Shown piece by piece: positions 1-64,000 of a stretch of DNA of 64,000 nucleotides. Numbering within the stretch: the stretch's first letter is position 1; each line of letters starts with the position of its first letter. The notes beneath the pieces are model-generated. The model did not search any database and was not told the DNA's origin. It saw nothing but the letters and a program-made list of their open reading frames with translations. The position numbers and the translations under genes were made by a program. This DNA is from Antedon mediterranea (Eukaryota > Echinodermata > Crinoidea > Comatulida > Antedonidae), in the NCBI RefSeq assembly GCF_964355755.1, contig NC_092671.1:8505001-8569000 (forward strand). The letters are read 5' to 3'.

Positions 1-3000
1 TAATGTATGAATATTCGTGTCGTTTCGACGATTCAAAGTATTTTTATGTTAAATCAACACTTCCTGGATAAGATGTCAAAAATGTCTTGCAAAATTTATT
101 ACTTTGAAGTATTGGTAATATTTTTATTTTAAACGCATGCCGAAATAACTTATGGTAAAAACATTACACATTTTTTTGTTCGTATATTTTAGAATAACAT
201 TCACGTGTCTTGAAATATGTTGTTAATAATGTTCTTGTTATGGAAATAATAATTGTCAGGTTGTTGAGGCAAACATCAGAGAATAATGTGCTTAGAATGG
301 TAGCGATTAAAATCTTAAAAGAGAATGTTTTCAATTTTAAACAATTAAAAATTCATCAATGAAATTAAAAGTTGTAAAAAATAACTTTTATCTTTTGATA
401 CTCAATATAATATCAATTATTATTTATAATATTTCTTTTTTTCCTCCAGGTACCCACACTTTACCTTGATTTTTACCTTTTTACTTTTTTTTCTTTACTG
501 TAGGCCTATTACATTAGGTAATGGGCCTAGGCCTGAGGAAAAGATTGTGTCGGCCTGAAGTGAGCGCCAGTAAAAATGGTTTTAAAATGTATACCTACAT
601 TATATAGTTACAATTTATTGAAATTGTTATTTATCGATAATATTGTAATTGATGTATGCTTATTCTAACATTAAGAAAACGACGGTATATGTTTTCGGTA
701 GTATTCAATTCAATTCAACTTTTATTTCAGACAATTGTCCATAATGGTATAATACATTACAAAAGTATATTCACTTTTACCATTTTTTCAATAATTACCA
801 TAATAATTGTTGTTTAGTTGTAAAAAATATATAATTTTTATGTAAAAAAATTAAAATCCAATTCAGCTTTAAAAACAAAATTTTCTCCAACTTTCGAAGG
901 AAGCATATTATAATGGCAGTTTAATAAAGTCTTTAGTTAGCCAAAAGGACATAATATTTATTTTCAAATTTAATATTGCTTTTATTTATATTGTATTATG
1001 TAATTCACAGTTTTTTAAAACAACAGTATCATATTTTAGAACAATAAAATAAATACCAAATATGGTTATTATTTTAGTATTTTGATACTCAACTTTTTTG
1101 TTTTACTTTTACTTAGGCCTATTTCTAATAATATAAGCGGTTGTATTTACTTTAGCTGTTATGGTATAAAGGTTATAGTGAAAATTACAATTATATTTTT
1201 TTTCTTCACCTTTTCAACACCACCAGTAATTTTTAATCATATTCGGACATGTAGTATCGAATTCTGAGGCTGCTTAGGTCTATCGAAGAGGCTAATTGAA
1301 AGTGACACCAGCCTGAACAGAACACAGTCGCAAAGTCATGTAGGTTTGCCCGTATTGGTTCTGTCACTTTTGTTCGAATCGGGGCTGACCGCGTTTTCAC
1401 GCTAATCTAATTTTTCGATTTTCAGGTACACAAGTTTGAAATTTCAAAAGGAAGATTTTCTCTCCTCGAATGGTCACGTGGTACCGTGAGTATGCTGTTA
1501 TGGGCGAAGTTTTTAATGAGATCATCTCGATATCTAGCTGTTGCTCACTTATTACCGGGTCGGCACTGAATAATAAAGTGAAGGTGACGATTGATAGACA
1601 TTGGGGCTAAATAATGACACATTTTTCATTTACCTGTTTGCCTATTAAATGTTAACACACCACAACCGCAGTTCAAACGAGAAAATGAAAAGTATTTAAT
1701 TTAATAAATGATTAAATCTTCAAGAGACTTTAAAAAAATGATCTACAATTTCATTGAGTATTTCATACAGGCCTATTATCTATATATTGTTTGAAATTAT
1801 GATTAAAAAAGGCTAGCAGTCTTAATTTATTAAATATGTATGCCTCAATTTGTTTTATTTTCTTATTTTTCAGCCTATAGAATTATGTCTGTTTCTCTAT
1901 TCTCTATTCTGAACTCTGATTGGTTGCGCATCGTTTCGCGTCGCTAAAGTAGACACAAATATGAATACACATGCGCATTAGCCATCGACTTTAATTCGCA
2001 CCTATACATTTTTACCTACTTTTTGAAAGTTTTAAAATATTATAAAACATAATATAACATATAAAAAAATGTGATTTATATGATTAAAAATGGATAAAAA
2101 CAAAATGTGGTTAAGTGAGGAAGTGTAGAAGTTCATCCTTCCAAAAAAAGTAAGTAAATAAATACAGAATCTCAATGTATTGGTGGAAAGAAGTTAGACT
2201 TTTCTGTTATTATAAAGATTTGTTTTGTAGTACCGGTAGTGAAAAAAAATATTTATCATTTATATTTAAAACATTTTGTCTGTCTAATAATTGTGTTTAT
2301 TTGTCTTATGGCATCTGCACTTCGATCTCTATGCCAACCAAAATAACATTTTTTAATTATTGGCTAACTTTTTACAAAATTTTAAGTGTTAGGATGTTTT
2401 AAACTACATCCATTATTAATTACTCCTGGACCTATTATTCACAATAAAGTTACAATAATATGAATTTCGTTATTTATTTAGGATTACAATTCAATTACAA
2501 AATAATGTTTTGTAGGCCCCTACATAGTAAAACTTTTTGTAACAGATATTTTAATATGCAAAATCTAATCTTTTCATATTATTGCTCATATAAAATATAT
2601 AAAATTAACAACAGAAATAACCTATGAACTAAATGTTACCTTTAAAAAAAATTAGCCTGTATACGTTTATTTTTCTTAATGATAATAAAATATAAATCAA
2701 TTAATGCAATTTAAAATAATTACATTAAGGTTTCAAAACAGTATTCTTACGATTAAAATATAATATTGTAAATTGTTATTGCGCAAAAGTTTAATTTTTT
2801 TACGACGCGATTCGTTAATTCTTTCCTTCATCGCTAATATGAAGCAATTATGAAATCATCTACTTTAGCAACGCTCCTACTTTAACCATTATTAATGCTA
2901 ACTCGCTAAAATCTCTCTAATTTCTGAGAATAAAAAATCCAGTAAAATGGACGCATGTGTTGTTTTATCATTTATCTTAGCAAGATATTTAAAAATCCTC

Positions 3001-5771
3001 TCCTGACATGTTTAGTGCTACTAGTTTCTTGAGTGACCTTGGATCTGTAATTAGAGAGACTTAAGGAGTAATACCTTTACAATTCACACTTGAAACTATG
3101 CAAACGTCGATTTCAACAGCGCCAGAAAAACTCATTTCGTAGCCGTCAATGTTGCTGTGGTGGAACTATATTAGTTTTAAAGCTTCCGAAAGGTTTGCTT
3201 CAACGAGCAACACGGGAGCAATCCAATATTTTCTGTACTTTGGATTGCGACACTAAAAGCATAGCATGAAAACTACGATTATCTTAAGCTGTTGCAACTA
3301 GTGTCGAGTTAGAATAATGAAGGTGTAATCAGTGAATAACTTCTAATGTGATTTACAATCTCGATTAGTTATTGTCATTTAAGAAAAATGACTACACCCA
3401 TGGCATATTACTGGATCAGCTTCTGATTTTTTTTCCAATGCTCATACATAAATGTGATATTACATTCGAGTTAGTTTCGATCCAGTAAGTAGTATGCGTA
3501 ATGCGCACAATATTACCGTTTGAGTACAGTACGTTTAAAGGAAAATTTATGATTTTTAAAACTTGCGTCACGAGAAGATTTAAGAAAATCCACAAATGCC
3601 CACGCTTGCTTGACATGTAATCTTGACATGTAATTTTTAAGTAAAGTATTTCCGATTTGAAATGTATCATGAAAAGCTCTTTGGTGTATGATATATATAA
3701 ATACTAATAGGCCTAGTCGACATATAAATAGTTTTATAGGTTGCATGAAAGTTGGTTACTTTATTGAATTATGTAGGCCTACTTGTAGAAAACAAAATAC
3801 TAAATGAGATGCCAAATCACGCAATAACGTTATTGAAGTGGGCCTCACCAAGGCATCATACCTAAATCGACCTATTAAAAATGGAGGACGTTTATAAATA
3901 TAAATTTCTTAGAGAAACAGAAATTGTCTTTAAAAATCCTTGACACAGACAACAAAATGCCTATTTTACAGTAAAATATGGACAAAGGCGTAAGTTCATA
4001 CAATTCCAGCTTAAGTAGAACCGACGAATGTGAGGATAGTATTTCGATAAGTAGAAAAATATAATTAGGATACATAAAATATATTAATATACAATTATTA
4101 TTATTATCTCATAGGGCATCTACTCACATAATTATTATTGAGCCGATCCTGTCCTACATCAAGACCCTTGCTGATGGACTGTCCATTGACAAACACTACT
4201 AATAATAGTGCTACAGTACAGATGAAGAAATAATATTTAAATGAGACTGGTTGCATGAGTAAAAATTATTCATGTTGAAAATTACGTAGTTAAAGAATTT
4301 TTTGTTCAGATATTCATTTTACTCATTTAAATATTAAGGTTACATTCATTGCTAGCTTATTATGAAGTTAAACGTAGCGGATTAAAACCCACATTGAAAC
4401 CCCGTTTGTAGTGAGGTAGCGTAAAGTATATACTCTAACCACCTGTACATGGTTGTGGGATATTATTTAAATAAGTAGGCTAACGACAGTAAAAAGTCAT
4501 CATAATTAATAATAAGTTATCAGTATTAACTGTATTATTATATTAATACTGCACTAAACTATTTTATATTCATTGAATTGAGATATTTTTACTACAATGA
4601 TGATGTTTGGTAAGGTGACCCGTGAATCCAAGTTAATAATAAATATTAGAGAGAGAGGGAGATATTATTATGACTTGTTTCCTGTTCATGCAAATTTATA
4701 ACACTGTCAGTTGTATACAACTTTTATGATCCACTTGGAAGTTTATAAAAACGATGACATTACATCAAACTGTATTTTGGACCAACCTGTAACGACGTTG
4801 TAGGCTGAAACCTGTTCTTTTCAGATCATTTTTTAAATGTGTTAATAAAGCTTAAAAACGAATAAATAGGCCTACCAACTACCATGGTGAATTTGTTTTA
4901 ACAAGGTCGTGAACTAATGTCTCATCTCAAAATGCGAATTGGAACGAAATAATTATTCTTTCTAATCTGGCAGATAAACAAGTTACAGTTAGGCCTACAT
5001 AAAAGAATAACATAAATAATAAAATAATGTTAATAATTACAGTACAGTATTCGGATAAGGAAACTTGGTGCACTGGAAATTAAAAATTAAGTTACATGTA
5101 GTAGACTGTGTTGAAAAGACCTTTGTTATAGGCTGCGTGACTCGCAAACCTCCATCCACACTTTTACGGGAGGATTTGGAAAAGTTAACAATCCTGCGCA
5201 TCTTTTGGCCTATAGCACATTACATATAAATTTATTCTTGGAGTATTGAAAAGTGTTATAAAAGCACCCGATTCTGCTACTGTCAATAGGTATGTATCTG
5301 TATTCAGTCTTGTTGAACTATTTTATTTTTCCCGTTCGTTTTAAACATTGATATTAATCTACCGCAACAAGCAAGTGTGAAGAAGATCATTAGATCTGTT
5401 TACACAGAAGATAAAGTCTCGTGTACTTTTAGCCTACTTCCTCTGACCAAGCTCTGACATAATGTAAAGCAATTTAAGTTATTAAATCGCGCTGAAAAGA
5501 GCCTAAAGGAATAGATGATAGAAGAGCGACTTAATAATATATCATCAAGTATTTATAACGTGTAAATCTTCGTCTAATATGGTGAATTTTTAAGAAAAAT
5601 TCGGTTTATAGTAAGCTCTGAAACTAAACATTTTTTAAATTAACGCCACACAAAAGTACCGTACCGTAATGCACTATTTTTAGTTTATGTTGATTAATAA
5701 CAAATTACATAGGCCTAACAGTGGATTCAATTCAATGCGGCAATTCATTACCTGTAGGCCTATGTGTTTTT

Positions 5772-5774
<3 letters not shown>
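1..5774. other. AT-rich intergenic DNA without a recognised gene
   Basis: Both strands were read. Open frames are short, AT-rich and show no domain or splice-consistent exon chain. A somewhat GC-richer stretch at about 1260-1600 contains nothing I recognise. Scattered TAGGCC words occur. An inverted LINE-type tail near 704 is listed separately. Confidence 0.6.
704..790 (-). repeat. LINE/SINE-type 3' tail, inverted
   Basis: The text ATTCAATTCAATTCAACTTT followed by a TTATTT run looks like the reverse complement of the A-rich tail of a non-LTR retrotransposon. A similar tail lies at 60.7 kb. Only the 3' end remains and the family is not identified. Confidence 0.35.

Positions 5775-5808
<34 letters not shown>
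5775..5808. repeat. (AT)n microsatellite
   Basis: An uninterrupted AT dinucleotide run of about 34 bases. Confidence 0.9.
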
Positions 5809-5810
<2 letters not shown>

Positions 5811-6135
5811 TAAGTGAATAAGGCCTTAACCCTTAAACAAAACATTATTGACAACAACATGAAACAGAAGCTACATCATGTAGACACTTTTTGTAATGTT
5901 TTTGTTTTGAGTTCGTGTTGTGTTCGTTGGATATTGTGCTCCGCCAAACAGAGCAAACAGAATTTCCATGTTTTTTTCTTAAAACAAATGACAATAAATG
6001 ATACTTGACTTGATACTTTACTTGAATATGTTGCCTTATAATAATTATGGACTATAGATAACAGTTATGTTTATAGAGAATATCAATATAGGCCTAAGTG
6101 AATTATGTCAGGCCTGGAATGGTTATATAATAATA

Positions 6136-6964
6136 GGGCCTGTTTCTGCTGCAACTGCTCAAAATACGGTATAAAAATACGGTATAAAATACGGTATTTT
6201 TTATACCGTATTTTTTAGTACCCCGTTTCTGCTAACAATACTTCTTGGGTGGTCGTGTTAAATTTCATCTTTTTTACCCAAATTGCCATTCATTTATTTG
6301 ATCGATAATTAAAAGTCGCAATAAAGGAAGTTTTACGTCTCACTTTCAACAGCCTAGCCCTAGTGATAGAGATGTTGTGAGAGCACAGAAAACATCGTAA
6401 TGGGGACAATTAATTCGTTCCCTCCCCGAGTTATTGTATTTTGCAATGTTGTACTGCTTTCGCAGGCTCTTCAGCTTTGAGTTTACTTGCTTTGGAGACA
6501 AGTTTATTCCATACTCCTGCTTTATTTTTTTAGAAATGTCTTTATAAATGTGGTTGTCCCTTTTATTACCTTTTAGTTGGTCAGACATTTTAGCTTCCCC
6601 ACACACATTTATTTAGTAAAACTGTGACGTATTCGCTCCACATTTTCGCCGAATATATCTATAGGCCTACATGTGTGTAAAGCAGCTAACAGCGACAGAA
6701 AATAAAAACACGAATGGTGACCTTTTGTCATGGAAAAAAAAAATACGGTATTTTTTATTGGCAGCAGAAACGGGTACAAAAAATACGGTATAAATTTGTA
6801 AATACCGTATTTTATCCACAAATTTTGTGGGGAAAATACGGTATACAAAATACGGTATATTTTTTATGAGCGCAGTTTCTGCTGCCAAAAATATACCGTA
6901 TATATACGGTATTCAAAAAATACCGTATAATATACGGTATTTAGTTGGCAGCAGAAACAGGGCC
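6136..6964 (-). mobile_element. Harbinger-like non-autonomous DNA transposon
   Basis: The element is bounded by inverted repeats GGGCCTGTTTCTGCTGC (left) and GGCCCTGTTTCTGCTGC (reverse complement of the right end), one mismatch in 17. It is flanked on both sides by ATA, consistent with a 3-bp target duplication. Subterminal DNA on both sides is filled with direct and inverted copies of ATACGGTAT, likely transposase or Myb-protein binding sites. Inside is a minus-strand Myb/SANT-like ORF. A short duplication plus a Myb/SANT accessory gene is the known arrangement of PIF/Harbinger elements, and no transposase remains. The superfamily call is inference; the element boundaries are seen directly. 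Confidence 0.7.
6346..6643 (-). pseudogene. Myb/SANT-like ORF of the Harbinger-like element, frameshifted
   Basis: An ATG at 6643 opens a frame beginning MWSEYVTVLL, the start of a Myb/SANT-like (trihelix, Myb_DNA-bind_4 type) domain. The frame breaks near 6610 and resumes in another frame containing HIYKDISKKIKQEYG and then VNSKLKSLRKQYNIAK, ending at a stop at 6346. The order W-x-E-x(3)-LL, then a VY/IY-x-x-I helix, then K-L-K-x-L-R-x-x-Y matches the domain family. In Harbinger transposons such a protein helps import and position the transposase. The frameshift suggests this copy is dead. The same domain family makes up the seven-domain gene at 29.9-35.9 kb. Confidence 0.65.
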
Positions 6965-7458
6965 ATAGTGGTTTAAGGTTGAGAGAGATGATTTATTGCT
7001 AATCGACATTGGATGCTTATATTTTTCAATGAAGGCTGGAATGTTATAATTTATTTATTATTTGTTTTTTATCCGTTTAGGTTAGCGACACTAGGTATAA
7101 GTAATCGCTCAGATGTGAATAATGACCCTTGACCTATTAATATTATTATTGAAGTCCCTCTTGGTTTATACTGTTCAAACTGAAAGACGCTAAGAAAGTT
7201 GATGAAGTTTATTAACAACTTTCCCAAGAGAAATTAGAACATAATCTTCTGTTTATTTTAAATTCCAAGAAACTTTAGAGAAATGTTTTACCTTTTCAAT
7301 TTTTTTTTTAACTTGTTGTTTAATTGGGTGTTATATCTAAAAGACGATGGAACATTGGCAACCTAAGGAACAAAACAAACGAGTTTTCTTTCTTTATTTT
7401 CATTCTTTTTCACTTTTATCGGTAATTTAAAAATAGATCGGAAGTAATGTGTTATAAC
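6965..7458. other. Intergenic, nothing recognised
   Basis: AT-rich DNA with no coding signal and no clear repeat boundary. Confidence 0.5.
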
Positions 7459-7604
7459 ATAAAGCTCTGCCTACACTATAACAATTTATGTAGCCAAAAA
7501 AAAAATTGAAGTGACCATAATATACACATGATGATGTCATATCACTACCACATTTGGGTATATCACAACCATATTTAGGCATATCACAGCTTAGTGCACA
7601 TTCG
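7459..7604 (-). mobile_element. MITE family 1, diverged copy
   Basis: It starts with AAAGCTCTGCCTACACTATA and contains inverted versions of the family core ATATGGTAGTGATATGAC. The right end is eroded. Family 1 is a short element whose ends read AAGCTCTGTCTACACTATCA and its complement. Confidence 0.55.
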
Positions 7605-9837
7605 GTTGCCTATTTTGAGCAGATCAGTAGCTCTTATTCGAGTATCACTGCGATGAGAGTGACCAGTCGAATACTGTTATCTAACTTTATTCGATTGTTA
7701 ATTAACTTTTTAACATTATTTTAAAGAATACACTCAGTGATGTCCACAAAAAAACTTTTCCTCTTTCAAAAAAATATATTTGTTAATCTAGCATTATTAA
7801 GGTATAAATAATAAGTTATAATAATAATAGTTATATGAGTTTTTACGTTTTAAACCTCAATTTACAAGTATTTCTAGTTTGCATCTTGCATCGTAGGCCG
7901 ATGCTATCCCATTGGCAAGACGTCAGCGGAGGAAATGTCAATATTTTGCCACAGGCACCATAGTGTTGGCTCAGGTGAAGTTTGTGATATATTGTATCCA
8001 AAGAAAACACAGTAAAATGGCCAATGAAGACTTAACCTTAAACGAAACTACAGATGCTAGAAAGGAAGTAGTTAGCAATTTTTGATACCTGGGATTTAGA
8101 TTATCCCCTCAGGGCAAATATTTTGCTTCGATTGTTTGCTTTTTAGCGCTTGATTACAAATAAAATAAAAGTTTGTTTTGCTCATTATAGCCATGTTTCC
8201 CCAGAGGGCGAGAAACCTCGGGTGCAAAGCTATTTTGATTACTGCAAGGTGAAAGACAAGCTTCGTACATGTATCTGTTTGATAGCCGCATTAAAGTTTG
8301 TTGAATGAAAATCATTAATTAAAAGTATTTTCATTAGATTTATATGTTGATTTACTGTTTACTTAAGTAAGAACATTAAATATCAATTAGATGGAGTCTG
8401 TCTCGGGTAATCCTTCAACAACTTAACAACAGACTGTGTATCAACACAATGAATCGCAATGCACCGAATATTGCAGCACAACCACGGTGTAGGCCTAATC
8501 ATAAGTAAAATCACAATGTTTTAAATCATTTTAACCGCATCATTATCGTATAGTGAATTAATTACTCGTTTATTCACTAAATAGTAATAATAATTTTATT
8601 GTAGAACCCTTCTTTAGGACTTCCATATACAAGGCTCATCCGTCTTATAATACATAGCATATTTTCCCTTTAAATAAACGAGAGTCAATCTATGTTAACA
8701 CTGCAATATACGGATCTCCCCTATTCAACATAGGCCTACTGTATAACACATAAGCTAAACATGACCTTTGTAACCTTATAATAAGTGCATTAAAAATAAA
8801 TAATTAAGGGAGGTAAGTTCACAGTACATCAGTGGTACTCTTGATTATTGGTCAGTATTGTAAAAAAAGTTTATATATTCTTAAATTGAAGAGGGCGCTG
8901 CTTAATGAAAACGACACACGTCTTCGCCGGAATGTGTTAAATTATTGAAAATAATATACTTATTATTAAAAATAATACTTATTATTGAAAATAACACTTA
9001 TTATTGGAAATAATTATTATTGAAATATCAGTTATTGAAATAAATGTTTCGAAGTATTTTCATCTAATATTTGATTTGTGTTTTTACTGCAATTGTTGTT
9101 GCAATATTATTCGATGAAAAATGTATTATCTATTTTTTCATCAATGTTGTTTTAATTAATAATAATACAAACACTTGAGAAAGTTTACAAGAGAACGTTA
9201 ATTCAAATTCCAAACGAGTTTAGAACGAAAGGTGGTTTCTTATAGAATGTATGTTTACCACAAATCTTGGCATTCTAAAGAACAATAAAATAAAGAAAAG
9301 CCGCAAATATCATCCCTGGATACACTTTCAAACATAATGTGTTTGAATCTGCAGATACGAAAAATACCAATTCCAATATTAAAACGGCTAAATGTTATCA
9401 CTACAACAATCAAAATGATAACAGTGCTTAAATGAGTCCCAGAGTGAAAATTATGAGGCACAATTTCACTAGATTAACAGCAAAATGAAGGTCTAATTTC
9501 TAAAGAGGAAAAATGTACCGTCTTACATGGGTCACGTGATGTTACATTTAAAATTATAGAATGTCGTCATGAGTCTACTTATCAGATATTACTGAAAGCA
9601 TCACGTGACATGTATAGACATTATTAGGTGACATTAGAAAATGCAGCACTCAAGTCAGTGGGTGATCACTTCTAACAAATGTTTAATGATAATAATAATT
9701 GATGGAGATGAAAAAGAATGACAATGGTTATAATGGTTATAATGATTATACAGTATTAACAACTGTACCCCTAACAACGTAAGAAACAACAACAAGATGA
9801 TAAACAAAATAGTTTAGAAAGGAACAGTATCTTCAAG
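7605..9837. other. Intergenic with TTATTATTGAAAATAA microsatellite
   Basis: There is no supported gene. At 8940-9035 a degenerate run of TTATTATTGAAAATAA-type units forms a low-complexity patch. Elsewhere I see only AT-rich DNA. Confidence 0.5.
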
Positions 9838-9962
9838 TTAAGCTCTGTCTACACTAGTACACAAGTAATGTGCCCAAATATGGTAGTGGTATGCCCAAAT
9901 ATGGTAGTGATATGACACCATCATGGGGACATAACATTTTTTTTGTTACAATTAAATATACT
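9838..9962 (+). mobile_element. MITE family 1 copy
   Basis: It begins AAGCTCTGTCTACACTAG and carries two copies of the core AAATATGGTAGTG. The right inverted end is missing. About a dozen bases in front of it (TATCTTCAAGTT) also precede the copy at 10.79 kb, so the two may derive from one longer unit. Confidence 0.65.
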
Positions 9963-10787
9963 AGTTATGTAGGTCTAATTTATAGGCCTAATGTGTGGCG
10001 TACCTTTATAGCAGTGTAATTTTTCTACATTCTGTATTTTATTGTGAGAAAAATTAAATGCGGTGGTGATCATGAATGATGATATATGATGATTACGATA
10101 ATGATAACGATGATAATTGTGTACAAGACGTGGTTTCAAGGAAAGTCCGTTCTTTCTTCGTAAAATGTTAGTGGTTCAACCACACCTTAAGCCTACTATA
10201 CTCCAAAGAATGGAACAATTTAAGGACAAAAAAATCTATTAAAAAAAATTAAAACCATCCTCAATAACATTTTTAAATATATTGAATCTGGCGGTGCGTG
10301 CGAGGGAACACCACATTTTTAATGAATTGAAATTGGATATGTGATCTGGCAGCAAATCTGAGGTATCTCTGTGCCTAGAGGCTCAGCAAAATTTCAATGG
10401 AAAACTTCCTTTTTGAATAATGTCCTAATATATGTACTGTATAACTAGCTTAGTAGGTTTTGACAGCTTTTGGGTATATTAATAATAGGGCAGGGCGCTT
10501 TCCCTAGACTACCTTAATTCAAGGTTGACAAATTTGGCAAAAATATCTCATTCGATGAGTTTTGGCCAATTGTTCCGTGACTCTGCAATTTCGAGTTTAA
10601 ATATTGATACTAAATATGTATAATTAAATTATGATGTAAAATTCATTGTGTTGAAATTCATGTATGACAAGCAATGCATTAAGCTGTACTGTATTTTGAA
10701 TTTCACACATATAGTTTAATGTATACAGTACCGCAGTATTATATTGAAATGAAATATTGTTATATCCAACAATTGCAGTGATATCTT

Positions 10788-10940
10788 CAAGTTAAGCTCT
10801 GTCTACACCATCAAACTAGTCCAATAAAAGTGTGATGTGCCCAAGTATGGTAGTTATATGACCAAATATGGTAGTGAAATTACGTCATCATATATGGGCA
10901 CATCACATTTTGTTGTCACGTTTGTGATAGACAGAGTTTT
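10788..10940 (+). mobile_element. MITE family 1 copy
   Basis: The left end is AAGCTCTGTCTACACCATCA. The body carries two ATGGTAGT words and the palindrome-like ATATATGGGCACATCACAT. The right end is GATAGACAGAGTTTTG, a diverged complement of the left end. Confidence 0.7.
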
Positions 10941-13900
10941 GCAGCTAAACCAAACGACAGAATAACAATTAACAAAATGAAAAAGTACATAATATATGTA
11001 ATATTTCAATTTTTTTACATTATATCATGTAGGCCTAGGCCTATATTCATTTTTTTTTAAATATCAAAACCAAGTATTTTTAATTTCTTAACTACTACTA
11101 TTCGTAGTTAATTATTAATTCAATTTTTATAATGCAACACCGTTGAGCGTTGTTTATAAGATCGCTTGGTGACATAATACCTGCTGAGACTATGTTTCAA
11201 ATATGCAACAAGATGGCTGCCTGACATACTGTACCATACTCGCCCTAGTTATTATAAACTTTATATGAGTTATAGTTATTGGGTTAAGAATACTTGTTCT
11301 TGGTTTGTTAAACTAAAAGTTTAATTTAATAGGAGTGTACCACCGTATACCGCTGTAATGATACATTGTCTGTATGTGAACATAAATATATTTCAATTCA
11401 ATAATCCTTTAGATTTAAAACATTTCAATAAATTGAGTGGTATGTATGCCACTGATTATTTAATTAAATTGATTAGGCCTAATATAAATAATAATGGTTG
11501 GATCTCTATGTTTACACGAACGAAATACTATGCTATTCTTAATATTTAAATTGTTTTTATATAGTCTAATAAATAGGTTATGTTTTTCACGAACTCGGGG
11601 TTTTGGCGAACTCATGTTTTTTTATCTTCTACGCTGTGAATAAAATACAGATTTGTATTGAAACAAATAAATAAATAATTTCAAAAAGAAATATTAATAT
11701 AGAAAATGTCTATACAGTTATGCCTAATGTCTAATAGACAGTATGCATATCATAGTAAGATGATTGAGTAGGCCTATGTTTCGAATATAACTACGGTTTG
11801 CATCATAGAACGATCGTCGACGAATATTATTCAATGTTGATAGACCTACACAATACCGTAATGTTAATATACATCATTGACGAATTTGTTTATAAGATTA
11901 TACTTAAATAATTCCTCCATGATTTAATATGGAATATTGCAATTTAAATATTCGACTCATTTGAGTTTCCATGAATGAAGTAAATATATTGAATTCTCGG
12001 TATACATTTCGTGACGCTATTCGGAAATAAGGCCATTTTGTGGACATCTGGAATAAAATTCTATACGTTTTCTTATAGGTATCTTTATTTACGTAATATA
12101 AGTCTTTGTTTGAAGATTGTCTCTTCCACATTCATCAGCTTGTTAGTTTAAATATTTCTACATTATCTAGAGGAATCTTTGGCTTGATTTTTACGTCAAA
12201 GAAACAGTGAATCCGTTGGAAGCCGACATTTCCCGCTGAAGCACTCGGTCGGTAGATAGCAACCTTATACCAGGCCAGTTTGCCTCTCTCAATCCCGAAA
12301 CATGCGATAATAATTACGAAATTACGTTGTAATTTAATCATACACCGGACAGGATTGCGTTGGCAGAGATACCTCCATGGGTAGCTCGTTGATAATTCGA
12401 CAAATTCAATACAGTGTTTGCTCACCGGTAAAGCGAATCAAGTGCGAAGTCTGTGGGCCTTAGTGCAGCACGACAACCCGCTGGAAAAGAAGACGTGAAG
12501 CGTCCGCGATGACAACACTGGTCGCGGAAACTAGGCCGTGACTACCGTCAAACTAAATAGAAAAATTAGAAATTTGAGGTTGGATCAGTTTGATTGAAAC
12601 ACTAGTTCTCGTGTTGCTGTCAACATTTTTCATATCAATATTCAATTGTGTATTATATTTCTTATTATATATACTTCATTACCACCTTGACCTTGACTTT
12701 CAAATTCGTTATACTACCTAACTAACTGCCTGAAACATAACACCATATCCGTTTCTTTAGCTTAGATTTAGGTCCGCCAAGGTCACAAGACTATTTTTGA
12801 AGCCGGGGAGCCCCTGGCGTTACTACGACTGCGTGCACAGTAGAAAGTGCAAAGGCATGCAAGGAAAAATTATCTTGAAAATCACAACATTTACGAACAT
12901 ATCCAATTACAGCTTACTGAAAATGATTCGACTGAAATTCTACGCGCGGACTATGATTACTAATTACGGAACGATAGCGTCGAGTACGGAGTGTCGCACG
13001 CGACTCGGTGTTGGAGACCGTTGCCAAAACTCAATCATAACCAGGGAGGTGGTGTTCAAAGCCGCCGATATTTGGCCAGTCAATTAAGGTCATTAGGCGT
13101 CTACCTGCGTCAGTGTACAACCCCTCTATGCTAGAGAACTCGATAGTCAGCGTCAACTATGCTATTATTAGGCTCGCCATGCGGTGTGTTTTTGCTTATG
13201 TGTGGCTCGATTTTTGTAATGCCATTTTTAATGATAGGGTAAAGGGCAAATACACGATAGGAGACAATATTCTGCGCGAATTTCACCCGCCTTTTTTGTT
13301 TACAAAGGTGCATGGGTGCGTTAGCTTGGTGACCACGCGGTATGACGACCCATGGAACGTCAACCGTTGACCAACAAGTGCGCTTTGCAACTTTTCAATT
13401 ACTACCGTTTATAACAATCGAGTTCGGATTCGCGTTGGCTAATTACGACAAATTAGATAATTACAAACGAAATTCTTGTTCAATTATAAATTTGATAACC
13501 GAAAACAACTTTCAAAATTCGTCAAACATCATCAACAGATTCCAAATCACCTAGGTCTACAAACCACTAATTTTCAAAACAGATGAAACAAAACTCAACA
13601 ACAAAATATATTTTATAATTCATTATTGGTACAAAAAACTGCGCGGAGGTACAATTTCATGGCACGTCATAACAAAGTCGTTAGAAACTGCTTAAGTCAG
13701 TTACAATAAAATATAATAATAATAAATATATTTATTTCCACAAATAATAGAGCAAAATACAGACATTAGGTCTATAAATATACAACCGATAATGAACATA
13801 ATTAATTCAAGAAAAGAAATAAGTGGAAAAGGGACGCCGCAGCAAGTAAGCTTTAAATTGGGCACCCCTCTCCCCTATTAGTAGGAAAAAAAACACAACT

Positions 13901-14293
13901 ATGGAATTTAAATACGGTATCAGTCAATTTAAGGGGTTTATACAGTATCGCATATTGCGTACAACTCTACTGTAATATCATCTTTTATACAGTACGCAAC
14001 GACTTACGCAACACAACATAAGCAACCGTGTGAGTAAAGTAAGGTACAATGGAGGCTTACGAATCACATTGATTTATCTAAAGATTGTGTGACAAGACAT
14101 ATTTACAACTCCCCTAGTATCATAAGAATTGCAAAATGCATTAGTGCTGGAAAAATTTGAAAATCAATGTTTTAATTCTCTTTAAAATACAATACATGTT
14201 ATGTTCTATTTGGTTTGGTGGAGATTGTTAATATATTGTATATAATTTCGTTTACTTAGATTCACATGGAATTAAAAGTTGATTCGGCGTGGC
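10941..14293. other. Intergenic; GC-richer patch at 12.15-13.4 kb
   Basis: The patch at about 12150-13400 is richer in GC and CpG than its surroundings and contains several overlapping open frames of 60-96 codons on both strands. None has a recognisable domain, a good splice context or a convincing start. It could be a degraded element, a promoter region or a non-coding exon. The rest is AT-rich. Confidence 0.4.
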
Positions 14294-14430
14294 GAAACTG
14301 CACTATCAAACTAGTTTGACGAAAAAGTATGATGTGTCCAAATGTAGTGATATGATGTCATCGTGTCCATATATTGGCACATCACATTTTTTTTGTCACA
14401 TGAATTTTGATAGTGTAGACAAAGCTTTAG
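14294..14430 (+). mobile_element. MITE family 1 copy
   Basis: The body runs from CACTATCAAACTAGTTTGAC to TTTTGATAGTGTAGACAAAG, with terminal inverted repeats recognisable on both sides and one copy of the TAGTGATATGATG core. Confidence 0.75.
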
Positions 14431-14652
14431 ATCAATCAATGATGAATCGATGTTCTCTGAATTTTGTTTCAGTTTGATGTGAATACAGACTATTCTGTAA
14501 GTGTGTACAGTTACTGCATTGACAACATTAAAATAATTAAAACACTAAACATTGATTAAATAAATAATAATTATAGAAAATATTATTGGGCTCATGCATT
14601 ATTCATGATTTCTTGCACGATAAACATTTCAAGCTGATGACTATACTTATAC

Positions 14653-14677
14653 CAGGGAGTTGTTTTACAACTCCCTG
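14653..14677. mobile_element. 25-bp palindromic mini-insertion
   Basis: Two 11-base arms (CAGGGAGTTGT and its complement) flank a 3-base centre. The unit is bracketed by direct repeats CTTATAC on both sides (14646-14652 and 14678-14684), as expected of a transposon target duplication. A 33-bp relative lies at 20052-20084. The CAG...CTG ends and 7-8 bp duplications suggest a hAT-like origin. Confidence 0.65.
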
Positions 14678-15437
14678 CTTATACAGCTTGTATTTTACAC
14701 ACCCTAGAGTAATAATACAACCGGTTGTTGCGTAATAATTCTATGTTAAAACAGTTTCGGGGACGTAGAGGGGGTTTTCTACTTTTACCTACAACAAAAA
14801 TAATAATACAGCAGATAATAATAATAATAAAAATATAACTTAACTGTAAATTAGACAAACGTCCCTTTTTTTATTTTGTATGATGTGAAGCGATATAACG
14901 TTTTACTAACAATAACAACTGTGACATATAAACATGGATTAAGATGTTTCTGCATCAAGCAATCTAAAGGATTGGAATGTTGTTATTATATTTAAAATAG
15001 CTATATTTATCTAATTTTTATTTTCTAACGTACGTGTACGTGGCGTTTGCTTTGCGGATAACTAACTCGTCAAAGTGACGAGTTCAAATCTAGATATTTT
15101 GAATTTTTTAACAAATTTAAATCGTATGACTGTAATAAAGAGAGGGCGATATAACTGTTGTAATTCTTCTCATGAAATAATTTTATCGAAGTAATCATTT
15201 TATTTCCAACTAAAGAATAGTCCTGCCGCCTAATGTAGGCCTATTCAAGACCATATCAATCATTTTCCCACATTAAATGGTTAAATTAAATTCAACGTAA
15301 GTCCCTGTGTCATTTTGAGAGTGAGTTCACAATTTTACACATAACCCCAACAGAATAATTATTACCATTCTCTTTAATTATCAATATCATCAGTATAATT
15401 GATATCACATATTATCATTGGTTTGTTACCTTTCTTA

Positions 15438-15500
15438 TAGTCCATGGGCCAGACAATTTGATACTGCTTTCGCAAAAAACTGGACCTGGCCCATGGACTA
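15438..15500. repeat. Perfect 15-bp inverted repeat (hairpin)
   Basis: TAGTCCATGGGCCAG and its exact complement are separated by about 33 bases, giving a strong potential stem. It may be a MITE remnant. No target duplication was found. Confidence 0.7.
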
Positions 15501-15603
15501 ATTAATTGCTATAAGTTTATACAGTATCACAAAAGTCCAAATGACCTACGGTAAATATATTTTAAAATATTTATGAATTTCTGCTGTTTGGTTTAATTTT
15601 ACT

Positions 15604-15787
15604 AAAGCGTGGTTCCCACTAGCGACGCAACACAAGGACGTAACGCAACGCAAGTGAATTGACCAATCACAAGCGATGGCTTATTCGCTTGTGATTGCTA
15701 ACTGTCTATAACTTCGCTTGTCATTGGTTAAAACGCTTGCGTTGCGTTTACGTCCTTGCGTTACGTTCTAGTGGGAACCAAGCTTTA
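15604..15787 (+). mobile_element. MITE family 2, full copy
   Basis: The ends are AAAGCGTGGTTCCCACTAG and the complement of AAAGCTTGGTTCCCACTAG. Inside, GACGTAACGCAACGCAAG is mirrored by CTTGCGTTGCGTTTACGTC, so most of the element folds into one hairpin. Other copies lie at 20.6 kb and, broken, at 63.1-63.35 kb. Confidence 0.8.
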
Positions 15788-17238
15788 GCGAGCTTTTAAT
15801 TCTCTTAAAGTGTGTTATAATAATTCCTTGCGTATGTTGTTGAATATGAGTAAATATTGTTGTAGTGCTTTCTATATGTTTGTTAAATTTGATATCCCTA
15901 GTTTAAGTGAATTTTTGCGTAAGTCTATTTAGAGTTTTATGTTACGTATTAGTATGTCTAATAATTTGATTGTTAAAACTGTGTTTGATAAATTGCTTTT
16001 GAATTCAAAATTGTATGTCAGCTGGTCTGACATGTTATATTAGATTTTATATGCTCATAATTGTTATACCTTTTGTATGTTTTTGCTATGCATTTTATTT
16101 GCGAAATAAAGTTTTATATATAGGCCTATAGAAAATACAACCATCGATATTACGCCTTGAGATAAAAATGATAATATTATATGAATGACGTCATTTACCT
16201 ATTCACAAAGTATCCATATGTAAAAATAGCAATTTATGAATCCATAAAATATCCATAATTATGATTAATTTAGACAATATCCTAAAATGATAATGCAACG
16301 GTATAGATATCTTTTAGTATATAGTACTGCCATGATTAGAGTACGGATTACAAAATCAAAATTTCTAACATACACTCCGAGAAAATTAATTCTACCAATT
16401 GAAGATTCAGATCTAACAAAATGATTACAACAGTATGTGAAATAATTCGCCTTATGTTATAGTATGGTATTATCTATTTGACATTGTAATATCTATCTTA
16501 TTATCTTATAGACAATAATGTATGCAAGTCTAGAAAGAATATGGACATACTATGTATGAATGATGTACAGTAGATACCGTAGGCTACACATGATCAGGCA
16601 TACATGCTAACTACAGTAATACCTCCCCCATTAGCTCCTCTAACTTTCTGACACCCACTGCTTCAATTAAGCAGGACAAATTGAAATAACATTATTTAGT
16701 TCCTGAAAATGAACCCTGGTTACGAGTATCCAAGTTAGTGAGAATTGTAAGGTACATAATGTTATGGTATTAACATTATGCTGTAATATATCGAATAATT
16801 GTATTTAGTTTCAATTCATTCTTTACATTTTTAGTCAATTAGGTCATCAATGATAATGTTTAATGTTTTGTGATACCATAATTGCATTCCGTAATTCAAA
16901 ACCGATAGGATTTCGGCAACAGATCCGACGTTACATCACTGCAATGTTCATTTTCAATTCATCGACCAGATAAGAGCACACGTGATCGGTAAGTTCTCGC
17001 CGTCGTCACACCGGCGATACACGCTCGAGTTAAGCGATTCACTTCCAGCTGCAGCCTTTTAATTAAGGTGCTACCTGTCGTATTGATTGGTTGCAGGTTG
17101 GCCCTACTTTCCAGTATTATCATCTACTGACATGTAATAAAGACATCTTTATCAAAATAAAGATCATCGCTGTAATCGAGGTAACAGAAGAAAAGTACCA
17201 TATTCATATTTATAACAACGTATTGTTATGCCATCAAA
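15788..17238. other. Intergenic with possible LINE tail; upstream of PRR5-like gene
   Basis: The stretch 15800-16125 ends in GCGAAATAAAGTTTTATATA and resembles the 3' end of a degraded non-LTR element (weak). At 16890-17110 the DNA is more CpG-rich, includes ATTGATTGGTTGC (an inverted CCAAT-type word), and is the best candidate promoter or 5' UTR for the gene starting at 17239. No TATA box is convincing. Confidence 0.35.
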
Positions 17239-17275
17239 ATGCGACGAAATTCTGGAAGTTCATTTAGTGACTTGA
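17228..17275 (+). promoter_or_regulatory. Overlapping upstream ORF of the PRR5-like gene
   Basis: An ATG 11 bases before the proposed start opens a 15-codon frame ending in TGA at 17275, overlapping the main ORF in another frame. If it lies in the transcript it could dampen translation. The transcription start is unknown. Confidence 0.4.
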
Positions 17276-20200
17276 GCATTAATTTGTTCCGGTCTCCAAA
17301 ACACGGAGGGGGGCACAACCCAGGGCGGCGAAATTCGGCGATGCCCATTCTGCAGCAGTCTGAGTTTGCGACGACAAAGACACAGCAGTTGCTAGGATTA
17401 GGATTCAATCATGAATGGGATAGGTACGTCTTATAGGTAACACTTAGATTTTCTTTTTATTTATGTTTAAACAATTTGGTAATCTCCCCTATGGTTTTAG
17501 TATTGTTATAATTGTTCAAAACACTTGGACTTTAAACTCTCTTGATTTACACCTCTGATAAGATTTGTCGAGGTGTGCCAACCTTGATAAGCATCAGCAC
17601 ACGGACGGACACTGGATCGGCTGTTATATCCTATTATACAACATATAATTAGATATTAATACGTACTCAATACTGTGTGAATGCAGGTGTAAACATTATA
17701 TTATGTTAAATAGTTAATACAATCAAACGAATGGTATTATATTACAAGCTCTTGACGTCTCGACCATGATGTTGTTTTCGAGCCATGGACTTGCAGGATA
17801 CTGTAGCTTAACCAACCGACCGACCGACCGACCAACCAACCGACCGACATGACCTGTAGAGTCGCGTTGCACATGAATAAAAAGATAGGGCCTACTAATG
17901 ATATTATTTTTCAAACGAACCTTTAGAATAACTCCTATGATACAGTTGTAACTTGTGACTCTGTAACATGGAACTTTCATAAGTTACATACAAATCAGAT
18001 CATTGACTCCTATGACAGTTGTGACGACATGTGACACTGTAACATGGAACAGTATGTATAGTATGATACAGCTATAGAGTGTATAATTATTAAACGTATG
18101 CATAATTACAGCCTAGTTAGTGTTATCAACTCGTGTTGAAAAAGGCTCGTTGGCATGTATTATTTCTAATGAACGTATGGACATTAATTAGGTATCTATT
18201 CTTAAATGAAATCTGATCATGAAGTAAAAAGTAAATTCGATTCGATTACTACACGGTGAGCTTATTTACATTGTAACGATGGTCTTATAGGATAGTTGAT
18301 ACAAACAGAGAGAAGAGGTAAAGACCACGTGAAACATTATTATTTCTATAAAAATAAATCATAACCAACAACGGAAATAGAATTTGTCAAGGAAAATCAT
18401 TGATTGCATAATAAGTAGTATTTAGTCCGATGGATTTGTGTGGAGTAGCCTAAGACATTTTAATCTCTGTACACTATCAAACTAGTTTGACAAAAAAGTG
18501 TGATGTGCTTAAATATGGTAGTGATATGATTAAATATGGTAGTGATATGACATCCATGATGCGGCCCATCCATGGGCCGCATCATTTGTCACATAAAGTT
18601 TGATAGTGTAAAAAGAGCTTTAGACATAATAGAAATCACGAACATCATGGACCAACAAAGCCCGCTTCTTAGTCGACATGTTCATCTCAACCCATGGCAA
18701 TAACGATATAAAAACGACATTAAAATCGGTTCGTTTTTAGATTTTCGCAATTTTATTGAGAATAACGAGACGCATGCGCGTGCATTCAACTGCTAGTGTG
18801 AAAACTTCACAAGTTTAAAACTTTTTTAAATTGGGGTATTCACAAAATTATAGTACTGTAAAAAATGAACTCGTTTTATAAACTTAATATGGAAAGCAGA
18901 ATGTGACATTAAGTCATTCATTTAGTATCTGTCTCTCTCGGAGATGAGATTTTGCAACGATTTAACGATTTTATACCAAACATTGTAGTATCACATTGCT
19001 CAAAGCTTTCTTACAAAGCCCGCTTCTTAGTCGACATGTTCATCTCAACCCATGGCAATAACGATATAAAAACGACATTAAAATCGGTTCGTTTTTAGAT
19101 TTTCGCAATTTGATTGAGAATAACGAGACGCATGCGCGTGCATTCAACTGCTAGTGTGATAACTTCACAAGTTTAAAACTTTTTTAAATTGGGGTATTCA
19201 CAAAATTATAGTACTGTAAAAAATGAACTCGTTTTATAAACTTAATATGGAAAGCAGAATGTGACATTAAGTCATTCATTTAGTATCTGTCTCTCTCGGA
19301 AATGAGATTTTGCAACGATTTAACGATTTTATACCAAACATTATAGTATCACATTGCTCAAAGCTTTCTTACAAATTCAACTAAACATATTAGCCTAATT
19401 TCTTTTAAAAAAATTCAAAGATGATGACACAATCATATGTAACTGTATGTAAACATAATCATTTTCATGCAATACCAGAAGTTTCAAACCTATAGGGAGC
19501 ATTTTGGAACACTGCATTATCGTATTATGATAATTTTGTATCTTTCAGTGTTCAAAGAGCTGTTGTTTCAGTATTCAAAGGCGAAACATTGAGACAAGGG
19601 CAGTTGGAGGAGCAGATTAGTTTAATTCGGTAGGATCATCAGAAAATACCTATAACTATAAATAGCAGCGTGGCTTAATGCTTTAAATACTGTGCAGTAA
19701 TACGGTTGTGTATTTATTATAATATACTATACGTCAGTTATGACGTAATCGCATAAAATAGAACAGTGACATTATTTTTAGCGTACTGGGTTGAAACACG
19801 GAGATAATATTTTAAATTTTCTATCGTGACGTCAATATCTCCATGGGTACCGGTAATGCACTGCTGCTGAATGTTGTTCAGAAAGAATAAACGATGATAC
19901 TGATAGTTAACCTCTGTCTAAACTAGCAAACTATTGACAATAAAATGTGCCTAAATATGGTAGTGATATGGCCAAATATGGTAGTGATATGATGCCATCG
20001 TGTCCATTGGGGAAATAACATTTTTGTCACATAAAGTGTGATAGTATAGACCAGGGAGTTGTAAAATAATTTTACAACTCCCTGGTGTAGACAGAGCGTT
20101 ACACAGCTGCACCTCCTGCACCTCGCGACACGATATCCTTACGAAAACACCCGTTTTACCCTTTGCCGTTGCATGGTCACTTATAAAAATCTGTGTATTT

Positions 20201-23200
20201 TTTTTCTTCGTTAACATTCTCGTAATATTATTTTTTTCAGTGTAGTGCTTGATTCCGATATAAGACAATTTATATGTGAATATTACAGAGTAAGTAATCT
20301 TTTCTTATTCAAACAAACAAAGTGTGTTTTGTACTATAAATAAGACTTGGTGTGTTTTTTTTTCTGTCAGAAAAACCTTCTGAAGAAATGTATGACAATT
20401 CTTGTTGGACGTATAGACGAGTCATTAACTAACGGAGGTAAGCCTACAGCTAGTATAGGTTTTAGACGGAATTTTAACTTAATACTGTATTAGCAAAAAG
20501 ATAAATATTTTGGCAAATATACCGTTTTATACGTTTACTACTCGAAAAGAACACTTCTGACATGCAAACATTAACAGCAGTATTCGTTACGCCTAATGCG
20601 TGGTTCCCACTATAGAGACGCAAAACAGGAACGTAACGCACACAACGTAAAAGTGATTTGACCAATCTAATGGCGATTATTCGGCATTGGTCGTCCTTGT
20701 GTTGCGTTTCTCTGTGGGAACCAACTTTTAAGCAAGGAAGGGGACTCTTGAAAAAGACGCGAGCTCATTATGGCAGGGATTCCAATGTAAACATAAAGAT
20801 TAAGGAAACACCGAGCATCGTGACAAATTGACAGAATAATAATTCCAAAATAGAACAATATTTAGATAGACAGTCATATACAAACATACCAGAACGTCGT
20901 ACAAACATCTCTGGATAACCTATGACCCACTATAAACGACTCTTTAAGTTATACTTAGACTTGTTTTCTCTTCATATACGTAAATCCTCACCTACGCTAC
21001 TATAAGCATATTTAAGCTAAAAAGGCGCCTACCAATAACTTTAGTTTTAATCAGCAAATTATATTATTTATATATATATATATATTTTATATTATAAGTC
21101 ACCAGATAATGATCGACGTTACTACATGCATACGAACAATCTATAGGCCTAGGCCTAACAATTTCAATCTAATTTCTTACTGAAGATGATTTTTTTATGC
21201 AGCCTGTATTATTTTATACAAACATCGATGGCATAATCATACCCATTATCAACTTGAATGCTTTTGAACATTAACATTAATATAGTGCGGCCCATTTCTA
21301 TGAAAAGCTCATAATCAGCGGCGCTTCACATACACCCATTAAATGTTTTTTTAAACTGATAATATTCATTCAAATGTTTAATGTAACATTGAAGTAATTC
21401 ATTTTAGCATTCAATGAAATCAACAATTATACAAGTACCCAGTATATAATAAGTCACTTAAATACAAAGTTTTTCATAGCTATAATGGCTTATATATAAC
21501 ATTTATCTGACCGTCGACGTCAATTGTAAAACCTCTCCAACGTAAGCATTATCTATGGCAGCAGTAACATACATTAACTAAATCATTATTATTGTTAAGC
21601 TACACAAATATCATTCGTCTGAAATTCGAAATTCACAGTATCATCACCAAAGACATGCGATTAGCGTATGCAGTATATTTATATATAATATAAACACATT
21701 AGGCATAGAACATTAATTCTAAACCGCCCGGTGATATACAGAAATGTAATTAATTAATTTTAAACGATAAGATGAGGAAATCGGTGAGAATGAGAAAAAG
21801 TCGGCCCATCCCAGATTCGAACCCGGAACCTTCTGCTTGATATGTATATATGAATATCCGTCTAAGAATTAAATCTGTAATGTATTTGTCTGCTAATCTT
21901 ATCTTCATTCAAGATGCCTTGCTCGACACTATAGCAGATATTTGGGTTAAATTCTATACAGAAGTTCTACCAACTCTACAAGCCATATTCATTCCAGTTC
22001 GGGTACGTATTAAATATTAAAGGTTTTTAATTGATCGATAGGCAATCGATCAACTAAAGATTCATAAACCAACTAATAATTTGGCGGACCGAACAACCAA
22101 CCGAGCAACTGACCAGCAAACCACCACTAGTGACTACATCATAGAGTAAAGCTCCGTCTACACTATAAAAAAAGTGCGATGTGCCCAAATATGGTAGTGA
22201 TATGACATCATCAAGTCCATATATGGGCACATCACATTTGTTTTGTCACAAAGTTTGATAGTGTAGACAGAGTTTTTAGACCGGCTGACTAGATGATCAA
22301 ACTACCGACTAATCAATAAACTGATAACTGGTATCATGATGACGTTGGGATAAAAACGTAATACAGTTATTAGTTATGATATTGAACATTTTATTAGACT
22401 CTTTTTCCTATTGTTATTTCTACTCTGAAAGACCTACGAACCAAAAATATAAAATGTAATAGGAATTTGACTGAATAAATGATTTGCACATTTGTAGAAT
22501 ACCTTTTGCACATTTAACGTCAAAACTGATCGTTTTTACATTTAACGTCGTGATGTTGGCACATTTGCAGGTTATACATTTTTACAGATTTGCACATTTG
22601 AAGGTAAAATGTTTGCACAAATGTGGTTGTTTGCACATTTGAAAGTAAAATGTTTGCACAAATGTGGTTGTTTGCACAAATGTGACTTTTTGCACATTTC
22701 ACGGCTCCACAGTTCCCACCTCTCCGACAAGAGGGTTATATATCGACTATCTAGCTAGGAGCGCGCTTGACTAAACATATTTTCTATTAGTCCCCAGGTC
22801 TTTCAATCAAACAGCTAACCTTATTAGCATTTCGAGATCACATGGTTTTAGCAAGATATGAAGCAATAAAAGGTAAACCTACAGAAAAAAACAATTTTCA
22901 TTAATACATACGGGTATTTTTTATTCAGAACAAATAATAATACAAAAGCTGAATTGACGTCGTTAAAATGTATACTTAAAATATAAATCAAAAACACTAA
23001 TCATTAATTACATTTTATATACAAATTATTTATCAGATTTTAAAAGTTGAATATACCATATTGACTAGAGACCCCCTTTAAGGGGTCACATGAAAAGAAC
23101 CAATATAGGTTTTAACACGACCAACTGACGCGCAGGTCAGTTTGTGCCGATAGAAAATAATAAATTACCCGCACTGTTTACCGTGCAGATAGCCAATTGT

Positions 23201-23800
23201 AATGCCACATTGGATATTGAAATCATTGTAATATTCATTTTACAGGTTTGCTTGAAGATCCTACTATTGAAATTGTCGATGATTTTAAACACATGCTTCT
23301 TGTTCTACAAGGGGTACGCGAACCAAATAACGAAGGACATTTCCAGTTAGAGACTTTAGTATCCAAAATATTTTATCCATACCTAGGAACGAATAAAGTA
23401 TATGCGGGTAAACTAAACTACGACTTCAGAACCCAAGAGAAAGAAAATAACAATGTCCAAGCTAAAGGCAAGTACTTTCAGAATTACATGCAGGAGCGGA
23501 TTTAATCGACTGAAACGTTCGTCGCGTCAAAATGACTATTATGATTTAACGCTTGGTGCATGTCGCTTTGCGTGTAAATTAAACTGTTAGAATAAATGCA
23601 TTAATACATTTTTTTTTCTTATTATAGGTCCACCATACATCAAGTTATCAACACATTATTCTACAACTGATTCGACTAGCCTGCGAGCCAGACGTGCAAA
23701 AAGTCATGGGAGCACCTTTTCAAGTTCTTTATCAGCCTCAAATTTAGAAACATTAATGGAAGATAGAAAAAGAAATTCAGATGATTCACTTTTAAAATAA
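17239..23800 (+). CDS. PRR5L-like: PRR5/PRR5L-like (Protor) mTORC2 subunit, eight exons
   Basis: The predicted exons are 17239-17423, 19549-19629, 20241-20289, 20371-20437, 21914-22002, 22791-22872, 23246-23467 and 23628-23800. They join in frame to 315 residues. Protor proteins bind Rictor in TOR complex 2 and carry an HbrB domain. That domain spans roughly residues 62-245 and shows the family words VVSVFKGETL, LPTLQAIFIPVR, MLLVLQGVRE and LETLVSKIFYPYLGT. The tail (residues 259-315) is serine-rich and basic (RARRAKSHGS), resembling the PRR5 phosphorylated tail. Intron 7 uses a GC donor (AAAG|GCAAGTA). It is supported because reading on hits a stop after 15 codons, while splicing restores a plausible tail. 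Vertebrates have two genes, PRR5 and PRR5L; which one this is closer to was not tested. An upstream ATG at 17228 opens a 15-codon ORF overlapping the start. An AATAAA lies at 23851. Confidence 0.93.
17812..17848. repeat. (CCGA)n-like microsatellite
   Basis: Repeats of ACCGACCG/ACCAACC type lie inside intron 1 of the PRR5-like gene. Confidence 0.85.
18473..18621 (+). mobile_element. MITE family 1 copy with strong internal palindrome
   Basis: It carries two ATATGGTAGTGATATGA cores and the GATAGTGTA right end. The centre contains 12-base arms GATGCGGCCCAT and its complement separated by 2 bases, a stronger hairpin than in the other copies. Confidence 0.75.
18656..19371. repeat. Tandem duplication, two units of 358 bp
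   Basis: Units 18656-19013 and 19014-19371 are colinear with about four substitutions seen by eye, so the duplication is recent. It lies in intron 1 of the PRR5-like gene. No coding frame or known element is evident. It contains the palindromic word GCATGCGCGTGC. Confidence 0.93.
19906..20100 (+). mobile_element. MITE family 1 copy carrying a nested 33-bp insertion
   Basis: The left end is CCTCTGTCTAAACTAGCAA, with two ATATGGTAGTGATATG cores. The right inverted end is interrupted at GTGTAGAC by a palindromic insertion (20052-20084). The sibling copy at 22148-22278 shows the empty site. Confidence 0.8.
20052..20084. mobile_element. 33-bp palindromic mini-insertion
   Basis: Fifteen-base arms beginning CAGGGAGTTGT surround a 3-base centre. 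The flanks are GTATAGAC (20044-20051) and GTGTAGAC (20085-20092), a target duplication with one mismatch. Comparison with other family 1 MITEs shows that the unit was inserted. Confidence 0.75.
20596..20730 (+). mobile_element. MITE family 2 copy
   Basis: The ends GCGTGGTTCCCACTATAG and CTCTGTGGGAACCAACTTTT enclose GAACGTAACGCACACAACG and GTCCTTGTGTTGCGTT, the family 2 arms in diverged form. Confidence 0.75.
21690..21842 (-). repeat. SINE-like repeat with tRNA-type B box
   Basis: On the minus strand GGTTCCGGGTTCGAATCTGG matches a pol III B box. It is followed by a body ending in CACCGGGCGGTTTAGAATT and a TA-rich tail. The A box is not visible, so the head is partial. The same body end (ACCGGGCGGTTTGGAATT) recurs at 27190-27265. 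Confidence 0.55.
22148..22278 (+). mobile_element. MITE family 1 copy, best-preserved ends
   Basis: AAAGCTCCGTCTACACTATA and TTTGATAGTGTAGACAGAGT form the terminal inverted repeat, with the core ATATGGTAGTGATATGACAT and the palindromic ATATATGGGCACATCACAT between them. It lies in intron 5 of the PRR5-like gene. Confidence 0.85.
22480..22700. repeat. Minisatellite built on TTTGCACA words
   Basis: Irregular units of about 15-40 bases contain GTTTGCACAAATGTGG and TTTGCACATTTGAAAGTAAA. The minus-strand open frame across it is a by-product of the repeat. Confidence 0.8.
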
Positions 23801-24211
23801 CATACTCAACAAGAGGCGGTTTCCACTTTATTGTAAGAACTTCAAATTTAAATAAAAAAAAGAATCTACAGATAATCTACCCATTTTTCAAACAAATATC
23901 AAAGATTTAATAGTCTAGACCGCATTGCATTAGCAAAGTGATAAATATTTTGGCGTTTCATACGTTTCCATACAAAAATGGAAACGCCGACTGGTGGAAT
24001 AAAATAAAAAAAAGGCAATACAGACTTCGGGCAAGTTTAATAAAAAATATACAATACAATGCAAACATTTCCTTAACCTACTGCAAATAACAATTAAGAG
24101 CGAGATCATAGTCTGGTAGGAGGGGTTTCCTTATCAGTATGTTACATACAATACCAGATTTAGAACGAATAATAATAGCAATCAGAAGCAATGTTATATT
24201 TATGAAAAGGC
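23801..24211. other. Convergent intergenic gap
   Basis: This lies between the PRR5-like gene (+) and the zinc-finger exon (-). It holds the PRR5-like poly(A) signal AATAAA at 23851-23856, in an A-rich run. Nothing else is recognised. Confidence 0.6.
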
Positions 24212-25790
24212 TTACAGACCACACATTGTCATCTTACATATATCACATTTGAAAATCTTTATTCCGTTGTGTTCCACTTTCATGTGATCTTCACAAGTCT
24301 TTAAGGGTTTACCGTGAAAACTACGCATGTGTCGTTGAAAAGTTTCTTCAGTCAAACAATACTTATTTCTACACATAGAACAACGTATTTTTGTTCCTTT
24401 TTTAGCTGCAACTTTGCCCTTGCGATTTCTCCCGTCCGTTCTTTCTTTAACTGGTACTGCAAGTTTATTCTTGTGGCGTATCATAATATGATTATCTAAC
24501 TTGAATTTGTTTTCGAAATTCCTTCTGCACGCAGGCCAATCACATTGAAATGGCTTCGTTTCGTCATGCACGAGTTTCATGTGTCTTTTCAGTTTTTCTG
24601 CATTACTTAAGACTTTCTGGCAAACATTGCACTCCACTTCTTTGTGAACAGAGTTCATGTGCTTTTTAAAAATGACTCTATTCAGAAAGACTTCTTCACA
24701 TAGTGAACAAATTAACTCGTTTTTTTCCGGCACTGCATCTCTGTGTGTTTTCATATGGATATCTAACAGTGATTTATTTTCGAAAATGTCATCGCATCTA
24801 TAACATCTCAGCTTATGCTTATAATCTTTAGGTGTCGTATCTATGTGCATGCGTGTCATATGCGTTTTAAGACATCCAGCACTTAGACAAGTTTTACCAC
24901 AAATGTCACAAGTTTTAGGATCTTTGCGAAATTTATAGCCCCTTCTTTTCCCCTTTGCAGATTGAGAATGAGTGACAAGATGATGATCTAGATCTGATAA
25001 CATTCGAAATGAATGTCCACATTTTTTACAGTCGAAAGGCAAATTGTCCATTTTATGAACATCATTCTGATGACATTTTACCTGAAACTCTGTTTTGAAT
25101 AACTTTTTGCACACGACGCACTCAAAAGAAATTCCTGCATCTTTATTGGCATGCATTTCCAAGTGGTATTTATAGAGAACGGGCTGATAGAAAACCGAAA
25201 CAGGCTTACATATTGTACAGGTTAATATCCGTTTCGGGTGATACTTTATAATATGATCATGCAGTTCTATAGAATTTGTAAATCCAGCAGAAGTACAAAA
25301 ACGACAAGGTTTAAAAGAAAGTTTAGTTTTAATACTTTGGCAAGTATGACCAATCAATGAATTCTCGGTGGCAAACGTTTTCCGACATTTTTCGCAATTG
25401 AACAAGGAAGGTCTCCTTCCCGTGTCAGCGTCATGCCCAACACTATCACTATCAACATAACTTTTAGAGGTACTAGGGAGATGCTCATTACATATTTTTG
25501 CTTTGTAACTTTTCTGTATAGCGTCTTTAGCTTGGCGTGACTTTTTTTTTTTTCTAGTCAATCCTAGAGGTTGAATCATTTTTCTTTGATTCTTTTCAAC
25601 CAACCTACCATCATCACGAACATCATAGGTAACTACATTTGCATTTATGGCGCAATCAGGTTCAACTACGTGTTTCACCATTCGACTGCGGTTACATATG
25701 GCAACATGCTTTTTGTATTTCTTTCTATTCAGCCATTCACCACCACAGGATGCACAATTGAACGTGTAGTCTGCCTTTTCAACGTCATCC
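24212..25790 (-). CDS. C2H2 zinc-finger protein C, last coding exon (5' part missing)
   Basis: A long minus-strand frame starts at a good acceptor (TATTTTCTAG|GG at 25790, phase 2) and ends with TAA at 24212, giving about 526 residues. It carries roughly a dozen C2H2 fingers. The first is an atypical CASCGGEWLNRKKYKKH finger, followed by units such as FECVVCKKLF, FDCKKCGHSF, KTCDICGKT, LRCYRCDDIF and VECNVCQKV. Most linkers lack the classical TGEKP. It is therefore a poly-finger nuclear protein, probably DNA- or RNA-binding. The last finger stops at CDICKMTMCGL before its histidines, so the C-terminus looks truncated. The fragment at 27.8 kb still has a complete finger there. The first exon was not found; in paralogue B it is a short acidic exon joined in the same phase. 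Function is unknown. Confidence 0.85.
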
Positions 25791-26277
25791 CTAGAAAATA
25801 TCAAATACAACGAGTAAAATGATTGATACACAAGCCACACCCGATATCTTTGGTTAGTTAATGAAAATTGAGTTAAACCCCATTACAAATGACTCCAAGA
25901 ACCTTGGTAGATTTAGACTGTTTTACGGTTAAATTGCCAATTTGAAGAGAGACATTTATCAGCCTTTGCATATAGTGACGGTACGCCACAATAAAAAATT
26001 CAGCTGTCATCATTAAGATATAACATGTTACTGGACATCCATTGCCTCACTTTGATGATTTGTGAGGATGGCTAACTATTTGCTTGGTTCAATATGTGCG
26101 CACACTTGCAATCAATAGTATACGTGTTGCAGCACCACTCAACGAATTGGATAGACTTACAACACATAATTTGAGATGGTTTGTAACAGCGTTACAAAAC
26201 TTCTGAATAACAAATTCAATAAATACAACTGAGACAGAAAGTAAATATTTTACATTACTGTACTTATATATAATTAA
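25791..26277. other. Intron or intergenic DNA, nothing recognised
   Basis: AT-rich DNA upstream (minus-strand sense) of zinc-finger exon C. No upstream exon could be supported. Confidence 0.5.
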
Positions 26278-26454
26278 TGTTCTTTGCCTGATTTGTTTAT
26301 ATATATATAATTATATATATATATAAATCCAAAGGCAAATTACTGAAAAAAATGACAATGCTGTGGGTATCAGTGGCTGGATCTCAATGGAGATACAAAA
26401 AAAAAAGCGAAAAGCTAAATCAAAACGATAAAGTAAACAGCCAGAAAAGTTAGC

Positions 26455-26489
26455 AGAGCTTTCGGGCAACACTAGCCCTTCATCTCATT
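26455..26489 (-). repeat. Hammerhead-like remnant, core broken
   Basis: On the minus strand GATGAAGGGC, a short loop, GCCC, then GAAAGCTC follow the order conserved core, helix II, GAAA of Penelope-type hammerheads. The CTGATGA box has become GAGATGA, so it is probably inactive. Confidence 0.45.
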
Positions 26490-26596
26490 GAGCTTGTGCA
26501 CTCTTTGTGTTCATAATCAGTGTACCATGTCCCGCATACCTGGCTCAGCCTATATATTGTGCCAGTTCTGCGGTACATTTCATTTCGAAACCTGAG

Positions 26597-26641
26597 CTGC
26601 ACTGACGAGATCTAATAAGCTCGAAACAGTACTGTCTGCAG
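26597..26641 (+). ncRNA. Hammerhead ribozyme (type I), intact core
   Basis: All core boxes are present in order. Helix I is CTGCA (26597-26601) paired with TGCAG (26637-26641). The box CTGACGA is at 26602-26608. Helix II runs 26609-26622 with a GA/TC base, one mismatch, CT/AG and an AATA loop. The box GAAA is at 26623-26626. Helix III is the self-complementary ACAGT/ACTGT. The predicted cleavage follows C26636 (UC site). Penelope-like retroelements are known to carry hammerheads with very short helix III that act best as dimers. The adjacent Penelope ORF remnant agrees. Activity is untested. Confidence 0.75.
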
Positions 26642-26659
26642 ATTGGATATATATATATC

Positions 26660-26817
26660 CAATCTACTCAAGCATATAGTAGCGCAAACAAAAAATGCAA
26701 CCTCTGCCTCAAAGAGAAATTATTTATCATCCGCCACCCTGAATTATCGACATTAAACAAACGTAACGAACTTGTGTCCGCCTGCCGGCACAGAAAGAAA
26801 GCATTGTTACATAACAG
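26660..26817 (+). pseudogene. Penelope-like retroelement ORF, C-terminal fragment
   Basis: In frame, AYSSANKKCNLCLKEKLFII followed by LNKRNELVSACRH, RKKALL and a stop (TGA, about 26815) matches the end of Penelope-like proteins. There the GIY-YIG endonuclease carries a CxxC...H zinc-binding pattern and a final LNKRNEL..CRH motif. Reverse transcriptase and the rest of the ORF are absent, so this is a remnant. The hammerhead lies immediately upstream, probably in the preceding terminal repeat after internal deletion. Confidence 0.75.
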
Positions 26818-26904
26818 CTGACATTCCAAAACATATCACCTGTAAATGCTAATTCTACAAGTAAATGCGCTTATAAGCAACGTTGTAATTGATTGTTCTC
26901 ATTA

Positions 26905-26952
26905 TAGTCTCCTGATGAGTGAGTTGCACGACTCACAAAACAAGCCTGTAGA
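26905..26952 (+). ncRNA. Second hammerhead, core mutated (G12 to A)
   Basis: TCTC and GAGA pair as helix I. CTGATGA lies at 26912-26918, followed by a perfect 6-bp helix II (GTGAGT/ACTCAC). Then AAAA replaces GAAA, and ACA/TGT form helix III. G12 is essential for catalysis, so this copy should be dead. It sits downstream of the Penelope ORF end, where a second terminal repeat is expected. Confidence 0.6.
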
Positions 26953-27055
26953 GAACTGTAGAACTGTAGTTTTTACTTCTTTTCCAGACTTAACGTATAT
27001 TTTAGCTTTACTTTACCGTATTGAGCACTTTTTAGACGGTTACATTGAACTGAAC

Positions 27056-27086
<31 letters not shown>

Positions 27087-27281
27087 ATGTTCTTTGCCTA
27101 GTGCGTTTATATATATATATATATAAATCCAAAGGCAAATTACTGAAAAAAATGACAATGCTGTGGGTATATATATATATATATATATATATAAACACAA
27201 CAGGCATAGAAATAAATTCCAAACCGCCCGGTGATACACTGAAAATTATTTCATTTATTTTTTAAACGATATATATATATG

Positions 27282-27402
27282 AAAAGAACGTTGAGTTTCT
27301 CGACGTTCCGATCAATATACTTTGATCGTCCTCAGGAGTAAGATTAAGAAGGATCAAAGTATATTGATCAAAATGTCGAGAAACTCAACATTCTTTCCAG
27401 AA
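27282..27402. repeat. Long imperfect hairpin (about 45-bp arms)
   Basis: AAGAACGTTGAGTTTCTCGA ... ATCAATATACTTTGATC is mirrored by GATCAAAGTATATTGATC ... TCGAGAAACTCAACATTCTT, with about 30 bases between. The structure is MITE-like. No target duplication was identified. Confidence 0.75.
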
Positions 27403-27762
27403 CTATATATACGTGGTGTACCGCATAACAACATTTGATTTCGCCATGCAAAACTTCAAACAATATGTAAAATCATTATGTAATATAAGTTTGTAATTCC
27501 TGTATTATTTTAAAAACTAAATTTAATGAAAATGAGCCAGTGAAGAAAGGTCAGATTATTTGAAATTGTAGCCTACATAGCACAATGAAACAACTGATAT
27601 TTTTTAAGAATTCTTATTTTATAATGTTAAATTATCTTTAAAAATAATTTACCAACTTAAATTGTTTACATGAATAATTGGGTCTACCATATTACATCAT
27701 AATCACTTTAACAGTAACTGTAAGAAACAGAACATTTGAGTGAAAACATAAATTGCGAATTG
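27403..27762. other. Intergenic, nothing recognised
   Basis: AT-rich DNA without coding signal. Confidence 0.5.
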
Positions 27763-28155
27763 TTATGTCTTCCTTCTTCGATGTTTCTTTGGAAGTACCA
27801 CCGTTAGGTGTACCATATTACATCGCAACCGATTAAAAGGCATGCACGTCTGGGGGTTATATTTGTTCTGGTGTATTTCCATGTGAATATCAAATACCGA
27901 TTTCTCTCCGAATGTCATCTTACATTTACCACATTTGAACAAATTGTTGTGTTTCGTGTTCATTTTAAAAAACAAAGAGTTTCACCACAAAGTTCTTAAA
28001 AGTCATTTGCATTTAATACTAGTACTTCTTCTTTGTTAACCACCATTCGACTGCGGTTACATATGGCAACATGTTCCTTGAATTTTTTTTCATTCAACCA
28101 TTCACCACCACAGGATGCACATTTTAATATGTCATAGAATGTATCAACGTCAACC
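27763..28155 (-). pseudogene. Shortened paralogue of zinc-finger exon C
   Basis: At 28155 an acceptor identical in context to that of gene C (ATTTTCTAG|GG, phase 2) opens a frame with CASCGGEWLNEKKFKEH and VAICNRSRMV, nearly the same as the start of exon C. It stops at 27996 after LNANDF. A second frame at 27763-27975 contains the finger FKCGKCKMTFGEKSVFDIHM, equivalent to the truncated last finger of gene C. The fingers between are missing, so this looks like an internally deleted duplicate. It could be an alternative terminal exon rather than a dead copy. Confidence 0.7.
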
Positions 28156-28496
28156 CTAGAAAATATTAAATACAACGTATAAAATGCCTTGATACTAACT
28201 GATAAACTCCACAAACGTGCCATCGACCATTTGATTAGCTGAAAACTAAATTAAATGCCTTGATACACAACACAATCCATACCGATGTAAACCATATATT
28301 TTGATGAGCTACAGTAACGTCATTGTTTTATTTCGCCAGCAATGGCATATGGACATTTCAGACATGCAAAAAATGGAAACGCATAACAAATAATCAAATA
28401 TACATTAAATAAATAAATCCTTTAATTTAATGTAGAATTAACACATATTTTACTGATTCGAATTACAATGAGGCTGCATTTTTCTTCAATCTATAA
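28156..28496. other. Intergenic, nothing recognised
   Basis: AT-rich DNA between the zinc-finger fragment and a MITE. No first exon for the zinc-finger genes is visible. Confidence 0.5.
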
Positions 28497-28864
28497 TGTT
28501 AAAGATGTATTGTCCCCCTGAAAAAATAATTCTAACAAAATTTGTTGTTGAATATTCCATTTTAGTGCAACATAATAGTTATCCACTTTGACGAAAAATT
28601 GGATCTAAAAAAAAAATGTATTTACCTGAAAAAAAAATGTAATTTAGAGCAAAATATGATCAAATTGGTTGCCAGCCAATGGATTTTTGGTTGAAATTTA
28701 CCATTTATTTTGTCATTTTATAAGTGAAAACATGATTTTTTTTCATTTAATTTTCTATGGAAGTGATTAACTTTATTAAAACTACAAAATAACATATTCA
28801 AAGTCTGATTTAATTAATCTTTATTTTTCATGTTTTTGGGGGACAATACATCTTTAACATTTCA
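28497..28864. mobile_element. MITE family 3 (AATGTTAAAGATGTATTGTC ends)
   Basis: AATGTTAAAGATGTATTGTC at the left and its complement (GACAATACATCTTTAACATT) at the right form a terminal inverted repeat of about 24 bases continuing into CCCC. A degraded relative is visible near 41508-41555. Confidence 0.8.
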
Positions 28865-28940
28865 TGATTATTTCAAATAAAGCAGTGGATTTTCTGTACA
28901 ACACAAAATCACAAAATAACGGTTTGACGCCCATATAGAG

Positions 28941-29513
28941 TATAATACCCCTTTCACACCAAAACTCCGGAGTGTCTCCGGAGACACCCCGGGGTTTATG
29001 ACCATTCAAAACGTCGAGAAACTCCGGAGATACCCTTTCACACCAACCTAGCAACACCAGGGTTCATAAAATAAAATTGTAAATGTCGCCCTCTAGTTTG
29101 TTTGTTTACATAGCGACGATCGTTAGAATCATTTTAATTAATAATATTTTAAATTTAAAAATTACTTTCAAAGTCTCAGAAGTAATATAATGTTTTATTG
29201 ATACTACATATTATTTTCTAGACCCGCTATATATTTTGTACAAATATTTAAAGTATTTTGAAATAAAACTAAAGCAATGAGTGATCGTGTGAGGATGACC
29301 TTTTGACCCGAAACACTCCGGATTTGATGTTGGTACCTTTCACACCAAAACACCGGGGTGTCCCCGCAGTTCGCTCTCCGGAGAATGTTCAGCTGTTCAA
29401 CCCCGCAGTTTTAAACTCCGGAGTTGCTTGATTTTACCTTTCACACCAAACAGCGGGGCGTCAACTCCGGGGTGTCTCCGGAGTTTTGCTTTTGGTGTGA
29501 AAGGGGTATTATA
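28941..29513. mobile_element. MITE with CCGGAG-rich subterminal repeats
   Basis: The ends TATAATACCCCTTTCACACC and GGTGTGAAAGGGGTATTATA are inverted. CCTTTCACACCAA and CTCCGGAG recur several times in both halves. Similar sequence extends outwards from both ends (AAAATAACGGTTTGA versus TTCAAACCATTATTTT), so the full inverted repeat is longer, from about 28900 to 29555. The superfamily is not determined. Confidence 0.75.
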
Positions 29514-29923
29514 TATATATGGTCTTCAAACCATTATTTTGCGAAATTATATATTTCACAAAATTGTATATTTTACATTGTATACCTATATTATAGACAT
29601 ACAATGCAGATTTTATTATAATGATGATCACACTGAAAATGTTTTAAATATATATCAACAATTAGGGTATAAAATAATGTGTCTCTGCTGGAGGGCCTAC
29701 TCTGGCCAAATTGCATTGTTCAATCTACATCTACTGGAACAATGTGTTATTAATTATATAGTATTAGAATATTGATAATAAGTTTTGCAGTACACAAGGT
29801 AATATTCTTTTTAAAAAGTAAGTACGTACGATCGAACCCAAACTTACCTACTTCCCTTTTTAAAGGAAGTTAGTACTTGTAATATCACAATGTTACTACA
29901 GTAAATTAGAATACATTATTAAA
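29514..29923. other. 3' flank of the Myb/SANT array gene
   Basis: It includes the outer arm of the preceding MITE. A minus-strand AATAAA (29617-29612) lies about 310 bases past the stop codon of the next gene and could be its poly(A) signal. Confidence 0.4.
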
Positions 29924-32900
29924 TCAGCTATTAGTATTTCCATCCTTGTTACTTGTGCACATATTTGGATCAAAGTTTCTTCTTAAAGCTGCTAACATTG
30001 TTTGAAATTCTTTAGATCTCCGCTCCTCGGCAAGCCTTTTATCTTCTAAATCTTGTTTCATAAAATCCAATAAGCCAGTCATATACCTTTCTTCTGCTTT
30101 CTCTAGCCTCTTTTCTTGCCTTCTTTTGCTTGCTGAAGACGTAAATGTTCTAGTATTTCTCCAAGCTATCCCATCCATTTTTCTAGTCAAAATTAGAAAT
30201 GACTTTTCTGACAAAAGAGTTTCTTTCTCTCTTTTTTCATCTAAAATAAATGAAAATAAATACAGTTTAATTAAGCAGAATGTTAATAATACTAATTTCA
30301 AAAGTATTTTGAATAATTTCAAAAGTAGTTTTAATCAAGTGCAATTGTAAACAAATATTTAAGAAAAAATTAATTAACCTTTGTTATCTTGAAATTGCTG
30401 CTTAGACCTTTCTAGGAGACTTCTAAGAACAATAGATTCTTTCTCACCCTCTCTTGATACATTTTGTTTGTTACCAGGTTTGGTGTTGTTATGTCCAAGT
30501 TGCTGCAACAATAACGGTTGATCTTTGCTGCCATGTTGAAAGTTTTCAAGTTTGTTTTCTGGTTGTAAGTTTAGAAACTGCTGAATGTCTTGTTTCTGTA
30601 AACTGAAATGTCCTTCCTCGTTTTCATCTACATTAAATTGCTGGCAAAACATATGTTGCTGATCTTTCTCTTGTATTTTCCCATGTTGCTGTATGTTGAC
30701 AGATTTTTGTTTATTTTTTTGAAAATCTATTAAAAAACAGAAACAAAATATCATACAAATAATTAGATGTTCATAAGCTATATATTTCAACTAAATAAAT
30801 ACTTTTGAGATGGCAAAGTTTATAAATAACATAATTCAACAGCAAGTATTGGTAACATGAACAATAAAGGTTTTTTAAACATACCCTCATCTTTAAAAGA
30901 ACTACTGACATTTTCCTCTAATGAGTTGTCTAGCGAAGAATTTAATAGTTCCTTCATTTTATAGTAAAATGGAAATGTTGCCAAGACGTCTGTTTCTGAC
31001 GGTGGACCAGTATCATTAAAAACCTTGTATGCTCTCTTCAGATCTTTTATTTTACGCTGAATCTGAATCCAATTTCTATAAAAAGGACCGCATTCTGCCA
31101 ACCGTCTTGCCATTTCAACAAATGTACCCTTCTTAGTTTTATGCGAGTCTAATACACTTTTGATTTCAGGTTGAGCCCAAATGTCTAAAAGATGGTAGAC
31201 TTCTATATCTGCCCAATTGAATGCTCTTCTTCTATTTAAAGTTTGATCTTGCTTAGTTTCCATTTGGTTTCTATTCATCTCTTCAGCTTCATTTTTATTT
31301 TCATTGACCCAATTTTGCTGAATGTTTCCATGTTCTCTCATATGTTGCCACTTATTGTCATTTTTCTCCTCTTCTTTGCTATTAGGTTGCATGGTGGTAT
31401 GTTGGTTTCTGTTATCAAGTGATTTACTACACATAATCTGCTCTTCAATATCATCAAACTCCTTTATTTCATCAAAAACTTCTCCATCGTTAGGATATTG
31501 AGAACTCACTTCATCACTGAGTACAAAGGAAAGCTCAAAACCTACTTCTATAAAAAACAAGACATTGTTATACTACAAAAGCATTAATTGCTTACCTCTA
31601 ACCCATAGTTAAATTTTCAAAATTAGAAAATAATTTTTGTTACAAATGCCTGGTTCTGTGAGGTTTTTGGATATATACAAATGGTACAAATACGTCAGGT
31701 GATGAAATAGAAAATATACTTACTATCATCTCCAACTGACTCATCAACATTCTCCGGAAAATATGAAGAGTATGGTTTTATTAAACCTTTCATTTTGTAG
31801 TAAAATGGAAAAGTTCTAAAGATTTCAACTTCCGATGGTGGACCAGCATCATTGAAAACCTTGTACGCTCTTCTTAGATCTTTTATTTTGCGCTGAATCT
31901 GAATCCAATTTCTATCATAAGGACCACAGTCTGCCAACCGTCTAGCAATTTCAACAAAGGTACCTTTCTTTGTTTCATGTGAGTCTATTACCCTTTTGAT
32001 TTCTGGTTCACACCAAATGTTTAAAAGGTGGTTGACTTCTTTTTCTGTCCAAAGAATTCGTTTTTGTTTTGAAGTCTTTGAATCATCTTCTCTCATCTCA
32101 TTACTTTCATCCACAATTTGATCTTCCTGATTTTCTTCTTTATTGTCTGGTTCAGTATTTTCCTGCTGTTTGTCAAGTAGCTGTTTACTATCTAAAAGCT
32201 TTTCATTTTCAAGCTCTTCATTTTCATCAAAAACTTCTTCGTCTCCGCCCTGATAATTTTCTTCATCACTTAAGATGTGAGAGTGCTCTAAACCTGAAAT
32301 CATAATTTAATTGTAGTTTTGTTATGTGGTGGTACACATTTTGTTTTAGATTCCAAAAAAAATTTGGAACACCCTCAATGTTAATACCACAGTCAGAGGT
32401 TGATTACTGCCCTCACCCATCTATTTAGCTTGCCCTTTAAAGACTAATAACTAATAAAAGTATGATGATTTAGTAAATGTTTCAAAAATGTTTAGATTTT
32501 TTTTGTTTTTAAGAACAAAGGTAATTAGCTAGTCAGTTTTAATATTACAAACATGTACAGAACATAAAAAGAAACTTACTATCATCTTCAATGAAAGTAT
32601 CAACATTGTCAGGAACATCTGAAGAGAATTTCATTAAACCTTTCATTTTGTAGTAAAATGGAAACGTTCTAAAGATTTCAACTTCCGATGGTGGACCAGC
32701 TTCACTGAAAACCTTGAACGTTCTTCTTAGATCTTTTATTTTACGCTGAATCTGAATCCAATTTCTATCATAAGGACCACAGTCTGCCAACCGTCTTGCA
32801 ATTTTAACAAATGTACCTTTCTTTGCTTCATTTGATTCTATTACTCTTTTGATATCAGGTTCACACCAAATGTCTAAAAGAAGGTGCACTTCTTTTTCTG

Positions 32901-35900
32901 TCCAATTGACTCTCTTCTGTTTTGAGAGATCTTCTTTCATTTTACTACTTTCAAGTTGGTTAACATCATTCTGGTGTAACTGCGGACTTAACTGTTTACA
33001 ATCTAAAAGGATCACTTCACTATCAATCTCTTCATTTTCATCCAAAATATCATCCTCCTGATATGGATAACTGTCTTCATCACTTAAAGCTGAAATCACA
33101 ATTTAATTTTGATTTATTTATTACAATAATACAACTTATCTACAGTAGTGCTTTCTGTCAAACAAAGCACACAAAAACAATATACTTTACAAATTCCGGA
33201 ACACAACCTACCATCATTCATTGAAGTATTGGCATTGTCTTTTATGCTGTCCGATACATCTGCTAAAGGCTTCTTTATCAACTCTTTCATTTTGAAGTAA
33301 AATGGAAAAACTTTCACAATTTCAGCTTCTGGTCTATCCTGATATAGCTTGTATAATCTCCTCAGGTCTTTTACTTTGTGCTGGATCTGAATCCAGTTTC
33401 TAATATAAGGACCACGATCTCCTAACCTTTTGGCCATTTCAGCCCAAGCCTTTGTTTTGTTTTTATGAGTTGACTCTGTAATGTGTTTTATATCTGGTTC
33501 ACTCCAGACGTCTATAAGGTGATTGATTTCAGTATCTCTCCAATTGATATCTCGTTTTCTTTTATGAGTAGACTCCACTACACTCGAATCAGTCAATAGC
33601 TGCTCTTCAATCTCGCTATTATCAAATGGTTGCTCAATCTCTGGATGCTGATCAAATGTTTCATCTTCATCTTGGCCAAATTCTTCATCACTCACAATAT
33701 CTTCAAAATCTGAAATTATATGGTAAATGTTGCAAATATACAAATATAAATTAACATTAAAAAATTATAAATAAAACAAAAGCTGCAGTTCTGTTTTTAT
33801 TTTTGATTTAAGACATTTAAGAAGATAGTAAATCTGGATAACTAAATCAATAATCATTGGTCAATCATTGGTTACCAAGGCTACTATTGTAAATTAAATA
33901 AAACAATAGTTACACTAAATAAAAATAGATTAAAAAAAAACAATACCTTCTTCTTCTACAGCAGTTCCGGTGTTATCCAGAACATCCGATGATGATTGCT
34001 TAAATAATTCTTGGAGTTTGTAATAAAATGGAAACACCCTCATAATTTCAAATTCTGATTTCGGATTCTCATTACAGAGCCTAAAGGATTGTCTCAAACC
34101 TTTAATTTTAACCTGAACTTGCATCCATGTTCGCTTATGAGGACTGCAAGTCAACCGCTTGGCAATTTCATTCCAGGCCCACTTTTTACTGCTCTTTCGA
34201 TGGGATTCAATTACCCTCCTTATTTTAGGTTCACTCCAAATTTCTATCAGATTATAGGTTTCGGTATCTGACCACCTTGACGCCCTTCTCTTTTTATTTA
34301 AAGATCTTCTTTCAAGTTGGTCCTTATTGGCTAATGGTGCTTCATCTTGACGCTGCGTAACAAAGCTTGCGCTCTCAATGTTTGTGTTTCTTCTCAATCT
34401 ATCAAACTCATTATCTGTATCCGATTGTTGTTCGTCCTCATCGAGGAAACTTTCTTCATCACTTAGAATACAAGAATCTGCGTCAAAAAATATAAAACTA
34501 ATGTAAATATTAAATAACACAGTATTTCATAATATTGCCAAGAACTCATTTTATTTGTGAAGGATAATAAAAGATCAGAGTTTAAAATTACGAGTAATTA
34601 ACAAAACGATATAGAAAATTAAAAACTTACCATCGTCGTCATCATCTTGTACCAGACTCTTGATATTTTCTTCTAATGAGCTGTTACCAAGTACATCCGA
34701 GAGGGACTTCTTCATTAAATTTTGAATTTTGTGATAAAATGGAAATACCTTCAAGACTTCAGTTTCTGAACGTGGACCAGAATAATGACAAATCTTGTAT
34801 GCTGCCCTCAGGTCTTTAACTTTTTGCTTGACTTGCTTCCAGGTCTTATTATGACATCTTGAAGATAACCTTTGTGCAATTTCAGCCCAAACAAATTGTT
34901 TACTAACATTTTTACTTGATTCAGTTATACTCCTTATTTCAGGTTGGCTCCAGATTTCAATGAGGTCATTGATTTCAAAATCTGTCCAGTAGGAAGTCAT
35001 TTTTCTTTTTGAAATTAAGTTAGCATTATCCTCATCAATATTGTCATCAGCTTTACTTAAAAATAAAGCTTGTACTTCTTTTGCAATTATGGCGCTAGTT
35101 TCACACTGATTACCATTTTTGCTTGTATTCTGAACTTCTGTACCGTTATCATCTTCTATTACTTCACATTCTGTACTTTCATCATTATCTTTTTGTTCAG
35201 TAAGTGTTTCTTCTAGAAAAACCAGAAATATTAGCTTCAATAGATGCTCAAACTAATCAAACATATTTCTTTCTTAAGAACAACTAATAATCAGAATAAA
35301 ATTCAACTCCCTGTAATAATCAGAATAAAATTCAACTCCCTGTAATAATCACATCTACTGCACAGTAATATGCCTAACAATACAATATATTCCACTGTTT
35401 CAATATACGTCTTTACTTTGAAATCTGTAATTAACTATAAGGCCAACCCTAAACCAAAATTGTTTTCAGCCTGCAAGTACTAATGTATGTTCATCACTAG
35501 GTTTCAGATTATGTCAGTGTCACTGTCACTACTTCCCTAATGAAGCATACAAATGCCAAATGTCACCTAATACTATAGTTTTTTCCCATTAGGTCAACTT
35601 ACCTAAGTTTTCTTCTAACAAAGCAATTTCTTTGGCTGATGAGTCCACCATCAATTCGTGGATTCTGGTGCTGAATTGGCGATTTATAGTGAAGAAAGGC
35701 CCTCTGTACATTTGTAGTAAGTTCTTGATTTTAGAGCGAATTTCAATTTCAGGTCTCTCAGTGTGTCCAAGCTCAACCAACCTTAAGCGAATTTTGTTCC
35801 AAACATCTTTTGTATTTTTGTTGGATGTTAATTCATTTTTTATTTCAGACTCACTCCAAATATCTATAAGGTGATGAGTTTCATCATCTGACCATGTAGC

Positions 35901-35918
35901 AGCCTCCTTCTTCGCCAT
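29924..35918 (-). CDS. Seven-domain tandem Myb/SANT-like protein, nine exons
   Basis: The exons (minus) are 35918-35603, 35212-34631, 34477-33947, 33709-33212, 33089-32580, 32293-31724, 31547-30885, 30726-30379 and 30240-29924. They give 1,444 residues with every intron in phase 1. Exons 1-7 each encode one Myb/SANT-like (Myb_DNA-bind_4/trihelix type) domain, starting near residues 9, 181, 367, 533, 704, 894 and 1114. The pattern is W-x(3)-E-x(3)-L-I/L-x-I-W, then WIQIQRKIKDLRR, then FPFYYKM. Exons 3-7 add an acidic leader with an LSDEE-type motif. Exon 8 is glutamine-rich. Exon 9 is a charged coiled coil (KRRQEKRLEKAEERY...) like the tails of other Myb/SANT proteins. The start codon has a good context (AACATGGCG). 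The family binds DNA, so a multivalent nuclear DNA-binding protein is inferred; targets are unknown. Domain 1 is the most divergent, and domains 5-7 are nearly alike and therefore youngest. Confidence 0.9.
35280..35350. repeat. Short tandem duplication in intron 1 of the array gene
   Basis: About 30 bases containing AATAATCAGAATAAAATTCA and ACTCCCTGT occur twice in a row. Confidence 0.85.
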
Positions 35919-37038
35919 GTTTGTTAGGCTAGGCCTAGTTTAGAATCAAATTACAGGACGTTCTGTTATTGATCATAGGTAGGTTGTTTGTTTTGTGCCG
36001 ACATGTGTTGTTATAACGCGGTTACTGACGACGCGACGGATTAGGTCAACATTGTCAATTTTTCTAGCTCCAATCAATACAGCTAACAAAAAACCTTTGC
36101 ACTATACACACTTTTAAAAATGAGATAAAATATTATTTATCTTGTGTTTATCTGTTGATATAGTGTTAAAGTGATGCAACATATTGATCTCTAAATACAG
36201 TACTTTTCGTCAATCTAAATTGTGTTATTCAAATGATATACATCAAAATGCAACCTTGGTTTAATTAATTTCACTGAGAGACATGATAAAATAAAAAGTT
36301 GTAGAACGACCAAGTGTCATTCATTTATCACTACTGTACATTACAAGCTACATTTAAGAGTATACAGTACTATTTAAAATCACATTTGTATTATTGGATT
36401 GTTAAAACTTAAAATTTAAAAATATAGTGTACAGTACTTGTACTTGTGTAGTGAGTTTTCAACAGAATTAAAATGATGTCATTTGTTTAAATGTCTACAA
36501 TACAAAGCAAGCCTGTACAGTTTGAACAAGCAGGTAAATGAAAGACAAAGAGTTATTCTGATTTTAGTGACATTCTCATTATAAACCACATTACAATCAT
36601 GAAGTTCCTTCAGACTGAATGAATGGACCCTGAGAAAATTTAATTAGTTTATACATGATTGCACTAATATGAAAAAACAAACAGCTAATAACTATATTTT
36701 TATACTAATACCATTTTTTACATCTGTATAATGTAACAACTTGTAACCATGTTTGCAAAGAGTGAATACAATGTTCATGCCGACGAGAGGCCTGTTCTTT
36801 TCTTCTGAGATGTTGTACTTTGCATGTGTTGCCCTGGAATTATTTTAACTGACCACAGTACACTAATAATTAAATAGCGCCCCCAACTATGGAATGACAA
36901 TACTTTCTCCAGAGATTTCTCAGGGTTTGCGTATGTGTGTATGAAAGTGTGTAATAAATTGAGAGATTAAACAAGTTGTAACAATTAACGCAGATGTGGA
37001 AAGAGTATTAGTAACACTTTATATAAGGAAAATAAATC
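35919..37038. other. Intergenic gap between two minus-strand genes
   Basis: The first 150 bases (35920-36070) are the likely promoter and 5' UTR of the array gene. They are CpG-containing (GTTATAACGCGGTTACTGAC, GACGCGACGGATTAGG). The rest is AT-rich and should contain the 3' UTR, or further small exons, of the upstream gene. None was identified. Confidence 0.45.
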
Positions 37039-39436
37039 TTACTCTGACTGTCTACTGGTTGATGTACTAGGAGTTGAATCACTACAAAAAAAAATAAAAT
37101 AGAATTACTATACACTAAATTAATATGTTCACTACATTAATGGATATAATTACAATCGTAACCATGGCAGTCATATTTTACATAAGATTACGGCAAATAT
37201 AAATATTGATGGGAAACCATGTAATCCGTTATTAAAATTGCAGTGTCTCATAATGTGACTTCAGCTCTTTCCAAACGAGTGTTTCACACAACGCAACATC
37301 AACACTCGTTCTGATTGGTGTGAATAAAAAAACAAAAAACTCTGCAGCTCTATAGTAATCAGTAATTAGGCCCCCTCTAACTAAAACATCATTATGTAGT
37401 TGGTTCATACTGTTATACATCATTTAATTAGCAAGTAAGTTTAAAGCCTAAAATATATTACCTTTCTTTAGTTGTTTTCTGGTTTGAAGTGGTAGTGATA
37501 CTGAAATTAATTAAATAAATAAATTAGCAATATTTGCCTATTAATAGACTGTATGACATGACTCCAACATCTTTTTAATACTTCTGGTTTGATAGCTTTT
37601 GTTGATTCATTCTCTGATGCAATGTATTTCTATATTCACACTTAGATTACAAAAGATTTATAAAATCAAACAGAAATCTTAATATTAGATTCTTGTGTCC
37701 TAAAACTATTTCATGAAACTTACGATTCTTCAGGTGTTTGCTGCGTTTTACACATCTTGGAATAATAACTGAAATAATAATAAATGTATTATTAGAGTGA
37801 TGACTATAGTATCAAGTGAAAGGCATGAGTTCAAGTTTCGGTCTGTGCTATATTCATTGTATCCTTTACTCGAATTGCCTCATTCTAAGAATGGGATGTA
37901 TACATGTTAAAGAACATGATACATTACTCAAAAAGAGTAGATCACTGATGTAGATGCTCTGATCTTGCTAGTTGCTAGTTGTTGTGAGTCCATACTGTAG
38001 AGGGCCTAATCTACATTTCCTCATTTTCCAGATACAGAATCACAGCATATAGGCAACACATATTGGTGAAAATAAAACAAACAAGGCCTTAGCATCCAAC
38101 TTCAAAAGTTGTGAATATTACAGAATTTTATATCAACATATTGATTTTGCAATGCAAAACTTCATACAATATATTACAAAAATTGTACTTTTATTTACAA
38201 ATTTATATAAAATTCTTTTTATAGCTATACTTACGAGTTTAACAGAAATTCTGTTAACTCTTCATGTGTGTTAAAATTTAGATTTTTCCTAACTTTCAGC
38301 CACCTTTTATACTGTTCACCAAACATTGCTTTTGCAGCATCGCCTCGTTTCACATAGTAATAACTATATAGAAAAAAAATATTGATTAAAAATTATTTAA
38401 TAATTAATATAATGCTTTTTACTTGGGGTACTCTAGGACTCTCTCATCTTCTCCTCTTCTTCCATCCGACACTATTGAGTGTGTCATTACAGCTTCTTTT
38501 GCTGTACCCCGAGTATCGCACATTTGTGCTTGTTGGTATAGGACAACGTACAGGTTATAAACAGTGTTAATACTTGCACAGATTTCAAGTCCTTATTCAA
38601 GAAGATTCAAGTTTTACTTGATCCAGTACCATGATCAAGGAGAGCGTTGAGCATGTACAGTATGGTTGTTGGCACCTCCACTTGACTCAAATTCAGAAAT
38701 CAAAATGGCCTATTAGAGAGACAATACAAACCTCCCACGATGGCCTAGGAAACTGGCCATTTAAAAAAATGTAAACATTATAACCCAACCAACTTGGAAC
38801 CTACCAATCTATTAATCCTTCTGCTACTTTTACATCATTGAATTTAAATTCAGACGCAATGTTTTTCCATCTAGGCAGTTGATTACCTATGTTTAATAAT
38901 GGACTAGATCTATTTCTATAGTCCATTTCTTCCTTCTTGTCTTTGTTATTGTCTTTCTTATTTCCTCTTGATTTTTTCCTATACGTGTTAATTTCTGACA
39001 AGATTTTTTTTTTCTTCGTTGCAGTTGCTCCGTCTTGTCCAGTTTTAGAACATCGTTTATTCTTTCTTTTGAGACTTGTAATTTTTTGTGGTTCTTCATT
39101 GTTGACAGTCACAAATTGTCCCCAAGTGTTTTCATCTGTATCGTCTACAGGTTCAGTTTTTATTCGAATAATCTTCCCTTCTATATCAATAAGCGAGTGT
39201 GCTGGATCCTCAATTGCCTCTTCATTACTTTCATTCTCTGACATTGTATTTTCACATTCTTTTTTTATTTCCAACATGTTATTAATTGATATGTTACAAC
39301 CAAGTCCTAGTAGCTGTTGGTGCATCCTGGAAGTATTTGAGTCGCTTTCTGGTTCGACATGTTGGTTATCCATACTGCAAGAAGTCGATTGATATTCTGC
39401 ATAGCTATCATCTTCATTTTCTATTTTTATGTCCAT
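37039..39436 (-). CDS. Unrecognised nuclear protein with two RW...FLL..YY modules, five exons
   Basis: The exons (minus) are 39436-38805, 38363-38235, 37768-37724, 37500-37462 and 37081-37039. They join in frame to 295 residues, with all four introns in phase 2. The N-terminal half is acidic with three SUMO-type motifs (IKIE, IKKE, IKTE), as in transcriptional regulators. A lysine-rich stretch (KRKNKR, TKKKK, KKSRGNKK) follows as a likely nuclear signal. Exon 1 ends with RWKNIASEFKF...VAEGLIDW|CYY. Exon 2 ends with RWLKVRKNLNF...LTEFLLNS|YYS. This RW-x-x-(hydrophobic)...FLL..YY motif is thus duplicated at exon ends. Exons 3-5 are tiny (45, 39, 43 nt) and Ser/Thr-rich. In exon 5 the stop TAA overlaps a strong donor (AGA|GTAAGA), so the gene may continue. 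A splice acceptor at 39462 shows that a 5' UTR exon exists upstream. Confidence 0.7.
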
Positions 39437-40384
39437 CTTACTGGCATTCAGCTACTGTACCCTGAAAGGAAAAAAAACGAGGCCATCAAAAAAGTTTTCT
39501 ATCAGAACAGTTGATCATGGTCCTTAAATTTCCTGGCCTTACAGTATTCACGGTTTGTGAAGACATATTAGCAATATATTATTAGACCTATATTACTATG
39601 AGGAATCTAATTTAAGATCACAAACTATATTTAATGTAAAAATAATACTATATGGTCCTATTGCGATAACTTTTTTCGTCTTTAAATGGTTAAATTAAAA
39701 ATAAGTCGATTCGAATAATTATAGCGGCCCCGCTATAAATCTCAAAATGCATTGCGCCCGGATTGATATTATTTATATCAAGTTTTGTTTTTCTTCTGTA
39801 ATTCACTCACTTTTCGATCGATCACAAGGCCAAAACAAATGGAAGATTCCTAACTTTTCAGCGAAAATACCAGGTTTTCCCCAACTTGTATCACTTTTTA
39901 TCATAATTTACCATAAAAACATACATTTAAGACAAGGAATGACCTGGTTTAATGTTTTTAAAGTAATAATATACAGTACAGTATATGTATTATTTTTACA
40001 AAACGTCACTGGTTGGAGGTACACACCTAATGGGTGACAGTGGCTTAGGCTGCTTTTGTGCTTTCCTGGCAGCTAATGACTATGATTTTATATTTTCTTT
40101 TGCGTTGTGTTTGTTTAATTTGTTGATTTATATTATATATATTATTATTTTGTAAAATGTATCTTTTGCCTGAATAAATAATAATAATAAATTGTAGGGA
40201 AGGTGTATTTATTAAATATATCATGGATCAAACATAATTATACAATTTGTAATTGTAAAATTAACATAGTATTAGTAATGCAACAAGTGCACTATTAATT
40301 TTTCGAATGGAATAATGTATACCACGGAGGGCACGTAATAATTAATATGCAACCACGCCTGGTGTTCCATACTAAAAACATGCA
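39437..40384. other. 5' side of the nuclear-protein gene; LINE tail at 40.03-40.19 kb
   Basis: The minus-strand acceptor TTTCCTTTCAG|GG at 39462 marks an intron before the start codon; its first exon was not located. At about 40030-40190 (+) the text ending TTGCCTGAATAAATAATAAT is a typical non-LTR retrotransposon 3' end. Confidence 0.45.
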
Positions 40385-40389
40385 GCCAA

Positions 40390-40505
40390 ACGTCAAGCCT
40401 GGTGGCGATTTTTTTTTCCGTACGAGAGTTCCTCCATCGGTTCGTTTCGGACTCAATCGACTCTTCGGTAAGCCACCAATGCTCACTGATGCGTGACAGA
40501 CAGCA
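40390..40505 (-). repeat. Dispersed segment A, copy 1 (open frame conserved)
   Basis: On the minus strand it reads SRLSPKRTDGGTLVRKKKS. The same peptide, with one change, is encoded on the plus strand at 46.37-46.43 kb, so the two segments are inverted copies about 6 kb apart. Function is unknown; it is likely part of a repeat. Confidence 0.6.
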
Positions 40506-41159
40506 ACCACAAGACACAAAACGTGAGCAGCTTTTTTGCACGAGTGACAGATTTATACATACTACTACTAGGCCTAGGCCTATACTATACTCACTGTAAA
40601 TATAATAATAAATATTAATAGTAGTACTGAACCTCATTGTAATAATAATAATAGGCCTAAAATTGTAATAATATAATACTGTATAGGCAGTAACACTAAC
40701 AGATATTTTTATCAAGAAAATTACAATTTTCTTCAGGTTTTTAAGTGTAAACATTTGAAAAATTGTATACATTACATAGTAGGCCTGTAGTAGTAGTAAC
40801 ATGTATTCTTGTAAGTTGTAATGTATAGAAACACATGCTTGCTTATAAAGCGTTTAATATTGTGTTAATTTAATAATTATTGATATCTTGGGCGGTGGAA
40901 ATTTTGAATTAAAATGAACAAATTTTTTGTAAAATTAATTTCAGAAACCATAATAAAAAAAATAAAATCAAGAATATGGAATACAGAAAACCGATCTTCT
41001 TGATAAGATGATAGTATCACATATAAGCTTCCTGGAAAATTTGTTATTATTAAATGTATTTGTAGTCGTGTCAGTACCGTAAAATTTAATATTTTTTACT
41101 TTGCATGTATTTTTTATGATTTTCCAAATTACATACACATAATAAACAATAATATTAGT
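40506..41159. other. Intergenic, nothing recognised
   Basis: AT-rich with TAGGCC words. A 176-codon minus-strand frame here is low-complexity and unsupported. Confidence 0.5.
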
Positions 41160-41465
41160 TGTAGGCCTATAACTTAATTAAAACTATGGAACGATCTCCC
41201 TGTTAAAATAAAACTTTCTGTATCTTTAATTACTCTTTAAAAATCTGTAAAACGCTACCTATTAGCCATTTAAACAACATACTTTTGTTATGCTCTATAT
41301 TTTTTCTCCTTCGTTTTTGACTTATATTTTGTTTATTGTTTTATCATGCTTTTTCTTTTATGTATTTCTGCATACTTGTTTTTTAGGGGCCCTCATGAGA
41401 CAAGCTTATGCTTCTAGTGCGGGCCCCAGTTGTTGTTGTCATAATAATAACTGAATAAATGTGTA
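41160..41465 (+). mobile_element. LINE 3' end with reverse-transcriptase tail
   Basis: LKLWNDLPVKIKLSVSL then KSVKRYLL matches the C-terminal WNDLP...FK..LK tail of CR1/Jockey/RTE-type ORF2. A 3' UTR with GACAAGCTTATGCTTCTAGT and the terminus CTGAATAAATG follows. An in-frame stop breaks it. Confidence 0.7.
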
Positions 41466-41832
41466 TGAACTATGAAAACTCCAAAATGGCCTATTATTAA
41501 AAGTTTGAAATCTTTATTTTTCATGATTAGGGATAATACGTACATCTTTAACGTAAAATTTCCATCAGCTTACAATATAAATATTAATTTAATAATATTA
41601 TTTTAAAAGGTATAAAAAAGATACACTGTGCATGTAGGAATTCCTACTACTGTACATTAAATCATTTTAAATTCAGAATACATTGCATAAAGCTTGGCTA
41701 GCCATAGGCTAGCTACAATACCATAAAAAGAGCATCTCGTTCGTTCAACTTCAAAAAATAATATCTGATACGACCTACTATTGGGTCGTAGACCTAAGTA
41801 TCTTTAATATGCTATTGCTATTGGGTTCTTAA

Positions 41833-42696
41833 CCCTTTCACTGCGTATACCCGGTACTACCGGGTATAAACAAACGTCGTTGAAGTGCGTATACCCGGTA
41901 ATACCGGGTATGGGCAAAACAATGATTTAATCGTATTTGCCTATAATATATAGCACCCTCTATATTTGTTCGATGAACTTGAATATTTTTGCAAGTCATT
42001 AAAAAAATTTTCCAGCAAAAAAACGGCCCTCTATAGCTGTATTATTGTCTTGAAAATCATGCGCCCTCTATAGTTATATTATATATAGTATAGTGTATAT
42101 ACTGTAATAGTATTCTATCTTGGAAAGTTGTTTTGAGTAGCGTAATGGCGGCCATTTTGAAAGTAACCAAAATTTACCAGCCCCAATAGGGCAACATTGT
42201 GTTTATCACAACATTACACGCAAAAAAAAAAAATTCTGAAACAATAGTTAGTTTTGTACTATAGTGAATTTTTGGAAAATGTCATTATTTTCACGATTTT
42301 GCCCCAAAACTTTGATTTGTGCATAATTTTTATAAATAATAAAAATAATTCAATTTTTTTTAATATTTTTATTTGTTATACGTATCTTTATCAATATCCA
42401 GTTGGAGAAACGTATTCCATAAGAATTTCTTATAGAAAATATAGTTTTTATCATTGATTCGATAAAAAACACGAAATCCAAAATACCTGTAATGACGTCA
42501 CATGACGTAATCAATAATAATGCAAATTACATTTTTTTTATACCTAACTGTAGACTAACCCTTTGCCCATCACACACCACAAAAATAATTATACAATTAT
42601 CTCAATTAGTATTTTTTTGCAATTTATTAAAATACCATGTTTTTCTTAAATATACATTACGCACAGAGGTGGGAATAATGCTCCGCAGTGAAAGGG
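41833..42696. mobile_element. piggyBac-like non-autonomous element
   Basis: It is flanked by TTAA on both sides (41829-41832 and 42697-42700) with termini CCCTTTCACTGCG and its exact complement. TTAA targets and CCC-initial ends are the signature of piggyBac. Near the left end the palindrome TACCCGGTA/TACCGGGTA occurs twice (41847-41866 and 41890-41910). There is no transposase. Confidence 0.85.
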
Positions 42697-42700
42697 TTAA

Positions 42701-43639
42701 TGTAATTACTAAGTAGGCCTAGTATTTATAGATTCATTTTACTATTGTGAGAGCCTGTGTGTGAAAGTAAGCTCGCGGTTTGTACTGTAAATGTAAATTT
42801 TATTATAGTAGAGAGGCCAAATACACAAAAGTCCTCTATAAAAAGTTTGGGGGGCATTTTTTGTTAATAGCAGGCAACCATGTTGAATGTATCCTTTGTG
42901 GGGTGACAAAAACGATAGGGGTGGATGCCATCTTCAGTTTTGGGTTTTAAGGTTAGTTTATGTGGTCAAGAGGTCAAGCAAGGTCAAAATATAGGATTTT
43001 TTTTTATTCACGGAAAATCATCTACATCATCAGATCTATCCAAAAAAGTATATCTGAAGATCAACTGATGCTTCATATTATAGTAATTATGAGATAAACA
43101 TTTAATTTTACACATAAAAACATAGGAAATTAAATATAAAAGTGTCATTTTCTCAAAATGTTGTTTTCACATATTTCTGTAAAGTACACACAGTTTTTTA
43201 ATAGGCTTTTCCCAGTCTGTTGTAAATTTGTCTTTTTTATGTTGCCCACCAGTCATCGTTTTGATTTTTGTCGGAAAAAATAGGTCAAGTGTTATGTATG
43301 AAACGCCATATGTACCAAAAGATTGGTCTTTTACTATAATATTAATATTACTTATAATAATGTAATACAGTAATATTTAGAAATTTGTTTTTAGAAAAAT
43401 TATTAATATTACCTATAATAATGTAAAATATTTAGAAATTTGTTTTTAGAAAAATTTCGAAAACAGAGACCCCCTATATGACCTAATGACGAGATGTTTT
43501 TGTTTGGGTCAGAGACCCCCTATAATGTAATTATTTAAACATTTTTTCATTATTTCAATGATACAAGTTTTTATTGAAGTTTGTTGTTTCAAGAAATCTC
43601 GAAAGAGAAACCTGGGTATCGAGTCTTTGTTTTCAAAAA
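42701..43639. other. Intergenic; segment B copy 1 and a 60-bp tandem repeat
   Basis: Segment B (about 42840-43000) contains GTTAATAGCAGGCAACCATG and AGGGGTGGATGCC, inverted at 46.13-46.29 kb. At 43330-43450 a unit of about 60 bp with AAATTTGTTTTTAGAAAAAT is repeated twice. Confidence 0.6.
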
Positions 43640-44225
43640 CCCTAACTATTGGACTTCATCAAGGTTGGAAGGAGTGGTAATTGGGGACTTCGTCTTGAGG
43701 CCTTCGCATCTATGCTATCATGGCTGACGGTGATAACAAATACAAAACTCCTTAAGTAATTAAGAAGTCCTTTATAGATAAAGACGGTTTTAACGTTATT
43801 TACAAACATTACGTTACGTACTGTGTCCAGGTATGAAATCCATTTCTCCAAAAAGACATAAACGCACTTGAAGAGGACAACGTCATGCGACAAATCAAAT
43901 TCCAGCTATCCATTCTTATTCATATGAAGATCGTTTAAAGTTTCTTGGCCTAACAACCCTGTATGGTGGTGACTTGATTGAAAATTTTCAAAAGATTTCG
44001 AGGGTGTAGCCAAGGAAAACTTCCTTCAAATGAGATGCAATCTAAGCAGAAATACACGAGGACACCAGCTTAGACTTTTTAAACCTAAATTTCACAAAGG
44101 ACTGATAGGAGATCCACTTTTTCACAATTAGTAATTATATATTTGAATAGTTTGCCAACCAAAGTCGTCATTTCTGAAACCACCAACACATTTAAAAACC
44201 GATTGGATTCGTTGTAGAAATGAGG
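43640..44225 (+). mobile_element. LINE reverse-transcriptase remnant, broken
   Basis: Fragments in successive frames match the RT C-terminus of non-LTR elements: VIYKHYV...YCVQV.NPFLQKDINALE, then YEDRLKFLGLTTL, then TRGHQLRLFKPKF, then NSLPTKVVISETTNTFKNRL. Stops and frameshifts separate them, so the copy is dead. Clade is undecided between CR1/L2 and Jockey-like. Confidence 0.75.
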
Positions 44226-46129
44226 TTAAAAGGGTAAACAAGTTTCAGAACCAAATATTCTAAACACTGAGTGGATGATTGATCAATTCAAAATAGAATC
44301 ATTGGTATAACAAGAAACGCTGTAATTCATTGATAGGTTCTGCATGACATGGTCAGACTGATCACGAATCACACATAATACCCAATATTCTTTCGAACTG
44401 ACAGATGATAAGATCTTATATTTAAAGTAACAACTTATTGAAAGAAAAAAAACAGTAGAACTTAAAACTTCATGAGCCACTGAGAAAGCATCGCTTTAAA
44501 TCTTTGCGGAAATCTATAAGGCAACTGTTTCGATAAAGTATATAAAAACTGACAGAAAATCTGCTGATCAACCATTGGAGTATGATCATAGCCCAATTTT
44601 AATATCTTTAACCAAAATGACTTCACATATCTTGATGGCGTTGAAATACCCACAGATGTTCCGGAAGAAAACTTACAGTAAAGACATGATGGTCATGCAC
44701 TAAAGGATGCAGTAAACATGGCTGTAAACATTTGGTGACAATGCAAGTATTTATGCAAGTTACCTAGATATTTCGTCATTTTGTTGTATTTGATCATTAC
44801 ATTGGAAAGGGGTGGATAAAAGCAGTGACACGATTGAAAGGATAGTCCCAATGTACTAATCTGTACTTCCGTACGTGTTTTGGGCCACACTCATCGGTTT
44901 GGAGGAGAACAAATATCACAAACTTTTTAGAAATTCTTTATGTCAATAACAAAGAGCTTGCCAATTATACGAAAGTTGATGTTAATTAATGATATGCACT
45001 TTGTAACAGTAGCCTACAAAATTATGGACGATGTCTGGTATAGTGAACAATAAAGTGGTTGAAAACCTATTAAGAATAATCTACTGTAACCAGCTTCCAT
45101 GCCATTACAGGTTGCAGCACGTCATTATTTGCTGGTTATGGGAAATCATTTGTAACGCATCCACTCCTTGTAAATGGAATTGATTAAGATTAAGACTTTC
45201 CACGTACAGTGTACACTTCTAAAGTTTAATATTGCAAAATATATGGTACTTTTGAGCAGATAACTGTATAATAACAGACTATTCTTTGGTGCTACCTCCA
45301 TCTAGACTCAGTGACCATATACCATTAATACTAGTGATATATATTTCCCTTAAATATTAAGTATTTCACTTCACTCAATAAATATTTAAGTACTGTATTT
45401 CTACTTCGGAAAACACTATGGTGAATACAGCCATCATAGAACCTAAACATACGAGCCAACTATCAGGTAGAGATCAGTATGTGGCCTAAATGAATCGGGT
45501 CGTAAGCCCCTAACCCAGTTGTCAGTTTGGAACTTGTTACATGTGTATGTAAACTAAAGAGCCAGATGAAGTTGTTACCGAAAGCATGCATGTGGTTGTG
45601 ATTCAATCGTTTGCCGTTACCCAGATGGCCAGTAGGCATTATAAATCAGTGCTTGAAGAAATACCCACCTCCGAGCGTTACCTCCTTCCATCCCAGAAAA
45701 ATTTAGAATATTGGCATTTGCACTTGCCGCCCATTACTCCCAACCCACAAACCCTCTGTGACCGTTTTTAAATGAAATTTAAGACATTCCAGTAGGCCTC
45801 CAATTTCGGTTATATTGATACTCTAGGACTCATCCTCTCCATTCCTTGAACACCTTCCAGGAGTGACTCATAAAGTTTAAAATCTTCCCAGTACAATTCT
45901 GGTCTTTTTGACACCACACTATAACCATCAGCTCCAGGCTATCATGAAAATTATATTTATTTCAATTATTAATACCGATAATTAACAGGTCTGTGCTCTA
46001 TTTGACCTTATGACCTTGAAAATGACCTTTAAACTTGTAAGTTGAAAAATTGATGAACTTCACCATCTACAGCAATATGTCAATAATGGTTACATTTCTT
46101 TTAATTAGCTTATATGATTATGTTGTTGA
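44226..46129. other. Intergenic, probable degraded repeat
   Basis: The base composition is more even than in the flanks and many short frames exist on both strands, but no domain was recognised. It lies between two repeat segments and is probably old transposon sequence. Around 45995-46030 and 46160-46190 TGACCTTATGACCTTGAAAA-type words recur. Confidence 0.4.
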
Positions 46130-46295
46130 AAACAGCTTAAACCTCTATTTTACCATATTTGACCTTATAACCTTGAAAATGACCTTTGACCTGAAATTTG
46201 AGAGAGGCATCCACCCCTATCTTTTTTTGTCATCCCATAAGGGATATATTCCACATGGTTGCCTGCTATTAACAGAAAATGACCCCCCATGATGA
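46130..46295 (-). repeat. Segment B, inverted copy 2
   Basis: The reverse complement matches 42.84-43.0 kb through GTTAATAGCAGGCAACCATG, GGGATGACAAAAA and AGGGGTGGATGCC. Confidence 0.7.
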
Positions 46296-46314
46296 AAAAG
46301 CTCGCATTGGCCGC

Positions 46315-46445
46315 CCTACTATTATGTTGTCACGCATCAGTGAGCTGACTTTACCGAATACCGAAGAGAGTCGATTGAGTCCGAAACGAACCGATGGAGG
46401 AACTCTCGTACGGCAAAAAAAATCGCAGCCTGGTGCGCCTAGCCT
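46315..46445 (+). repeat. Segment A, inverted copy 2
   Basis: It encodes SRLSPKRTDGGTLVRQKKS on the plus strand, the counterpart of 40.39-40.5 kb. GTCACGCATCAGTGAGC is also shared. Segments A and B are adjacent here but about 2.3 kb apart in the other copy, where the piggyBac-like element and a LINE tail lie between them. Confidence 0.65.
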
Positions 46446-47329
46446 AGGCCTACTATTTTTTGTTGGAAGAACGCTCGCGCCTCCTATCTTGAGACAGACA
46501 ATTAAATTTGCAGTTCTAGTTGTTAGGTCAGTTGTGCAGCCAAGAAACTAGCCTAGCTATTTTATAGAAAATCAACAAATAAATGTTAATAAATCTATTT
46601 TAAACAACCTAATATAACAACACGTATTTACATAATTGTCTGAATAGCACTTTAATAAGTATATAATGCGTTTATTACCTGTTATTTTGTCCTTTTATTG
46701 CGAGTCTTTGTGCACCTCTTTCGCTCAATTCTCCTTCAGATTTTACATGAAAGCGCCCTCTCACGTTGTGTGTAGTGTCTTTTTTGCAGAAGGTATAGGC
46801 CAAATAGGTAAATTAATAATGTTTTTTTTTTTAAACAAACAGTAATCAAAACACAGAAAATATAACTGCTGTATATACATCAATAATTTAAATAAACTTT
46901 AAAGTTCTAATTTAATTCTCTATTAAAAATAGTCACAGAAGTGTGTACCATAATATCTTTATGGTACCATACGCTACAAAACAGAACTGTATATCATAGG
47001 ATAGCCAATAGATATCATGTCATCATACTCGTACACAATTTTTAAATAATAAGATTTTGGTAGGATAGGATATAATAGACAGACATGCATTTTTAACTTG
47101 AGCTCCTGTGAATATTGTTCCGTCGGGCTCTCATATGGGAGCTTTAAAGTGCTGGAGAACGGAGCTGGTGTAACTATTTCCTCCTCTTTTCTTTATTTTT
47201 TGGTTATTTTAGGATATTTTATGGATCCTTTGTGTAAAACGCTTAAAAACATTGTATTAGGTGCTATAAGACTCCATTATTATTAAATACATGTTATGAT
47301 ACAAATAAATATCATATTTCTACTAGAAA
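46446..47329. other. 3' flank of zinc-finger gene A
   Basis: AT-rich DNA without a recognised gene. A plus-strand 62-codon frame near 47.1 kb has no support. Confidence 0.5.
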
Positions 47330-50171
47330 TTAAGTTTTTTTCCCGAGTAATCTAAGGATTCTTTTCTCTTCTGCGCTTACTTGTACTTTCATTACACCAT
47401 TATCCGCCCACCAATCAATGTTATGTTTACTTTTCTTGTGTGTTTTAAGACTGACTTTATGATTAAAAGTTTTTTGGCAAATGTTACATTCATATGGCTT
47501 TTCTCCTGTGTGAATGCGCATATGTTTTGACCGATTACTGGATTGAGAAAACCTTTTCTTACACACAGGACACTCAAACCTTTTTACGGTTGCGTGCGAT
47601 TCCATGTGTACTCCAAGACGTCTCATTGAAAAGGTTTTTCCACATATCTCACATGCATACTTTTTATGAGTCAATATATGTTTACGAAGTTTACTCGGAC
47701 ACAAAAAAGTTCTTTCACACGACTTGCATGAAAATTTCTCTCGCAACTTTTGATTTGCATGCACTTCCATGTGTTTCTGGAATCTTGATGGAGACTGCAA
47801 AACAGCCGAGCACTCCTGACATTTATATGGAAAGTGACCACTAAACTTATCATGTGTGCGTAGTAAATGAATATCAGCTTCAGTTAATGACTTGTATCTT
47901 TTTTCACAATGAGGGCATTTGTATGGTAAATGTTCACCACTATGAATCTGATTCTCATGAAGTTGCAGATCAGCTTCGATGCAGAAAGTTTCCTGACAGG
48001 CTTTGCATTCGTAAGAGACACTGGCTCTTTCATTCTCATGCCTTAATTGATGGCAAGCAAAATCGGTAGCACTTTGCAACTTCTGATTACATTCAGTACA
48101 AATATATTTTTTATTTAATACTATCCGCTTTGTTTTTATAATTTCACCATTTCTGTTTATTCGGGCAAATACACATGTACCACTTGTTACTTGCTTTTCA
48201 ATTTCAGCAGCAATCTCATTTTCTTGAAGTCTTCTAGCAGTTTTTTCGTCAATTTCACTGGCTGAAATTTCAGTACCATCTTGGTTGATTATGTGTTCAT
48301 GGTCATCATTTTCATTTTTATCATTGGGATTGATGGGCAGTGTTTCATCAATTTTTTGAACATCATTTTTGTCAATGGAATCAACTTGATTGTCACCGCC
48401 ACTTTCGCCGTTGCATAGTTCTTTGATGCCATCCTTTTCTTCTACATTATCTACGACACTGTTAGAAAGTGTTTCATTAGCATCAATTTCCTGGAGATCA
48501 AGTTTGCCAGTGGTACTGTCAAGATTTACTTCAATTCCATCCATTTGATTATCATGGTCTTTGTCAGCTTTGCAGTTGTTACCATTCTCTTCACTGTTAG
48601 AGGTAGTTTCATCAACATTAACTTCATGGAGATCAAGTTTGCCAGTGGTACTTTCAAGATTTACTTCAATGCCATCCATTTGATTCGCATTGTCTTTGTC
48701 AGTTTTGCAGTTGTTACCATTCTCTTCACTGTTAGAAGTAGTTCCATCAACATTAACTTCCTGGAGATCAGTTTTGCCAGTGGTACTGTCAAGAGTTACT
48801 TCAATTCCATCCATTTGATTATCATGGTCTTTGTCAGCTTTACAGTTGTTACCATTCTCTTCACTGTTAGAAGTAGTTCCATCAACATTAACTTCCTGGA
48901 GATCAGTTTTGCCAGTGGTACTGTCAAGGTTTACTTCAATGCCATCCATTTGATTATCATGGTCTTTGTCAACTTTGCAGTTGTTACCATTCTCTTCACT
49001 ATTAGAAGGAGTTTCATAAACATCAACTCCCTGGACATCAAGTTTGCCAGCAGTACTGTCAAGATTTAATTCAATGCCATCAATTTGATAATCATGGTCT
49101 CTGTCAGCTTTGCAGTTGTTACCATTCTCTTCACTGTTAGAAGAAGTTTCATCAACATCAACTTCCTGGACATCTGTTTTGCTAGCGGTACTGTCAAGTT
49201 TTACTTCAATGCCATCAATTTGGTTATCCTTGTCAGTTTTGCCGTTGCTACTCTCTTCTTCATTATTTGAAAGTGTTTCAACAACATCAACTTCCTGGAC
49301 AATTGTACTGTGAAATACTTCATCTTTAGAACGATTTTTACCTTTGTTAACTTTATTACATGAATGCTTAATAAGATTTATCAGTACTTTGAATGATTTG
49401 TCACAGCAGTAACAAGCATAATGCTCATTGTACAGCTCAACATCAGATTCAGATTTAATAGTTGAAGACTCGCCAGACTTTTCTGCCGAGAGTTCATTCT
49501 CGCTATCTGAAGACTCTTTAAATTCATAATCACTATCTTTGTGGTTGCATTTTAACCTATGACGTTCCAATTGTGCCATGTTTGTAAATTCTCTACCACA
49601 ATCACAATAATTTACTTCGCTGTCATCATCCATAAATTCTTCATCTATGCTCTCTTCTGTTGCCATATAGGTATAACTTCTTGGTTTAAGTACTCTTTTA
49701 GGTCTAGTAGAACCAGAGTTTGCATTGACAGAACCGGCATTCTTGGAACTGTGCTTTCTTTTAGGATGTTTCACTCGTGTTTTTGAGACCCTTACAGAAG
49801 TACTTAGCTCTTCTCTTCTTGATCTCTTAGAATCTGTGTTAGAACTGCCACTTTTGCTCTCAAGAGAACATGCACGAGAATGGTTATCAATTATTATCTG
49901 TATTCTCTGTAAATAATAAAAGAACTATATTAGATTCTGCCATGTACAGAAGGATTTTGCCATGTACAGAAGGATTTTTCCATTTAGGAAAACTGTGTAG
50001 TAATGGATCCAATAAAAATCGTCCAAAGTCATTAATGTTTTGCTAAAAATAGTGCAACTTTCTTACTGCGGCCATTCGTTTCAATTGTAGATCACTAAGT
50101 ACCATTTTCTTTTCTTTGGTTTGCTTTGGTGTTATCTTCCTTGCTTCTTCTTCGTCCATCTTAGTTTGCAT
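47330..50171 (-). CDS. C2H2 zinc-finger protein A with coding minisatellite
   Basis: Exons 50171-50067 and 49906-47330 (minus), joined in phase 0, give 893 residues from an ATG directly after an acceptor. Residues 1-125 are charged and basic. An unusual CDCGREF...H..KC finger lies near 136 and a CYCCDKSF...H finger near 199. An acidic block of about 300 residues follows, made of tandem 45-residue units (SNSEENGNNC...NQMDGIEV). Eight C2H2 fingers occupy about 636-862, ending with HTGEKPYECNICQKTFNHKV. The end (KKSKHNIDWWA) and finger order match paralogue B. It is probably a nuclear DNA-binding regulator; targets are unknown. The true 5' end may lie further upstream, because the exon pair is duplicated in frame at 50.3-50.7 kb and a promoter-like block lies at 53.1 kb. 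Confidence 0.85.
48440..49290 (-). repeat. 135-bp coding minisatellite in gene A
   Basis: About seven units of 45 codons, the central five nearly identical (EVNVDGTTSNSEENG type) and the outer two diverged. All stay in frame. The plus-strand frames across it are shadows. Confidence 0.92.
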
Positions 50172-50320
50172 CTGTGTAAGACATGACAATCATACAGTAA
50201 ATGAAAACATTTTTTTTTCAGATGATGTTTTATTATACCTGTATATTGGTTTAATAAAATTAATAACGGACAGCCTTTTTAACAATGATCATAGCTACAG
50301 TATACAGTGCTTTCTTTTAC

Positions 50321-50713
50321 TTTAGGACGTTTCACTTGTGTTTTTGAGACCCTTACAGAAGTACTTGGCTCTTCTCTTCTTGATCTGTTAGAATCTGTGT
50401 TAGAACTGCCACTTTTGCTCTCACGAGAACATGCACGAGAATGGTTATCAATTATTATCTGTATTCTCTGTAAATAATAAAAGAACTATAGTAGATTGTA
50501 CCATGTACAGAATCATTTTTCCATTTACGAAAACTGTGTTATAATGGATCCAATAAAAATCGTCAAAATTCATTTATGTTTTGCTAAAAATAGTGCAAAC
50601 TTTCTTACTGCGGCCATTCGTTTCAATTGTAGATCACTAAGTGCCATTTTCTTTTCTTTGGTTTGCTTTGGTGTTATCTTCCTTGCTTTTTCTTCGTCCA
50701 TCTTAGTTTGCAT
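50321..50713 (-). CDS. Duplicated in-frame exon pair of gene A
   Basis: Exon 50713-50609 (35 codons, MQTKMDEEKARKITPKQTK...) and exon 50467-50321 (49 codons, RIQIIIDNHSRACSRESK...) are near-copies of gene A exon 1 and the start of its exon 2, about 550 bp apart. Acceptors and the first donor are conserved. In the second exon a 5-base GTAAA insertion creates a donor (CCTAAA|GTAAAAG). Every exon is phase 0, so all four can be spliced in frame, or the pairs could be alternatives. If all are used the protein would have 977 residues. Confidence 0.65.
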
Positions 50714-50895
50714 CTGTGTAAGACATGACAATCATACAGTAAATGAAAACAATTTTTTTCAGATGATGTTTTATTATACAGTATATTCAATGGTTTAATC
50801 AAATGAATCAGGGGCAGCCTTGTCACTAATGATCATGGCTACAGTATTTCTTTGGATGCAATTAGCTATTTGTTTCCAACAGTAGTAGTTTGAAT

Positions 50896-52506
50896 CAGGG
50901 GTGGCGCCAGGATCTTCCCGACGCGGGGGCTACATTCCCCGAGGAGGGGGCTATGCGAGCGAAGCGAGCATCATTAGGCTGGGGGCCAGGGGGCCGCCAA
51001 GGGCCCCCGGTGGGGGTGCAGGGGGCGAAGCCCCCGGAAGCAACGCGTTCTAGCGTCATTTGAGGTCATTTTAATCAGATTTAGGGTAGCCATTTTTTCC
51101 ATTTTTTATAATGCATAAATAAAATACTGCGTGCAAAAAAACGATGCGCGATGACTGTTTCAATCCATATTTTTCAATTTAAAAAATAAAAGTTCAAAGA
51201 AAATTTAGAAAAATAGAGTTGGAGGTCCCGGAAATTGGACTTATTATACTTCAAAACATGAAACAAAATATATAAGTCCCTATCATGGTTGTGACTGAGC
51301 TAAGAAATGTTTGAAAAATAGAGATGTTAGGTCCCGGAAAATGCACTTCTTGTACTTCGAAATATGACCAGCTTTATTATTGGGGCTGAGCTAAGAAACT
51401 GTTTAAAACTAGAGCTGCAGGTCTTCAAAAAATTGCATTTTATACTTTGGAAACATCAGGCCTAGAGGCTTAAAAAAGCAAGCGTAGACCTTTTCAGTCG
51501 GGGAAATAAATTTATTCCTCCCAAGTGTATGCGTGCGTACCACCATCTGGACTTCCGAGTGGTGAGAAATTCATGACATACATGACATTGAAAATGTAAT
51601 AACTTAGCTATAATAAGATGTTGGCTAAGCGAAAATGGCATGTTTTTTTGTTTAGTAATGGATGAAAAATTTATTTTAGATGCCCCACGGTAGAGAAGGT
51701 TACTTGTAAATTAAAAAATTGGTGAACATACGAACAATTAACATAATTCGTTTTTGCTGTAGTGTAGCGTACGTCGACGCAGTACACGACGTAACCGTCA
51801 GTAAACTTCGCCTGGAAAATAACTACAGTACACATTTTTGGTCCCTGGATGGAACATGATATCACGCGTCTCGACCCAACGTTGAACGATTCGTACAAAG
51901 GGATACCGCCAGACAAGTGCGAACCTAGCTATTGTTTAGTAGTAAGTTAGATCGCTGGCAATAATGGATGCATAGAAAGTGCATAATATCACTCTGACGT
52001 ACTCTCACAGTCAATGAAACGTCGCGGTTTTCTAGGCGCTGAAGCTAGCTACGAAGTAAACGCGAACGCTTTTTACTGTATAATTATTATATTCCCCGAC
52101 AAAAAGTACCCGTGTTCCCTTCGGTAACCTTCGCCTGGAAAATAACTACATTACACATTTTGGTCCCTGGATGGAACTTGATATCACGCGTCTCGACCCA
52201 ACGTTGAACGATTCGTACAAAGGGATACCGCCAGACAAGTGCGAACTAACTATTGTTTAGTAGTAAGTTAGATCGCTGGCAATAATGAATGCATATAAAG
52301 TGCATAATATCACTCTGACGTACTCTCACGGTCAATGAAACGTCGCGGTTTTCTAGGCGCTGAAGCTAGCTACGAAGTGAACGCGAACGCTTTTTACTGT
52401 ATATTATATTCCCCGACAAAAAGTACCCGTGTTCCCCGACGGGGGGGCTAGGCTCCCCGACGAGGGGGCTAGAGCCCCCTTAGCCCCCCCGCTGGCGCCA
52501 CCACTG
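50896..52506. mobile_element. hAT-like non-autonomous element, 1.6 kb
   Basis: It is flanked by perfect 8-bp direct repeats GTTTGAAT (50888-50895 and 52507-52514). The termini CAGGGGTGGCGCCAG and CAGTGGTGGCGCCAG (right end complemented) differ at one position. Eight-base duplications and CAG ends are hAT hallmarks. The ends are GC-rich with GGGGGCTA/AGCCCCC repeats. Inside, about 320 bp are tandemly duplicated (about 51802-52120 and 52128-52440). No transposase is present. It lies 5' of gene A, probably in its first intron. Confidence 0.85.
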
Positions 52507-52514
52507 GTTTGAAT

Positions 52515-53129
52515 AACGTTTTAATGTTAACTGTGTATCTGAAAAAAGATAAATTATTGTAATCATTTTCAAATGAAAATATTTAATACACACACAGTAT
52601 TTTATTAAGAGCAAATAAAATATAGAAATAGGCCTAAATCATTTAAATGGAAACAAAAAAAACTATCTAACTACAGATCTAGACCTCGGTTAATAGGGCC
52701 GGGCCACTCCTACTGCGCCTCCTCATCGTATATGAGGCCTCCTCATCAGGTACAATGCACATGGCATGGATTTTGGCCCTACTTTAGTATACGAAGTACA
52801 GTACTGTACTACTACTACTAGAGGCCTAGTACTAGCTAGTAGCCCTAACTAACTAGGCTACATATAGGCCCTACTACAGCTCACTCAGACAGTAGTACTA
52901 CTACTACTGTACTAGGCTAGGCCTACTGTACTACACAGTACTATGACTAAGCCTACTCTCTCTACTGCTAGGGCTAGGCCTAGATAAAAGGGGCATTTTA
53001 ACACTAGCGAGCCTACGTGAGATAGGATGAATGTAGAAATCATTTACATTAACAGAATGTGCCTTTTTTGCCTCACTTAATGAATTAAAAACGAGTTGTT
53101 AAAATACTGCTTCGACATCATGTTGTTTT
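52515..53129. repeat. TAGGCC/CTAC-rich low-complexity DNA
   Basis: 52,680-52,990 is dense in AGGCCTA, TACTACTAC and GTACTGTAC words. No gene is seen. A minus-strand donor-like TTAA|GTGAGG near 53075 could end a 5' UTR exon of gene A. Confidence 0.5.
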
Positions 53130-53192
53130 TCAGTACGGGCGAAAGAGGGCGTCATATATCTTGTATGGAACGCCATCGATGTATTTATGAAT
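53130..53192 (-). promoter_or_regulatory. Promoter-like block of gene A, shared with gene B
   Basis: AGAGGGCGTC...TGGAACGCCATCG.TGTATTTATGA closely resembles 56457-56520, which lies about 100-150 bases upstream of the gene B start codon. The conserved position in two paralogues suggests a core promoter or 5' UTR element. The CGCCATC word resembles a YY1-type site. Confidence 0.4.
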
Positions 53193-53687
53193 GCAAGGGC
53201 TACAAAACGCACAATCTCTTGTGTTTGTCTTTTGCCTGACTATACGAATAAAAAGTGTTTACTTTGTAACATTTTGGGCGGTAAGAGACACTGTATGCTG
53301 ATTTCAGATTGGTGCAAATCGTTTTCTTACATTTATTCATGTTTACCGAGATATTCTTTGATGATACAACAACTACATTATATTTAAAACAAGTATATCT
53401 ACTGTGTAAAAGTGAAGCAGCCTATGTCAATATACTAGCGACTTCATTTTTAAAAAGATTGAAAAATAATAGGTTCTGTAAAACTTAACATGCAATAAAA
53501 ATAATCAAATGTAATGTACTGTACAGTATACATCATTCTGCAATACATTGCTGATCTCCTACAGCAAAATGTACCACTGAGATGGTTTATTTCTCATTTA
53601 GAAATTCAACAAAATAAATGGAAACACTATACTACTATTATTATGTCATAGTAGGAAGACATTACCTATGATGATCCCTTTTTGTTA
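53193..53687. other. Intergenic gap between gene A and gene B
   Basis: It contains the minus-strand AATAAA at 53591-53586, about 97 bases after the gene B stop codon. Nothing else is recognised. Confidence 0.5.
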
Positions 53688-56362
53688 TCATTCTTTTTTT
53701 ATCTTAGCCGCCCACCAATCAATGTTATGTTTACTTTTCTTGTGTGTTTTTAGACTGACCTTATGATTAAAAGTTTGTTTACAAATATCACATTCATATG
53801 GCTTTTCCCCAGTGTGAATGCGCATATGTTTTCGTTGATTAGACCTCTGCGCAAACCTTTTCTTACATACGTGACACTCATACTTTTTTAACGTTGCATG
53901 TGAGTTCTTATGTATTACAAGTCGACTCTTTGAATAAGTCTTTCCACAGATCTCACACACATATCTTTCATGGGTCAACTGGTGCTGAGCAAGAGCTAAC
54001 TGAGATGGGTAAGATTTTGAACATGTGTCGCAGGAAAAGTTTTTTTCCAATATCTTGTTTACGTGTATATCCATATGATTCTGGAATTGAGGTATATCCC
54101 GAAACAAAGAAGAGCACTCGACGCACTTGTATAAAAATTGTCCACTAAACTTGTCATGTTTGTGTAATAAATGAGTATCAGCTGCAATGCATGTCTTAAA
54201 CTGTTCATCGCAATGTGAACATTTATACGGCAAATGTTTTCCCAAGTGACTATGATTTTCATGAAGTTTCAGATCAGCTTCAATATGAAACTTTTTCTGA
54301 CAGAGTTTGCATTTAAATATCACTCCAGCTTTTTCGTTCTCATGTCTTAATTTATGATAACCAAAATCAGTAGCACCATATATTCGATGGTTACATTCAA
54401 AGCATCTATACATTGATTTTACAACTAACATATTGTATTTTACAATTCTACCACTGCTGTTTACTCGAGCAAATACAGTTGGACGACATACTAAAATAAC
54501 TGAATTTTTATTGTCCTCAATGGTTTTAGCAGACTTTTCGTCTGTTTGATTGGTATCATCTTTTACACTGTTATTAGATGCCTTTTCATTGCCATCATTT
54601 TCATTAGAGCCATCAAGATTTTTAATATCATTTTTGTTGGTGTTAACATGTACTTCATTGCTACCAGTATTAACTTGATTTTCATTTTCTTTGGAAATTG
54701 TTTCATCAGTGCCAGTGGTAGTGTTAAGATGTACCTTGTTGGATGAAGGTTTATCAGTTTCAGGATTTTCTTGGTCTTCATTTACTAGATGGCATGAATG
54801 ATTCATGAGATCACTTTTCTTACAAAAGCTTTGATCACAGCAGAAGCAGCCATATTCATATTGTACTTTGCCAACACTATCTTCTGGATTTTTCAGATCT
54901 GAAGCCTTATTCGACACTTCTGGTTCAGAATCACTTACTTCTTTAGGTTCACCACCACCACGCTCGTCTTTAGGTTCACCACCACGCTCTTCTTTAGGTT
55001 CACTATCACTATCCTCTGGATAATCACAATCTGAGATCTGATCTGGTTCATAATCACTCTCTTCTTTATTGCATCTTAGCCTGTGAGTTTTAAATTCTGC
55101 TAAACTTATTAAAACTTTACCGCAAGCACAATTGTAATATTCTTCTTCGCTTTCTTCATCCATACTCTCATCATCATCTTCTTCACTTTCTCTATACATA
55201 CTCTCATCATCAAATATTTCAGCAATTGTTCCCCTGCTCTCCTTTTCGAAAATCTGTTTCCTTCTTCCCTGTTTGTGATAACTAGGCCTATTACTGTCAT
55301 CATCATCAGAAAAGAAGCTGTGAAAACAAATGACCAACATTTATTTATTCTTCTAAATTTAAAATAAGGTTATTTCACTGACAACATAGAGAAATATAAA
55401 CTTTGTTTTGGAATATTTCTTTTAAACAACGCCGTTGCTAAAGATACGGTACCGTATCCATGCTTTTAAAAACTAAAGATACGGTAATTATAGAGGGCGC
55501 TTCCGTTTGCTAAAAGTACGGTAAAATTGCATTCCTAAAACTCGTACCTAAATATAAAACTCGTTCCTAAATATAAAACTCCTTCCTAAATATTAAACTC
55601 CTTCCTAAATATTAAAAACCTAACCCTCTAAATAAACTAAAAAAAAAAAAAAAAAAAAGACGTCAAGAAGAGTATCGAACCCCCAACCCCTTAAGCCAAA
55701 GCCTCATCACATGCCCACTAGGCTACACAGCTGGCTTGCAGTAAACCAATGCAATAACCTATTTGATTAACATCCACATTACATAGCGCCCTCTATAATT
55801 ACCGTACCTTTAGTTTTTAAAAGTATGGATACGGTACCGTATCTTTAGACATAACGTTTAAACAATCAATACAATACTAGGAACAAAAGTAAGACTCCGC
55901 TAAATAAAGACTGCTACTACACATTAGGACGATAACATAAACAACAATTTTTCTTAAATAAACAAAGGAAATTCGGTAGAAAAATTGTCATTCTATAACT
56001 AGCCTAGCTAGGCCTAGGCCTAGGCCCTTAGGCCTTGCTAGCTCTCTTCTGGCTAGCCTAATAGTATCTAGTAAGGAGGCTAGCTAATAAGCTAGTCTAT
56101 AGTAGGCCTAACTAGGCCTATCTATGCCTAGGCCTAGCTAGGCCTGGTAGCCTAGGCCTACTAGGCCTAGCCTAGGCCTAGGCCTATATTATGATGATGG
56201 TGGTAGTAAATAGCATAATTACGTGGCTGTTAGCTCATCTGGTATCTCTTTTTTTATTTCTGCGCCTTGAAATGTGAACAGGTTTTCACCCATGTCGACA
56301 TCTTCAAATTCCAATATTTCATCTTTTAAATCCTTGTCAACTTTTCGTGCTACGGAAGCCAT
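53688..56362 (-). CDS. C2H2 zinc-finger protein B, two exons
   Basis: Exons 56362-56223 and 55317-53688 (minus, phase 2 junction) give 589 residues. Exon 1 encodes an acidic leader (MASVARKVDKDLKDEILEFE...) that I take as the authentic N-terminus. Exon 2 opens with FFSDDDDSN and a long Asp/Glu tract. A CACGKVLIS...H..RC finger lies near 110-130 and a CFCCDQSF finger near 206. A Ser/Asn/Thr-rich acidic linker follows. Eight fingers occupy about 351-570, ending in HTGEKPYECDICKQTFNHKV and KHNIDWW. The layout and C-terminus match gene A, but the 135-bp repeats are absent, so the repeats expanded in A after duplication. It is probably a nuclear nucleic-acid-binding protein; targets are unknown. 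The 5' intron holds a Mutator-like MITE. Confidence 0.87.
55430..55856. mobile_element. Mutator-like MITE with long inverted repeats
   Basis: It is bracketed by TTTAAACAA at 55421-55429 and 55857-55865, a 9-bp target duplication typical of Mutator-like elements. The inverted repeats (CTAAAGATACGGTACCGTAT continuing to AGAGGGCGCT, about 64 bp) differ at about two positions, and the outermost bases are less conserved. GATACGGTACCGTATC is itself palindromic. The centre holds a tRNA-like sequence. Confidence 0.8.
55641..55733 (-). repeat. tRNA-like pol III unit (SINE head or tRNA pseudogene)
   Basis: The minus strand has an A box (TAGCCTAGTGG, from 55725) and a B box (GGTTCGATACTC, from 55682), 43 bases apart as in tRNAs. 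A run of about 18 T follows, which would terminate pol III. No clean acceptor stem was confirmed, so it is not called a functional tRNA. Confidence 0.55.
55990..56185. repeat. (TAGGCC)n-type degenerate repeat
   Basis: CTAGGCCTAGGCC words recur densely in the 5' intron of gene B. The same word is scattered through the whole window. Confidence 0.85.
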
Positions 56363-57224
56363 CTTTCATGAATGTTGAATGTTTTGTAGAGATTGGAGAT
56401 TGCATGCAGAGAGAGCTAGAGATCGAGCAAAGAATTGATAAGTTCTTTTTGATGATGAGAGAGGGCGCCATAAGAGAGCCATGTCTGGAACGCCATCGGT
56501 GTATTTATGAGAATGTACGAATTGCATTTTCAGGACGCTGTACCTGTATAATTGTTGAGAAAAGTGTGTGTGAGAGGAGATCAATAACACAACATCAGTG
56601 ATTGATTGATTGTTTATGTCGTTCCGTCTCTAGCTAGCAAAACGGACATTATGGCCAATCAAGAACTTAAAATCGACGCTTTATTCTAGTAGCCTACATC
56701 AATTTTATAGTATTTAAAAGAATATTTTTTGTGCAAATATCTAAACGTTACAAAACACAAACTTATAATTAATTTACTCATTTCATGCTTAATTATTACC
56801 AATCCAACAATTTGGCAACCAAAACTGTATTAATTTTTTTTGCACACCTTTTACATGATTTTGATTATGAATTTCTGCCCAATTTAGTAGGCCTATTTCT
56901 AGTTCTAGTTCTAGTACTGAGAATCGGCGGCGGACAGGATACACTTTTTCAAGGAGGTTTGAAATTTGAAATGGCGGTGTATTCGATAGAAAAATGCGTA
57001 CGTCTAATCCCAGAATTAAAATTGTTTTCTGTAAAAAGGGTCGGATTATGTCAATCTTTCTACACACATAGCCTACATAGTTGTTTCATCATGGGTTTGT
57101 ATTATACAAACTTATGATGGTTATCTATAGGCAAAAATAAACTTTGCAGCTAACTGAAATAAATTTTTTTTTGTAAGTATAAGTATTTTGTTTATATAAG
57201 TATAATAAGTTTTTGTATAAATGT
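56363..57224. other. 5' flank of gene B
   Basis: 56457-56520 carries the promoter-like block shared with gene A. The remainder to 57224 has no recognised gene. A 110-codon plus-strand frame at 56.8 kb is unsupported. Confidence 0.45.
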
Positions 57225-57600
57225 ATGAATTCCCGTTTCAATTGTAATTTTATCTCCTTGTTTTCCTTTCATGTTAAAGCTGTTGGTTGTCGTACTCGTA
57301 ATTCCAAATGTAATCTTCTTTATGTGCCGTATTGTCGTGTTAATGTTACCAAGAATGGATTTATTTCACGTATTTGTCTTCTTTTTAATAATTGTGTTGT
57401 TAAAGATAATTCTATTGATCTCTTTTTTGACCGTTATAATTGTTTTTGTAATAAAATTAGTAAAATTGTATAAATTTGTATTGCTAGATTTTAAGATTTA
57501 TATATATTTTTATATGGTATAGTTTATTCCATTCTGTAAGGGGCGGGTTTCCCGCTGTTGAATGAGTTTGAATAAAATAAAATAAAAATAAATAAAATAA
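57225..57600 (+). mobile_element. LINE 3' end with RT tail and A-rich terminus
   Basis: GCRTRNSKCNLLYVPYCRVN then FISRICLLFNN resembles the RT C-terminal R.R....L.VP..R....K..F..R...LWN pattern of non-LTR elements. It is followed by GGGGCGGGTTTCCCGCTGTT and an AATAAAATAAAATA tail. Confidence 0.6.
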
Positions 57601-58301
57601 ATATACCTATATCGATCAATCAATATTAATAAGATTTATTTATTTTATTTGTTAACCGTTTAAGAAACTGATCCGTGCCACCTAAAAGCTACCAAAACCA
57701 GAACAAAACCCCCACGTTTAGCAGCGATTTAAGGCCCCTGGGTTTTTACAAAAAAATGGCCTCGTCTATTATACAGGTAGGCCTAATCTAAAATGTCAAA
57801 AAACTGTCCATGAAATTAACGGATCTTCCAACAACACCAGACTTTACTTGAGGTCAAATCTCTCAAATTCACTTTTAACCACTAAACACATTGGAATCTA
57901 ACCAGAATTTTCCAGAAATAATTGACTAGCCAATTGTGTCCCGTATGGTGGGAAAGATAGAGAAAGAGTAATGCGTTACAAAAATAGTACAGAAAAGAAA
58001 GATATTCAATATCTATTTGATATCATTTTTATAATTGTTATTAAACCTATATTCGTCACAAAGGTACTAATTGGACTTAAGTATATCTACTGTAGCAAAC
58101 CGCCAATAGCGTCAACCTTACAATTCAGTTTTGTGTTCTCATTGTTCACTCTGAAGACCCATTGAATAAAATAGCTCTCCGTGAAGCATTCAAACAATTC
58201 ACTGGACCGTTTTTTGAAGAAGCTATAATATACACAAGTTTTATTCTAATGATTTGTAGTTGAAAGATATTGTGTATTGACAAGTTTAGCTACTAAAATA
58301 A
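57601..58301. other. Upstream region of the SDR gene
   Basis: AT-rich; no clear TATA box or repeat. It should contain the promoter and 5' UTR of the gene starting at 58302. Confidence 0.4.
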
Positions 58302-61300
58302 ATGGAGCAACCGAAACTACTTCGGTATTCGAAAATTTTGAAACCGGGACGAGAATTTTCCGGAAAGACTTTTCTGGTAACTGGGGCGAATACAGGTACT
58401 TTTACACATATTTGTTTTTATTGAGCGAGTTTGGTACTTCTTTTATTTAGAGCACTGTTTTAGAAATTTTTAAAACCACATTGATTATTATCCATCAGGG
58501 CCGTAGCCAGCATGAGGCAGACGAGGCGCTCGCCTTGTCTGTAATTTTCATATTTTATATTAATACTTTTATTTAAATCATCTTTGTCTCGTCTGTTTTT
58601 AACCTCTCGCTACGGCCTTATATCCATTGTTGTATTATACCATTCAATCAATCCATCTATCTTTTTGTCAATATTTTCAAGTATTGCTGTTATGTTTAAA
58701 CTAAGTTAATTAATTATATTGGTACTTGAAACTTAGAAGACGCAGCACTGATATAATTTTGCACAGGTGGAGGTAGTAAAACTGATAAATACACTTTGAC
58801 ATCATGTTCTGAATCGAGAATAAGTTTTCAATATGCCGTTATAAATAAGGAATACATTTTCAATAAAGACCTTTCAATGATCATGTGAAATTCTACATAA
58901 AAATCTCAAGTGATCCAGCAAATAATCGATTTTAAGGAAGGGTGCATTGCATGGGTACCAACAGTAAGTTGCCCCGAAAGATACCAATGTAGTCCTACAT
59001 GAGCCTCGGCATCATTAGATAATCCATGGACAATCTACGTCTATCTGTCCCTACTAGGTTTCTGTCCATGGTATAGAATAGTATCCCCCTTGATCTGTCA
59101 GTCTCATAGTTCACACTTCAACACTTACTTGTTTCTAATGCATGCCGTGATTAAGATAAAACACGACTTTTACCAAGGAAGAGCGAAATCACTCTTCCTT
59201 GGTTTTCCCAGGGACTGGTTTTACCAAGGAAGAGTGATTTCACTCTTTCCTGGTTTTACCAAGGACTGGTTTTACCAAGGAAGAGTGATTTCACTCTTCC
59301 CTGGTTTTACAAGGGACTGGTTTTACCAAGAAAGAGTGATACCACTCTGGTTTTACATAAGGAAACAAACGACCGTCGGACAATCTAATTATTAGTGACC
59401 GATAAAGTTGTTGCAGTCGAGATCCGTGTCTGTTTTAAAATTGCACACAAAAAAAAGAGACAGAATATAACATAACAGACGAAAAACAAGCCGATGATCC
59501 ATCGGCATTTAACGTATTTATCATAAAATACCATTTTCACAAAAGAAAAACAAAACAAAACAAAAATTACAACCCGTTTATTTTGTCATACCAATTTTAT
59601 TTTTGACGGGGTAAGGGCAATGACTTTATAACAACACCCTTGGCGTTCTACTCTATTGAACACCCTCTTGGTGATTTGATCAAAGAACGGATTGTTTAAA
59701 GAACCGTTCAATGACCTGGTCAATAGTCCAGCATGATCAATTAAATGTTTCGTCTTTTTTCTCATCTTTCTATTATAAAGTAATTGAAATTAGATGACCC
59801 TAATTGTGCATACTCTCAAGTATTGATTTCTGTGACGTAGTTTTAAAGGGGTTTTCATGACATTTTGACCATACCGATAATAAAACTCCAGGATTGGGCG
59901 TATTTTGTAATGGTTGATTACGCGTTCCGATCCTCAAACTGCTCGCAAAAGAGCTCTAAGAGGAGTCCTAGATGGTCGGTGGAGAGAGGTGGGGGAGATA
60001 GCTTTAAATCTTCTGCCAAACATGTTCTATCCTACTTTGTGTGAACCTCTTTTCATCGTTTACATAATTAAATACAAAATACCCAGAGCAAAATATTTGC
60101 TTATGCATAATATGTCTTTTAATGTACTTTTTAGGAATAGGATATGCAGCGGCAAAACTATTCGCAAGCAAAGGAGCAGAAGTTATTATGGTATGCAGGA
60201 TTCGGGTCAAAGCCCTACTGGTAAGTAACTTGCATGACGCCGAGCCTAGTCCAACAGTCAACAACTATTCACACTATTGAAATAGAATTATATCATGGTA
60301 ATGTAGACAATCCTTGCCATAGATTAAATGTAATCTTATCATTTCCGTAAGTGGAAAACTTTACTTTCTTTCACGAACATTAATAATGGAAGATACTCAA
60401 CAACAAAAATGTCCAACAAAATTACCAAAGAGATGCATTCCATTGATTGAATATACTGTTTATACATACTATTGTATTTAATAATAAAATAAATCATTTT
60501 ATTGTGCACATAGCTACTAATAACACAAAGCATACAAACTTCGCAATGACTTTCACACACAACATTGCCATTATGTGTACCTCCTATGATGCAGAACCAC
60601 AAAGCAGACGTGATAGGCAACATCAGACAATACATTTGCAGAAATGATAATCTTTAAAGCTCCAATGGATATTTCTGGGTCCTGCATGCTTGACATGGTG
60701 GAACAATTCAATTCAATAACACTTTATTATCCCAAACTGGGAAATTCATTTGGTTGTGCAATACAAAGATATGCTAAAATACGTTTTAAAAAAGGCACAC
60801 AAAAATACAAGCACAAAAAATCATTGTAAACATTTATAATATGTTAAAATACACTAGTGAGAAACAAATAGCACACCAATAAAATTCTAAAAGAAGCCTA
60901 TAAATGTTATTAAAAAATACACAAGGTTAAAAAAAACTTATAGGGTGTGTTCACACGCACAACCTTTTTGTATTCTGGACAACCTAGCAATATTTTGGGT
61001 TCAATCTTTGAATATAATTATCTAGAACTTAAAGTTTACCAAAGTAGTTTAATGACACTTAACTAAAGGTTGAGAGCCTTCGAGGCTATTGGTATTGAAT
61101 TCATTGACCTGAATGGTGAATGTCGGTTAAGTAAGCACGGTCCTTTATTAACTATAATCGAAACTATTTTAAGCCCTGTCTAATATGCCATTTGAGGTAC
61201 ATCATTGTCAGTTTTAAAGTATATCCCCAGTGTTATTGCCACTTGTGTTTGATCAAATTAGTGTGTAAAGCAATGTATAAATTGCGGAATGTAAAAGAAT

Positions 61301-63922
61301 ACAAGTAAAGAACAACTTCCACCTCAATGAGCAAAACCAGTGGATTTTCATATTTCATTTAATACGAATTCATTGCATCGCTTTCCATTTCCTGTCTTCT
61401 GTCAATTGTAAATATTATTTTATGGATATAAAAAGAGAAATTCGGAAACGTTGTCTTGTTTCATTTGTTGTTGGTAGAGGCCTACGACGTCAAACCAGTA
61501 AAGTGAAAACATCGACCATTGCTCTTGATTTGACCCATTCAACCCTCAACGCCTTACCTCTTGTTGTAACCCTCAACACCTAAGTTTATTTTACTATTCA
61601 AAAGATTAGGGCCACAATTACCGGCGTTTGAATCTCTTTCTTCCTTTAGAGGTTATTGCCCCATACTAGTTTAAAACTTGTTCCTTTTTCGTTTGTTACC
61701 TATGGTTTAAATAGTACATACAGTTTAAGGGAAAACAAACACAGAAAACCCTGAATGAGAAAAACACACTTAGGGCCCAGTGGCTTATTTGCAACATTGA
61801 ATTGCGTGTTTAATCAAAATCAGGGATCCCTGATCAAAATTAAATATAGTTTTTGTCCAACGAGCCTGATGCAGTTACTATGACACCAATACAAATGCAA
61901 TCCCACATTAGAACCTCTACTTTGAGACATCCCTATTTGGCGGACACCATATTAATTAGTTTTCCCGTGGAGGGAAACACTAACACTAACATTTTTTTTT
62001 TCTTTCTTTTTTCTTATTTATATGGTGTTTGATAATTTTGTAATATCACGAAAAACAATCAATGTGGATTGAACGAGTTGTACTGTTCCACCAGTCTCGT
62101 GAATAAATAAAGTTTTTATTATATACGAATTCCTAGAACACCCCTATTAAAAGGGACAGTTTGTTTGGTCCCCCAGAACAAGTTCTTTAAATTAAAAGTT
62201 GTATAGGCTAACTGATACAAATATTTATATTTATTTCTTTATCGGGGTTCCTCACATACAGGCAGCTGAACAAATAAGATCTGAATATGAATACGAGCGA
62301 CGGAAAGATAGTGACGCAATGCCAACTGAAGATCTCAAACTTACCCCGATGGATCTCGATTTAAGTTCACTTGATTCTGCGTTGACGTTCATCAACAAAT
62401 TCAAACAAAATTATACCAAGCTGGACGTTATGATCCTGAATGCGGGAATTGCAGGCGTTAAAAAGAGTAAGTATTAGCATTACATAAAGCTAGCATGACA
62501 AATTGAGATTGTATCACCAGCGTATAGTTTTTGGGTTTCTTTCAGGCTGTCAATCTCAGATTTTGCTTGATCAACAGTTTTCTAATACGTTCTCTCTTCC
62601 TTTTCATCAGGAAGCTACGTCCTAGGCCTACATAATATGGCCTTCTTCATACTCCTCGCACATTTTAATCAGTAGAATTAACTATTCCAATGAAAGTTTA
62701 TCTTACTTTGAATTTATTTAAATTAACTAAGTAGGCCTATAGACACACTATTCTGATTTCTCTGTTTGTCAGTTATCACTGGAGATGGTATGGAGACTCA
62801 TTTTCAAGTTAATTACTTAACGCATTTTCTAATGTGTTTGCATATGATTCCACTTTTGGAAGAATCGAAAGGGGTAGTACTGTCGGTCTCTAGTGAAGCA
62901 CATCGAGTATTGGCCAAGTTCAAACTTGGTAACTTCCAAGGTGAGAAGACATATGGACGCTTTTTAGCATACGGCAACTCCAAGCTATTCCAGGTAGGTA
63001 GTATAAAACCAAGGGTTCGGTATTGTTTTTCTGTGTAGTGTAAAGTGTTTTTAAAATAAATGAAGTTATGTAACCTAAATTACATAATTTACCGTATCGC
63101 TTGTGATTGGTCAACTTCAATATGTTGTGCTTATGTCCTTGCGTTGCATACTAGAGTGGGGGAACCAAGTATTAACTTTGTTCTCATTGGACGTAACGAC
63201 ATATTAAGCTTATTTCATTTCCGTTCCGTTTAGTTGCTCGAAAGTCGATATAAACTTATTTCTTTTCAGTTGAGTTTAGTTCCGTGTCGATATAAGCTCC
63301 CCTTAACGCAAGTGAGTTGACCAATCACAAGCGAAAGTAAACGTAAACCCTATACTAGGCTTATACCAAAACTTAGACCTTTAATATTTCAATATAGATG
63401 ATGGCATCATTTTCGTTTGAACGAAGACTATCACACAGGAATATCCACTTCGTCACTATGCATCCTGGCCATGTGACAGACACGGCTATTGGAAATCATA
63501 TTACAGACATGTCTATTTTGTACCTACTGAGGCAGTGTTTATACGGTAACATACTTATTATACTATTTATTATACAAAATGGCGTTATACTATTGTTAAT
63601 GATAGTCTCCTATATCGCGTGAACATTGTAGGCCCTATCCCATAGTTAATAAGATAATTAACAATTAACATAACCCTTGCCAAATCAGGAGCTGCCACCA
63701 TTACGTCGTTTAGAACGCATGAAAAGCTATCCTTGAAAATCGCAGTCCCAAACTTCGTTGTGGTGCTTCGTATAAAATACGTTCTCTTTTTTCAGCTGTT
63801 GATGGAATCGAATCAAGCGTAGCGGCAAAAGACATTTACGAGATTTTACGACAAAAAGATGAATATAAATCAGAAGTTTATTATAATCGTAGAGAACTCG
63901 GAGAAGCCAGTCAGGATTCACG
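58302..63922 (+). CDS. WWOX-like short-chain dehydrogenase/reductase (3' end probably beyond window)
   Basis: The exons are 58302-58395, 60135-60220, 62262-62466, 62773-62993, 63398-63545 and 63796-63922, giving 293 codons so far. The last donor (CG|GTTAGT, phase 2) implies another exon outside. SDR hallmarks in order: the cofactor loop TGANTGIG (residues ~27-34), VCR after strand 2 (suggesting NADPH), an LDLSSL aspartate, LNAG in place of NNAG, the catalytic serine in SVSSEAH, YGNSK (Y-x3-K), and MHPGHVTDTA. DGMETHFQVNYLTHF and SSEAHR resemble the SDR half of WWOX (and retinol dehydrogenases) most. No WW domains precede it; the protein begins at the strand before the cofactor loop. The substrate is unknown, perhaps a steroid or retinoid. 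Without the final splice, reading continues 15 codons to a TGA. Confidence 0.85.
58496..58620. mobile_element. Short MITE with 7-bp target duplication
   Basis: TATCCAT flanks both sides (58489-58495, 58621-58627). The ends CAGGGCCGTAGC and GCTACGGCCTTA are inverted, as are GAGGCAGACGAGGCG/CGTCTG-type internal words. It is possibly hAT-derived and lies in intron 1 of the SDR gene. Confidence 0.65.
59168..59352. repeat. Tandem array of small hairpins
   Basis: Three to four units of about 53 bp each contain CCAAGGAAGAGTGA and its complement TCACTCTTCCTTGG around a TT centre, spaced by TTTTACCAAGGGACTGG. Each unit folds on its own. The plus frame through the array stays open, but no gene is supported. 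Confidence 0.85.
60695..60890 (-). repeat. Inverted LINE-type 3' end
   Basis: AATTCAATTCAATAACACTT and TATTATCCCAAACTGGGAAA are the complement of a common non-LTR 3' terminus. It lies in intron 2 of the SDR gene. Confidence 0.6.
60891..62261. other. Remaining intron 2 of the SDR gene
   Basis: No coding signal. At 61980-62125 the text ending CTCGTGAATAAATAAAG looks like another retrotransposon 3' end (weak). Confidence 0.4.
63085..63350. mobile_element. MITE family 2, interrupted copy
   Basis: CGCTTGTGATTGGTCAAC ... GTCCTTGCGTTGCATACTAG (63097-63155) and AACGCAAGTGAGTTGACCAA (63305-63325) are the two arms of family 2 in inverted order, separated by about 130 bp of unrelated DNA. It lies in intron 4 of the SDR gene. 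Confidence 0.6.
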
Positions 63923-64000
63923 GTTAGTATCTATTTACACATGTAGGACTACCGTAGTCAATTCATGACTAAATGTGTATACTATTGAAAGATAATTCAT

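Follow-up and report, generated by a model that had tools for sequence, protein, structure and literature searches.

Does one gene at positions 29924-35918 of the Antedon mediterranea window (the whole stretch of 64,000 nucleotides analysed, contig NC_092671.1) encode seven tandem Myb/SANT-like domains, where could such a gene have come from, and what would its protein do? An earlier note on this DNA had proposed a single in-frame gene with seven complete modules, one per exon, that would be a multivalent DNA binder of new architecture.

Gene model and domain content

At the level of the gene model, the proposal of a single gene stood. Nine exons on the minus strand, spliced in silico, gave 1,444 residues with a single terminal stop and no internal stop (Table 1). 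The eight introns were all GT-AG, all in phase 1 and 122-390 bases long by exon coordinates, and exons 2-8 were all symmetric (1-1). The start codon was at the head of exon 1, with an in-frame stop seven codons upstream; ATG codons were also present within exons 2-7, and the donors of exons 3 (GTATTG) and 8 looked weak. The nine exons are probably transcribed as one mRNA.

Table 1. Exons of the seven-domain gene (positions in the window)
Feature	Coordinates	Strand	Observations
Exon 1, start codon and degenerate module 1	35603..35918	-	PF13837 42.1 bits, profile 3-67 of 89; pI 6.92; neutral
Exon 2, acidic linker and module 2 (domain 34713-35015)	34631..35212	-	PF13837 49.9 bits; phase 1-1; pI 9.70
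Exon 3, acidic linker and module 3 (domain 34002-34304)	33947..34477	-	PF13837 46.8 bits; phase 1-1; pI 10.29
Exon 4, acidic linker and module 4 (domain 33276-33566)	33212..33709	-	PF13837 50.5 bits; phase 1-1; pI 9.84
Exon 5, acidic linker and module 5 (domain 32638-32928)	32580..33089	-	PF13837 49.3 bits; 69% identity with exon 6
Exon 6, acidic linker and module 6 (domain 31785-32075)	31724..32293	-	PF13837 47.8 bits; structure model pLDDT 83
Exon 7, acidic linker and module 7 (domain 30943-31239)	30885..31547	-	PF13837 47.3 bits; phase 1-1
Exon 8, Q-rich	30379..30726	-	19% Q; weak donor GTTAAT; no Pfam family at E up to 1
Exon 9, predicted coiled-coil tail and stop codon	29924..30240	-	Predicted helices; related tails in C9, C8, C6, C10 and C3 genes

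A PF13837 (Myb_DNA-bind_4) profile search of the exon frames, a check of the kind that the earlier note had suggested, called the domain in all seven domain exons, with 42.1-50.5 bits against the Pfam gathering cut-off of 27 bits. Not all seven modules were complete: modules 2-7 were full, whereas module 1 was partial, lacked the WIQIQ and FPFYYKM segments and was neutral in charge. The gene thus has six full modules and one partial one. Modules 2-7 were basic (pI 9.6-10.3, net charge +6 to +13), and the linkers between domains were acidic (-9 to -22), spacing neighbouring domains by 66-123 residues. On a charge-hydropathy plot, all six linkers fell on the disordered side, as did six of the seven domains, though slightly.

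Among the nine exon frames searched at E up to 1, the best score for PF10545 (MADF_DNA_bdg) was 16.6 bits against a cut-off of 22, and neither BESS nor the Myb_DNA-binding repeat of classical R2R3/R1R2R3 Myb proteins (PF00249) was listed. ZSCAN proteins such as ZSCAN20/29 combine SCAN with C2H2 zinc fingers; the same search of the nine frames listed neither domain.

In a genome-wide scan in which 150 of 409 candidates were scored, six of the seven modules (module 1 being unlisted) started within 3.8 kb on one strand. No other same-strand pair of domains less than 10 kb apart was found among the 150 listed places, the closest other pair there being 10.4 kb apart on C6. The tandem arrangement is not due to chance. 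An assembly artefact is also unlikely, because the modules are too divergent (29-69% identity across whole exons; 30-85% against module 6 over the domain). For modules 4-7, the third helix was 74% identical compared to 56-60% in helices 1, 1b and 2, and the loop preceding it was equally alike (74%); when modules 2-7 were compared, helix 3 (56%) did not stand out.

Predicted fold and coiled-coil tail

Module 6, the only module modelled, was all helical with a pLDDT of 83. A second look at the structure placed Sap1 (Z 9.6), GT-1 (Z 9.1) and Zeste (Z 8.0) best, values of 8-10 being common for helical models. Foldseek gave no match at E <0.001 and had homeodomains among its matches as well, and when the module alignment was searched against the sequences of solved structures, no hit was significant (best E 0.064; GT-1 0.065). 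A trihelix/Myb-like fold is tentatively predicted for module 6.

The earlier note had also placed a Q-rich exon before a C-terminal coiled coil, and this held: exon 8 is Q-rich and exon 9 is predicted to be mainly a long helix. The exon 9 model had helices at 2-30 and 36-88, the second mostly at pLDDT 83-98, and 58% of heptad a/d positions were hydrophobic compared to 29% overall, in the best of all registers tried. Exon 9 is predicted to form a coiled coil joining chains, so that the protein may oligomerise.

Proposed duplication history and constraint

The unrooted domain tree was nested, grouping exons 2-7 (95/93), exons 4-7 (96/87), exons 5-7 (97/91) and exons 5 and 6 (99/94). The tandem modules grouped with the domain of a gene on C9 (93/94). 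Module 1 was placed with modules 2-7 weakly (81/41), and trees joining module 1 to the C9 domain, or the C9 domain to modules 2-7, were not rejected (p-AU 0.36 and 0.37). The likeness of exons 5 and 6 reached across their acceptors and on into intron sequence (37 nt, 81%).

By the Nei-Gojobori method, dN/dS was 0.21-0.49 for the 16 of 21 domain pairs with unsaturated dS; the sequences indicate that the domains are under constraint. The short tail after the domain gave 1.40 between exons 5 and 6 (18 codons).

A dS of 0.165 in the domain versus 0.946 in the linker hinted that exons 5 and 6 had undergone gene conversion, an idea that was rejected since codon counts differed in no clear way and third-position runs were short of what it called for. 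Same-residue codons were 67 identical and 7 synonymous in the domain, and 32 and 5 outside it (Fisher p 0.53); the first 38 domain codons compared with the remainder gave p 0.097. Third-position runs were not long in three pairs (p 0.66, 0.96 and 0.89). Runs over all polymorphic sites gave p 0.065 (exons 5/6), 0.010 (5/7) and 0.002 (6/7), which we put down to stronger conservation of the domain than of the linker.

Relatives in the genome and the Harbinger link

The closest relative was the one-domain gene on C9, with five exons, only phase-1 introns and a similar exon order. The next ones, on C8, C6, C10 and C3, had one domain region and a related coiled coil within the 6-8 kb fetched for each. 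Using the C9 tail as query retrieved the tails of C8, C6, the seven-domain gene, C10 and C3; the match between the tails of the seven-domain gene and C9 was weak in genome searches (E 0.002; 3.6e-4 in the reverse direction).

A DDE_Tnp_4 domain adjoined the C8 (109.5 bits) and C10 (121.9 bits) relatives, and PIF/Harbinger transposase matches were also found near those on C6 and C3. Among the matches listed (150 of 217 candidates scored, so that a weak match could be missed), none was near the seven-domain gene or the C9 gene; for the former, DDE_Tnp_4 was not within about 10 kb and the nearest listed match was 3.55 Mb off. Clear terminal inverted repeats were not seen in the sequence retrieved around C8 and C10, although one or both element ends may lie outside it. 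In the window, positions 28800-29700, searched for inverted repeats, contain a small separate element.

In an unrooted tree of loci chosen from the hits, a 97/97 branch separated the tandem modules, C9, C8, C6, C9_11984 and C10_11034 from 16 others, most of which were transposase-linked too. The best reading of these sequences is that the seven-domain gene belongs to the PIF/Harbinger ORF1 (Myb-like) lineage. The features in common with ORF1 proteins are the PF13837 domain and the coiled-coil tail, which is related to theirs, and C8, C6 and C10 lie on its side of the 97/97 branch. It departs from the ORF1 pattern in having seven PF13837 domains, not one; the four coiled-coil relatives have one domain region near a transposase match, whereas the seven-domain gene has none listed nearby. 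The direction from transposon to host is our presumption; as the tree is unrooted, the reverse course, in which a transposon took up a host gene, may hold instead.

Proposed explanation and alternatives

The analysis supports the earlier note on the single gene model, the tandem domains, the Q-rich exon and the predicted coiled coil; the degenerate state of module 1 and the ORF1 lineage were not part of that note. Six of the seven domains have a strongly basic charge, and a trihelix/Myb-like fold is predicted for module 6, so that a protein binding several DNA sites at once would be the simplest reading.

On balance, we lean towards a host gene derived from Harbinger ORF1, in which serial duplication of a symmetric exon would have produced a multivalent DNA binder joined by a coiled coil. 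The ancestor would be a PIF/Harbinger ORF1 (Myb-like) gene with one Myb/SANT-like domain, acidic and Q-bearing exons, a coiled coil and phase-1 introns. Its linker and domain exon would have been copied serially in tandem to give modules 2-7, in an order that we infer, and these duplications would keep the frame because that exon is symmetric (1-1). Exons 5 and 6 would be the youngest duplicate pair. Each basic domain, on an acidic linker predicted to be disordered, may contact one short DNA site, and the third (presumed recognition) helices are much alike in modules 4-7. The coiled coil would join chains in a Zeste-like action, but with valency within one chain, and clustered sites would be bound by avidity and perhaps bridged. 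A more tentative extension is that a domesticated transposon end-binder became an array reader, with six competent modules and a joining tail, that senses the number of clustered sites and whose module count could be tuned by in-frame exon skipping.

Exon skipping could also be the main point of the gene, working as a splicing cassette that mainly yields proteins with varying module numbers or combinations. Any subset of exons 2-8 could be skipped in frame because all are 1-1, and the donor sequences differ; the short introns, however, fit constitutive splicing equally well, and we hold this to be rather unlikely.

Somewhat less probable still is a transposon repressor or co-opted end-binder, whose modules would attach to clusters of subterminal motifs in Harbinger elements or their MITEs, with silencing or regulation of these elements as the outcome. 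The ORF1 lineage of the gene and the many Harbinger-type matches in the genome would fit, and the zebrafish Harbinger3_DR Myb-like protein binds a 9-bp subterminal motif (PMC9710019). Nevertheless, the domains have diverged widely from the transposon copies: outside the window and C9, identity was at most 37%, apart from one stretch of roughly 55 residues that reached 43% and contained two stops.

Equally doubtful is that the domains serve chiefly for protein contacts, like some MADF/SANT domains, and that few or none bind DNA. Module 1 is neutral, the main role given to the MADF domains of Mzfp1 is in protein contacts (PMC11229372) and the YlAaf1-YlAaf2 contact is mediated by their SANT domains (PMC12482196), but the pI of modules 2-7 is a property tied to MADF DNA binding (PMC5982830).

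Finally, the exons could be single-domain genes in their own right or the remains of a decaying array, but this can be set aside as highly improbable: the internal ATG codons would permit separate starts, but exon 1 has its start codon just after an in-frame stop, all phases match in a joined open frame, a single Q-rich and a single coiled-coil exon serve all modules, and the dN/dS values speak against decay.

Comparison with known systems

The preferred multivalent binder would act much as Drosophila Zeste does, which carries a single trihelix-like DNA-binding domain whose fold module 6 is predicted to resemble. Zeste binds multiple sites cooperatively as a homo-oligomer via C-terminal zippers (PMC3927085). 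The predicted exon 9 helix and its heptad bias would be in keeping with a Zeste-type oligomer; the difference is that valency in Zeste comes through oligomerisation, whereas here seven domains lie in one chain.

Plant GT-2 factors have two trihelix domains, and Drosophila Hmr may carry four MADF domains. Two tandem SANT domains are described for yeast Aaf1 (PMC12482196) and a 'second SANT domain' for mammalian ZSCAN20-like (PMC3706607); like our gene, these and GT-2 have more than one trihelix or SANT domain, but two, not seven. Hmr is given multiple MADF domains (PMC5982830). Mzfp1 and its two-MADF Drosophila paralogues also place tandem Myb/SANT-like domains in one chromatin protein, but in Mzfp1 these are two MADF domains (not PF13837) with C2H2 fingers (PMC11229372). 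Phytophthora proteins also string together Myb-type repeats, as many as five in P. sojae; these are termed Myb DNA-binding domains, and the available part of PMC3386981 makes no link to PF13837.

In the available parts of the literature on domain counts, no protein had more than two MADF/SANT-like or more than five Myb domains. The claim of a new architecture is consistent with this, although Hmr may be an exception.

Tandem DNA-binding arrays in animals are mostly zinc fingers. The seven-domain gene would represent a different route to such an array, in which a transposon-derived helical domain on a symmetric exon was multiplied. A 2021 view held that class 1-1 modules occur mainly in extracellular proteins and, in the part available, that there was no evidence of exon shuffling among transcription-factor modules (PMC8001218); if our reading is true and exon duplication is counted, the gene would be an exception. 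The gene also offers a way to measure the gain in avidity as weak modules are added within a single natural chain, for which the one-domain C9 gene could serve as the control.

As a lead for a SUMO-interaction motif, too short to call, we observed an (I/V/A)(L/V)SDE-type segment at the start of exons 3-7 and the third C9 exon.

Gene structure and domains

On the minus strand, nine exons separated by eight GT-AG introns (122-390 bases, from the exon coordinates) would join into 1,444 residues whose sole stop is terminal. Phase 1 at all eight introns makes exons 2 to 8 symmetric. The exon 1 ATG lies seven codons downstream of an in-frame stop, and the splice donors at exons 3 and 8 have a non-usual sequence. 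With GT-AG borders and matching phases throughout, the sequence agrees with the single joined gene proposed in an earlier note.

Features in the window and their positions
Feature	Position	Strand	Remarks
Seven-domain gene	29924-35918	minus	nine exons
Harbinger-type Myb fragment	6349-6612	minus	88 residues
C2H2 zinc-finger frames	24215-25882, 47333-49924, 53691-55340	minus	550-864 residues; flank the gene on both sides
MITE-like small element	28941-29513		immediately 3' of the gene; terminal inverted repeats of 24 nt without mismatch, plus inner inverted repeats
Upstream frame	37000-39451	minus	216 residues; several IKxE-like segments, short possible exons after; no Pfam match at E up to 0.1

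In a profile search, all seven domain exons (modules 1-7) passed the cut-off of the Myb/SANT-like domain (PF13837), bearing out the family assignment. The earlier description of seven complete modules failed at module 1, which matches only profile positions 3-67 and lacks the WIQIQ and FPFYYKM segments. Module 1 is neutral; modules 2-7 have charges of +6 to +13 (pI 9.59-10.29) and their linkers -9 to -22, with 66-123 residues between the end of one domain and the start of the next. On a charge-hydropathy plot, all six linkers fell on the disordered side and six of the seven domains also lay marginally past the line, so the difference in disorder is a matter of degree.

The structure model of module 6 (pLDDT 83.1, from seven sequences) predicted helices at 11-21, 24-30, 37-49, 57-76, 82-88, and 92-96. 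Foldseek ranked GT-1, homeodomain-only protein, and Zeste on top, with no match under E 0.5; a second comparison placed Sap1, GT-1, and Zeste on top and homeodomains lower, with moderate scores. Within modules 4-7, the third helix and its preceding loop were each 74% identical, helix 1 56%, and helix 2 60%. Across modules 2-7 the third helix was 56% identical, which is not outstanding, and that of module 1 shared 30% with the others.

The C-terminal exons are also as described before: exon 8 is 19% glutamine, and exon 9 is a putative coiled coil. Its single-sequence prediction gave two helices (2-30 and 36-88), the longer with pLDDT 83-98 over most of its length, and 58% of its a/d positions are hydrophobic vs. 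29% overall (best among all registers tried).

Origin of the modules

The domain tree held 28 rows, the seven modules and 21 other PF13837 loci of the same genome, leaving out the Harbinger-type fragment of the window as too short. Support was 95/93 for modules 2-7, 96/87 for 4-7, 97/91 for 5-7, and 99/94 for 5+6. The domain of a single-domain relative (C9:20.746 Mb) joined the seven modules with 93/94, and module 1 joined modules 2-7 with just 81/41. Neither module 1 with C9 (p-AU 0.359) nor C9 with modules 2-7 (p-AU 0.366) was rejected. The C9 domain and module 1 each come first in their respective genes, so module 1 may represent the founder, with modules 2-7 added by expansion.

Whole-exon identity was 69% for exons 5/6, 53% for 6/7, 48% for 5/7, and 29-44% for the remaining pairs. 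Domain dN/dS was 0.21-0.49 across the 16 of 21 module pairs without saturation, by a coarse method and with dS > 1 in 11 of these 16; a short post-domain stretch of exons 5/6 (18 codons) gave 1.40.

Relatives and transposase linkage

The C9 gene has five exons with phase 1 at every intron, running from the domain through two acidic exons and a Q-bearing exon to a coiled coil. Its tail matched those at C8:19.431, C6:14.317, the window, C10:11.032 (E 0.014), and C3:23.876 Mb (E 0.028). C8, C6, C10, and C3 each showed one domain region in the 6-8 kb examined around them, that of C3 in two pieces 4.4 kb apart; C8 and C6 are 98% identical across 2.4 kb.

An open frame of the PIF/Harbinger transposase family (DDE_Tnp_4) adjoins C8 (109.5 bits) and C10 (121.9 bits) on the opposite strand, and C3 and C6 each have a match with one stop in the vicinity, 9.3 kb away from the domain in the case of C6. 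We interpret all four as Harbinger ORF1 genes; no clear terminal repeats were visible in the stretches examined around C8 and C10. Outside the window, 21 PF13837 loci were sampled, and 13 of them had a transposase match within 10 kb. The nearest listed to the C9 and window genes were 1.79 Mb and 3.55 Mb off, among 149 matches from 150 scored of 217 candidates, where a weak match could be missed.

Among the matches listed for module 6, module 2, and the C9 domain, the window was the sole place with several side by side on the same strand. The 150 scored of 409 candidates in the PF13837 scan contained no further same-strand pair within 10 kb.

Possible function and novelty

Zeste, described as having a trihelix-like domain and C-terminal zippers and binding many sites as an oligomer (PMC3927085), serves as a model; it is an oligomer of chains, whereas the present gene has its domain copies within one chain. 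A short motif was the probable target of the ancestral domain, given that the Myb-like protein of zebrafish Harbinger3_DR is reported to recognise a 9-bp subterminal motif (PMC9710019). The window-gene protein would have avidity for clustered sites. By analogy, such domains may hold proteins rather than DNA, and MADF and SANT precedents for protein contacts are described (PMC11229372, PMC5982830, PMC12482196).

In the parts of the literature consulted, two-domain proteins of the Myb/SANT-like kind and exon duplication in general are already known, and seven such domains in one gene via symmetric-exon duplication appear new. Drosophila Hmr may have four MADF domains. Domestication of Harbinger Myb-like proteins is known (PMC9710019), MADF genes are described as likely PIF-derived (PMC10027918), and a 2021 paper regards exon shuffling in transcription-factor modules as without evidence (PMC8001218). 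Since the survey, partly aimed at domain number, rested on papers mostly outside subscription journals, predicted proteins with many such domains may exist unnoticed.

Additional observations

A transposase match without stops (C6:23262625-23263326, 41% identical) adjoins no listed PF13837 locus and is a possible domesticated transposase partner. The C8 Harbinger copy is adjoined by a C2H2 zinc-finger-like frame (3707-5551 of its stretch); the stretch gave 170 DNA matches, mostly to the zinc-finger-like part, many clustering on C1 at ~8.1-8.5 Mb. Many family-scan matches share the frame length and profile range of the Harbinger-type fragment in the window. Finally, a hydrophobic-SDE/SDD segment starts the acidic exons in window exons 3-7 and the C9 relative (2243-2344 of its stretch), where it could serve for protein binding or phosphorylation.
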